NCBI RefSeq assembly: GCF_019320115.1 | Contig: NC_089583.1 | Coordinates: forward strand, 81,361,928-81,425,927 | Length of the DNA stretch: 64,000 nt | Origin: Miscanthus floridulus | Taxonomy: Eukaryota; Streptophyta; Magnoliopsida; Poales; Poaceae | Reading direction: 5' to 3' | Part shown: piece by piece, positions 1 to 64,000 of the stretch | Layout of the letters: each line of letters opens with the position of its first letter | Numbering within the stretch: the stretch's first letter is position 1 | Position numbers and translations under genes: made by a program | Notes under the pieces: model-generated | The model's database searches: none | What the model was told of the DNA's origin: nothing | What the model saw: only the letters and a program-made list of their open reading frames with translations

Positions 1-932
1 TTACATCATCAGACATTACTCTACCAGTATCTGATGCAACCACTGAAATCATATATCTTGCTAGCTGAGACATATCATTGCATCCAATCTCATGTTGTGG
101 TTAAGTCGGACCCCTCCCCCCAAGTTTTTGAGGTAGTATGATGTGGAAAATCAAATTCAACCACTCAGATAAGGTGACAACCTCTAGTCACATATCCCAC
201 CATTTGCTACGTCGACCTTAAGAGGTTCCTGATTGATGGTGGGAGCATACTCAACATTCTATTTGTCAAGATTTTGAATGACATATGTAGTGTCACAACC
301 TAATGGTCATTTCAAATTAAAACTTTGCAAACCCCCCAAACTTCAACACCTGACCATCACCTCCTAATGCAAAGATGTGGACCTAGCTAATTCTCAAGAA
401 CCTCTCCTGGCATCGAACCTCAACTCTCTTGAACCCTAAGACTACCTCCTTTTTCTACCTTTTCGTGTAATGATGAAGCTCGCCAACACAATGTTTGCCT
501 CTCAACTCACGTTAAACAAGACTTAATCTAAGAGATCATATCCCAAGATCCCTCATCATCTCTCATCTCCTAACTCTAGCTCTCACAAGAAAGTGTCCCT
601 AAAGTAATGGATAGGATATTCGTCAAGCGAAGCATAGGTCAACTCGTAGTCAACCCAATCAACTCACTTAAATCAATGGCTCGGGAGTAAGCCCGAAGGT
701 GACTCCCAACTCCTACCTAGGACTAATCTACTCCCCTCCATGAATAATCATAACCAATGTTAAAGCCAACACCTCGGTGGATATGTATTCGGCTTCGGCG
801 ATTGATAATGCAACACTATTTTGCTTCTTTGATGACCATGAAACAAGTGATCTTCCCAACAATTGACATGTGCCCGAGGTGCTCTTCCTTTCAACCTTGC
901 ATCCTGCATAATCCGAGTCGAAGTAACCAGCA
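1..932. repeat. Direct repeat copy A (about 99.5% identical to 7331-8262)
   Basis: This stretch is repeated at a constant offset of 7330 bases. Reading both copies through, I see only four differences (positions 223, 837, 903 and 918). The match stops at about 932, where copy B continues into Copia pol and copy A does not. The repeat may start before the window. It is a composite: a degraded Gypsy protease trace near 223-282, anonymous sequence, and from about 778 a Copia RNase H fragment on the minus strand. It is therefore a duplicated genomic segment and not an LTR pair. No gene of its own is seen. Confidence 0.9.
223..282 (+). pseudogene. Gypsy protease remnant
   Basis: A short plus-strand reading frame contains LIDGGSILNILF, which matches the DGGS aspartic-protease signature of Tat/Athila-type Gypsy polyproteins. 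The flanking sequence is broken by stops and frame changes, so only this motif can be supported. The second copy of the repeat has the same motif near 7553-7612. It is a trace of an element older than everything else here. Confidence 0.5.
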
Positions 933-1291
933 AAGTACCACTGTCAAAATGTAAATACTGTCGCATGAGCCACTGTTCTCATGGGCACATCACCTGACAC
1001 ATCAACCAAGTCGCCTTCCGAGCACTCACGCACGATGAGGCAAGGCAGAAAACACACAGATAACAGTACCAAATGAACTGCAAAAGATGCTGAAATTAAA
1101 CAACCAGATACTCAGGCTTGCTAGCTACCTAGCTAGTCCGGCAAGCCCACAGCATGACATGGACGAACGAAGCAACTTTAAAGTTCAAGAACGACGACGA
1201 AGCCGCCACAAATCCGTCAGACTTCTGGTGCACGCGTCGGCTGCCCTTCCATCTCTTTGGCTCCGGCGACTCGATGTAGGCCGGCGCAGCT
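933..1291. other. Anonymous stretch downstream of the RBR pseudogene
   Basis: This sequence lies between the break of the direct repeat and the stop codon of the RBR pseudogene. I see no coding frame, motif or repeat that I recognise in it. On the minus strand it would be the 3' untranslated and flanking region of that gene. Confidence 0.4.
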
Positions 1292-1614
1292 CTAGTTAAG
1301 GTTTAGGTTTGTCTGATCTCCGCCGGGCTGGGGGCGAGGGACGCGGAGACGATAGACGTTGTGGCGGCACTGGCACAGCTCGGCTCCTTCGTCCAGCCCC
1401 GGTTGCATCGGGCGCCCGCATGAGTTTCAGAAGAGACATCCGCACCTGCATGCCAATGGCGTCAGAAACAGCGTGCAAGACGTTTAAGATTAGCATTACC
1501 ATTGTGCCAAGTACAAAAACTGGTACATCATATGAACAGGTCTGTCATAGGCATACATATTAATATACTGTAGAAGATAGTATGGCTTGTCATGAATAAA
1601 GTGATCTTTTCCCC

Positions 1615-2785
1615 CCTGAAATCCATATGGTAAAATTTCAGAAGCCGCCCTACTAGATAGGAAGGACTTGACCAAATTCTTAACGTTGTTTAAAACAAAG
1701 CTGTACGTGATATGGAGTAGTAAAGGAGAACTGAATAATAAACACAAGAAGATGAAACAGCGAATAGAACATGATAAGTTATCATTCTGAGCTGTTTCCA
1801 GTGCAAATACTGCAAATTTTGTGTTAAATTCTAGGCACAATCTTTACTTTTTTATGAACACAAAATGACAATTATATTTTTGCATGCATGTACCTAAAAA
1901 TATCCTACTATCTGTTAAACATATGCAAAATCAACTTTGCTAGCGGGTTGATAGTTTCAAACAATTAACCAAATTCTTTTATTTTTGAAATGACAATTAA
2001 CCAAATTCGCTCTAAGCATCATGTGCATGCCGCGGCATGACACGCAGTGTACTTAAACTTCCTACATTAATTCTAATTAGTGCTCTCTTGCGTGTCTGTT
2101 AAAAAATTAGACAAATGTTGCACTACTACCATTGTACCATTTACAGGAAGCTATAAGCTACAAGAATCAAAACATCCTAACGTTGAAACATGTATGAGAA
2201 GCTATACAAATCCAAAACAACAAATATAATACTGAAATTGGATAAGATATTGATCCGAAAATGCGCTGCTAGTATTAAGCACCGGTGGTCAGGTGACATG
2301 ATGTGATAATCCACATGGTAGAACTACAGAAACCTCTCTACTATCTTGTAATAACAGAGGCACAAATATACTACTAGTAAGACTGCTCCATTGAAACCTA
2401 TAGGCCTTGTTTGACTGCCATATAATCCACTCTAATTCGTATGTATCGGACAGAATGGGGTGGCTCCGTTGCTGGTGTCGGTAATCGTGGGATCACCGTG
2501 ACCAACTAAGGTTGTAGCAAACTCTGCTTCAACTTAATGAAAAACGTGCCAAGGTATGGTCACGAAAAAGAATGTGGTGGCTCCAATAATTCATCCCAAT
2601 AAATGGATTGTGACGGGTTAAATTGCAACAAAACAAGCCTATATCATAAAACTTCAGAAACCGCTATAGTATCTAAAAGGAAAGCTAGCTGTTCGTGATG
2701 GAGTAGAGGAGATCCGAGTGAGGATTAAACACAAGAAGAAACTGAGACAGGAAATAAAACGCGAGAAGTGTCCAATATATATACC
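1615..2785. repeat. Diverged duplication inside the RBR intron
   Basis: Two segments of the RBR intron, roughly 1615-1785 and 2640-2785, share order and wording (a stretch reading aacacaagaag, a preceding 'cagaarccgc' block and a 'gtgatgg/gtgatatgg agtag' block), with indels. The second abuts the splice donor of exon 1. This looks like an old local duplication around the donor site. It contains the MITE candidate between the copies. Confidence 0.55.
2399..2643. mobile_element. MITE candidate with TIR taggc(c)ttgttt
   Basis: About 245 bp bounded by taggccttgttt on the left and its near reverse complement aaaacaagccta on the right, with no coding capacity. Size and terminal inverted repeats fit a non-autonomous DNA transposon (hAT- or PIF-like MITE) common in grass introns. 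I could not see a convincing target-site duplication, so the superfamily is not assigned. It sits inside the intron of the RBR pseudogene. Confidence 0.4.
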
Positions 2786-4373
2786 CGCAGTGCATAGTAT
2801 CGCACCCCATGATCTTCTCGACCACAATCTTACAACTGGGGCGCTGGGCGGCAAGCTCCTTGACGAGCGCTGCCCCTTTCCCCTCGTCACAGTCGTGGTG
2901 GTCATCATCACGGCCATCGATGACCCAGCCCAAGCCGCACGTCGTGCACATGGGGTGGTTGCACGCCGGGCACGACGCCTTGCACGGTGCCTTATTGGCG
3001 CCGAAGGTCCTCTCAAGCATGAGCCCGCACCTGGGGTTCGGGCAGTAGACGCGCTGGTCCTGCGGGATGGCCTTCTCGGTGAGCCGGTCACCCCAGCTGC
3101 AGAAGGCGGAGAAGTCGATGGACTTCTTGCAGTGCTCCGGGTTCAGGACGCCGCCGTTGTTGCCCTCTCCGGCAGCTTCCTTGCACGCCGGGTCGGAGCA
3201 CAGGATGGACACGCCGCCGTCGCGGATCCTGCCCTCGATGTACGTGGCCATGCACTGCATGCCGTGGAAGAGGTCCAGGATGGGGAGCGTCTCCAGGCAG
3301 ATGCCGCAGTCGAACTTGGCGACCTCGTCGTCCGCGAGAGGGGGCACCCTGCTCTGCCTCTTCGTCGACGGGCCAGGTTCGTCTGGGTCCAGCTCGGACG
3401 GGTGGAGACCCCATATCTTGCAGTAGTCTTCCAGGGTCAGCTCGCGTCCGTCTTCGCCGGCAGAGGGACGGTTCTGGCCGCAGTGTTCCTCCTTTGGTTG
3501 TGCCTCGGACCTGCCGGGAAGTCGCAGCGGGGAAGACATCTCCTGGATTTCTGGCTCCTCCATCTGCTCCAGCCTTTGAGCGTCACGGGCGATGGACTTG
3601 TACCACTCATTGCCGTCCTCTTCCTCCGTACTACCGGCGAAGATAGTTGACTTGACAGGAGTACTCGGCCTCGCCGTCGCTGATGCTCCGGTCCTTGTCT
3701 GGGCAGCAAGCTGGTTGTTGGCGTTAACATGGGCGCCAACGTTGAAAATGTTGGTGTTGGCATGAATGGTGCGGAGGAGTGCCGCCGTTTCGGGTGCGAC
3801 TGTGGCCATGAGGAAGTCTAGCCAAGGATTGACGACCTGTGCCACGTCCACATCCAGGGGAGCATCCAAATCCTCCCCTGCTGAACCCAGTAGTCATCCT
3901 CGTCTACCTCGTCCCAGAAGATCATTGCGTTGTTCTGTGTGCCTATCTCCACTGTATCCGCCGAGGTAGAAGCAGCATCGCGGACGGCGGCTTCTTGCTT
4001 GGATCCATCCACGAACTTCGGTGTGCGGAGCCCGCCGACGACCGCCTCCACTACATCCGGGGCCATAGCATCACGGATGACGGCTTCCTCCTTTGACTGG
4101 TGGTCCATGGGGGGATTGGAGTTTTCTTTCTCCATCGCAAACTGCATAATAACGACACAGAAAATGGGAATGTAAGATTCACTTGACAGCCTACCAGTGT
4201 GCAACACAGACATTCCAAATAGCGCAACTTAGACATATCAAATGTGATTGTCAATCTGAGAAATTAACACTAAAAGCACCAAAAAAAGAGAATACAACAT
4301 ATATATAGAACATTATAGTAGTATAACTGTATAATAAGGACCTGTGTTGCCCACGCAGCATCTCTAGGAGACT

Positions 4374-4712
4374 CTCTCCATGACTCTCTTTTTTTCGAAT
4401 TACACGAGTACACTCACACACACGCACACACACTCACCTCTATGAATACACGCACGTAAACCCTACCCCTATGAATACCTCTGAAAGACTGTGCTGATAC
4501 ATCTTAAGATTGACGAAGTCACCATAGACGCCTCGCTGTCGCCGGGAACGTCGCCCGCCACTGAAAACACAAGGCCGTTAAATTCTGGAATAAATCCAAG
4601 AAAATACGAGCACCCATGTCAAGTCGAGGACTTGAATCCGGACGGATAGGTTCCACCACAAGTAACCCAACCAACTGAGCTAGGATCAGTTCGCGACACT
4701 CTCCATGACTCT
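4374..4712 (-). mobile_element. tRNA-derived SINE (Au-like) with 14-bp target-site duplication
   Basis: On the minus strand the element starts with a pol III A-box (TAGCTCAGTTGG, plus-strand 4671-4682) and a B-box (GGATTCAAGTCC, 4628-4639), then a non-tRNA body, a CA/GT-rich 3' part and a short A-run (seen as a T-run near 4388). It is flanked by the perfect duplication ctctccatgactct at 4374-4387 and 4699-4712, which proves an L1-type insertion. The body matches my memory of the grass Au SINE family. It lies upstream of the RBR pseudogene start. Confidence 0.85.
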
Positions 4713-5454
4713 TAATCAAAGACTTTAGAAAACAAAACAAAAACTCCAATAGACTCCCTAAACTACTCTCTATCTTTTCCACTCTCCACTTTTGGAGAGG
4801 CTACATGGCTTTTTTAAATGAAATACATGGTTGTTTTCTCATGAATTTTTACATATAAGGAAAATTATAATAAACTATTGGAGTATAGTGAACAAAAATT
4901 GAAGAGTTCGCTGGAACACACGAGAGGTACATAAATAGAATATTCATTGAATGTCTCTCCAAATAATATAGATATAGAGATTAAAATTTAGATTCTTGGA
5001 GTTGCCCTTAGGGGGCCAAAACACTTCGAATGTGCGGCCACAGAACCTAAAGGCCATATGGCTCAAATTCTCTCCATATATATGAAATCATACCCATCTT
5101 CCCTCCCAAATGACCCCAACCCCTTTGGCTCTTTTTCTCTAGAGCCTTGCCTCCCTATGCTTCACCACTAGTCTCACACTGATTAGCTTGGCTCTCCTAA
5201 CCTGAAGTCTTATTTTTCACCCAAATCTTGATTATTATCTTATGTCCCACTCTGTCTTCCTCTCTAGATTCTGGCTTGTGATGCCATTATGCCTTACACG
5301 ACTTGTTGCCATCACCTTCCACCTAAGCTTGAGAATTTGGGGAAACCTCATGGAGCATACACACCCCCCAATCCCAACCCATATTTCCTTATTGAAGAAT
5401 CTCATAAAAGGCGGAGAATAAGAGCCTCACCAAACTATACTTCTAAAAAAATGA
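4713..5454. other. Anonymous AT-rich stretch
   Basis: No reading frame, terminal repeat or known motif stands out. The sequence is AT-rich to 5000 and pyrimidine-rich after about 5090. It separates the SINE from the old tandem duplication. Confidence 0.4.
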
Positions 5455-7110
5455 GGACTCCATAGCATTCTCCTAGGAGAAATATAAGAGGTGTATTAAT
5501 ACAAAAATAGATATATTCCAAAACTCCTCACACATTCCACAAAAAGTTTGGTGATGTCTTCCCCCTCTCTCCCACCCCGTACATTGTGACGGTAGACCTT
5601 AGATGTTGCTTATAGGCACTAGTTAAAAACCCAACACTAAGCTATGAGTGCCTAGAAAAGTACAATTGGAAGGCCAAGAGATCATTTTTTGAAAATTCAA
5701 GGGATTATTTTAGTTGGCACACAACATGAGCAAGCTTGCAATCCCAAAACAAGTAAATGACAGGGCTATTGTACCCATTGATTACATCACCTTGGCCTCC
5801 ATAACTGCCCATGGCCGATGGCTATACCTCACCTCCGTACCATGTCGCCCACTTTTTCCCCACCCATCCCCCACAAATCGATCCACCTGCTTGCCCCTAC
5901 TACATCCTCCACTAACCGAACTACCTACTCACACCACCGCCGACCATCTCCATTGGTTGTTCAACACTACCCAACTATCAGTGCCCTCACAAACATGCCT
6001 CATAGTTGGCGATGCCATCAACACCATGTTGGTTGTCGCACATAACTATATATCCTTATAAGCATCACCCCCCTTTTCCTTTCCAACTTTAGTACCGTCC
6101 CAAATCCAAACCCTAACCATAACCCCGACATCACCAAGCTTCAACCCAAAGGAATTAAGGAAGAAAGGAGGTGATGGTGGTGGTGGAGGAGGTATAACCT
6201 CTTTGTTAGTTGCTTGTCACTAATCAGCAGCACGTTGGTTTCCTAAGATCTGTGCGCTGGAGGTAGGAAAAGGAGGGATAAATGAGTTGCTAGCATTTTC
6301 ATAGGAGAAATATAACTAGTCTATTAACAAAAAGGTAGATTTGTTCTGAAATCCCTCACATATGCCACAAAACTTTATCGCTCTCTTCCCTTCTATCTAA
6401 TTTTTTACCTTGTCAAGTCACACCTTATATGCTTCCAAATGATGTTAGTCGACACCCACCGCTAAGCTATCGATTGCCTAGAAATGTACAGATGGAATGC
6501 AAGGGGGCATTTTAGTTGTCACACACACAAAAGCAAGCCTGTACAGATGTTACACTCAAACAACTAAATGAAAAAGTTGTTGTCCCCATCAACCATGTCA
6601 CTCGTAGCCACTACCATCGCCTATGGCTAATGGGACCTCACCTCCTTTCCATGTCTCATGCCTCTCTCACCACCCATCCTCCACAAACAAATCTACTTGC
6701 TCACCTGAACTATTAACCCAATCTATTAGTAATTCGCCACCACCTAGCTTATAGTTCCCTCACCGTCTTGTCTCATGGCCTCCACTTAGTAATAACACCA
6801 TGTTGACCACCGAACACATCTATCCTCAAAATCCCTACCCTAGCCCCTTATTCCTTTCCATCTATGTTGCCGCTGTTAATCTAGATCTAAATCCTAATGC
6901 CAATCATAACTTGAACACTAGATGCCCCAATTCTAGATAAGAAAGGAAGGAAGGGAGGGAGGGAGGGTGGTGGTGGATGAGGAGGAGGAGGAGGAGGGAG
7001 GATGTGTTCTAACCTCGCCACTAGTTGCTCGCCTTTGGTCACCTGGAAGTCAGTCTCCCTAGATCTGAGTAGAGAGGTGGAAGGGAGAGAGAGAAATGAG
7101 TTGGTCAAAG
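5455..7110. repeat. Old diverged tandem duplication, unit about 0.83 kb, two copies
   Basis: Segments of about 5463-6290 and 6290-7110 align in order through several landmarks: 'taggagaaatata', 'cacattccacaaaa / catatgccacaaaa', 'ctaagctat', 'tgcctagaaa', a cytosine-rich stretch with 'cacccatcc', and a purine-rich tract of ggaagg and ggtggtgg units at 6150-6190 and 6940-6995. Identity is far lower than in the flanking direct repeats, so the duplication is old. Reading frames within it are short and not conserved between the copies, so I call no gene. Confidence 0.6.
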
Positions 7111-7330
7111 GATGATTGGTGAACATATAAGGAGAGTGGTAGGTGGGGGTATCACATAATAAGTAAGCACTCACATGACAACAAAAAGATTGTGAAGGCC
7201 AAATAAGCGTAGTTTTAGGCAAACCAGCCCATAGAAAGCAAGATATGGCTGCTTATTAATTGTCTTGAATATTTTATAAGTGGCAATAAATTTTCTCTAG
7301 AAAAGATATCCTAGTCCTTCAACCCACATA

Positions 7331-8262
7331 TTACATCATCAGACATTACTCTACCAGTATCTGATGCAACCACTGAAATCATATATCTTGCTAGCTGAGA
7401 CATATCATTGCATCCAATCTCATGTTGTGGTTAAGTCGGACCCCTCCCCCCAAGTTTTTGAGGTAGTATGATGTGGAAAATCAAATTCAACCACTCAGAT
7501 AAGGTGACAACCTCTAGTCACATATCCCACCATTTGCTACGTCGACCTTAAGCGGTTCCTGATTGATGGTGGGAGCATACTCAACATTCTATTTGTCAAG
7601 ATTTTGAATGACATATGTAGTGTCACAACCTAATGGTCATTTCAAATTAAAACTTTGCAAACCCCCCAAACTTCAACACCTGACCATCACCTCCTAATGC
7701 AAAGATGTGGACCTAGCTAATTCTCAAGAACCTCTCCTGGCATCGAACCTCAACTCTCTTGAACCCTAAGACTACCTCCTTTTTCTACCTTTTCGTGTAA
7801 TGATGAAGCTCGCCAACACAATGTTTGCCTCTCAACTCACGTTAAACAAGACTTAATCTAAGAGATCATATCCCAAGATCCCTCATCATCTCTCATCTCC
7901 TAACTCTAGCTCTCACAAGAAAGTGTCCCTAAAGTAATGGATAGGATATTCGTCAAGCGAAGCATAGGTCAACTCGTAGTCAACCCAATCAACTCACTTA
8001 AATCAATGGCTCGGGAGTAAGCCCGAAGGTGACTCCCAACTCCTACCTAGGACTAATCTACTCCCCTCCATGAATAATCATAACCAATGTTAAAGCCAAC
8101 ACCTCGGTGGATATGTATTCGGCTTCGGCGATTGATAATGCAACACTATTTTGCTTCTTTGATGACTATGAAACAAGTGATCTTCCCAACAATTGACATG
8201 TGCCCGAGGTGCTCTTCCTTTCAACCTTGTATCCTGCATAATCCAAGTCGAAGTAACCAACT
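7331..8262. repeat. Direct repeat copy B
   Basis: Copy of 1-932 at an offset of 7330 bases with four differences seen. At its right side it runs without a break into Copia RNase H and reverse transcriptase on the minus strand (from about 8108 upward), whereas copy A loses that match after 932. Copy B therefore preserves the original junction between anonymous sequence and the truncated Copia element. Confidence 0.9.
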
Positions 8263-9930
8263 AGCTCAAACTTTGCTCCTTTGGGATACCACAAACCAAC
8301 ATTTGGTGTATGCTTCAAGTACCTCAATGTCCTCTTTGTAGCCTTCAAATGACTTTCTCATGGTGAGGCTTGAAATCTTGCACACATGCATACACTAAAC
8401 ATGACATCCGGCCTTGATGCGGTCACATAGAGTAGGCTTTCAATCATAGACCGATACAATTTTTGATCCACCATATTGCCACTTGCATCACTATCCAAGT
8501 TGCCATTTGTTCCCATTGGTGTGCTAATGCTTTACTATCACTCATGCCAAACTTCTTGATCATGTCCTTGATATACTTGCCTTGACTCACAAAAGTACCA
8601 TTTTTCAATTGCTTGATTTGAAGACCAAGGAAATAACTCAACTCTCCAATCATGGACATCTCAAACTCATTAGCCATCATCTTTCTAAACTCATCACAAA
8701 AGTCTTGATTGGTTGAACCAAATATGATGTCATCAACATAGATTTACAACACAAATAAATCTTTTCCAATCTTTTTGATGAAAAGAGTGGTGTCAACCTT
8801 ACCCATCATGAACCCTTTAGAGAGTAGGAAGTCCCTCAATCTCTTATATCATGCTCTAGGTGCTTGCTTCAAGCCATACAATGCCTTCTTCAACTTGTAC
8901 ACATGGTTTGGCTTCTTGTCATCTTTAAAACCGGGAGGTTGCTCAACATATACTTCTTCATTGATGTAACCATTGAGAAATGCACTCTTAACATTCATTT
9001 GATAGAGCTTGATGTTGTGGGCACAAGCATAGGCTAGCAAGATTCTTATTGCTTCCAATCTAGCAACCGGGGCATATGTTTCTCCAAAGTCAAGACCTTC
9101 AACTTGTGTATAGCCTTGTGCTACCAATCTTGCTTTGTTCCTTACCACTATCACATCTTGATCTTGCTTGTTTCTAAAGACCCATTTGGTTCCAATCAGA
9201 TTGTGTTCTTTTGGTCTTTCCACTAATTCCCATACTTGATTTCTTGTGAAGTTATTTAACTCTTTATGCATAGCATTCACCCAATCAACATCATTCAATG
9301 CTTCATCTATCTTCTTTGGTTCAATGAATGACACAAATGAGAAATGCTCACAAAATGAAGCCAATCTAGATCTTGTTTGTACACCTCTAGAAATATCACC
9401 AATTATAGTGTCTAATGGATGATCCCTTGCAACATTGGTTGGTTGGAGGATTGGAACTTGATTGCTTTCACTTGCGTGATTATTGGGTTGAGATGATGTA
9501 CTAGCCACTTGATCTTGTTCATTATCATGAGAGCCACGTGTACTAACTTGAGTTGTATCATCTTGCACATTTGAGTTAGAGAGCACTTGCGCTTGATCAT
9601 CTTCATCATCATTCACTTGCATAGGCCTCAATTCACCAACATCCATGTTCTTCATGGCATTTGAAAGTTAAATGCCTCTAACATCTTCCAAGTTATCATT
9701 CTCTTCTTGTGAACCCTTGGTTTCATCAAATTCAACATCATGAACTTCCTCAAGAGTACCACTATCCAAATTCCAAACTCTATATGATTTGCTTATAGTG
9801 GAATAACCAAGTAGGAATCCTTCATCACATTTCTTATCAAACTTGCCCAATCTAGTGCCTTTCTTCAAGATATAGCATTTGCAACCAAAGACCCAAAAAT
9901 ATGCAATGTTGGGCTTTCTACCATTCAAGA
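8108..9930 (-). pseudogene. Copia pol 3' part: end of integrase, reverse transcriptase, RNase H (truncated)
   Basis: This part reads on from the integrase frame at 9930 through the integrase C-terminus, a low-complexity linker, reverse transcriptase (FRNKQDQDV ... [32 protein letters not shown]) and RNase H ([26 protein letters not shown]). Breaks: TAA near 9668, TAG after APRA (TGG expected), TAA just before IYVDD, others near 8444 and 8349, and TAG after GRSLVS. The first catalytic Asp of reverse transcriptase (MDVK in the family) is Asn here (MNVK). The match ends abruptly near 8108. It is inactive. Confidence 0.9.
9926..9930. other. Target-site duplication caaga, left copy (pair at 39763-39767)
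   Basis: The five bases caaga directly precede the chromovirus 5' LTR and recur directly after its 3' LTR. Removing the element and one copy restores the Copia integrase frame, which confirms both LTR ends. Confidence 0.93.
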
Positions 9931-11867
9931 TGTAACACCCTCGGTGTTACATTGTACTGTTCTTGCTAAAACATCGCATGAGCATCATATTTATGTGCAT
10001 ATGTGTACAACATGAATTATAAATCAATGTTAGGCACTTGAAGCATTTATGCGAAACATGAAACAATGTTATGTGTCATGTCACTTGATTGAATTTTTGT
10101 CGAACAAAAATGTTATAGAACGTTTTTGCGAACGACGTTGAATCATGTGCGGTTGAGGGCAAGGATAGCTAGTTAGTCCATCAAGGGGGTCGGATTTGGG
10201 ATTCAACGCGAAACCATTCGAAGTTAAGTTGTTCCGCATAGGTTTGAAAGAAGGTCGATGAAGCCACCTTTGGCAATAATTATAGAGCAATCGGCTTAGG
10301 AAGTGGTACGATATCTTGATTCCGATCGATAGCCCAACGTACCCTCTTGTGCATCGAACAGTTGGTTTGGCCTTTGGAGCATCGTGTACAAGTTTTCAAG
10401 CTGCTTTAAAAAGCATGCATGGCACATGACTTAGCTCTGGGCGCGGTCACCACTTGGCCTGGCACCGCTGCTGGCTTGCCAGCGCACTACCACACTGGCC
10501 ATGTCCCGCTGCCACGCTGGCTACGCCCCACTACCATGCCTGTGCACGCGCATGGCCTTGCGCTATGTGCCAAGGCCATCTACCACCGTGCGTTGACAGC
10601 GGCCATCACCGCTGCTGGCCATGTCCGCCGCTGATGGCTCGCCCAAACGCGCGTGCGCCGATGCACCGGCCGCATCCGCCCTGCCACCGTGAAGGCACAC
10701 GCATGCAGGGTCTTAGTGCGGCTGCCTTGTCTGCCTATTGGCACTCGTTGGCGTGCGGGTCATAGCACCATGGCTGACATGCTATGCTCGGGCCACCGAC
10801 CAAACTCTACCAAGCCATGCCCTGCTTTGGCCGAAGGTGCGCCGGGTCTCGCGCTACACGCCGCCAGCGGCCATGCACAGCATTGCTCCACTGACTCGCC
10901 TTGGATTCTCGCGTGAAGGAAGATAGCCTGCTCCACCATCACCTCCGCATCACTCGCACTGTGTTTTCCTTGTCTGGCACTGCCGCTGCGACGCCGTACC
11001 AAGCCTCATTGGCTTGCAGCCATGGTCATGCGGATAGTCGCCTGGAGCACATCCTGCTGTCCCCCATTGTGGTGTGTGTTTGTTTGTTGCATTGACATCC
11101 ACAGCTGGACCGAGCCAAGCCATGCCGGGACCCCCTGCCTCCGCTGTAGCCATGACCGGCGGGACCTCCTTCATTCAATTCACCGTGACCACAGCAATCT
11201 AATCAAATTTGTCGCTGCCTCGGCTCCATTGGGTAACTGGCCACACAACCGTCCCCACCTCACTGCCTGTGTCCCCGTGCTATGCCCCAATTTTGAAATG
11301 TTGCGCCATCGGGTCCTTAAGACTGGGGTGGTCTGCGTCGTCGGCTAACCATGCGACCAAGGCATCTCGGTCCAATTCCTTGCATTACTAGCCTCTCCTC
11401 TAGTTGGGCATCACCATGCTCACCATAGTCTAAGCCCTACCACCGTGTAGCAGTCCCTGGCACAGCCGTGCCACCGCCGTGCACCGCCGCACCACCTTGC
11501 GTGCACGCGGCCAGCTCACCTTGGGCTTTCTCTGGCCAGACCATTAACGCGAAGGTATCCGTGGGTAGTCCCTTGAGCTCTCTAGCTTAGTTGCTCGCTC
11601 CATCTTCGCTATCACTCATGGGAACGCGCCTGCCTTTATAGGGAAGGGACCACCGCTGGGGAGGGGGCTTGGCATGGCGCCCCTATTCGCCATGAAGCCT
11701 CTAGTCGCTGCGCTTTGTCCCCAAGGTAATCATCGGCCCCTTAGTTAGGCCTTAGTGGCTCGGGTGACGCCGGTGTGGCCGCCCGGTGCCTGCGCCGTCG
11801 CGCTAGTGCGCGCACGGGTGCTGGGGGACGTCACCGCAGTAAAGAAGGAGAAAGGGGAGGGTGCAGC

Positions 11868-11875
11868 TATAAAAG
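11868..11875 (+). promoter_or_regulatory. TATA box of chromovirus 5' LTR
   Basis: The octamer tataaaag sits within the LTR at the junction between its GC-rich and AT-rich parts, a good position for the U3/R boundary. In the 3' LTR the same site reads tgtaaaag (37485-37492), so the core box is lost there. Confidence 0.65.
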
Positions 11876-12656
11876 CGTAGACTAGCAAAATAGTGCCTTA
11901 GAGCTCGTTGTAAATACGTAGTAGTTCAGAGGTGTCCTTGCATATTTGCGTCGTGCGTGTGCCTCTCCTGTCGCGGGCCGTTGGTTGGCTAGGCCGCGCA
12001 CGCACGTGGGCCGTGCTGCACTGGAGCACGCGTCGCTCCATTGTGGGCCGAGCCAGTGTGAGTTGGGCCGAGGGGTAGGATTCGGTTTCCTTAATTTCTA
12101 GAAGAATAGAACTGTTTATTTATTTTAGTTATGAGTCGAACTTCGATAAATCGTAGTAAATTGCGTAGTTGTCCAAAAATAGTGAGACTAATTTTGTTAG
12201 GTTCACAAAAATACCATCTACTTGATAGTATAGTTGGATAGCAGTTAGCTATGACGAGTATTAGGTCATAAATTCAAAACTAGAGAGCTAATATTAGGTA
12301 GGTTAATACTTGTAGGAATATTTGTTGATAATTGGTGATAGATATAGCCACAAAAATTTTACAGTAGGTCCATTAGGTTGTCATGTACTTGCTATAAATT
12401 TTGTAGCCTTAGAATGAGTTGTTAAATAAAATAGCTATTACTCTTGTTTTATTGTATCTAGATTAAATCGGCATTAGGAGTAAGAATAACCATAGTTGTT
12501 ATAATAATAATGAATGTCATACCTCAAACTTATCGGTAACAATAGATGACTTATCACCATGGTCGATATCATTAGCTTAGGAGTTAAATCGATGTACTTT
12601 TACTTTAAGAATTTCTGTTGCCGTATTATTAAATATTGCATCATCATTTCATGTAG

Positions 12657-12824
12657 ATCATGAACTGGTAGACTTCGTGCCTGTCAGTGAGCTAGAGTAC
12701 GACAAGGTGATTGAGGAGTATGAGGAGGAGATCCTCATGCAGGAGGAAGCCTAGGAGCATGTTGGTGCTGACCCTGCTGACCCGGCGTCTGCCCAAGGCA
12801 AGCCCCAGAGCATAATCCATATTT
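12657..12824 (+). other. Acidic exon-like reading frame inside the LTR (second copy 38274-38440)
   Basis: After a splice-acceptor-like atttcatgtag, both LTR copies read about 55 codons in one frame without any indel: HELVDFVP, EEYEE, ILMQE, VGADPADPA. The 5' copy has one TAG (near 12751) and the 3' copy one TAA (near 38411), at different codons, so the source frame was open. A possible start is ATG within the frame only; the function is unknown. It could be a leader peptide or an exon joined to gag. Confidence 0.45.
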
Positions 12825-14127
12825 TTATGATCACTATATATATGTGATGTGCATTTAAGTTACAGGCATTTTATGGAAACTACCTGCATAAATATATCTA
12901 CCCATGAGTCCTACTAGTGCAGGTCGAGTAGCTGCTATGCTCAGGATATCGGTAGCGTGAGTAACCTGCCGTTACTCACAAATAGGTGATAAAATATGAT
13001 CACTCATGATAAAATGGTGGAAAGGAAAATGGTGACCGGGCAGGGATATGGTTTGGGTACTGGTGGGTGTAAGGGGTTGTGTCCTGTGGCCAATGGGGCA
13101 TGACTTGGTTACACTTTTTCCCTGTCCGTGTCGATTAAGAATTGGTCGTTGCAATGGACGCTAGGCAAGTCACAGATCTATTGTCCCGAGCGCATACTTG
13201 GGTATGGGCGTAGGGAAGACTTGTTGCTCTCTTGTCGTGGATCCGACTCTTTCTGGACCGACTGATTGGAGGCGGGGATTGTGGAGGTCCTTGCACCACA
13301 TGGAGTCTGATACTTAGGGGTGGGGGCTTGGAGTCCAAGTTTGGACAGGGACCTAGACACCTAGGACAGGAGAGTGATGGGTTAGTCCTGCTTGTGGCTG
13401 GGGTACAAGCGGGGTGTGTGTTTTCGGGGCACCCAGCTGGGCACATTGGTTCACGAATCACCGCCGAGTCGATACGACTTGTCTTAACTCTAGCATCGTA
13501 GTAAGAACTAAAAGTTGAAAGGAGAAGACATGAAACTGATTGCTCAACTCTTGCTTGAAAGTAGAACCGGTGCTTATATCGACTGGCTGGATAATAATTT
13601 AATATGGCTTATAATAAGATATAAATAAGGACTCACTATTAGCATTGCTTTCTGCTAAAGAAAACCAGCAAACCATAAAGCCTATCATATTCCTTGGAGT
13701 CGGGAAATTATTCCCACTAGTCAGATAAGTCTTGCGAGTACATTGTGTACTCAGGGTTTATTTACCCCTGTTGCAGGTGATGCTTGAAGAGTACCTTTGT
13801 GTGGAGGATCCTTCTAGTAGGCTCAGATGGAATCCTTGCCCTTATCGCTAGTTGTTATTTTTAAAAAATTCCGCTATTTATTATTCCGCACTCTGGTATT
13901 TGGTATTGTAATAATGTACTTTTTAAGAAACTCGGATGTATGAAATGAACTGGTATTGTAACTCATTCACATTATTGGATCCTTGGGAAAAATATGGATC
14001 TTTCGGGTTCTCCCTCAGGGTGTGCTCGACGGACACCGATCACTGTAGCCTGCTTTCGGGATGCTTAGTGTCTGATGGAAGACGAGCGCCTTCGTAAGTA
14101 TGCTATTTCGGGCAGTTCTGCCATAGT

Positions 14128-14140
14128 TGGTATCAGAGCC
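14128..14140 (+). other. Primer-binding site, initiator tRNA-Met type
   Basis: TGGTATCAGAGCC, two bases after the 5' LTR end, is complementary to the 3' end of plant initiator tRNA-Met, the usual primer of chromoviruses and Copia elements. The Copia element here has the same site on the other strand at 42953-42965. Confidence 0.9.
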
Positions 14141-14601
14141 AATAATGGTTACGAGTTCATCACCTTTTTTTTCAAAAACTTAAAAATTTGACCAACAAAA
14201 GTTTTGCGAAAAGTAGGATGCGATTATATTAGGTAATTAAGTATAAGCCCTAACAATATGGTCTATCTAGGATAGCGGCACTGGTTTAATCTAATCAATT
14301 TTCTACAGGTACATTGCCTTACGTTGCGTAAGAAATCGCTTAGTATCGTGGAAAGTGAGTGTGCGATGTGCCGAAAAATTTACGAATGCCGCTATATTCT
14401 GGCTTGAGTGAACGTATACGTCGAAGCATGCGTCATGATAATAGCATCTTACTTTAATTGAAATCCCCCTTCACGTATAATTGAATTAGTAAATTGATAG
14501 GACTAACTAACGTAATGCTTTAATAAATGTGTTGTCATCCCTCTAATTCCTTGCTTCTGATCCGAGAAGGTGTTCTAATGGATGGTTCGTCTCTCTTATA
14601 G

Positions 14602-16299
14602 ATGAATCTAAAGTCTAGACGTGGGAGCACCAGTTCTAGGGTGGCTCATGAGGGCCAGGGTGACAGTGGCTGGGCCATTGAGCATGACAGCGGGGGAGGT
14701 CAGGAGGTTCCACCTCTGGCTCCTCATCCTTTCCCACCGCCGCCACCGCCTCCGTCGATGACTCCCGTAGAGATAATGGTGGATCTGTTGGCTGCTCGTC
14801 GGGAGTTAGCTACTGCTCACCGGGAGTTAGCTACTGCTCGCCAGGAAATAGCTCGTGCCATGGACATTATGGCATAGGCTGTCGCGGGCCTCACCCGCGG
14901 AGGCCACAGGGGCAACAGTGGGAATGGGGGTGGTGCCCACTGTCCTGTGGGACAGTCCTCTTACCAGGACTTCCTCAAGACTCACCCACCCATGTTCACC
15001 CTGTCTGATGAGCCCCCAGAGGCAAAGCACTGGCTTCATACTATGGAACATAAGTTTTGGCTCCTCAGAGTGGCTGACGAGCAGAAGGTGCGCTTTGCAG
15101 CGCAACAGCTTTTGGGGTCCGCAGGTGCATGGTGGGACACCTTCTAGGCCATGGAGTTGCCGGATCATCTAGCAACCTGGTAGGAGTTCACCACCGTGTT
15201 CCAAGAGTTCTTTATCCCTGCTGGTGTCATCAACCAGAAGGTGACTGAGTTCCTGGAGCTGCGCTAGGGGAATAGGATAGTGATGGAATATGTGAGCAAG
15301 TTTAATCACTTGGCTCAGTATGCTAGCAGTCAGGTGGATACTGATGATAAGAAGAGGGAACATTTCTTTCGTGGTCTAGCTCCCCTCCTTTGGGAAAAGC
15401 TCTACACGGCGAACTATCAGACCTTTGGGGCTTTGATGAACGCCTCCATTGCTATTGAGGATTTTTAGCGGGAGTCCTAGGCTGATTGGAAGGGGAAGCG
15501 GGTGGCAGCTAGATCCTCTAGCCACCCTCACACACAGAAGATATAGGTTGTCCGGTGGGGGCCCTATCAACCATCTGGCGGGCCTTTATTTCGGCAACCC
15601 CAGCAGACTTCGCAAGCTTCCTCTACACAGTACCATGCACCTCCGTAGCAAGTGCAGCCTCAGCAGTCTTAGGGATAGCAGGTCCCACCTCATCAGGGGT
15701 TCGGGAACAAGCCAGGTGGTTGTTTCAAGTGTGGCAAAGATGGCCACTATGCCTGGGCCTGTGTCTAGAACCAGCCAGCTCAGTCGGCTCAACTGTCTGC
15801 AAATTCTAGGCTTGTCAAGAGGACCATCATCAAGAAGAAAGTGCCCAGTAGATTCGGCTAGGTGCACTTCATAGATGCTGTGCAGGTTTTGCTGCAGGAG
15901 TCGATGATGGCTGGTATGTTTACCGTCGACTCCCATCTAGCTTTGGTGATGTTCAATTCTGGTGTATCACATTCCTTTATGAGCATGGGGTTTGTAGAGC
16001 GGCACAACTTACCACTTATGGCTATACCGTATGCCTATAAGATCCGTACTGTAGGGTCACAAATGTTCATCAATACCCACATGAATATAGTAAGTTTGGT
16101 ATTAGCCACCCATACTTACCGCCTACAGTTCATGATCATGCCTAGGCAAGGCATTGATGCTATTCTTGGAATGAACTGGTTGTGGGTGTATGGGGTAGTA
16201 TTGGATATGTAGAGGAGAAGTGTGGAGTTATGGCTTCCTTCTTCTGAGGATAGGATGTCTCTTATTGTAACCTCAGAACCAGTCTTACTTGTTGCTGCC
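14602..16299 (+). pseudogene. Chromovirus gag-protease
   Basis: One frame from the ATG at 14602 carries a proline-rich N-terminus, a retrotransposon gag domain (GSAGAWWDTF), a CCHC knuckle CFKCGKDGHYAWAC (15721-15762, ligands intact), then protease. Ten or more in-frame stops are all TAG, nearly all where CAG (Gln) is expected (for example 14875, 15145, 15181). The protease active-site triplet reads NSG (15955-15963) where the family has DSG, a GAT-to-AAT change. The frame is cut at 16299 by the Tat insertion and continues in phase at 32583. It is inactive. Confidence 0.9.
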
Positions 16300-17784
16300 T
16301 GTCGGTGTTTCGTACAAGCACCGGCAAGTAAATTTGTAGTAATGCGCGTTAGGCTCAGATGGTGCGCTAAAGGACACAGGATTTATACTGGTTTGGGCGG
16401 AACGTCCCTACGTCCAGTTTGTTGCTGCTTATGTTATTAGCACCGTGAACGGTCTATAGTAAGGGATACAAACTGCCGAGAGAGAGACTGGTCCCAAGTC
16501 TCTGATGGAAGGATTGAAAAGGTGGTCAAGAGCTTTGTAGCTGCTTGAATGTGTGTATGAGTGCATTCTATTGTTCGGTCCTATTTCTTCCGTCCCCCTG
16601 ATGGAGGAAGCGCATCCCCTTTTATAGATGAAGGGGATGGCTTTACAAGGGTGAGATTCCAGGATGCGTACTCTACTTAGTCTTGTGGCTCACGTCTACC
16701 TGGCCAGGTCCTCAATTCTGATGAGTGCGAAGGAAGATAAGTGCTTAGCATGTTGTCGATGTCTCTGTATGTTAGTCACAGAACACTGCCCTGCATAGGG
16801 TATGGGCTGTAGTATGGTGGTTTTGACTTATGAGCCTCTCCCAGCCTTGCTCCGTGCGCCTTCTGGTTCCCACGATTCCTTGTTGGGAGAATTCGGGGTC
16901 GGGGTCTGGTGTAGTGCCGTGGCCAAGGCCTTCCGACTGGGAGGACCTGAGGGGTCGGGAAGCGGGCGCCGCCCCCTCGGGTCCACAGCGTGGTGACGGA
17001 ATATCCATCATCCGTGGAGATAGCAAATCCATTCTTGGAGCGTAGCGGTTGTCGTATATCTTTGTTGCGTTCCGTGTCCCAGAGCTGAAGGCGGCGCCTA
17101 CAACTCTATAGGGTGAGGTGCTCGCACCTGTAATACCTTTTGGGCTCTGCGGCGCCCCAAAGGTTCTAAAGCATCAGTCCTGTCGTTCCCTGACAGTCTT
17201 TTTCCTGCCAGGGCATAGGGTATGGTCGTTGGAGTCATGGTTGACCTGAACGTCTTGTCTCGTCCTATACCCATCATTATGAGGGATAGATATCGATCAG
17301 GGCGAGGCTCGTTCTGGGCCGTCGGGTGAGACGGAGACCAATCCTTATCTCTTGGGCGAGACTAAACCTATCCCTCCGGGATCGGACGAGGCGGAATCCA
17401 TCCCTTAGCCTTCGGGTGAGACCGAGCCCGCCCTATATGCGTCGGGCAAGACGGAGTTTAGCCTTGAGCCTTTGGGTGAGGCAGGGTTATCCCACAAAGG
17501 CGTCGGGTGAGGCTGACCCTGCCCCTCCGGGATCGGGCGAGACGGAACTCATCCCTTAGCCCTCGGGCGAGACCGAGCCCGCCCTCAAGGCATCGGGCGA
17601 GACGGAGTTTATCCCTCGGCCCTCGGCGAGACCGAGCCCGTCCCAAAGGTGTCGGGCGAGGCGGAACCGAACTCCTGTCACTTGAACAAGGGATGACATG
17701 ATGCCTTTATGCGTCCAGAAGTTTTTCACGTTTGGTGGTTATCGGTTCCACCTCCTGGGGTACCCTGGTATTAGGTCCCCGACA
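16300..17784 (-). repeat. Tat-1 3' LTR, with CGGGCGAG tandem repeats
   Basis: 1485 bp, paired with 31092-32577. In the first 200 aligned bases I count eight differences, all transitions. The right part (about 17290-17690) is an array of imperfect repeats of roughly 30 bp built on 'tcgggcgagaccgagcccgccc'-like units; in element orientation this is at the start of U3, where such arrays often act as enhancers. A TATA box TATAAAAGG lies on the minus strand at 16626-16618. Confidence 0.92.
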
Positions 17785-17800
17785 GTAGCCCCCGAGACTC
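17785..17800 (-). other. Polypurine tract of Tat-1
   Basis: Directly inside the 3' LTR the coding (minus) strand reads GAGTCTCGGGGGCTAC, a purine-rich tract of the kind that primes plus-strand DNA synthesis. Five further CTCGGGGGCT motifs occur between here and pol (see findings). Confidence 0.75.
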
Positions 17801-18520
17801 TAGGTGATTCGTGTAGAACCGCCTGGAGGATGTTTTTGATTTCGTCGAAGGTAATTTGCCGGAGGGTGCGCGCGAGCGCACCGATGGGTGTAGCCCCCGA
17901 GCCTTCGGGTGACTCGAGTAGAGTCGCCTAGGGGGTTGTATCAGCCCCTTCGCGGGTAAGGCTGAAGGACTTAGTTTTTTATCAACTGGATGTTTTTCCG
18001 AGTGGGTCGTGGCGTCCCATTTGCTGGGAACTGATTCGGGGTTGTCCTAACTGGTGCTTCTGCCCTTGATGACGGATCGTTCATGGATTCCTTCTTGGTT
18101 GGGCCGGTGGTGAGTTTCTGGGCCCTAGGTGGGCCAGAGAGAAAAAGAATAGGCCTTTGTGGCTTGCGTTTCCCGGGTGGGTAGAGAGTCCGGATTCGCT
18201 TGGGGAAGGTGAACCGTCCGCCGAGATTTTTGGGGTGAGAGGATAGGGACTACGGGCGCGTGTCCCGCGACATGACGCGGTGGCGCGCGTGGCAGGCCCG
18301 GAGATCGAGGCGGACGGTTGCCCTTCTCGCATCCGTCGCCCCCTTAAAACCGCGGGGTTCGCCCCCAGGGTCCTATATTTCGCTCCCCTTCCTTTGCGTT
18401 CTGAAACATCCGCCGCCAATCTTCCCAGCCTCTCGCGCTCGCATCGCCACCGTCGACCGGCCTGCGTTCGTCTTCCAGCCACTGTTAAGCTCGCATCTGC
18501 CCTTCCCCCCTACTGCTTCA

Positions 18521-21500
18521 ATGGAGTTGTGGGGTAGATCAAGCATCACCTCCCGGCGTCTGGAGGGCCTCGTCCGCCATGGCCTTCTTCATCCACTGTC
18601 CGCCGTCCAGGAGTGGTTGCTTCCTGGCGACGAGGGCGAGCCGGTGCCGCCTGAAGGGTATGTCATCTCTTTTGCCATCTTCCATGAGCGGGGATTCGGG
18701 GTACCCACGCATAGATTCCTTCGGGGGTTATTAGATTACTATGAGGTAGAGCTGCAGCATCTAACTCCCAATGGGATTCAGCATATGGCAGCGTTTGTTG
18801 CCCTGTGCGAGGGCTTCCTGGGGATCGATCCCCATTTTGATCTGTGGCGGTATTTCTTTAGTATTAGTCTGTCGAGAAGGAAGATAGGGGGGAAAGAAAT
18901 GAACGCGCTGATGGGATGTGCCAGTATTCATCTGCGCCATACCCGGTCGAAGGGTTACCCATACATGCGTCTGGCGACATCCAACAAGGGATGGCACTCG
19001 CAATGGTTTTATGTTAAGGATGATGCGAGTGCCACCCTACCGAAGTATACCGGGCGTCTTATTGTGGATGCCCCGGAGTCGTGGGGCTGGGGCGTCCAGT
19101 CCAGAGACAAGAAGCACATCACCGACCTTCTTTCCGCCCTCCAAGCCCTAAAGGGCCGAGGTGTAAAGGGGACAGGGATCATCGGTGCCTACCATGCTAG
19201 GAGGGTGGCACCCCTAATGGCGCGTGCGCTTCCCCTGCATCAGATGATGCCTGGGATATCGTACGAGGGGACGGTGCTTGTTGATGAGGCGCTCCCTTAC
19301 TCGGAAGTGGCGCAGCGCATCAAGGAGGCGACGGAGCTGACGAAGGATTCTGCTGGCAGTGTCCTCGATATCGTGTATCCGGTGCCCGGGCATCCTCCAA
19401 TGCGGCCGGAGCCTGGGTTCTTCGAATTCGTAAGCCCTCTTCTCCCGCACTCTTTTCTTTCTCCTGAATCTCCCTTTTTTAACACTTGCTTTTGTAATGT
19501 TGGGGCTAGCCGAGGGGGCTAGTCTTCAAGGATAGTCCGGCCCCGCTGCCGAAGGACAAGGTTGTGGTGGCGGCGAATCGACTCGCTACCGAGCGGGACA
19601 AGAAAGCAAAGGAGGAGATGAAGAAGGCGAAACGACTGAAGCAGGAGGCATGAGATCGGGGAGAGGACGTGAGCAGTGAGGATGACGACGATGATGATGA
19701 TGACGATGATGACGACGAGGTAGCCGTCGACGTGGATTGGGGCGTCCTAGAGGATGAGGAAACACTGACAAGTGGCCACCCACCCGTGCAGGGGCCCTTC
19801 GCTTTTCACGCAGAGGGAAGTGAATCAATGAGGTCAGTGGAGGCCGACGAGTCCGCCGCTTCGCACGGCGTGCCAGCCAAGGATCGGTGGATGGGGGAGG
19901 CCAGGCTTGCTGCCGCCGACCCTGAGGCGATCATGGAGGGGGGTGGCACCGGAGCCACGCCCGGCTTTGGTGCCACGCCTTGTGAGGTGATGGAGGGGAG
20001 CAGCTCCGGTGCTGCGCCCCGTGGGACGATGGAGGGGGACAGCTCCGGTGCCACGCCCGACGAGACGATGGAAGGGAGTGACTCCGGCGCTGCGCCTGAC
20101 GAGATGAACCCCCCTGCCCCGGAGCAGGGGGCAGGCATGAAACGGTCCCGTCCGGACGAGTCAGGGCAGGGATCTGGGGATCCGTCCCCAAAACGCTTTC
20201 GCTGGCCGAGGACGTCAACGTAAGCTTTTGACTCCTCTGTTTTCATCTTTTTTCCATTTTTATTTTGACTTAACGGTTATTACCTTTGTGTAGGTTCTTG
20301 CGGACGGGTCACCCCCTGGGGCTGGCGCCCAAGAAGAGTCTCACCCTTCAAGCGGGACAAATGGCGTCGCCTGGAGTCACCCCTGTTTCGGGCAGGAGTG
20401 GTGCCGACGTTGGGGCCGCGTTGGCCGAACCGACAGCGTCCATGGTGGCTCCCACGCCCGCGGAGGTTACTGAGCGAGCGGTTTCTTCCATGGCGGGCGT
20501 GGAAAAGCCGGCCGAGGACCGCATACCGCCGGTGAAGGCGATCGTGACTGCGCCAAGCCAGGATTAGCCGGGCGCGGTCGTGGTGGCACCCGAGGGCGTG
20601 GTTCAATCCGCGCCGCCAGGCGCCCATGTGGATCCGCCCATGGCGCGCGAAGCGGCCCAGACGGAGGAGGGTCTAGCCGGAGGGTCCTCGAGTGCGGCGG
20701 TGGTGCCGCACAGGGTCAGGAGGGAGCCGCCACCGACCCCTTTGTCGGGAGGAAGCCGCTCCCCTGCACGGGGGAAGCCGCCGCTCCACTGGATGGCCGC
20801 TCAGGACCCGACGTCGGCTCTTTTCTCGCTCGACGATCATTCCGAGAGCATGGAGCGGGAGGGTCTTGACATCGGGATCTCGACCATGCTGAACGCCCTG
20901 GACCAGGCCAGAGGAGCCCTCCGTGAGATCATTATCCCTACCACTCAGGTATTTTCTGGACTTTCTTCTTTCTTCATGTGTTTCTATGTTCTCGCATTTC
21001 TGATATCAGTCTTCTTCCGCCTTAGATTCTTGTTGCTCGTAGCCGGAATAAATCCCAATTCCTCCGCGAATAGAAGGTGGAGTGGGATCGCCTTTCCAAG
21101 GAGGCCCGGCTGCGAGCAGACATGGCCGCCCAGCTTGCTACTGTCTAGGAGCGGGAGGCCCAGGCGCGTCAGGATGCGGAGGAGGCGCACAGGATGTTCG
21201 AGGACCTGTCGGCGAGGTCTAAGCTGGATGGAGAGGAGATTGCCAGACTCCAAAAAGAGCAAGACGAGCTGCTGCAGAGGAATGCCACGGCCAATGAGAA
21301 GGCCGGCGAAGTCCTGAAGGAGCTGGAGATGGAGCGGGACCTCTGGCGGAAGGCCGAGAGTAGGGCCACAGCCCTCCAGCAGAAGGTGGACGAGGATGTC
21401 AAGGTGGTCCGCTCTCTCCGGGTGGAGCTTGGTGGCGCGGTGGAGGGAAGGTTGAGTGCTGAGAACGTCGCCACCAAGCTGGAGAAAGAGGCTGCCTATA

Positions 21501-21862
21501 CGCGAAGGGCCCTTCAGGCTAAGAGCGATGAGCACGATCTTCTACAAGCTGCGGTCGAGGTGGTCCTTAACGCCCTGAATGTGACGGAGCCGGTGGAGAC
21601 CAGCCCGCTCGCGGCTCGTGTCGGAGGTATCACGGCTCGGGTGGGCCAACTTGAGGAGAGTGCCTTTCACGCCGGGATTACCCAGGCCTTCACCGTCGCC
21701 CATGCCCATTATGAGAAGGAAATAAACCTAAAGGTGATGAGCGAAGGCTTTCCGTCCACCTACAAGGATGAAGAGCTGGAGGAAATGGAGAAGATGGTCG
21801 CTCCCCTTGCGAAGAACCTAGCAGACAGTCTGAAAGAAATGGTTCTCCCTCCACGGGAGTAA
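18521..21862 (+). pseudogene. Antisense intron-containing accessory gene of Tat-1 (aORF), gypsy-type-transposon domain plus coiled coil
   Basis: Four exons: 18521-19429, 19510-20219, 20294-20948 and 21026-21862. Introns of 80, 74 and 77 bp all have GT...AG ends and all keep the frame, giving about 1036 codons. Exon 1 (303 codons) encodes a globular domain (GLLHPL, FAIFHERGFG, FLRGLLDYYEVELQHL, GFLGIDPHFDLWRYFF) that resembles the plant 'putative gypsy-type transposon' Pfam domain. Exon 2 has a poly-Asp run and short repeats of the type EGxxSGAxP; exon 4 is a long coiled coil ending MVLPPRE. Four nonsense codons (19651 TGA, 20565, 21071 and 21146 TAG) fit CGA-to-TGA and CAG-to-TAG. It lies on the strand opposite to gag-pol. 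Function unknown. A longer upstream frame from 18260 exists, but 18521 matches the domain start. Confidence 0.82.
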
Positions 21863-23640
21863 TTAATCGAACAGTTTTGAGAACAACTTATATGTAATAT
21901 GTGGACGAGTGTCGGTACTTTTCGAGTCTAGACGCCTTTCGTGCTTTTGCGTCTTAATTTCGTTTTGTTTGATTTTTTGCGATTTGATTTTTTACGGTCT
22001 TACCAATATGTTCCCCTGAATTATGCCGCTGATTATAATGCGAGGAGATTGTTTCGAAAGAAGGAAAGGAGGTGGCCATACCTTAACAGCCCCCGAGTAA
22101 GGTCCAACCCCCGCAGCTACTGGGGTCGGGTGTTACTGGATACCGGAATCGTGGTTTTGGTGACAATGGATGTCATCGCAATAATCCCCACCCTGTCTTC
22201 CAACAGAAATCCCAACTGGGGACTCTATGGGCTCGGCAAGGTGGGGCCTTCGAACCTGTGTTCCTGCATTGTTTGGCCCGAGCCCCCGAGCCTTGTTAGG
22301 GTCTGATAGGGGTCGGCTGTTATTTGCGTGTTACCCCGTCCTCGGTTTTCGCAATCGAAGGGGCTGAGTGAACGACACTTGCCTCGACGGCTTGAGTACC
22401 ACGCTCAACGAGCTCGCTAACGGGTACGTTTGTGCGGAATCCGGGTCCATCATTTGCTGATGGGGTCGGCAGAGCCCTCTGGTGGCACTCCGCAACTTCT
22501 TAACCCGCCTCCCGGCAGATGCCTGAGTCGTTCGATAAGCTCAGGGGGGCCGATGGCCTCTCCTCGATGGAGATTCTGTGGGTTCGGCTCGAGGTTAGAA
22601 TCAAACGAGAGAAGGTTGAGACGTCCCAGTTCGCCTCTGAGCAGGGTCGGGCAGGGCCGCTGGGGCTCGTCTCGGTTATCTCTCCTGGCTCTGTTCGGCG
22701 TGAGGCGGCCTCGAGCCCTTCACGGGCCGACCTTCGAACCTCAGCCTGTGGTTGCCTATATCGAATGAGGCGACAGCCGTTTTGTGGTGCAACACGAATC
22801 ATTGGGATGCAATGTTCTGCATTTGTAATGTTTTGAATGCAAGATTTAATTGAAAATAAAGGCGGGGTCGGTAACGTTACCTTGGTGGTATGAGTGGCGG
22901 AAAGCTCCTACCAAATGGGTCCGGGCCCTGACGTTTGTGACGAGGTTGGAATAACCTGCGTAAGAATTGCTGTTCTTTGTTTTCGTGTCTCGGTGATGAT
23001 CCGAGCCGTTCGATTAACTTGGGCATCCTGACAGCTCTTCCCTTGGGGGAGACTCTGTAGGCGGACCCCTCTGACCCTTCCTTGAGAAGGCAGATGTCGA
23101 AACTAGAGACGCGAGGGGCGTTGAGTATGATTTTTCTGGTGAACAGAAACACCGTAGCTATCGGGGCGTAGGGTTTGCTAGTTCATCCAGTTTTACTCAA
23201 AGCTTTGTGCCTGTATGTCGCGCCCTTAGTTTCAAGCGTACGGAGGGGTCGGGTGAAGAGGATGTCTAGACTGGTAGTCATCCTCGGCAGCCCGCTGTTC
23301 GCGTCCCTGCTATTTGACGGGGTCGGAATCTTGCGAACGAATTTTAACGCATAAAGTGAGAAAACTGAGAGGCTTATCTTTCTTTGGTCATTCGTTCATC
23401 ATGTCTTCTAGGCCGAACGGCCGACCCAGGAGATCTGAAAGGTTCCGTCGTCGGGTCGTCCGTGGTCCTACATGGGGGAGGCGAAAAGTTGTCTGCCTAT
23501 GTGGGTGCCTTAATCGCCGCGTCCAGAGCGGGTCAGTGGCGGGCCATACCCAGGCAGTGTTCAGTTTGACCAAAGAGGGATGCCTCGTAGACCGGGGTTC
23601 GTCCCGTCACTTCCGGTGTGTCCCCTCAGATATCAATCAG
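21863..23640. other. Tat-1 3' region without a gene
   Basis: GC-rich sequence between the accessory gene and the second antisense leader. It contains agcccccgag motifs at 22088 and 22281 that duplicate the polypurine tract region, and reads like repeated copies of a 'cccccgagtaaggtc ... ctggggtc' block, seen again at 24844. Reading frames here are short and not supported. Confidence 0.5.
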
Positions 23641-23724
23641 CTTTGATTGCATATTAAAAAAAAGGGGAAGGGAGAGGGGTTTTTCGTCCGACCTTTCGCC
23701 TTTCCTTAGGTACCGCGCCTCCTC

Positions 23725-23732
23725 TTTAAATA
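23725..23732 (+). promoter_or_regulatory. TATA-like box of a second antisense leader in Tat-1
   Basis: The sequence ctctttaaatagggagggg, followed by gagagg and a pyrimidine-rich leader, precedes the rudimentary gene start at 23907. The second Tat element has TATTAAATAGGGG and GGGAGAGGG on its antisense strand in the same position relative to the accessory-gene start (62405-62397). Shared layout in two elements supports a real promoter. Confidence 0.55.
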
Positions 23733-23906
23733 GGGAGGGGGAGAGGAGTTCTCATCCCACCTCCCCTTCTACCTCCGAGCTGCTATCTCTCCTTCTTCTT
23801 CCTTTCCACCGAACGCGTCCATGCGTCGTGGCAGTTCCTGAGTGAGGAAGAGTAATGCCAGAGAGAGATAGAGAACTTACAAACTTGCTCGTGAGTCTGG
23901 TGCGTG

Positions 23907-24326
23907 ATATCGAGCCGGAGGTTATCCAACGTAGATGAGATGGTGCGCGTGGCCCTTGCTGAGGAGTCGCTACTGCTGAAGGAAAGGAGGCATCGGTGGG
24001 CGTCGTACGTTGTTGACTGCGCCGTCGTTCGCTGTGCTCCTCCCTTGGCGGGAGGCGTTTTCTGCCCATACGCCGTTGTCAGGGTTATGGCTGGGGATGA
24101 TGGCATAGTCCCCAGACGTCATGGCAGTGGCGTCGCTGCTGGGGTCGCGGCTGACGACGATGGCGTAGTCCCCGGACGCTCCGGCGGAGGCGTCGCTGTC
24201 GGGGTCGCGGCTGACGACGATGGCGTAGTCCCCGGACACTCTGGCGGAGGCGTCGTAGATGGTGGTGCCTTCGAGGATCCAGCGAAGATGTCGCCGATGG
24301 AGAGCGTGGCACGGCGACTGCAGTAG
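23907..24326 (+). pseudogene. Rudimentary second copy of the antisense accessory-gene start
   Basis: The first 30 or so codons (SNVDEMV, EESLLLKERRHRW) align with the N-terminus of the accessory gene in the second Tat element (SNVDKEV, EKGLLPLKEVVYW). The start codon of that gene, ATG, is ATA here (23907-23909). After about 40 codons the homology ends and a 20-residue tandem repeat (DDDGVVPGRSGGG core) follows. Tat-1 therefore carries a complete accessory gene near the LTR and a remnant of another near pol, the latter closer to the Tat-2 type. Confidence 0.6.
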
Positions 24327-24422
24327 ACGAGCTGGCCCGTGTACATGCCCCGGACGTCACCGATGGAGAGCGTGGCGCGGCGACCGCAGTAGCACTTGTG
24401 GTAGAGCTGAGTCGAGACTGTA
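24091..24422. repeat. 60-bp minisatellite (3 units) followed by a 66-bp duplication
   Basis: Units at 24091-24150, 24151-24210 and 24211-24270 repeat with an exact 60-bp period around 'ggcgtagtccccggacg' and 'ggggtcgcggctgacgac'. Directly after, 'ccgatggagagcgtggc' and the following sequence repeat with a 66-bp period (24291 and 24357). Both periods are multiples of three, so a reading frame through them is preserved. Confidence 0.85.
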
Positions 24423-24949
24423 ATGAAATAACGTTGTGGGGAAGCCCCCGAGTAAACAGTCCTCTGAGAATATTGTTCCTTTTTGTAATGACATCGCTTT
24501 GTAAGTGGTGAATTTGTGCAAAAAATGAACAAAATTACATCCTTTGCTTATGGCAAGTCATTTTAGCGCTTTCCAACTCTTCTCGTGGTCTAAGTCATAG
24601 GAAGCTAGGAACGTGGGCGAACTAATTCTGATTGAACTGGTGAGCAAAGAGGTTGCAGCTGCTGGGGCGTGGGTGTCTTGCAGTCCTACCAGTTGTATTC
24701 AGAATTGGTTCCCAAGATCTTAGCCCTCGAGATTCGTTTACGAGGCGAATGGAAAACTCAGAGAATGTTTGTAAGTATAACACAAGGATTTTTTGCAAGC
24801 GTAATACTTGTATTACACATGACATATGTTATGATCACATGCTAGCCCCCGAGTGAGGTCTGACCCCTCGCGATTTGCTGGGGTCAGAAGTCACTAAGGA
24901 TCGGGGTTCTGTTAAGACAAAAACTGATAAGGAAAAGTGTAAGCTTATT
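24423..24949. other. Spacer between repeats and the end of Tat-1 pol
   Basis: No gene is supported. It holds two agcccccgag motifs (24443 and 24844), which on the element's coding strand read CTCGGGGGCT, like the polypurine tract. The remainder is AT-rich. Confidence 0.5.
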
Positions 24950-27900
24950 TTAAGGATAGAAACGATGTAGCTGCTCAATGTTCCAGGCGTTGGTGAAGAC
25001 CTCGCCTTTGATGGTTTTCAACCGGTAGGCGCCTGGGCAAAGTATTTCCGCGACGATGTAGGGCCCTTCCCAGGGCGGGGAGAGTTTGTGGCGATCCTTG
25101 TTGCTCTGCACAAGACGAAGGACGAGGTCTCCAACGTTGAAGGCTCGACCCCGCACCCGTCGGCTGTGGTACCACCGTAACGCTTGCTGGTACTTAGCTG
25201 AACGGAGGAGGGCGATGTCACAGGCCTCATCCAGCTGGTCCATGGCGTCTTGGTGAGATGCCTCGGCTCCCTGTTCGTCATATGCTCTGATTCTTGGTGC
25301 TCCATAGTCGAGGTCCATCGGGAGAACGGCCTCGGAACCGTAGATCATGAAGAAGGGTGTGTAGCCGGTGGCCCGGCTAGGAGTCGTCCTTAGGCTCCAG
25401 AGCACAGCCGGGAGCTTAGTGAGCCAACGCGCGCCGAACTTGTTCAACCGGTTGAAAATTCTGGGTTTGAGGCCTTGAAGAAGCATGCCGTTTGCGCGCT
25501 TGACCTGTCCGTTCGTCCGGGGGTGCGCGACGGCTGCCCAATCGATTCGGATGTGTTGTTCATCACAGAAACGAATGAATTTCCTACCGGTGAACTGCGT
25601 GCCGTTGTCTATGATGATGGAGTTCGGTACTCCAAAGCGATGGATGATGTCGAGAAAGAACAACACAGCTTGCTCGAATTTGATTGTGGATATTGGCCGA
25701 GCTTCAATCCATTTTCTGAACTTGTCTATGGTGACAAGCAGGTGGGTAAAGCCCCCGGGCGCCTTTTTAAGTGGCCCAACCAGGTCAAGCCCCCAGACCA
25801 CGAAGGGCCACGTGATGGGGATCATCTGGAGAGCCTGGGTCGGGAGGTGTGTTTGCCGAGCATAGTATTGGCACCCTTCGTAGGTGCGTACAACTTGTTC
25901 GGCATCGGCTACTGCGGTGGGCCAATAGAAACCCTGTCGGAATGCCTTCCCAACCAAGGTTCTTGGCGCGGCATGGTGACCGCATGCTCCACCATGGATG
26001 TCGCTCAGTAGGAGTTTTCCCTGTTCGCCAGGGATACAAAGTTGCAGAATTCCGATGTGACTTCGTTTGTAGAGTTCGCCCTCTACAAGAACAAAGGATT
26101 TGGCGTGTCGCGCGAGCCGTCGGGCTTCTGTCTTGTCGGTTGGTAGTACGTCGTGGAGGAGATAGTCGAGGTAAAGCGTTCTCCAGTCATTGGGAGGGTC
26201 GGACTCCATTGCTGGGTCTTCTTCAAGCTCCATGACCTCAGGGTCAGGAGGAACAGTTGGCGGATCGGCCTTGGGGGTCGGACTAGAAGGGCCATCATCG
26301 GCTTGTTCTGACCCCGCGTAGCGTATCGAGGGTTTGTGTTGGTCACTGGTGAAGACGCCTGTTGGAACTGGCTCTCGGCTGGATGCTGCTTTTGCGAGTG
26401 TGTCGGCCGCTTCGTTGAGGCCCCTGGGGATATGATTGAGTTCGAGGCCGTCGAATTTGTCCTCCAGACGTCGGACCTCTTGACAGTACGCCTCCATCTT
26501 GGTATTGTGGCATCCTGATTCTTTCATGACCTGGTTGACGATCAGCTGAGAGTCGCCCCTGACGTTGAGGCATCGGATGCCCAGCTCGATGGCGATTCGT
26601 AGGCCGTTGATGAGCGCTTCGTATTCTGCAGTATTGTTTGATGAGGGAAAATGAAGCCGAACCATGTACCTCATGTGCACCCCGAGGGGGGATACAAAGA
26701 CTAGTCCTGCTCCGGTGCCCTTCTTCATCAGCGATCCGTCGAAGTACATTATCCAGTATTCTTGATCGACGGCTGCTGGTGGCATCTGGACCTCGGTCCA
26801 CTCTACGATGAAGTCAGCTAGTGCCTGAGATTTGATCGCCGTTCGGGGGACATAAGAAATGCCCTGATCCATCAGCTCGAGTGCCCACTTTGCGGTTCTT
26901 CCCGTAGCGTCATGGCTACGAACGACCTCGCCGAGGGGGAACGACGTCACTACTGTCATGGGGTGTGACTCGAAGTAGTGGCGTAGCTTCCTTTTAGTGA
27001 TGAGGACGGTGTAGAGGAGTTTCTGGATCTGGGAGTAGCGGGTTTTGGAGTCGGATAGCACCTCGCTGATGAAATATATAGGGCGCTGCACCTTGAAGGC
27101 GTGCCCCTCTTCCTCTCGCTCTACTATTAAGGCGGAACTAACCACCTGGGTGGTGGCCGATATATACAGTAGGAGAGATTCTCCGTCGCATGGAGGAACT
27201 AGGACCGGCGGCTTAGTTAAAAATCATTTAACCATGTCAAGCGCCTCCTGAGCCTCAGCTGTCCACTCGAAGCAGTCAGTTTTCTTTAGGAGTCGATAAA
27301 GGGGGAGTCCCCGTTCGCCGAGGCGTGAAATGAATCGGCTGAGGGCGGCAAGGCACCCGGTGATCCGCTGAACCCCTTTATGTTTTGGATCGGGCCCATC
27401 CTCGTGATGGCTGATATCTTCTCTGGGTTGGCTTCGATGCCACGCTCGGAGACGATGAAGCCGAGCAGCATGCCCCTCGGGACCCCGAAAACACATTTTT
27501 CGGGATTGAGCTTGATGCCGTTCGCCTGGAGTTTCGCAAAGGTGCGTTCAAGGTCGGTGACAAGGTGGTCAGCCCGCTTGGATTTGACTACGATGTTGTC
27601 GACATAGGCCTCAACGGTTCGCCCGATGAGGTCTCCGAAGCAACTAAGCATACAGCGCTGGTACGTTGCCCCAGCGTTTTTCAGACCAAACGGCATTGAA
27701 ACGTAGCAAAATAATCCGAAGGGCGTGATAAAAGATGTCGCGAGCTGGTCGGACTCTTTCATCACGATTTGATGGTAGCCTGAGTATGCGTCCAGGAAAC
27801 AGAGGGTTTCGCACCCCGAGGTGGAATCGACTATTTGGTCTATTCGTGGCAAAGGAAATGGATCCTTTGGACACGCTTTGTTGAGGCCAGTATAATCAAC

Positions 27901-28188
27901 ACACATTCTCCATTTCCCGCTCTTTTTCTAGACAAGAACAGGATTTGCTAACCACTCTGGGTGGTATACTTCCTTAATGAATCCTGCAGCCAGTAGTTTG
28001 GCTATCTCCTCGCCGATGGCCCTACGTTTCTCCTCGTCGAAGCGGCGCAGGCGTTGTTTCATCGGCTTGGAGCCCAGGAGGATTTGGAGAGTATGCTCGG
28101 CGACCTCCCTCGGGATGCCCGGCATATCTAAGGGTTTCCACACAAAGGTGTCCTTGTTGGCGCGGAGGAAGTCGACGAGCGCGCTTTC
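24950..28188 (-). pseudogene. Tat-1 pol: reverse transcriptase, RNase H, archaeal-type RNase H, integrase
   Basis: Domains in order on the minus strand: reverse transcriptase (CVDYTGLNKACPKD, FLDAYSGYHQI, FGLKNAGATYQ), Gypsy RNase H, a second RNase H (YFDGS, NTAEYEALINGL, VRGDSQLIV), and integrase (GLDLVGPL, IIIDNGTQF), ending WNIEQLHRFYP at 24950. Breaks: TAG at about 28189 (CAG expected), TAG near 27929, a frameshift near 27372, and TGA near 27224. The reverse-transcriptase box reads YVDN (AAC at 27597-27595) where the family has YVDD, and the third integrase catalytic residue, Glu, is Lys (AAG at 25501-25499). The final 731 codons are open. Inactive in replication on its own. Confidence 0.92.
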
Positions 28189-31044
28189 CTATGCGGAGGA
28201 GAGCGCGGTCCCGATTCGGACTTTTTTACCCTCGGAGCTACTGGGATCCAAGAGGACGTCCCTGGAGCCCTCTGCCGATTCGAACGATCTAGACGACTTC
28301 TTTGCGTCGGGTGTCCCTTCAATGACCTCCTCCCTGAGGGTGTCGAGTTCTTCGGATGCGATGACCGCGGATGCGTGTCCGCAGCATTCGACCTCGCACT
28401 CGTAAGCGCGCTGGAAGGAGGTGCCGATGGTGATGATCCCACGGGGGCCCAGCATCTTCAGCTTTAGGTATGTGTAATTGGGTACGGCCATGAACTTCGC
28501 GTAACATGGTCGCCCCAGAATGGCGTGGAAAGTCCCCGGGAACCCCACTACATCGAAGGTGAGGGTCTCGGTCCGGTAATTGGATCGATCCCCAAAAGTG
28601 ACGGGCAGGTCAATCTGCCCTAGTGGCATGGCTTGCCTTCCAGGCATGACGCCATGGAAAGGTGCTCGGACGGGATGGAGGTGCGTTCGGTCGACACCCA
28701 TCTCGTCAAGCGTCTTGGTGTACATGATGTTGAGGCCACTGCCCCCATCCATCAATACCTTGGTGAGCCGTTTTGGACCGACGATTGGGTCAACGACAAG
28801 CGGATACCTTCCCGGGTGTGGGACGACATCCGGATGGTCGGTCCGGTCGAAGGTTATGGCGGATTTCGACCACCGGAGAAAAGCTGGCGTGGCCGGTCCA
28901 GCGGTATAGACTTCTCGACGTGCGACCCTCTTGCGGTGCCTGTAGTCGTAGGCCGTTGATCCTCTGAAGATCATGAGGGCACCGGTCGGAGTTGGGAAGG
29001 TGTCATCCTTCTCCTCCGTGTCGTTAGTGGTGGGAACAGGCTCCTTCCCCTGCTCCTCCTTGTTCAGGCCCCCGGCCAAGTATTTGCGCATAAGGCCGCA
29101 TTCCTTGTATAGGTGCTTGGCCGGGAAGGCGTGGTTTGGGCATGGCCCCTCGAGCATTTTCTCAAAGTGGTTCGAAATGCCCTCCGCGGGCTTCCGGCCA
29201 CCCTTGCGGTCGGCAGCAGCCACGAGTGAGTTGTCGCGCCGTTGCTTCTTATTTTTCCCTTTGGCGGGACGGTTGGAGGCGCCTTCGCTGGCGTCCTCGT
29301 CCCGCCTTGTCTTTCCGTCAGAGCGATCAAAGATGGCTCCGACCGCCTCTTCTCCAGAGGCGTGACTGGTGGCGATGTCCAGGAGTTCCTTGGTAGTTCG
29401 CGGGCCCCTGCGTCCTAGCTTGTGGACCAGGGATTCGCAGGTCGTTCCGGACAGAAAGGCTCCTATCACGTCGACGTCGGCGACGTTCGGGAGCTCATTG
29501 CACTGTCGGGAAAAGCGCCGAATGTACCCGCGGAGGGTTTCATCGGCCTTCTGACGGCAGTTCTTGAGGTCCCATGGGTTTCCAGGGTGTTTGTACGTGC
29601 CCTGGAAATTACCCACGAAGATCTCAGTCAGATCCGCCCAACTCTGAATAGCATTGGACGGTAGGTGCTCCAGCCATGCTCGTGCCGAGTCGGCCAAGAA
29701 CAGCGGGAGATTGCGAATAATGAAGTTATCATCACTCGCACCACCGGCCTGACATGCAAGCCGATAGTCTTCGAGCCAAAGCCTGGGGTTTGTTTCGCCA
29801 GAATATTTAGGAATGTTCGTAGGCGGTCGATACCTTAGAGGGAACGCAGCGTTGAGGATGTGCCGGCCAAAGGCCTGAGGGCCTGGCAGGACGGGGCTCG
29901 GGCTTCGGTCCTCATTGCTGTCGTAGCGCCCGCCACATCGGGGATGATAGCCGCGGCGCGCTGCTTCTCCCTCGTCACCGTGGGCATGTCTCCGGGCGTC
30001 GATGATGCTGCATATGTCGCGGCCACGGCCGAGGCGTTGATGTATAGGGACGACGGAGGGCTGCCCGCCGGCTGGAGGTGTTTGGTGTACGGATGCGTCC
30101 TTGGTGGGACGCACTGAGAGCGTGTGATGGCTGGTGTCGGGTTCACGTCGTTGAGACAACGAACTTTCCACCTGCTGCGCTGCTGCACGCTCTAGCAACG
30201 TGCAAATCTCCCGATAAGCGCGTCGATCCTCGGACGTCGCGGCCTCCGGGAGGCCATGCAGCAAGGCGGTTGCTGCGGCGATGTTCTGGCTGGCTCATGT
30301 AAAGTGAGGAAAGGCCCCATCGTCGATGAGGATCCTTTGATGTATGGTGCGGGCTGTGGCGCACGCGCGCCCCCCGTCTTTGTGGCGTTCAATCTCGCGA
30401 TTGATGTCCGCGTATTCCCGTGCGAGCCCTTGCCCGACCTCATCGATCTCTTCCTGACGAGCCCTTAGCTGCTCCATCCTCAGGTGAGATGGGGCTGTCC
30501 CCTCTTCCCTAGATCTGCTGTCAGGATTGTTTGTAGGGGTGGCCTCTTCCCTGGAGGCGCTTTCGACATGACCCTCGGGGGTCTACGTCATGTAGCATTC
30601 CCGGGAAGGGTGGTGGCTCTCCCTACTAGAATCTGAGCTGGAGAGCGATACAGGCTCCTCGTTGAGGAGCTCATAGAGGGTCTCCGTATCCCGCTCAATC
30701 GCCCCTACGAACTCGATGTCCGTGGGTGATTGAACCACACGTAGCGCCAAAAGGCGGCCAGCGATCGCCGCAGCGTTGCGGAGACCGAATGGAGACGCTG
30801 TCGGGGCGCTCCATCCAGACCCTTCCAGACACATGGTGGCATTGTGAGAGGCCTCCTTGGGTGACGGGACTCCCTGGGAGTTGCCCGGTGGGCCCTCAAG
30901 CCTGAGACGGCTGAGGTTGATGGAAGGGGGAGATGGGGTGGCTGAGTCAGTCAGCGCCAGCCCTCCTCCTAATGTGATGATGAAATCCAGGTCGCCGAAA
31001 CGCACGTGTGCGCCCAGGGCCCAGGTGATTGCGTGGGTGGCCAT
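28189..31044 (-). pseudogene. Tat-1 gag-protease
   Basis: The frame opens at the ATG at 31044, shortly after the primer-binding site. An N-terminal leader (FGDLDFI) is followed by a gag domain (AFPLRYRPPTNIPKYSGE, GNFQGTYKHPG) near 29400-29850, a basic region, and protease with DGGSGLNIMY intact near 28730. Two nonsense codons interrupt it: TAG at about 30583, and TGA at about 30298 where CGA would be expected. The stretch 30264-28189 is open for 691 codons. It encodes the structural protein of the particle. Confidence 0.9.
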
Positions 31045-31071
31045 CTGAGACCTGATTTGGAACGCGCAAAG

Positions 31072-31090
31072 CCCCTACCTGGCGCGCCAA
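31072..31090 (-). other. Primer-binding site of Tat-1
   Basis: On the minus strand the bases after the 5' LTR (one base spacer) read TTGGCGCGCCAGGTAGGGG. TTGGCGC starts are typical of primer-binding sites in Tat elements; the tRNA (Asp- or Arg-like) is not assigned. The second Tat element has TTGGCGCCGTCCATGGGCA in the same place. Confidence 0.75.
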
Positions 31091-31091
31091 C

Positions 31092-32577
31092 TGTCGGTGT
31101 TTCATACAAGCACCGGCAAGTAAATTTGTAGTAATGTGCGTTAGGCTCGGATGGTGCGCTAAAGGACACAGGATTTATACTGGTTCGGGCGGAACGTCCC
31201 TACGTCCAGTTTGTTGCTGCTTGTGTTATTAGCACCGTGAATGGTCTATAGTAAGGGATACAAACTGCCGAGAGAGGGACTAGTCCCAAGTCTCTGATGG
31301 AAGGATTGAAAAGGTGGTCAAGAGCTTCGTAGCTGCTTGAATGTGTGTATGAGTGCGTTCTATTGTTCAGTCCTATTTCTTCTGTCCCCCTGATGGAGGA
31401 AGCGCATCCCCTTTTATAGATGAAGGGGATGGCTTTACAAGGGTGAGATTCCAGGATGCATACTCTACTTAGTCTTGTGGCTCACGTCTACCTGGCCAGG
31501 TCCTCAATTCTGATGAGTGCGAAGGAAGATAAGTGCTTAGCATGTTGTCGATGTCCCTGTATGTTAGTCACAGAACACTGCCCTGTGCAGGGTATGGGCT
31601 ATAGTACGGTGGTTTTGACTTATGAGCCTCTCCCAGCCTTGCTCCGTGCGCCTTCTGGTTCCCATGATTCCTTGTTGGGAGAATTCGGGGTCGGGGTCCG
31701 GTGTAGCGCCGTGGCCAAGGCCTTCCGACTGGGAGGACCTGAGGGGTCGGGAAGCGGGCGCCGCCCCCTCGGGTCCACAGCGTGGTGACAGAATATCCGT
31801 CGTCCATGGAGATAGCAAATCTGTTCTTGGAGCATAGCGGTTGTCATATATCTTCGTTGGGTTCCATGTCCCAGAGCTGAAGGCGGCGCCTACAACTCTA
31901 CAGGGTGAGGTGCTCGCACCTGTAATACCTTTTGGGCTCTGCGGCACCCCGAAGGGTCTAAAGCATCAGTCCTGTCGTTCCCTGGCAGTCTTTTTCCTAC
32001 CAGGGCGCAGGGTATGGTCGTTGGAGTCATGGTTGACCCAAACGTCTTGTCTCGTCCTGTACCCATCATTATGAGGGATAGATATCGATCAGGGCGAGGC
32101 TCGTTCTGGGCCATCGGGTGAGATGGAGACCAATCCTTATCTCTTGGGCGAGACTAAACCTATCCCTCCGGGATCGGGCGAGGCGGAATCCATCCCTTAG
32201 CCTTCGGGCGAGACCAAGCCCGCCCTATAGGCATCGGGCGAGACGAAGTTTAGCCTTGAGCCTTTGGGCGAGGTAGGGTTATCCCACAAAGGCGTCGGGT
32301 GAGGCTGACCCTGCCCCTCCGGGATCGGGCGAGACAGAACTCATCCCTTAGCCCTCGGGCGAGACCGAGCCCGCCCTCAAGGCGTCAGGCGAGACGGAGT
32401 TTATCCCTCCGCCCTCGGGCGAGACCGAGCCCGTCCCAAAGGTGTTGGGTGAGGCAGAACTGAACTCCTGTCACTCGAACAAGGGATGACATGACGCCTT
32501 TATGCGTCCAGAAGTTTTTCACATTTGGTGGTTATCGGTTCCACCTCCTGGGGTACCCTGGTATTAGGTCCCCGACA
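31092..32577 (-). repeat. Tat-1 5' LTR
   Basis: 1486 bp pair of 16300-17784, with the same repeat array (about 32100-32470) and the TATA box TATAAAAGG on the minus strand at 31418-31410. In minus orientation it begins TGTCGGGG and ends CACCGACA, and the TSD ctgcc follows on the plus strand at 32578-32582. Transcription of the element would start here and run toward lower coordinates. Confidence 0.93.
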
Positions 32578-32582
32578 CTGCC

Positions 32583-35469
32583 CATGCTGAAGCTGCTCCT
32601 GATCTTACCTCCATTCCGGTAGTATGTGAGTTCCCGGATGTTTTCCCTGAAGATCTTCCTAGGTTGCCACCGGACCATGAGGTAGAATTCTCCATTGAGC
32701 TAGAGCCCGGTACTGCTCCTATCTCTAGATGCCCGTACCACATGACTCCAAGGGAACTAGCAGAAATGAAGAAGCAACTGGAAGAGTTGATGGACAAAGG
32801 TTTCATCCGTCTGAGTTCTTCACCATGGGGTTGCCCAGCCATTTTTGAAGAAAAAGGATGGTACTCTGAGGATGTGTGTGGATTACCGCCCCCTTAATGC
32901 GGTAATAGTTAAGAACAAGTATCCTTTGCCCTGCATAGATACTTTGTTCGACCAATTAGCGGGTGCCAAGGTGTTCTCGAAGATTGATCTCCGATCAGGC
33001 TATTATCATATCAAGATCAGGCCACATGATATACCAAAGATAGCTTTCTCTACTAGGTATGGGTTGTAGGAGTACCTAGTGATGTCGTTTGGTCTCACCA
33101 ACGCTCCTGCCTTCTTCATGTACCTAATGAATTCAGTTTTCATGCCGGAGCTGGATAAGTTTGTGGTGGTTTTCATTGATGACATCCTGATCTATTCCAA
33201 GAATGATGAAGAGCATGCCCGACACCTCTAAATAGTACTTACTCGACTAAGGGAGCACAAGATGTATGCTAAGTTTAGCAAGTGCACGTTTTGGTTAGAT
33301 CAAGTGCAGTTTTTGCGGCATGTGTTGACACCTAAAGGTGTTTCTGTAGATCCTAGCAAGGTGCAAGATGTATTGGATTGGAAGTCTCCCAAGTTTGTGC
33401 ATCAGATTTGTTAGTTCCTAGGTCTAGCTGGGTACTATTGGCATTTTATTCCTGATTTCTCCAAGATAGCCTAGCCCATGACCAAGATGCTCCATAAAGA
33501 AGCTAAGTTTAATTGGGGCCTAGCTTGTGAAGAAGCTTTTCAATCTCTGAAGACTTTTCTAACCATTGCTCCTATGTTGGCTCAACCAGATATTGATAGG
33601 CCCTTTGATGTATACTGTGATGCCTCAAAGACAGGGTTGGGGTGTGTGCTTATGCAAGATGGGCGTGTGATAGCTTATGCTTCATGCCAACTGAAGAAGC
33701 ACGAGGTGAATTACCCCACTCATGACTTAGAGTTGGCCGCTGTGGTCCACGCTCTAAAGATTTGGAGGCACTATCTGTTGGGCAACAAAGTACATATTTT
33801 CACTGATCACAAGAGCCTCAATTATATTTTTACTCAGTCTGAGCTGAACATGAGGCAAAGGAGATGGTTAGAGTTGATAGAGGATTATAATTTGGAAGTC
33901 CATTATCACCTAGGAAAGGCCAATGTTGTAGCAAATGCCTTGAGCCATAAGTCACATCAGGTTGAGGAAATACCTTTGTCTCTCAACCACACAGAGGTGC
34001 TAGCTCATATTGCATTGACCTTAGAATTGCTGGAGCAGATTATTCGGAAATAGAAGGAAGACCCTGAAGAGATTCCTCACATCAGGAAATTGATGGCCAA
34101 AGGTCGTGGCCCTCACTTTAGCATTGATGAGCAAGGGGTTGTGAGATACAAGGATAGACTGGTGGTTCCATCCAATGAAGAGCTTAAAAGAAAAATTTTG
34201 AATGAAGCTCACCATTCAAAATTGTCTATTCATCCTGGCAGTAACAAGATGTATCACGATCTACATCACTTGTACTGGTGGTCCAACATGAAGCAGGACA
34301 TCACCCGGTATGTCGCCGAATGCGACACATGTGGTAGAGTTAAGGCAGATCATCTGCATACCCTAGGATATTTGCAGCCCTTGCCCATTCCTGTTTGGAA
34401 GTGGGAAGATATTTCTATGGATTTCATTGTGGGTTTACCCCGCACAACCAAGGGTTATAACTCTATTTGGGTCATTGTGGATTGCCTCACCAAGTCCGCT
34501 CACTTCCTCCTAGTAAATTCTAAATACTCTGCCAGATAGTATGTCGAGTTGTACCTAGACCGGATTGTGACTCTACATAGAGTTCCACTGACTATCATCT
34601 CTGATAGGGGATTAGTTTTTGTCTCTTGCTTCTAGGAACAACTCTAGGAGTGTCTTGGGACAAGTCTCCTCCTCAGCTCAGCTTATCACCCCTAGACTGA
34701 CGGCCAAACCGAGAGGGTAAATCAAGTGCTTGAAGATATGTTGAGAGCCTGTGCCATTTCCTTCCCTAAGAAGTGGGAGGCCTGCTTGAAGCTAGCAAAA
34801 TTCTCTTACAATAATAGCTACCAAGAAAGCATCCGCATGGCACCCTTTGAGGCTCTATATGGAAGGAAGTTTAGGATGCCACTCAACTAGGTTAAAGTGG
34901 GAGATTGTGGATACTTTGGGCCAAAATTCATCGAGGAAGCTCAGGAGCAAGTCATTCTTATTCAGAGTCATTTGAAGGCAGCTCAGAGTTAGCAGAAAGC
35001 ATATGCCGACAAGTGAAGAAGGCCTTTGGAATTTGAAGTTGGGGATTATGTGTACCTCAAGGTGTCTCCTATGAGGGGAGTGCATCAGTTTGGTATCCAT
35101 GGTAAGCTAGCTCCCTAGTATGTGGGTCCTTACAGAATCTTGAAGTGGTGTAACCCAGTTGCTTACCGTCTACAACTTCTAGATATTCTCTCTGTAGTAC
35201 ACGATGTGTTCCATGTATCACAACTGAAGAAATGTTTACGGGTTCTCGATGAAGCGGTGGAAATTGAAGGACTTCCTCTCTAGCCAGATTTGACTTATGT
35301 GGAGCACCCTGTAAAAATACTGGATGAGAAAGAAAGAGTCACCAGAAATAGTGTGGTAAAGTTCTACAAAGTGCAATGGCAAAACCATTCTGAAGATGAA
35401 GCCACCTGGGAGCAAGAGAGTTACTTGTTGAAGCATTATCCCCATCTTCTCTCTGGCGCTGGTAGTTAG
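32583..35469 (+). pseudogene. Chromovirus reverse transcriptase, RNase H, integrase and chromodomain
   Basis: The frame resumes exactly in phase with 16299. Reverse transcriptase has FIDD intact (33172-33183), then RNase H ([20 protein letters not shown]), integrase zinc finger (HHSKL ... CDTCGRVKA) and core with all three acidic residues (SMDFIVGLP, SDRG, GQTERVNQ), and a C-terminal chromodomain (YKVQWQNHSEDEATWE) ending with TAG at 35469. Chromodomains steer integration to heterochromatin. Breaks: a one-base insertion in a T-run near 32840, and about 16 stops, mostly TAG where CAG or TGG is expected. Dead, but its catalytic residues survive better than those of its neighbours. Confidence 0.9.
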
Positions 35470-35538
35470 TGTGGTGTCAAAATGTATTCCCTATCTCTTT
35501 CTCACACTAGGCACATGAAATCTCGGGTCGAGATTTTG

Positions 35539-35555
35539 TTTTAGGGGGGTAGATT
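35539..35555 (+). other. Chromovirus polypurine tract
   Basis: The sequence ttttaggggggtagatt lies immediately before the 3' LTR. A T-run followed by a G-rich purine tract is the usual plus-strand primer signal. Confidence 0.75.
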
Positions 35556-38451
35556 TATAACACCCTTGGTGTTACATTGTATGTTCTTACTAAAACATCG
35601 CATGAGCATCATATTTATGTGCATATGTGTACAACATGAATTATAAATCAATGTTAGGCACTTGAAACATTTATGCGAAACATGAAACAATGTTACGTGT
35701 CATGTCACTTGATTGAATTTTTGTCGAACAAAAATGTTATAGAACGTTTTTGCGAACGGCGTTGATTCATGTGCGGTCGAGGGCAAGGATAGCTAGTTAG
35801 TCCATCAAGGGGGTCAGATTTGGGATATGACGCGAAACCATTCGAAGTTAAGTCATTCCGCATAGGTTTGAAAGAAGGTCGACGAAGCCACCTTTGGCAA
35901 TAATTGTAGAGCGATCGGCTTAGGAAGTGGTACAACATATTGACTCCGATCGAAAGCCCAACGTACCCTCTTGTGCATCGAATAGTTGGTTTGGCCTTTG
36001 GAGCATCATGTACAAGTTTTCAAGCTGCTTTAAAAAGCGTGCACGACACATGACTTAGCTCTGGGCGCGGTCACCACTTGGCCTGGCACCGCTGCTGGCT
36101 TGCTAGCGCACTATCATGCCGGCCATGTCCCGCTGCCACGCTGGCTGCACCCCACCGCCGCTCCTATGCACGCACATGGCCTTACGCTACATGCCAAGGC
36201 CGTCTGCCACTGCACGCTGACCACGGCTGTCGCCGCTGCTGGCCGTGTCTGCCGCTGCTGGCTCACCCAAACGCATGTGCGCCGATGCGCCGGCCACATC
36301 CACACTGCGACCATGAAGGCACACGCGTGCAGGGTCTTGGCGCGGCTGCCTTGTCTGCCTGTTGGCACTTGTTGGCGCATGGGTCACAGCACTACGGCTG
36401 ATGCACTGCGCCCGGGCTGTCGACCAAGCTCTGCCGAGCCATGCCCTACCCTGCTTTGGCCAGAGGCGTGCCGGGTCCTACACTACATGTTGCCAGCAGC
36501 CACGCATGGCACTGCTCTGCTGACTCACCTTGGCTGCTCGCGCGAAGGACGACAGCCTGCTCCACCATCACCTCTGCATCACTCGCATTGTGTTTTCCTT
36601 GTCTGGCACTGCCGCTACGACACCGTGCCTAGCCTCATCGGCTTGTAGCCACGGCCGTGTGGACAGTCGGCTAGAGCATGTCCCGTTATCCCCCGTCATG
36701 GTGCATGTTTGTTTTTTGCATTGACATCTGCAGTTGGACCGAGCCAAGCCACGCCAGGACCCCCTGCCTCCGCTGTAGCCATGACCGATGGGACCTCCTT
36801 CATTCAATTCACCGTGACCACAGCAATCTAATCAAATTCGTCGCTGCCTCGGCTCCGTTGGGTAACTGGCCGAGCAACCATCCCCACCTCACTGCCTGTG
36901 TCCCCATGCTATGCCCCAATTTTGAAATGCCACGCCATCGGGTCCTTAAGACCGAGGCGGTCTACGCCGTCGACTAACCATGCGACCAAGGCATCCCGGT
37001 CCAATTCCTTGCTCTACTAGCCTCTCCTCCAGTTGGGCATCACCATGCTCACCATAGTCTAAGCCCTACCACCGTGTAGGAGTCCCTGGCACTACCGTGC
37101 ACCGTCGTACCACCTCGTGCGCACGTGGCCAGCTCACCTCGGGCTTTCTCCGGCCAAACCGTCAACACGAAGGTATCCGTGGGTAGTCCCTTGAGCTCTT
37201 TAGCTTAGTTGCTTGCTCCGTCTTCACTGTCACTCATGGGAACACACCCACCTTCGTAGGGAAGGGACCACCGCTGGGGAGGGGGCTCAGCATGGCGCCC
37301 CTATTCGCCATGAGCCTCCAGTCGCTGTGCTTTGTCCCCAAGGTAATCATTGGCCCCTTAGTTAGGCTTTAGTGGCTCGGGTGACGCCGGCGTGGCTGCC
37401 CGATGCCCGTGCTGTCGCGCCAGTCTGTGCACAGGTGCCGAGGGACGTCATCGCGGTAAAGAAGGAGAAAGGGGAGGGTGCAGCTGTAAAAGCGTAGACT
37501 AGCAAAATAGTGCCTTAGAGCTCGCTGTAAATACGTAGTAGTTTGGGGGTGTCCTTGCATATTTGCATCACGCGTGGGGCTCTCCTGTCACGAGCCGTTG
37601 GCCGGTTGGGCCACGCACGCACGTGGGTCATGCGGCACTGGCGCACGCCTCGCACCATTATAGGCCGAGCCAGCGCGAGTTGGGCCGAGGGGTAGGATTC
37701 GGTTTCCTTAATTTCCAGAAGAATAGAAATGTTTATTTATTTTAGTTATGAGTCGAACTTCGATAAATCATAGTAAATTGCATAGTTGTCCAAAAATAGT
37801 GAGACTAATTTTGTTAGGTTCACAAAAATACCATCTACTTGATAGTATAGTTGGATAGCAGTTAGCTATGACGAGTATTAGGTCATAAATTCAAAACTAG
37901 AGAGCTAATATTAGGTAGGTTAATACTTGTAGGAATATTTGTGGATAATTGGTGATAGATATAGCCACAAAAATTTTACAGTAGGTCCATTAGGTTGTCA
38001 TGTACTTGCTGTAAATTTTGTAGCCTTAGAATGGGTTGTTAAATAAAATAGCTATTACTCTTGTTTTATTGTATCTAGATTAAATCGGCATTAGGAGTAA
38101 GAATAACTGTAGTTGTTATAATAATAATGAATGTCATACCTCAAACTTATCGGTAACAATAGATGACTTATCACCGTGGTCAGTATCATTAGCTTAGGAG
38201 TTAAATTGATGTACTTTTACTTTAAGAATTTATGTTGCCGTATTATTAAACATTGCATCATCATTTCATGTAAACCATGAACTGGTAGACTTCGTGCCCA
38301 TCAGTGAGCCAGAGTACGATGAGGTGGTCGAGGAGTACGAGGAGAAGATCCTCATGCAGGAGAAAGCCCAGGAGCCTGTTGGTGCTGACCCTGCTGACCC
38401 GGCGCCTGCCTAAGGCAAGCCCCGGAGCATAATCCATATTTTTATGATCAC

Positions 38452-38483
<32 letters not shown>

Positions 38484-39762
38484 ATGTGCATTTAAGTTAT
38501 AGGCATTTTATGGAAACTACCTATATAAATATATCTACCCATGAGTCCTACTAGTATAGGTCGAGTAGCTGCTATGCTCAGGATATCGATAGCGTGAGTA
38601 ACCTACCGTTACTCACAAATAGGTGATAAAATATGATCACTCATGATAAAATGGTGTAAAGGAAAATGGTGACTGGGCAAGGATATGGTTTGGGTACTGG
38701 TGGGTGTAAGGGGTTGTGTCCTGCGGCCAACGGGGCATGACTTGGTTACACTTTTTCCCTGTTCGCGTCGATTAAGGACTAGTCATTGCAATGGACGCTA
38801 GGCAAGTCATAGATCTATTGTCCCGAGCGCATACTTGGGTATGGGCGCAGGGAAGACTTGTTGCTCTCTTGTCGTGGATCCGGCTCTTTCTAGACCGACT
38901 GATTGGAGGCGGGGATGGTGGAGGTCCTTGCACCACACGGAGTCCGGGACTCAGGGGTGGGGGCTTGGAGTCCAAGTTTAGACGGGGACCTAGACACCCG
39001 GGATAGGAGAGTGATGGGTTAGTCCTGCTTGTGCCTAGGGTACAAGCGGGGCATGTGTTTTTGGGGCACCCAGTTGGGCACATTGGTTCGCCAATCACCG
39101 CCGAGTCAGTACGACTTGTCTTAACTCTAGCATCGTAGTAAGAACTAAAAGTTGAAAGGAGAAGACATGGAACTGATTGCTCAACTCTTGCTTGAAAGTA
39201 GAACAGGTGCTTATATCGACTGGCTAGATGATAATTTAATATGGCTTATAATAAGACATAAATAAGGACTCACTATTAGCGTTGCTTTCTGCTAAAGAAA
39301 ACCAGCAAACCATAAAGCCTATCATATTCCTTGGAGTCGAGAAATTATTCCCACTAGTCGGATAAGTCTTGCGAGTACATTATGTACTCAGGTTTTATTT
39401 ACCCCTGTTGTAGGTGATGCTTGATGAGTACCTTTGTGTAGAGGATCCTTCTGGTGGGCTCAGACGGAATCGTCGCCCTTATTGCTATTTGTTATTTTTA
39501 AAAAATTCCGCTATTTATTATTCCGCACTCTAGTATTTGGTATTGTAATAATGTACTTTTTAAGAAACTCGAATGTATGAAATGAACTGGTATTGTAACT
39601 CATTCTCATTATTGGATCCTTGGGAAAAATGTGGATCTTTCGGGTTCTCCCTCGGGGTGTGCCCGACGGACACCGCTCGCTGTAGCCTACTTCCAGGGTG
39701 CTTAGTGTCTGATGGAAGACGAGCGCCTCCGTAAGTATGCTATTTCAGGTAGTTCTGCCACA
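35556..39762 (+). repeat. Chromovirus 3' LTR
   Basis: 4207 bp, pair of 9931-14125. It starts tataacaccc (TG mutated to TA) and ends ctgccaca before the TSD caaga. Divergence from the 5' copy is very uneven: about 50 differences in about 345 aligned bases of the GC-rich block near 36060-36405, but only about 6 in about 370 bases of the AT-rich block near 37733-38108. Confidence 0.93.
38452..38483. repeat. (TA)n(TG)n microsatellite in the 3' LTR
   Basis: A run of ta units followed by about nine gt units. The same site in the 5' LTR (12834-12846) has only a short ta run and a single gtg, so the array expanded after insertion. Confidence 0.85.
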
Positions 39763-40850
39763 CAAGAGCTCATATGGTGTCTTCTCTTTCAATGGGTGAC
39801 AATAGAGACGGTTGCTACAATAGCAAGCCATGTTGATAGCTTCGGCCTGAAAAGATTGACTAACATTGTACTTACTAAGCATAGACCTTGCCATATCAAT
39901 GAGTGTTCTATTTTTCCTCTCAAAAAGGCCATTTGATTGTGGAGTGTACTTGACCGAGAATTGATGTCTAATTCCAAATTCATCATACAACTCATCAATT
40001 CTAGTGTTCTTGAACTCACTACCATTATCACTTCTAACTCTCTTAATGGTTGTTTCAAACTCATTGTGAATGCCCTTGACAAATGATTTGAATGTTGCAA
40101 ACACATCATGTTTGTCCACTAGAAAGAATACCTATGTGTATCTAGTATAATCATCCACTATCAAAAAACCATATTTGTTACCAACAATGCTAATGTATTG
40201 TGTTGGCCCAAACAAATCCATGTGCAATAACTCAAATGCTTTACTAGTGCTCATCATGCTTTTCTTAGGATGGGTGTTTCCAACTTGTTTTTCAGCTTGA
40301 CAAGAACTACAAAGCTTATTCTTTTCAAACACAATATCTTTCAAGCCTCTAGCCAAGTCATGCTTAACCAATCTATTCAATTGTTTCATTCCAACATGAC
40401 CAAGCCTTTTATGCCATAACCAACCCATGCTAGACTTAGTGAACAAGCATGTAGATAATTTAGCTTCACTAGCATTGAAATCAACCAAGTATAGATTCTC
40501 ATATCTAAAGCCTTTGAAGATCAAGTTAGAGCCATCTACACTTATGATCTCTACATCATCTACCCCAAATATGCATTTGAATCCAAGATCACACAATTGA
40601 GCCATGGATAGCAAATTGAAGTTCAAGCTCGCTACTAGCAACACATTTGATATGCTCATGTCATTGGATATTGTAATCTTACCAAGTCCTTTGACCTTGC
40701 CTTTGCCATTGTCACCAAATGAGATACTATCATAACCATTATTGCCATTGGTATTGATTGAGTTGAACATTCTTGCATTTTTTGTCATGTGTTGAGTGCA
40801 CCCACTATCAAGAACCCAATGCCTTCCTCTGGGTTTGTAATTAACCTACA
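39763..40850 (-). pseudogene. Copia protease and integrase (5' part of pol)
   Basis: On the minus strand: protease active site DSGCTQHMT, then the integrase zinc-binding part (HKRLGHVGMKQ ... CSSC) and core with the acidic triad in MDLFGPT, RSDNGSEF and LFERKNRT all present. Breaks: a TAG (CAG expected) just before protease and a TAG (TGG expected) near 40130. gag and pol are in different frames, offset by one base at 40860. The frame runs to the TSD at 39767-39763 and continues at 9930. Confidence 0.92.
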
Positions 40851-40858
40851 AAAGAAGA

Positions 40859-42910
40859 TCAATTCTTTTTAGGTACCCAAACTTGCTTGGGTCCTTGAAG
40901 GTTAGTTACTAAGCTCTTTGGTACCCAAATGGCTTTCTTCTTTGAGCCCATCCATGGTTTACCAATGAACTTAGCCTTCACACCATTTGTACCCTTAGTA
41001 AGCATATAAAAAGAATCAAGCTTAATGGAGGATACATTAGTATTTTTGCTCTTGTTTTTGCATTCATGCTCTTTATGACCAACTTGCTTGTAACTAGTGC
41101 AAAACCGACCATTGTTCTTTACAAAACTAGTCTTGTGAGGAGCAAGGGCTGCCTTGCCTTTCTTGGGGGTATAGCCTAATCCCTCTTTGTAGAGAGAAGC
41201 TCTTTGGCTACCCATGCACATAAGCAAGCGATCCTCACCACCATATGCTTTAGCTAAGGTGTGAGTGAGCTTATTGACCTCCTTCTTGAGGTTCTCATTC
41301 TCAACCATTAGTGAGGTATCACAAGTGAAACCATCACTACTAGATGAGGTGGAAGTAGAAGTACTACAAGAAGGGTTAGTGGGAGCAACAATGATAGGCA
41401 TATATAATGATTCATCAATTATATCAAAAGTTAAGCTTACATCGCAAGTCTCAACATGCTTCTTTTTATCTTGCTCATTAAGCAAAGAGGAATGAGCCTT
41501 TTCAAGATTTTTATGAGTCTTGCCAAGCTTCTCATGGGCTTCCTCTAGCCTCTCATGAGTTGCTTTGAGCTCATCAAGGGCTTGCTTAAGGGCTTTTACC
41601 TCCTTATTCAAGCTCTTGCATTCCCTTCTCTTAATATCAAAGTGTTCTTTGGCATCTTCTAGCATGTCAAATAATTCATCTTTAGTAGGTTCATCATCAT
41701 CACTATCACTATCATTTTCATTATCATGTTCATCATCACTTCCATCATCATCACAAGTTTGTATCTTAGTGGCCTTAGCCATGAAGCATGATGGAGTGTC
41801 GAAGAGAGAAGGCTTCTCATTGATAGCAATGCTTGCAAGTGCCTTCTTTTTGGTGGTCTTGTCATCATCACTATCATCATCATCACTTGAGGAGGCATCA
41901 CTATCCCAAGTGACCACATATGAACCACCCTTCTTCTTCTTGAAGGTCATCTTGTCCTTCTTCTCTTTCTTTTCCTTCTTGTCCTTCTTCTTGTTCTTCT
42001 TGTTGTCATCATCATTGTTGCTATTGTATGGACATTGAGCAACAAGATGATCTTTGCTTCCACATTTGAAGAACCTTTTTGACTCTTCCTTATTCTTGGA
42101 TGAAGATTTCTTTCTTCTAGCATGGTAACCTTTCTTCATCATGAACTTGCCAAATTTCTTGACGAAGAGAGCCATCTTCTCATCATCATCATCATCCCAT
42201 GAGCCATCATCTTCACTTGATGTTTCTTGCTTAGCCTTGCCCTTGGATGATGTGGCCTTGAATGCCACACTCTTCTTCTTCTCATCTTTCTTCTTCTTTT
42301 CTTTCTTCTCACCATCATCTCTATATGTATCATCGGTCATTATATCTCCCAACACTTGGTTTGGTGTCATGGTGTCCAAACCACTTTTCACTAGAATAGT
42401 GACCAATGTGCCAAATCTTGAAGGTAAACATCTCAAGAACTTGTGGGAGAAGTCTTTGTCCTTCACCTCTTCTCCAAGTGCTTTGAGATCATTGACAAGC
42501 ACTTGAAGCCTATGGAACATATCCGGCACACTCTCATCCCCCTTCATCTTGAAGCTTGCAAACTTCTCTTTGAGAATGTATGCCTTTGCACCCTTCATGG
42601 CTTGAGTGCCTTCAAATGATTCTTCTAACTTCTTCCAAGCCTCATGAGCCATCTCAATATTCTTGATTTTCTTAAATGTTTTCTCATCAATTGCATCATG
42701 AATGGCACTTAGAGCAATATCATTGTTTTGGAGAAGCACTTCTTCGGTCATGGTGGGATTCTTCGGATCACCAATCTTAATTTTGGTTTCTACCACCTTC
42801 CACACTTTTCTATTGATTGACTTGATATGTGTGGCCATCTTTGATTTCCAATACGGATAATTTGTGCCATCAAATTGGGGTGGTTTCTTGGTGTTGTTGA
42901 TTTGAACCAT
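40859..42910 (-). CDS. Copia gag, 683-codon open frame
   Basis: Starts at the ATG at 42910 (MVQINNTKKPPQFDGTNYPY), 43 bases after the primer-binding site. The N-terminal half is the Copia gag domain (WKVVETKIKIG, LRCLPSRFGTLV). Then come Lys- and Asp-rich segments, a coiled-coil stretch (about residues 420-490), and two CCHC-like knuckles. Both knuckles lack a Cys: near residue 280 the first ligand is Phe (FFKCGSKDH), and near residue 605 the second is Tyr (CTSYKQVGHKEHEC). The frame itself is intact, unlike every pol in the window, but RNA binding is probably impaired. A Ser/Leu-rich plus-strand frame over it is a shadow. Confidence 0.88.
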   Translation of the reverse strand: MVQINNTKKPPQFDGTNYPYWKSKMATHIKSINRKVWKVVETKIKIGDPKNPTMTEEVLLQNNDIALSAIHDAIDEKTFKKIKNIEMAHEAWKKLEESFEGTQAMKGAKAYILKEKFASFKMKGDESVPDMFHRLQVLVNDLKALGEEVKDKDFSHKFLRCLPSRFGTLVTILVKSGLDTMTPNQVLGDIMTDDTYRDDGEKKEKKKKDEKKKSVAFKATSSKGKAKQETSSEDDGSWDDDDDEKMALFVKKFGKFMMKKGYHARRKKSSSKNKEESKRFFKCGSKDHLVAQCPYNSNNDDDNKKNKKKDKKEKKEKKDKMTFKKKKGGSYVVTWDSDASSSDDDDSDDDKTTKKKALASIAINEKPSLFDTPSCFMAKATKIQTCDDDGSDDEHDNENDSDSDDDEPTKDELFDMLEDAKEHFDIKRRECKSLNKEVKALKQALDELKATHERLEEAHEKLGKTHKNLEKAHSSLLNEQDKKKHVETCDVSLTFDIIDESLYMPIIVAPTNPSCSTSTSTSSSSDGFTCDTSLMVENENLKKEVNKLTHTLAKAYGGEDRLLMCMGSQRASLYKEGLGYTPKKGKAALAPHKTSFVKNNGRFCTSYKQVGHKEHECKNKSKNTNVSSIKLDSFYMLTKGTNGVKAKFIGKPWMGSKKKAIWVPKSLVTNLQGPKQVWVPKKN

Positions 42911-42952
42911 TTTTACACCAAAGGTTGTTAAGCCTCAAATCATGGTGACATC

Positions 42953-42965
42953 GGCTCTGATACCA
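42953..42965 (-). other. Copia primer-binding site, initiator tRNA-Met type
   Basis: TGGTATCAGAGCC on the minus strand, two bases after the 5' LTR. It fixes the orientation of the element and the inner edge of the LTR. Confidence 0.9.
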
Positions 42966-42967
42966 CT

Positions 42968-44895
42968 TGAAAGGTCCTAATGGCTAGAAGGGGGTGAATA
43001 GCCTATTTAAAAATTTCTACAACAACACTTAACAAACTGGTTAGACAATTATGAGGCGAAGTGAGTGTTGCGCTAGCCTATTAAAAATGCAAGCCACCTA
43101 CCACAATTCTAGTTTATATAGTTTCTATCCACAAAAAAGCTATAACACTACACTAAGTTAATGTGCTCTCAAAGGCTAACTAAAGAGCCACACTAACCAA
43201 ACTAACAAGCTCTCACAACTAGCTACACTAAAGAGCTTGATAACTAGTTTACGGTAAAGTAAAGAGAGTGTACAATTTGTTTATACCGCTGTGTCGAGGA
43301 AGGAGCCAATCAATCACAAGAATGAATACCAATGAAGACCAATCACCTCAGAATCAAATGATGAACACAATAATTTTTTACCGAGGTTCACTTGCTAGCC
43401 GGCAAGCTACTCCTCGTTGTGGCGATTCACTCACTTGGAGGTTCACGCGCTAATTGGCTTCACACGCCAAACCTCAATAGGGTGCCGCACAACCAACATA
43501 AGATGAGGATCACTAGAGTAATCCACTAGAGTACCTTTTGGCTCTCCACCGAGGAAAGGTCAAGAACCCCTCACAATCACCACGATCGGAGCTAGAGACA
43601 ATCACCACCCTCCGCTCGATGATCCTCGCTGCTCCAAGCCATCTAGGTGGCGGCAACCACCAAGAGTAACAAGCGAATCCCACAGTGAAATATGAACACC
43701 AAGTGCCTCTAGATGAAAATACTCAAGCAATGCACTTGGATTCTCTCCCAATCTCACAAAGATGATGAATCAATGATGGAGATGAGTGGGAGGGCTTTGG
43801 CTAAGCTCACAAGGTTGCTATGTCAATGCAAATGGCCAAGAGAGTGAGCTTGAGCCAGCTATGGGGCTTAAATAGAAGCCCCCATGAAATAGAGCCATTG
43901 TACCCCTTCACCGGGCACAACTCAGGGTGATCGGACGCTCAGGTCGGATCGACCGGACGCTGGCCCTCGGCATCCAGTCACGTGATACACGTCATGTGTC
44001 CCCTCTCTTTGAATACTGTTTGCCCAATCTCAATGGTCAATAGTCGACCGAACGCTGCAGCTCAAAGTGACCGGACGCTGAACCCCAGCGTCCGATCGTT
44101 TCCAGTAAGCATCTAGAGATAACTTTTCATGACTGGACGTGTCTGGTCATGCTCGATCGGACACACCCAGCGTCCGATCACTCGGTGACTCCTCCATGCA
44201 TGACCATGTTAGTGTGACCGGACATAGCCAGCCAACGTCCGGTCATTTTAGCACCAGCGTCCGGTCGATGACCGATGCTATGCTTCTTCGGCTGCTACTG
44301 ATCAGACGCACCGGTCCTATAGAGACCAGCGTCTAGTCGCTTACAGTGACCTCTATCGTTTCTATCTAGGGCACCGGTGGCACCATTGGACTGTTCGCAC
44401 TCTACGAGCGGATACCCCGTCGGTGAAGTTCCTAACACTTGCTCAAATGTGCCAACCACCAAGTGTATCACCTTGTGCACATGTGTTAGCATATTTTCAC
44501 AAATATTTTTAAGGGTGTTAGCACTCCACTAGATCCTAAATGCATATGCAATGAGTTAGAGCATCTAGTGGCACTTTGATAACTGCATTTTGATACGAGT
44601 TTCACCCCTCTTAATAGTACGATGATCAAACCAAAATGTGATCACACTCTCTAAGTGTCTTGATCACCAAAACAAAATAGCTCATACCATTTATACCTTT
44701 GCCTTGAGCCTTTTATTTTTCTCTTTCTTCTTTTCAAGTCCAAGCACTTGATCATCACCATGGCATCACCATCATCATGTCATGATCTTCATTTGCTTCA
44801 CCATTTGGAATGTGCTACCTATGTCATGATCACTTGATGAACTAGGTTAGCACTTAGGGTTTTATCAATTCACCAAAACCAAACTAGAGCTTTCA
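42968..44895 (-). repeat. Copia 5' LTR (Maximus type)
   Basis: On the plus strand it runs from tgaaaggtcctaatggc to gagctttca (1928 bp). The solo LTR at 56883-58944 is a family member with the same ends. It contains palindromic gaccggacgc / gcgtccggtc motifs between about 43920 and 44340. The minus-strand TATA-like ctatttaag lies near 43870. Its 3' partner is missing because the element is truncated at 8108. Confidence 0.9.
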
Positions 44896-46639
44896 AGGGT
44901 GAGGTTGTGGCCTCGGAGGGAGCTGTGGGCGCGTGCGCAAGGTAGGCTGGGCCGTTAGTGATGCTTTGAGCCCTTTTTCATTTTCTAAATTCTAGAGAAT
45001 TTATTCTTTTCCTAGTATTTGATTAATGGCTCAAATAAAATTAGTAAAGAGAATTTTCCAATGGGTAAAATTCACCAATTAAGTATGAGTTTTCCGCTGC
45101 AAAGTTTAATGTTTATTATCTTCTAATTAAATTTGAACCAATAGGAGAATTTAATTTGAAGAGCAATTCTATTTAGTAAATTATGATTATGTTTATCCTC
45201 TAACTTAATTGGAACCAATGGAAAAATTTAAATTAGAGGAGTAGTCTGTTTTGTTTAAGTCAGATTATGGTATTGTCATTTTCTAACCAACATTGATGAT
45301 GCTATCTTATAATGAGTTCAAGTTTGAGGTTTAAATCTCTGATAAGGACCAAGAAATGCTCCTGAACTAATGGAATGTATCTTATTAACATATTTTCACG
45401 GCAATGAAGTTGATTATCTTCTAATTAATTTTGAAACAACAAGAGAATTTAATTTTGAAGAGTAGTTGTATGTCTTTTAAGTTAATTTATGAGTTTTATG
45501 TATTCATTCTATTTTCTGCCCAACGGTGATGTAGAATTGATGCAGAAGCACCTTGTATGTTTTAATTCGATGAGATCACTCGACTGCATGCCAATGGGCT
45601 GCAATACTGGGGTATGTGAATAAAAAGGCTTGAGTCAAGCCAGTTCAGGATATTTTTTGTTAGTTTACTAGTTTTCTAATTAAATTGGAACCAACGGAAA
45701 GATTTAATTAGAAAATAAAGTATAAGTGAATGTTTTAGTCGTCATGACTAAGTTTTCATATAGATGTATCCCGCATGGGGAGAAGTTTTGACATAATACT
45801 TATGCTAGTCAATCCTACATGGTGGGAGAAGTTTCGTGATGATTCACATGTTTTCTAAATGGTCAATACTAACCAAAGAATAAGAAAAGATGCAAGTGTG
45901 ACTTGTAAAAGTACATCTAATGAAAGACCTCGTTGAGTTCTTGAAGTGAAATAAGAAAAGTGTACTCCTAAATAGATCAAGAAATCACTTTGTTTACATG
46001 ACATAATCATGTGAATGAAGTAAGTTATAAGTGTCTCCTTGTTCATGGGCTTTCTAAATAGTTCTCAAAATTATGGCAGTAAAGTTCATGCCATATTTTG
46101 AGGGGAAGAATATTAAGATCAATTAAGAAAAATACTTTTCATTAAGAGTGAGATAAAGATCAATAAGATAGATACTCTTCATTAAGAGAGATAAAGATTA
46201 ATTAAGATGAAACCATTGGAGGAGTACAACGGTCACAACAAGGACACCCCTAAGCAGAGAAATAGCTAAATTCCTAGACCTTTCAAAGTTCTGATAGGAA
46301 GATAGCGTAGTCAGCCACAAAATATTAAGGTGGTGCTTAAAGCGCCATATGAGGTTTTAACGGATTAAACCCCAAAAAAGATATTTGAAGATACACTATC
46401 TTTAGAAAAGATGGGAAGATCTAGGGACTATGTACCACTTTAATGATTCAAAACAATGAAGACAAGTGGGACTATGTACCACTTTAATGATTCAAAACAA
46501 TGAATTTCTCAATACATGTTGATGTTGTATGACTTATACAACACCTGTTGTTGGCTTTTCGAAGAAGGTGAATAATGTAAACAAGGATCTTGTGATATAG
46601 GAGCCTGTAGAATCAATTGCCTCTTGGCAATGAAGAGCA
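44896..46639 (+). repeat. AT-rich leader of an older Copia, with four related hairpins
   Basis: No gene is seen. Four copies of a roughly 40-bp inverted repeat occur at 45121-45160, 45197-45239, 45418-45460 and 45672-45715. Each has a stem of the type ctaattaaatt / aatttaattag around a GGAACCAA-like loop; the last has a perfect 14-bp stem. A pair of 'catggggagaagtttt / catggtgggagaagttt' blocks follows near 45774 and 45819, and a 37-bp direct repeat starts at 46424 and 46468. It probably belongs to the 5' part of the Copia remnant that follows. Confidence 0.5.
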
Positions 46640-48300
46640 ACAATAGCCCCATATGAAAGTGCTAGTAACTGAGGCTCTAGAAGGTCTCAAAGAATTAGTA
46701 AACCAATTTTCTGATGACTATGAAGTCTATGTTCGTAAAGAAATTCAAATGAAGGGTGATCCCACCTCATTTGAAGAAGCCATGAGACGCGTTTACTCAT
46801 TTAAATGGTAAGAAGCTATGAAAGTTGAAATGAATTCGATGAATACCAAAGATGTTTGGGACTTAGAAGTAATTCCTAATGGAGCCAAAATAGTAGGTTG
46901 TTAATGGGTCTACAAGACAAAATGTGACTCTAAAGGGAATGTAGAAAGATATAAAGTATGACTTGTAGTAATATGCTTTACGCAAAGAGAATGAAAATAT
47001 TACAATGAGAGTTTTCTCTCTAGTCTCATGCAAGGATTCTTTTAGAATCATAATGGTGTTCATGGCACATTATGATTTAGAAATACATCAGATAGATGTA
47101 AAGACGACATTCCTCAACGGGGATTTATATGAAAATGTTTACATGGCATAACCCAAAAGGTTTTGTCATGGAAGAAAAGAACATAAGGGATGCCGCCTGT
47201 AGAAATCCATTTATGGGTTAAAAGTAAGTCTCCAAACAGTAGTATTTGAAGTTGATGAAACGATAAGAAAGTTTGGGTTTTAAAGAAAAATGAGAAGGAC
47301 AATAGCGTTTATGCGTAGTTCAAGAATGGAAAATTCATTTTCCAAATCATGTGAATAGATGACATTCTACTCACTAGTGGTGATGTTAATCTGTCATTGG
47401 AGAAGAAGAAGTTTTGTCCTCAAGTTTTAATGTGAATGATCTTGGTGAAGCGTCATTGGTTCTAGGAATCAAAATTCACCAAGATAGAAGAAAATAGGGT
47501 ATTTGGACTATCGCAAAGGCATACTTAGAAAAGATTCTAAAGAAATAAAGTATGCATGCGAGTTAACCTACGCCTGCTCCTATAGTCAAGGGTAATAGAT
47601 TTGCGAACTTTAAGTGTTCTAGGAACCGATATGAGATGGATCAAATAAACATGGTTCCATATGCTTTAGCTATTGGAAGCTTGATGAGTGTACAAGTACA
47701 AGTAAGAACTTACCCTAACATAGTTTATGTATCCAGGATATTTTGGTAGAAGTCCAGTCCAGATATAGATCACTGGAATGAAGTTTAGAATGTCTTGCAA
47801 TTTTGCAAAGTATCATAGGCCTCATGCTGAGTAAGAAAGAACAAGTGCTCTCAAATAGTTGAGGGAACAAATGTTAAGTCTTGGCGAGATGTGTAGTGAA
47901 ATCCACAACAGTTGCTAACACTCGTAGTTGGAGTATTATTATGGAAAAGCTCTAAAGAAACAATTGTGGTGTCATCAGTGATGCATACCATAGTATAGCT
48001 TATCATGAGGCTTAAGGAATAGGCAAAAGAGGTTAAGAGAATTTGTACTCGGATTTAACAATGGTAGACAACATCAATAACCATTTAAAGTAAGTTAACT
48101 CCTAAGACAACAAGTCAAGTGTGCTGCCAAACACATTGACACTAAGTTATATGTTGTAAAGGAGAAAATCTAGAATCATTTTGAAAGCATTGAGCATATA
48201 AGTACCAAGCAAGTACTTGCGGATCTACTTACCAAAGGCTTACCCCTAGTGCGTTCAGAGAACACATAATCGACATAGGTTTACAGGAAAGCCTATGATT
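46640..48300 (+). pseudogene. Ancient Copia reverse transcriptase-RNase H remnant
   Basis: The plus strand carries clear but heavily broken Copia pol: GDPTSFEEAMR, WDLEVIPNGAKIVGC, YKTKCDSKGNVERYK, then traces of the SAFLNG-type and later boxes, ending with TKQVLADLLTKGLP near 48240. Stops and frameshifts interrupt nearly every domain. It is a different lineage from the Maximus-type element to its left and opposite in orientation. No open frame longer than about 70 codons remains. Confidence 0.75.
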
Positions 48301-48466
48301 TCTAGATACTAAGGGCTTAGTTGAGTATCTGTTTGAAAACAGAGAGGTGCATTGTAGCTATTAAATCTAATGGTGACTGACCATGATAATGAGGCACGCT
48401 CTATGCATTGATCTATGATGGAATGGGAAAAAGATAAAGAAAGTTGAGTTTAAGTCATAAGGTGAG

Positions 48467-48900
48467 ATCAAGGGGGACAATGTTAGGATGATCTCCACCA
48501 GTTGGCCCAACGACCAATTGGGCCCTTCATCCACGCCCTAATCGGAGGTGCTCAGTCGGTTCTAAGTGGCTGATGGGCCCCCATCGTGCAGCACTATTAA
48601 AAGGATGATGGGGGGCTAGGGCACATGACACGAGGTTCATCAATAGCTATCAGCACCCCACCGAAGTACCTAACCCTAGACTGATCGAGAGGGGTGCTGG
48701 AAGTGATGGGAAGCTACATCGCCTTCACCGCCACCACTAGACTACATCTCCACGGGCTGCTACCTCATCGGCGGCGCCATGGCCACGACTGCGCTCAACA
48801 TGTGGTACACCAAGCAAGTTCCCCCTATCTAAGTTATGTTTTACCCACTGATCTGCAACTAGAGGTTATAGAATATCTATTAGCCATATCTTCTACCGGT
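48467..48900 (+). repeat. Polypurine tract and start of the 3' LTR of the Copia remnant
   Basis: atcaagggggacaa followed by tgttaggatgatctcc (from 48481) is the usual Copia polypurine tract to LTR junction. A TATA-like tattaaaagg lies near 48596. The right end is not recognised; at some point between here and 49200 the sequence passes into the LTR of the next element. Confidence 0.55.
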
Positions 48901-49199
48901 GAGTCCTTAGATGCGGCCTGGATGCATGGGTTTAGTGGCCTACTACACATTCGTTGCGGCGCCTGGGTTATGGCCAGCCGGCCGATAGTAGCGACGGGCA
49001 GCAGGTTTTCCTCACCATGTCCGATAAACTGAGTCAATATAGCTATGAAAGCGTGTCATCGTGCAAGCAGATGACAGTTGCACGTACTCATTTGTTGCTA
49101 GGTCCTGATGTAGTGGCGGCCAAACATAGGCATCTAGGTGTGGATTCCGCTCATGATCCAAGCTATGCTGAAGCCGTGGGTAGGGCCTAGCCAATGACG

Positions 49200-49615
49200 G
49201 TGGAACCGGATCCACTGCTGGTCTCTCCCAACAGAGGACGGTCATTCCAATTCTCTTTCTCTGCTAAGCTTTAGACATTCTGAGCACTCGAACAGCTCCA
49301 TGGCTCTAGAACTCTAAAGCTACATAGAGCATATGTTCCAATACTTAGCATTCGTAGGAGCTCCTGTCACTTTTGACCCTTTGGTTCAGAGCCCGACTAG
49401 ACCTTTAACACCCCCTTCTTATTCTCACTCGTTGTAACCCCATAGCAAACTTTGAGCACCTGGGCTCAGGAATAAAGTCATCGACTGACTGGAACTAGAT
49501 GTAGGGCATGTTGCCTAAACTAGTATAAACCCTATGTTATTGAGTGCTAGGCCACATCCGATCACAATGTATGGAAAAACTATAAATATTTACTTGGTCA
49601 CTTTTTGCACCGACA
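49200..49615 (+). repeat. 3' part of the Tat-2 5' LTR
   Basis: The LTR ends tttttgcaccgaca at 49615, the same CACCGACA end as Tat-1. A TATA-like actataaata is near 49580. I could not locate the LTR start, because no second copy is in the window. Confidence 0.6.
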
Positions 49616-49616
49616 G

Positions 49617-49635
49617 TTGGCGCCGTCCATGGGCA
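49617..49635 (+). other. Primer-binding site of Tat-2
   Basis: TTGGCGCCGTCCATGGGCA one base after the LTR end. It resembles the tRNA-Asp or tRNA-Arg primed sites of Tat and Athila elements; the tRNA is not assigned. Confidence 0.7.
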
Positions 49636-49694
49636 GAACGCCGTACGTTCATGCTTTTGGTCATCGGATAGCCCACCTTTCTGCCATTTTCATC

Positions 49695-50321
49695 ATGATG
49701 GGCTCAAGCGATACGATTCGCTTTAGCTCACTGGAGTTTCCCATGCTCCCACCTATTGGGATGTGGGTTCCTCCGATCTTCGAGCCATCTCAGACCTTCC
49801 TCTTTGGAAGCCTAGACTTCATTGCCGACTAGCTCGGCGTGCTTCGCCTTCATGAGGTGGCACTTGTCCTGGCGCCCGTCGGAGGAGGAGTGCCCTCTGT
49901 AGGCTCTGGGCCACCCAACGACCTCAATGATGAGACACCTGCACTTCGATCCGAGCCCACACTGGGCTCAAACCCCACTATGAGTAACATACATATTATT
50001 CTTTACTCGCTATTTAATATCTTCCACCAACTCTCCGTAGGTACCTCGTTGTCCCCACCGCAACTGACATGCGACCGGTTCCCCTATGGCCTCGCATCCC
50101 CCATAGACATGTACACATGGGGGCTCCAAAATATGCTGATGCCGCCCCCTCTCACATCTGAATTCATGGGGATGGTGAGCTATGCTCCTGACTCTTTCCA
50201 TGACCTCGTGGATGATGAGGTTGAAAGCGATGGCTCCAGCATCAGCGATGTCATGGCACCTAGCCACCCTCTATCCCAGGAGTGCGCTATGGCAGATGCT
50301 CTAGACAGCCGCCAGTGGTAG
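49695..50321 (+). pseudogene. Tat-2 gag N-terminal leader
   Basis: From the ATG at 49695 a frame reads to 50321 with one TAG (near 49830). It contains FLFGSLDFIAD, matching FGDLDFI in the corresponding leader of Tat-1, and an acidic end (LVDDEVESDGSS). It encodes the N-terminal extension that precedes the gag domain in this lineage. The stretch 50322-51000 continues the leader but is broken by stops. Confidence 0.6.
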
Positions 50322-50999
50322 CGAAGTCCTGATAGACTCACATCCCTCCGAACCCTCATGTGGAGGCCCTTGCTCATGCATAGGAGCACAGTGAAGAGTT
50401 GCGACAAAGGCGGCAGAGCCAACTACCACCTATGTAGGCGTCCTTGGCGCAGCATGCTGCGCCACATGCGCGTAACCCAGTGAGCGGCACCTGGGGTCAC
50501 ACTTGTTAGGTCTAGTGCAACATCATGGACAGAGGAAATGATCCCCCACACTTGTTGCGGCGATGCTTCTACATGGCCTTTCTGAACCCATCGACCCCTA
50601 GGAGCAGGTGATCCACCAGAACCTCTAGGCACTGGTGGAAACCACCACCATTCAATAGGCAGAGAGCTCTGTGTCATGACACCGGCTTGTGGCCTCTTCC
50701 CCTACTAGAGGAATGGGGGCGCACTAGTCAAATCGCTCCATCCGCTCACCACTATAGTCACCAGGCGTGGAACATGAGGACGGAGCTACACCACGGCCTA
50801 ACTCGGTGCCTGCTCCACACCAACCACCTATGCATAAATGGCTCGGGCTAAACCATGATGCTCATAGTGTCATCAACAATCAGCATCAAAGCTCGACATG
50901 ATGATGATGTCCATCAAGGGGCGGTGAGAGCAGGCGGCACGGGCCCGGCCGGACCATCAACGGGAGCGGGGAAATGCACTCTAGGCATGGTCGTCAACC

Positions 51000-52600
51000 A
51001 AACGACTGGAGTCCTAGCCTAGATGGCCTGGGACCATAGGCCTTTGGCTGTTGCATCCAGAAAGCATCATTCCCACAGCGCTTCCGACCACCTACCAACA
51101 TCGCCAAATACACTAGGGAAATGAATCTTGGTATATGGCTCGAAGACTTCTGGCTCACCTACCAAGCCGAAGGAGTGGATGATGACCACTTCACCATTCA
51201 ATACCTCCCCATTTGCATGGGGGAGCATGTTAAAGCATGGCTCAAATTCCTCCCACCTGATAGCATCCATGACTGGTCGGATCTTAAGAGGATCTTCATC
51301 GGAAATTTCCAGGGGACGTATGTCCGCCATGGGAATTCCTAGGACCTCAAGAGCTACCAGCAGGAGCCCGATGAGTCCCTACAGGATCACATCCATAGGT
51401 TCTCAAAATGATGCAACTCCCTTCCTGATGTTGTTGACACTGACATCATTAGTGCATTCCTCTCATGGACAACCTATGAGTCCTTGATCCACAAGCTCAG
51501 TTGTCTGAAGCCCTGTGCCACCCATGACCTACTCGACATCGCCATGAACCACGCCTCCAGCGAGGAGGTGGTCAGAGCGGTCTTTAGCGGAGGCCAGGAC
51601 AAGGGCAAGGCCAAGCACGAGGAACAAGATGAGGGCCCCTCCACGCAAAGGGGCAAAAAGAACAAGAAGGATCGGCACCGACCGGCCAACTCCACTTTGG
51701 TCGCCGTGACCGATTGTGTGGGCAAGCAGCCCTAGCAGGGTCAGCCCAACCACTTCGACAAGCTCATGGAGAGCTCGTGCACCAACCACACCTACCCCAT
51801 CAAGCACCTCTACAAGGACTATGAACTCCTCAAGCGCTTTCTATGGTAGGCCAATGGGCCGAAGGAAGGAAAGGGCAAGGAGGAAGCGGCCAAGAAAGGA
51901 GGCGCGACAGGCAAGGATAATGATGGTTTTCCTAACCCTAAGGATTGCCTCATGATCTTTGGGGGATCCGATGCCATCTACTCCAAGCGCTGGCACAAGG
52001 TGCGCTATAGAGAGGCATGCGTCGCTAAAATGGTTGTCCCCTCTTTACTCAGCTGGTCAGAATCTTTGATCACTTTTGATCAGAGGGACCATCCTAACCA
52101 CATCGCTAGACTAGGTCGCAACCCGCTCGTCGTCGACCCCATTGTCTGCAAGAAGCACCTCACCAAGGTGCAGATGGACAGAGGTAGCGGCCTTAACATT
52201 CTCTACATCGACACCCTCGACGCCATGCACATCCCCCAGTTAGAGCTCCACCCAATGAGCTCTTCCTTCCATGGCGTGATCCTAGGGATGCAGGCATACC
52301 CGCTTGGGCAGATCGACCTACCCGTCACGTTTGGCGACTGAGCCAACTTCCGCTCGGAGGTCCTCACCTTCGAGGTAGTGGACTTCCTAGGCTCCCACCA
52401 TGCCATCTTGGGCGGCCATGCTACTCCAAGTTCATAGCAGTCCCTAACTACACCTACCTCAAGTTGAAGATGCCAGGACCGAATGGCATCATCACTATGG
52501 GTAGCACCTTTTCGCATGCCTACACGTGCAACCGTTAGCATTATGAGTTCGCCACTACCATCATCAACTCAGTTGAGCTCCCTCAGCTCAAAATTCATTG
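51000..52600 (+). pseudogene. Tat-2 gag-protease
   Basis: The gag domain (WLEDFWLTYQAEGVDDDHF, GNFQGTYVRHG) is interrupted by TAG near 51342, TGA near 51410, and others. Protease reads DRGSGLNILY (near 52180) where the family has DGGSGLN. Further stops follow LPVTFGD (TGA at about 52339). The alignment with Tat-1 gag is clear over the whole length. Inactive. Confidence 0.8.
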
Positions 52601-52622
52601 ACTCCAGTAGTCTCGGACTACA

Positions 52623-55600
52623 ATGAGCCAACCTCCTCGACTGCCTTCCACCCACTCGAGGAAACTAAGGCGGTGCGGATCGACCCCACCAACCCAACCA
52701 AGACAGTGCGGATCAGGGCTGAGCTCCTGGCCAAATAGGAATGCAAGCTCACCGACTTTCTATGTGCCAATCACGATGTCTTCACATGGAAACCTTCTAA
52801 CATGCTAGGCATACCATGGGAGGTCACCGAGCATGCATTATGCCTCATCCCAGGCTCAAAGCCCACCAAGCAACACCTAAGTCGCTTTGACGACAAGAGG
52901 TGTAGTGCCATAGGTGAGGAGGTCGCCAAACTCCTGGCAGCCAGATTCATCAAGGAGGTATACCACTCTGACTGGCTAGCCAATCCTGTTCTTATTAAAA
53001 AGAAGACCAGGAAATGGAGAATGTGCGTTGATTATACTGGCCTCAACAAAGCATGTCCAAAGGACCATTTTCCTTTGCCATGAATAGACCAGATAGTCGA
53101 CTCCACCTCAGGATGCGAAATTCTCTTCTTTTTAGATGCCTACTCAAGCTATCACCGAATCACGATGAAAGAGTCTGACTAGCTTGCAACTTCATTCATC
53201 ACCCTATATGGTTTGTACTGCTACGTAACCATGCCTTTCGGTCTAAAGAACGCTGGCGCCACCTATCAACGATGCATGCAGCAATGCTTCACCAACCAAA
53301 TCGACCCGCTCAACCAACCTGATCAAGTAGAGCAGCCAAAACCAACAATCATCATCTATGTAGATGACATAGTGGTCAAAATGGCTCAAGCTGCAACATA
53401 ATCGCAAACTTGGCCGCAATGTTCGCAAACCTCCGAAGGTTCAACGTCAAATTGAATCCCGAAAAATGTGTTTTTGGGGTTTCGAAGGGGAAGCTACTTG
53501 GATACATCATGTCCAAATGTGGCATCAAGGCCTACCCAAAAAAATCATGGCCATCTCCAACATGGGCCCTATACGCAACGTCAAGGGCGTATAGAGGCTC
53601 ATCGGCTGTTTGGCCGCCCTGAGCTAGTTCATCTCTCGGCTAGGCAAGTGGGGGATGCCTCTCTACAAACTTCTCAAAAAGATGAACATGTTCATCTGGA
53701 CGGAGGAAGCATAATAGGCTTTGGAGAGCCTCAAAGCATCATTGACGTCGGCCCCAATCCTCATCACTCCCAAATGAGAAGAACCCCTCCTCCTCTATAT
53801 CATGGCAAGCAACCACGTCATGAGCGCCGCCCTAGTCATCGAAAGGGAGGAGCCAGGACACCACCTGAAGGTCCAACGACCCGTATACTTCATCAGAGAG
53901 GTACTCACCAATGCTAAGGTTTGGTACCCCTAGGTGCAGAAACTTCTATATGTCGTGCTGATGGCCACCCAGAAGCTCCTGCACTACTTCACCGACCATA
54001 AAGTCAAGGTCGTCACTTCATTCCCACTAGGAGACATCATCCGCAACCATGATGTCATAGGATAGATCTCCAAGTGGGCACTCGAGCTAATGGGCCACGA
54101 CATCAGGTATATCCCCCGCACCGCTATTAAGTCTCAGGCTCTTGTGGACTTTATCGCTGAATGGACGGAGGTCCAGCTCCTGAGCCTAGACATCACCCAC
54201 GAGTACTAGATGATGTACTTCGACGGGTCGATGATGGCGTCTGACTTAGGGGCTAGAGTGGTTCTGATCTCCCTAGATGTGAGCAGGCTCTACTATGCGA
54301 TCCATCTCTATTTTTCAACCTTAAACAATGTCGTGGAATACAAGGCCCTCATCAACGGACTACACATTGCCATCGAGCTCGGTGCTACATGGCTATACGT
54401 CCGTGGTGACTCGGAGTTGGTCATCGACCAAGTCATGAAGGAGTCTACTTGCAAAAGCCCCCTCATGGCAGCATACTGCCAGGAGGTGCGCAAGCTCGAG
54501 GACAAATTCCAGGGGATCGAACTACATCATGTCCCATAAAAGGACAATGACTCCGCTGATTTTCTCAAAAAATTGGCCGCCAGACAGGTTTCGTCTCTAG
54601 ATGGGGTCTTCCTCAATGACCTTCATGAGCCATCTGCACGCATCTGGGAAGGTCCGATCTAGACACACTCCGGCCTTAGTGCCTCCATGACGACATCACT
54701 CGCCGACATCGCCGTGATAGCACTCGATCAAGCTGACTGGAGAGCATCGCTACTCACCTACCTCCTGAAGGAGATTCTCCCATTAGAAAGGACTAAAGCA
54801 TGACAAATCGCTCGACACGCCAAGACATTCATCACATTCGATAACGAACTTTACAAGCAAAGTCCGTTGGGAGTACTCATGAAGTGCATCCCTACCGACC
54901 AAGGGAAACAGCTCCTCCTTGAGGTCCATGCCAGAATCTACGGGCATCACGTGGCCCTGAGGTCACTGGTCAGAAAAAGCCTTTCATCAAGGTTTTTACT
55001 GGCCCACTGCGCTACGAGATGTAGAGGAGGTCATCCATAGGTGTGAAGGATGCCAGTGTAGGAGCTTCAAATTGTCCCCATCACCTGGCCATTCATGGTC
55101 TGGGGCCTCAACATGGTAGGACCCCTCAAAAAGGGCCTAGGTGGCTTCACTTAACTACTCGTAGCGGTGGACAAATTCACCAAGTAGATAGAGGCAAAGC
55201 CCATCACCAACATTCGCTCGGAAGAGGCCGTCAAGTTCTTCCTTGACATCATCTATCGTTTTGGTGTTCCTAACTATATCATCACTAACCATAGAACTAA
55301 CTTCACCGAGAAGAAGTTCCTGGACTTCTATGACGGATACAGCATCAGGATAGACTGGGCCTCGGTCAGACATCCATGTACTAACGGTTAGGTCGAACGG
55401 GCCAATGGCATGGTCCTCAAGGACTTAAGCCATGAATCTTCAACCGACTTAATAAGTATGTGGGGCAATGGGTTGCAGAGGTCCCAGCGACCCTCTAGAG
55501 CCTGAGAACGACCTCAAACCGATCCATAGGGTTCACACCTTTCTTCCTGGCCTATATAGTTGAAGCAGTGTTGCCCTTCGACCTCGACCATGGCGCCCTA

Positions 55601-55960
55601 AGAGTGAAGGCCTTCGATCGAGATTGAGCCATGGAGGCTCAGTAGGACATGGTTGACCTGCTCGAGGAAGCCCAGGAGATGACCATCATCCACTCTGCTC
55701 ACTACCAGCAAACTCTCAGCAGGAACCATGAAAGAAAAATCAGAGGGAGGATCCTCAAGGTCAGAGACCTCATGCTTCGAAGAACCCAATCAACAAAGGA
55801 GAAACATAAACTCTCCCCACCATGGAAAGGACCCTACACGGTGACCGAGGTGATCCGACCAAGCACCTATCGACTGAAGGACGACAATGGCAACATTCTC
55901 ACCAATACATGGAACATCGAACAGTTACGTCATTTCTTCCCCTATAAACTTGGTCTTACC
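52623..55960 (+). pseudogene. Tat-2 pol: reverse transcriptase, RNase H, archaeal-type RNase H, integrase
   Basis: Reverse transcriptase (CVDYTGLNKACPKD, FGLKNAGATYQRCM, YVDD intact near 53360) is followed by RNase H fragments in shifting frames, the second RNase H (MYFDGS, VRGDSELVIDQVMKES) at 54210-54539, and integrase. The integrase second Asp is lost (ITNHRTN where the family has ITDNGTN), while the Glu of VERAN survives next to a TAG for Gln. It ends with the usual WNIEQLRHFFP near 55940. It carries well over ten stops and several frameshifts. Confidence 0.85.
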
Positions 55961-56445
55961 ACTTTCTTTCATTCAACATTTGCTCCTACAAGCACCCTAG
56001 CCCGAACACTCTTGGCCTGGGTCGCTCGGGGGCTCCACAAGAGTGCGATACCACCCCTCTTTTTTTACTATCAAATAGTAATACTTTTCACCCAAATGAA
56101 AGGGTAGTCCGTTCCTTTAATTACCCTACGTAACTTATGTTTTAAACTCCTGACCGATCACACCCAGCCACGACCTACGGTTACAAGCAGCTGAGCCACA
56201 TGGGCCATGCCGGGGTTCTTAAGGTTGTAGCCTATGGGTCAAACAGGCAGGTGTGAAAAAGAAAGGATAAAAAACAAAGCTATGCTAGGGTGAAAACAAA
56301 GATGGATGGGACAAGCTTCCCCTTATGAGAGATTCCATCACAAAACAAAATTGAAGTGTTCACGAATGTAAAAAAATTGTTCACATGGGGGCTTCCCCAC
56401 AAACTTAAGTTTTACATATACTAACTGCTTCTACTCTAAATTCTA
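55961..56445. other. Spacer after Tat-2 pol, with polypurine-like motif
   Basis: No gene is seen. The coding strand has gctcgggggctcc near 56028, the same motif that follows pol in Tat-1. The rest is anonymous. Confidence 0.5.
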
Positions 56446-59400
56446 TTATGGCCGCCCGGCGGCATCGGCTGATGACACGGTCGATGAGGATAAGGGCTGC
56501 TCGCTTTCTGACGGGATGACGTTTGGCTCGGTCGGAGGAGGGACGACGCTCGCTTTCGACCTAGTCTCCACTCCATCCGCAGGTTGGATGACATCTTCCT
56601 GGCGCACGCCTTCAGCCATGCTCAAATGGTGAACCTCCATCACCCACTATGCAGAGACTTGATCGGCCACCATCTGTGCATATGGCGCCAAGCTCTCCCC
56701 AAGCGCATGGATCGCATCCGCGCTCTAGCCATCAGCGTACCCTCTGTAGATGGCGGTGAAGTCTAGGTCCGAGTGGTGCATTGCCACTAAGGTTAGCACC
56801 CCCCGACGTCCCATAGAACACGCCGTCAAAGATGAGCGCCCTAACTTCATTCGAGACCTTCGCTAGCTGGGCGCCGGGCGTATGAAAGGTCCTAATATGG
56901 CTAGAGGGGGGTGAATAGCCTATTTAAAAAATCTACAAATCAACTAGAGCAATTTGATTAGTATGACAAATAGCGTAATGCAAACTTGCTCTAGTTCTAC
57001 AAGGGTTGCAAGCCACCTATCCAACAATTCTAGTTGCAATGATTACTTAGGCACACAACTTCCAATGTAATTACTCACTAAGAGCTCTCAATCTTGCTAT
57101 TCTAAAGAGCTCAACTAGATGAATGTAAATAATAAAGCAAGCTCTCAATTTTAATTACACTAAAGAGCTTGTATCAACTAGTTTGCAAGAATGTAAATAA
57201 GTGAGTAGGGTGATTATACCGACGTGTAGAGGATGAACCAATCACAAGATGAATATATAGCCAATCACCGGGAGAATGCCAAAGACAAGAGACAAACGAT
57301 TTTCTCCCGAGGTTCACGTGCTTGCCAACACGCTACGTCCCCATTGTGTCGACCAACACTTGGTGGTTCAGAGGCTAAGAGGTGTTTCACAAACCTCGTC
57401 CACACGATAGGACACCGCAAGAACCAACCCACAAGTGAGGTAACTCAATGACACGAGCAATTTACTAGAGTTACCTTTCGGCGCTCCACTGGGGAAGGTA
57501 CAACTCCCCTCACAATCACCGGAGATGGCCACAAACAATCACCAACTCATGCCAATCCTCCACCGCTGCTCCAACCGTCTAGGTGGTGGCAACCACCAAG
57601 AGTAACAAGCGAAATCCACAGTGCAACATGAATACCAAGTGCCCCTAGATGCAATCACTCAAGCAATGCACTTGGATTCTATCCCAATCTCACAAAGATG
57701 ATGAATCAATGATAGAGATGAGTGGGAGGACTTTGGCTAAGCTCACAAGGTTACTATGTCAATCAAAATGTGCAAGAGAGTGAGCTTGAGCCAGCCATGG
57801 GGCTATAAATAGAGCCCCCATCAAATAGAGCTATTGTACCCCTTCACTGAGCAAAACGTGCTCTGACCGGATGCTCCGGTCATACTGACCAGACGCTCCG
57901 GTCATACTGACCGGACCCTGGACACAGCGTCCGGTCCACAGATGTAAGCCACATGTCATTCTGAGTTAAACTTGAGCCACCAGATCACAACGGCTATTAA
58001 CTGACCGGACGCTCCGGCAAAACTGACCGGACGCTGAACCACCAGCGTCCGGTCATTTACAGTAAGGGTCCAAATCCGGTTTTCTTCGATCAGACGCGTC
58101 CGATCCACCTTGACCGGACACAGACCAGCATTCAGTGCTAAACCCTAGTCACTGTGTCGCCATGTCAGTTTGACCGGATGCAGAAACCAGCGTCCGGTGC
58201 ATCTCAGGTCCAGCGTCTGGTGCTAAACCCTAGTCACTGTGTCGCCATGTTAGTTTGACCGGACATAGAAACCAGTGTCCGGTGCATCTCAGGTCTAGCG
58301 TCCGATCAGTTGACCGATGCCAGCGTCTTCGCGATCAACTTGTTTTCACTTCTAACTTCTTCACCCTTGCTCCAATGTGCCAACCACAAGAATTTGCATC
58401 CGGCGCAATAGAAAATAGGCATTCCATTTTCCCGAAAGCGCCGAATCCCGCCCCAAACCCATCTCAACCCTGCAAACACCATCTCCTTTGTAGATGTGCC
58501 AACACCACCAAGTGTATCACCTCGTGCACAAGTATTAGCATATTTTCACAAACATTTTCAAGGGTGTTAGCACTCCACTAGATCCTAAATGCATATGCAA
58601 TGAGTTAGAGCATCTAGTGGCACTTTGATAACCGCATTCTGATACAAGTTTCACTCCTCTTAATAGTATGGCTATCTATCCTAAATGTGATCACACTCAC
58701 TAAATGTCTTGATCACTAAAACAAAATGGCTCCTACATTTTATACCTTTGCCTTGAGCCTTTTGTTTTTCTCTTTCTTCTTTTCCAAGTTTAAGCATTTG
58801 ACCATCACCATGCCATCACCATTGTCATGATCTTTGCCATTGCTTCATCACTTGGAGTAGTGCTACCTATCTCATAATCATCTTGATAAACTAGGTTAGC
58901 ACTTAGGGTTTTATCAATTAACCAAAACCAAGCTAGAGCTTTCAGCGTACTGGTGCTCGGCACCGACCCAAACACCTCAGAAACGACCACCTAGGTGATG
59001 TTGCGAATCTGGTAGAGCTCCCCCTCAAGAGCACATCACTCTTCAAGGCACTTGGCTAGTGCCTCCATGCTCTGACCGATCGCTGTCTTGGTTGTCTCCA
59101 GCTCTCGCTCCAGAGAATCAATTTTTCCACCCAGTTCTAGAAAAAGGATGACAAGTTCAGAAGCAAAGGAAAGGAAAACCAAGGCATCAACCAAAGGTGG
59201 AATAGATACATACCAAGGTAGGAGCTTTCAAGGATGGAGAGTCCTTCCTCTTACTGCGTCACCTTCTCAAATAGTCGAGCGTTCGATTCCTCTGCCCCAA
59301 GCACCTACCCCTAGAGAGTGAGCACTTCTTGATCAGCCTCTGATTGGGCTTTCCGCTCCATCTCTAGATCCTCCAAGGACTTCTAAAGCACCACCTCAGT

Positions 59401-62226
59401 CTCTGCTAGGAGGACCTTCGCTGCATCGAGTCCCCGCTCAGTAGCAGTAGCTCGTTCCGCTGTGAGCAGTTCCACTGCCCGCGCTCCCGTCGCCTCGGTC
59501 GCGTGGTCTTGGGACTTGTGGTGGTAGATTCTAGCTAGCACTGAAGCTCGTCAACCCATCATGACATCATGGCTTCCCGCCCTATCCGATCATGTTCCTC
59601 CCAAAGGAAACAGGACTTACGGATCGACATCGCCTCTAAATCCTATAATATGAGAAGCAAACATGCTAAAACAACCAGTGAAAGACCAAGGAGTCAAGGA
59701 CAAACGCTAAAAATGCAGAAAGCTTACCTCTACGACATGTGGTAGGTCAATTGAAACCACCTGATGGACGAGCTCAACCCGCTCCAAGGCCTCCTTGAGC
59801 CTCGCCTTGGTTTGGGTGAGATTGGACTCCATCGACAGTCCTCTCTCCTCAAGCAAGTGCCAGAGCCCCACCTCCTCCTCATCACGAAGGACAAATCAAG
59901 CCTTCCTCGGGTCATCAGGGTAGGGCCACACCAGCTCACGGGTCGCCCCATCTCACTGGAAGATCCAGCCATCGCAATATCATGCGACGACCGGACCATC
60001 ACCAACTCCTGCGATGGTGGGATGGCTGGCGGCTCCACCCTAGTGCGTGCCTCACCGGAGCAAGGGATCTCCACTATCTTGACTCCATGGGTCGTTAGTG
60101 GAAGTTCTACCTCTAGCCTAGCCACGTCTCCTCTCGACCCCTTCAGCTCTGACTAGGAGGGCGAGCCATGTGTTCCTCCACTAGGGGAGGCAGGGAGCCT
60201 GATTTCCCTCTTCTCTTCCACCGTGGCTATTAGGGGAGGGATCGCAAGGGTCACCTCTGACCCAACCTCCGCCATCACCATAGGGATCATCACCATCACC
60301 ACTGCCACTACTCCTACCATACTTGCGACTGGTTGGGAGGACGCAACCCCTAGAAGAGAAGGTCGCACCACTGCCAGTCTACTTTCCCCGTCGCTCATCA
60401 TGACTCGCTATAGGCAAGGTCTCCACTCCTCCCACATGAGAGGTGGGGCAATGCCTAGTCCTGTCAATCCCTGGATGTTGTCAAATAAGTATAGGTCAGT
60501 CACGCTCAAAGAACTGAACTATGAGATCAAAAAGGAACATAGATGCATACCTAGACGAAAGCGATAGGGCCCTGAAGCCTTGACCCACTGGCGATGAGCC
60601 CACTAGACGAGGACCGCTCATGGGTCGTGACCCACGCCCCCTCATATTGACCTAGGGAGGAGCCGACCCGGGCGATTCCTGATTGGCCTACAAATGGCCA
60701 CGACCGCTGGCTCGTGGCGCACCCACCGGAGCAACTGATGGGGCATCTCCCCATTGTGGGTCCTGCACACACACTGACTCTGAAGATGCAGGGGTATGAG
60801 CATGCTCCTCTGACCGGCCGACATGCCTCGCCATGCTCGAAGCAGGGGGGTATGGAGCCAACGACGCCTCCGAAGGGCACAGCAACCACGCCCACTTCAC
60901 CTCTCGCTCACGGTCCACTTCCTTGATGTGAGAACATCGCCGTGCTTCTTCGTATCCCACCCACCATCAACAGACGCGATCACAGACTCACGATGCTCCA
61001 CCGAGGTCGCAACGACACCCCTATCTCCTTCATCCTCAGAGGTACTCGCGTCACCACCCATCTCTATGGGCTCCTCTAACTCAAGCTCTGCCTCCACATC
61101 GCTCCTACTTTCACCCACCCAGACCGCCGGCCGATCTCCTTATCCTTCTTGAACCTCCTCTGGGCCTTCTTAGCTCTTTTCTTCTTTTTGGCAAGTGCTG
61201 CCTCCTTCAAGGCAGCTTGCCGAGCTGCGCCCTCTGGCCCCCTTGGAAGATGCGGCTGGGATTTGTAACCCATGAGTCCCTATGAAACACATAACTCAAA
61301 ATCAAAATAAAGGAGAGCAAGAGGGAAAAAGGTCATGGAATAAGGAGAGGGGAGCATACCAAATTGGACAGCTTCGCGGCATGAAGAGGTTCAGGCTTTC
61401 CTTCAAGGGAATCTTTATCCCTCAGTTGCAGCACTCAGTTGAGTTGACTCTAGACTTTGTCCTTTAGCAACTCCTCCGGCGACACACTGTCAGGATCCGT
61501 TGGGCCAGAGTAGGCCCACATCGGTCACCTCCTTGCCGCCAGTGGGGTGACTCAACGGTGGAAGAAGGTGTGGAAAACCTATAGCCCATCAAGGTCGTGC
61601 TGCACTAGCTTCTAAAGCTCCACCTCAATGAGCTCCAGCTTGTTCTACCGATTGGAGGGACCCCACAACTAGCTCTCCCACCTCTCCAGTCTTCTTTTGG
61701 TGAATGGCGGGAATGACGCCTCCGCTAGATTCCTGATGTAGAACCACTCGCCATGCCACCCACGATTGGAGTCGTAGGGGGAGTACGTGGGGTAGGAGCC
61801 CGATGGCCTCGGCTTCTTCTGTAAGGTGAAGCCCCCAACCGGTGCGGTTCTAGGTGGCTTCCCCTTAGATAAGGCTCACCCAGTGAACATCCGCCGAAAG
61901 AGATCCACGTGTGGTTCCATCCCGAGGAAGGCCTCACAAACAGTGATAAAACCAGCAATGTGCAACACACCAATTGGATTGAGGTGCTATAGCTCCAGGC
62001 CCAACTCATTGAGGAGCCCATGCAAGAACCAGTACATGGGGTATCCAAGCCTGCACTCATGGAAGGTGAGGAAGGAGACAACCTCATTGGCCTGTAATCG
62101 CGGAACAGCTTCCCCTAGCGCAGGAGCCTTCCAATACACCACCTCCTTCAGCGGGAGAAGCCCCTTCTCGGCGAAGGTGGCTAGCACCTCCTTGTCTACA
62201 TTGGATGGCCTCAAGTTCGACATCAC
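56446..62226 (-). pseudogene. Antisense intron-containing accessory gene of Tat-2, split by a solo LTR
   Basis: Exons on the minus strand: 62226-61360, 61279-60551, 60470-59728, 59642-59214 and 59136 onward; introns of 80, 80, 85 and 77 bp, all GT...AG. Exon 1 is 289 codons and in one frame, phase 0 at its end, like exon 1 of the Tat-1 copy (303 codons); the first intron is 80 bp in both. The N-terminal domain matches the Tat-1 copy (SFLTFHECRLG, FLHGLL, then a TAG where Tat-1 has Gln before HL). Later exons are acidic and coiled-coil. The solo LTR (56883-58944) interrupts the last exon; the C-terminal part ends near 56446. Several nonsense codons are present. Confidence 0.75.
56883..58944 (-). 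mobile_element. Copia (Maximus-type) solo LTR with TSD gcgta
   Basis: 2062 bp from tgaaaggtcc to gagctttca, flanked by gcgta at 56878-56882 and 58945-58949. No internal region is present, so this is the product of LTR-LTR recombination. It is in the same family as the LTR at 42968-44895. It contains many gaccggacgc / gcgtccggtc palindromic units (57868-58320), an 85-bp tandem duplication (58136-58220 and 58221-58305), and a TATA-like tataaata at 57804. Confidence 0.93.
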
Positions 62227-62396
62227 ACCCTGGATTCACAAATGAATCTATGAGTTCTCCTCTCCCTCGCTTTACCCTCTCTCTCTCCCCTAGAAACCGC
62301 TGCGGCACACGAACGGGCTTGGCAAAAAGGAAGAAGGAGGAGATACAGGAGTTGGAGAAAGGCAAAGGAATGGGATGAAAACCCTCTCCCTTCCCC

Positions 62397-62405
62397 TATT
62401 TAATA
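62397..62405 (-). promoter_or_regulatory. TATA-like box of the Tat-2 antisense gene
   Basis: On the minus strand TATTAAATA is followed by GGGGAAGGGAGAGGG, then a pyrimidine-rich leader and the ATG at 62226, about 170 bases downstream. Tat-1 has the same block at 23725. This is the best candidate for an antisense promoter inside the element. Confidence 0.55.
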
Positions 62406-62430
62406 CAGATAGGCATGCGGTGGGACGCAT

Positions 62431-64000
62431 TGTCATAGAACCGTCCAATTTATAAGAGCACAAGTACAATAGCAATCACCGAAGTGATCAAACCGTTGTA
62501 CTTGAGCCCATATAAACCCGGTAGTCCAACGAAATCATGAAAGATCTCAAACAACCAACATACAAACCAAGATCGTAGAGATTCAACACAACCAGTCACA
62601 TGTTACATCACGGTTCACAAATATGTCTCATACATCAGAGTTTGAATAATTATTACAAACCAAGTTTGAAAGTAGCGGAAGCAAAGTAGTTTAATCATAA
62701 ACATCACACGTAGTTTAATACAAAGCCAGTGTCATAGTCATCTCCAACCAAAAGCACAAAGGTGAGATGAAATACAGAATGACCATTGCCCATGGTCCTA
62801 GTCCTCATCCACAGCAGGAGCAAGACAGTTCTTACAGCAGCCATGAAACATAACGTTATCTGCAACAAAGGGAATAAAACCCTGAGTACGAGAAGGTACT
62901 CAGCGAGACTTACCCGTTCAACTAATATACTAAGACACCAAGGATCATGCAAGGCTTTATAAGTAGAGCTGGTAGACATTATTTGTAGAAAAAGCATAAG
63001 TTATCCAACATCTCTTTAATTTGGAAATCACCAGTTTTAAATCCTGTCTCATACTAGATTAGCAACTATCCTATGCCAAACATGTTGATACCATTAATTC
63101 ATCATAATAATAACCATATCCAGTTGAGTTCTTGCATAATCTCATAACCATCATTTTCATCCTTTCCATAACTTACTACGATGAAAGGAACTCAAGTCAA
63201 GTTCTCACTATCCGGGAGAGACGATGATTCGAATCGATTCCTACCCAGCTGGGGAAATATTCCTAACACACACCCAGGCATACCTCACGAAGGTAGCCTT
63301 AGGTCACCTTTGGTACAAATCAGGAACCAAATTTGCGGGTACGACCAGCGCCGCACAATCAGAGAACCACTCTGCCAAGGGTGATCGGGACTCTAACCCG
63401 CCCTTGGGCTTACGCCAATGGCTCTCCGCACATCCTTACTACCATCCAGAGTGCGCACTTGAACTGCTCATGGTCCCGACCTGAGATGAGCTACTCGGCT
63501 TCGCGGTCGGAACGACTTATCCAACCAACTATGTGAGAGGATGCGTTCAACATGACAAGATGACCTCCAATGTCCGGTCCTTAAACGACACAGGTGGAGT
63601 CACTACAATACCACATATAAGACTCCACCCAGTCTCCATTTATTCAACAATACCAGGTTATGTTCCACGATAGCACAATATAGCCAACCGTGATTAAGTT
63701 ATCACCTATAGCTCGCAGGTGACAAGGAATCACCCGACTTCTACCGGTCTAAGCAGAGCTAAGCATGATAAACGTTCCTGGACTTAAATAGGATCCATGG
63801 TAGATATATCTGGTCAAGGAATGGTAGTATGCAGCAAGTGTTTACAAACAACTTCTGTCACGTAATGCAGCAATACGAATAACTTTAAGTGACATTAATA
63901 AAATAGGGAGACTTATAATGCTCCGGGGCTTGCCTTTCACAAACGTCGAAGGCTGGTGATCGGGGCACTCGGGAAGGTGATCGGCTTCAGGCTCTCCTTC
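62431..64000 (-). repeat. Tekay-type chromovirus LTR, truncated by the window end
   Basis: Starts with tgtcatagaaccgtcc at 62431, directly after cgcat (possible TSD). Its sequence near 62860-62910 (aataaaaccctgagtac, ggtactcagcgagacttaccc) is the reverse complement of the corresponding stretch in the chromovirus LTR at 13730-13780, so it is a related but distinct family in minus orientation. No coding frame is supported. It is either the 3' LTR of a minus-strand element or a solo LTR. Confidence 0.7.

What the first reader, a model, noticed from the sequence alone, without database searches (positions are those of the whole stretch)
18521..21862. An intron-bearing gene carried antisense inside a Tat retrotransposon
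Between pol and the 3' LTR, on the opposite strand, lies a four-exon gene of about 1036 codons. All three introns are 74-80 bp, have GT...AG ends, and keep the frame exactly (exon phases 0, 2 and 0). A sense-strand gene would lose its introns in each retrotransposition cycle; antisense ones are invisible to splicing of the genomic RNA, so the element can carry a normal spliced gene as cargo. Extra genes in Tat elements are known, but this spliced antisense arrangement with a domain-plus-coiled-coil product of unknown function deserves attention. It could act on chromatin, on host silencing (including via double-stranded RNA with pol transcripts), or on particle assembly.
Basis: partly seen in the sequence, partly recalled or inferred. 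Interest (0 to 1): 0.9.

Follow-up and report, generated by a model that had tools for sequence, protein, structure and literature searches.

The report
Spliced antisense gene in Retand retrotransposon
A plant jumping gene carries on its opposite strand a four-exon gene whose predicted introns and protein are conserved among related copies in the same genome; the gene is a known kind, its spliced layout was not described in the papers I could read.

Summary
This copy is decayed: 4 in-frame stops, against 31 in shuffles. Exon 1 carries Pfam Transposase_28 (PF04195). This is the antisense TRP28 gene already reported in 97% of recently active Retand clusters (PMC11963269), so the cargo is known.

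In the texts I could read I found no statement that this gene is spliced, or that the separate antisense ORFs are exons of one gene. The window's own genome supports it. In 30 aligned copies the start, stop and nearly all splice dinucleotides are kept. Shared variants lean to synonymous in the spliced frame (p = 1.5e-8) but not in unspliced frames; exon 4 alone is not significant. Two related families keep the four-exon order. A distant family (32% identity) has introns 1 and 2 in the same phases.

No RNA was examined, so splicing is inferred. Best reading: an old nuclear regulator gene whose antisense orientation protects its introns. Function is unproven.

The parts
31092..32577 (-). 5' LTR of the Retand element (TGTC...GACA)
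   Evidence: LTR pair 95.4% identical; ends and target duplication CTGCC at 32578-32582
16300..17784 (-). 3' LTR of the Retand element
   Evidence: target duplication CTGCC at 16295-16299
28189..30264 (-). gag ORF (Retrotrans_gag PF03732)
   Evidence: E 9.2e-14
27286..27906 (-). reverse transcriptase ORF fragment (RVT_1)
   Evidence: E 3.7e-24
24950..27145 (-). RNase H - additional RNase H (RVT_3) - integrase ORF
   Evidence: the order RH, aRH, INT
18521..19429 (+). Antisense gene, exon 1: ATG and TRP28 domain PF04195 at residues 49-115; 303 codons, no stop
   Evidence: shared-versus-singleton test p = 2e-5
19430..19509 (+). Intron 1, 80 bp, GT-AG, phase 0
   Evidence: GT 29 of 30 and AG 30 of 30 copies
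19510..20219 (+). Exon 2: acidic linker, 39-bp in-frame repeat at 19989-20104, one stop (19651)
   Evidence: p = 9e-3
20220..20293 (+). Intron 2, 74 bp, GT-AG, phase 2
   Evidence: GT 28 of 30 (plus 1 GC) and AG 30 of 30 copies
20294..20948 (+). Exon 3: low-complexity linker, one stop (20565)
   Evidence: p = 1.7e-3
20949..21025 (+). Intron 3, 77 bp, GT-AG, phase 0
   Evidence: GT 30 of 30 and AG 30 of 30 copies
21026..21862 (+). Exon 4: charged, heptad-periodic likely coiled coil, two internal stops (21071, 21146), terminal TAA 21860-21862
   Evidence: selection test not significant on its own, p = 0.54

Best explanation
This is the antisense TRP28 accessory gene of a Retand retrotransposon, and it is one spliced gene: TRP28 domain (exon 1), disordered linker (exons 2-3) and a likely coiled coil (exon 4). 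Proposed mechanism: RNA polymerase II transcribes the integrated copy antisense from a promoter near the 3' LTR; the spliceosome removes three short T-rich introns; the protein returns to the nucleus, pairs through its coiled coil and binds DNA or chromatin through TRP28, regulating the element's transcription or integration. The introns last because the RNA that is reverse-transcribed is the other strand, on which they are not introns. Shown here: gene structure, conserved splice sites, selection on the spliced frame as a whole, the same intron places in related families. Inferred: transcription, splicing, nuclear role, DNA binding. Confidence is about 0.9 for one spliced gene and about 0.4 for the nuclear-regulator role.
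For: Frame and introns. 30 copies keep start, stop and splice sites; indel events per kb are 9.3 in exons, 51.9 in introns, 30.5 upstream and 45.2 downstream; indels shared by two or more copies: 2 in 3111 exon nt, 2 in 231 intron nt, 11 in 721 nt upstream, 14 in 1438 nt downstream. Spliced frame: N+stop:S 330:163 for singletons, 169:188 for variants in three or more copies, odds 2.25, p = 1.5e-8; unspliced continuous frames p = 0.17, 0.77, 0.50. Third codon positions carry most shared variants in every exon (77 of 303 against 23 and 21 in exon 1). dN/dS to the L030 family 0.20, 0.31, 0.54, 0.42 for exons 1-4. Four exons in the same order in the L030 and L023 families. Introns 1 and 2 in phases 0 and 2 in L001, 32% identical. 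From papers: antisense promoter and nuclear protein of Grande gene23 (PMC7264820), predicted DNA binding of TRP28 (PMC11963269).
Against: No transcript was seen. Only 2 of 30 copies have a spliced frame open from ATG to stop with the six splice dinucleotides. Of 41 internal stop positions, 19 occur in two or more copies, so damaged copies may have spread or the same sites mutate repeatedly. Exon 4 is not significant alone (p = 0.54). Within the family, introns 1 and 2 are no more variable than exons in substitutions (mean pairwise identity 95.7 and 95.2% against 93.4-95.2%). The TATA-like motif near 18374 is shared by only 3 of 30 copies at two bases. The antisense frame that shares wobble positions scores alike (odds 2.26), though it holds stops. 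Exon 1 gave no usable fold (mean pLDDT 37.5).
Confidence: 0.7

Rival explanations
1. Separate antisense ORFs: TRP28 and coiled-coil proteins are made from unspliced or separate RNAs, and the gaps between them only look like introns.
For: PMC11963269 describes single ORFs and mentions no intron in its text (word search). No RNA evidence of splicing here.
Against: ORFs 2-4 have no conserved start of their own that was needed for the frame; GT and AG kept in 29, 28, 30 and 30, 30, 30 of 30 copies; the continuous unspliced frames show no selection signal, the spliced one does; the same intron phases 0 and 2 in a family 32% identical.
Confidence: 0.08
2. The antisense RNA matters as RNA (dsRNA, siRNA, interference with the genomic RNA) and the protein frame is dead.
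For: PMC7264820 proposes dsRNA silencing from antisense transcripts. Most copies are broken (28 of 30).
Against: Selection on codons and on splice sites needs a protein, at least in the lineages that spread. The two roles can coexist.
Confidence: 0.1
3. Recent capture of an ordinary intron-bearing host gene in antisense, as passenger cargo.
For: Normal plant-like introns; gene capture by LTR elements is known (PMC7264820).
Against: 150 of 150 scored PF04195 candidates match in this genome (first look 28133), and TRP28 is antisense in Retand of many flowering plants (PMC11963269). An ancient capture is not excluded.
Confidence: 0.03
4. Chance: a GC-rich stretch with few stops and random GT/AG pairs.
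For: GC-rich exons (AT 33-43%).
Against: 4 stops against 31.4 expected, minimum 16 of 500 shuffles; PF04195 E 2.9e-23; conservation in 30 copies.
Confidence: 0.01

Closest known systems
Antisense TRP28 ORFs of Retand elements (Vicient 2025, PMC11963269, parts 1-3 of 5 read)
   Same: Same domain PF04195, same antisense place between pol and 3' LTR; Smc-like (coiled-coil type) antisense ORFs also listed there
   Different: Described as separate ORFs found with ORF Finder; no intron in the main text. Here one four-exon gene.
gene23 of maize Grande (Gomez-Orte 2013; known to me only through PMC7264820)
   Same: Antisense accessory gene in the 3' internal region with its own promoter and a nuclear protein
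   Different: Not compared by sequence here; the paper itself was not held, so whether it reports introns is unknown to me
HTLV-1 HBZ (PMC1459196, abstract)
   Same: Works alike: antisense, spliced, polyadenylated transcript of an integrated retroelement, whose protein regulates transcription
   Different: Unrelated element; starts in the 3' LTR with alternative splicing. No sequence comparison made.
Sense introns of Ogre (PMC6317226, passage)
   Same: An intron in a Tat-lineage plant element
   Different: Ogre's intron lies in the sense strand between gag-protease and RT and is only partly spliced

Membership tests
Tat lineage (Ogre/Retand) of Ty3/gypsy | Additional RNase H between RNase H and integrase | tested here: met
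   RT_RNaseH 6-92, RVT_3 135-254, rve 447-542 in ORF 24950-27145; rule from PMC6317226
Retand | RT phylogeny groups with Retand | not tested
   No reference RT set was at hand
Retand | Antisense ORF with TRP28 between pol and 3' LTR | tested here: met
   PF04195 E 2.9e-23, + strand 18521-19429, element on - strand
Retand | LTR 315-1194 bp, internal region 7.4-12.9 kb in the 2025 clusters | tested here: not met
   LTR about 1.49 kb and internal region about 13.3 kb (from coordinates): slightly longer than all clusters listed in PMC11963269 Table 1. A range in a survey, not a definition.
Spliced protein-coding gene | Conserved splice sites and selection on the spliced frame | tested here: met
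   exon 4 alone not significant
Spliced protein-coding gene | Spliced transcript seen | not testable with these tools
   No RNA data; intron-less genomic copies could not be searched (pattern search unanswered)
DNA-binding regulator | Binding to DNA or nuclear localisation | not testable with these tools
   Only predictions and the Grande protein in the papers

The most novel reading that the evidence does not exclude
The antisense ORFs of Retand are exons of one ancient spliced gene, taken up once with its introns and kept by selection. Because its introns survive only in antisense, and only nuclear transcription of an integrated copy can give the spliced mRNA, the protein is made only after integration: antisense splicing works as a built-in timer that separates the regulatory from the replicative phase of the element.
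Probability: 0.35. Interest if true: 0.8.

Novelty: new variant of a known kind. Interest (0 to 1): 0.6.

Why it matters
LTR retrotransposons are expected to shed introns. An accessory gene that keeps introns at the same places in families with 32-67% identity in exon 1 shows how antisense orientation lets a retroelement keep a normal eukaryotic gene. It would give the unexplained antisense ORFs of Retand (TRP28, Smc-like) one product and change what should be cloned and tested: the spliced protein of about 1000 residues and not single ORFs. A 2020 review asked that antisense and spliced transcripts be looked for (PMC7264820); this gives exact junctions to look for.

Tried and rejected
Scans with exon 1 found no relative in viral contigs (12 pattern stretches, none confirmed) or genome contigs (148, none confirmed). 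No PDB relative at E <= 1. Exon 1 folded alone gave no usable model (mean pLDDT 37.5), so no fold search was made; the exon 4 ORF gave long helices with mean pLDDT 55. The L001-L004 group first looked like host genes (highest PF04195 scores; no pol match in the 8.2 and 9.3 kb stretches), but L001, L002 and L004 are 98-99% identical at dispersed places, which fits a young mobile family better; its copy number could not be counted. A promoter claim was dropped because the TATA-like motif is not conserved. That filing also said ten paper searches; nine were answered.

Full report
The element. Two LTRs at 16300-17784 and 31092-32577 (BLAST pieces 95.4% identical; K2P 0.048) are flanked by the same five bases, CTGCC. 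Gag, RT and RNase H - additional RNase H - integrase lie on the minus strand between 30264 and 24950. That order is typical of Ogre and Retand (PMC6317226, passages), and an antisense TRP28 gene is typical of Retand (PMC11963269; parts 1-3 of 5 read, plus a word search). The RT tree was not made. The element appears to sit inside an older LTR element with LTRs at 9933-14123 and 35558-39760, 90.8% identical, whose RT and integrase pieces lie at 32872-33372 and 34273-35232.

The gene. The copy has 4 internal stops; 500 shuffles gave 31.4 on average and never fewer than 16. Exon 1 holds PF04195 (E 2.9e-23). Exon 2 is acidic (23% D+E) and holds a 39-bp in-frame repeat. A single basic cluster was found by pattern (residues 334-342). 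Exon 4 is charged with heptad periodicity over about residues 29-182.

Copies in the same genome. The window's genome is held (2.68 Gb). A DNA search scored 40 of 6176 first-look candidates and listed 41 rows. I used the 30 given as loci: the window and 29 others (for one, L050, the search match began only at base 215 of the query). Start, stop and splice sites are nearly invariant, and in these 30 copies no intron is missing (lengths 78-80, 70-75 and 70-84). Indel events per kb: 9.3 in exons, 51.9 in introns, 30.5 upstream, 45.2 downstream. Seven of 30 copies have no in-frame stop; only 2 of 30 also have the whole spliced frame and the six splice dinucleotides intact. Of 41 stop positions 19 occur in two or more copies.

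Selection. Singletons mostly arose after insertion and serve as a neutral yardstick; variants in three or more copies are enriched for changes made while the lineage was active. In the spliced frame N+stop:S is 330:163 for singletons, 133:108 for doubletons and 169:188 for variants in three or more copies (odds 2.25, p = 1.5e-8). Reading the same stretch without splicing gives p = 0.17, 0.77 and 0.50. Frames +1 and +2 lean the other way (odds 0.65 and 0.64). Of six flank frames none is significant (p 0.08 to 1.0). By exon: p = 2e-5, 9e-3, 1.7e-3 and 0.54. The antisense frame with the same wobble positions scores alike (odds 2.26), as it must, but minus-strand frames hold stops in the exons. 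The p-values treat variants as independent, which related copies and repeated C-to-T changes are not; the contrast between frames is the safer part. Introns 1 and 2 are not more variable than exons in plain substitutions; the constraint shows in indels and codon positions.

Other families. L030 (exon 1 67% identical) and L023 (59%) carry matches to all four exons in order; in L023 exons 2 and 3 match only in part (100 and 40 residues). Splice-like ends were read by eye at the gaps. dN/dS: window-L030 0.20, 0.31, 0.54, 0.42 for exons 1-4; window-L023 0.19 (exon 1) and 0.61 (exon 4). Both are decayed too. In L001 (32% identical) exons 1-3, with splice sites chosen by eye, form an open frame of 1999 nt with introns of 79 and 76 bp in phases 0 and 2; a third possible intron of 82 bp, in phase 1 where the window has 0, opens 127 more codons. 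In a mechanical scan 10 of 25 usable loci (5 of the 30 left out because the match ended early) had splice signals near the exon-1 end better than 95% of control places, where about 1 is expected; 15 did not, among them L030 and L023. The ten are not independent (L001, L002 and L004 are near-copies), and in some the best-scoring pair was not the one I would choose.

Known and new. The antisense TRP28 gene of Retand is known. I read parts 1-3 of PMC11963269, passages and one section of PMC7264820, passages of PMC6317226, PMC12786077 and PMC10606437, and the abstract of PMC1459196. Nine paper searches were answered. None of this showed introns in the gene. The 2013 Grande paper is not held; the 2011 survey was not found under the identifier I recalled; the 1997 Grande paper was not looked up. 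Priority is therefore not certain.

Function. The nuclear place and own promoter of Grande gene23, and the predicted DNA binding of TRP28, come from the papers. The coiled coil rests, of low to middling confidence. The regulator role is an inference, and the timer idea of the novel case more so.

Noticed in passing
window 24099-24255: Tandem array of 60-bp units (2.6 copies) between pol and the end of the antisense gene, of the kind reported for Retand spacers.
   Followed up: no
window 61519-62082, - strand: A second, more distant TRP28 exon 1 (36% identity) with an intron-like GT...AG stretch after it by eye; its element was not worked out.
   Followed up: partly
window 43206-58944, + strand: A second, decayed Tat-type element (gag 50566-52592, pol 53021-55942; LTR pieces 43206-44895 and 57138-58944) in which the antisense exons found no match between pol and the 3' LTR.
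   Followed up: partly
window 9933-39760: Nesting: the Retand element lies inside an older LTR element with LTRs of about 4.2 kb, 90.8% identical, against 95.4% for the Retand LTRs.
   Followed up: partly
window 1-929 and 7331-8259: A young LTR pair, 99.6% identical.
   Followed up: no
Possibly a pol-less TRP28-bearing family.
   Followed up: partly
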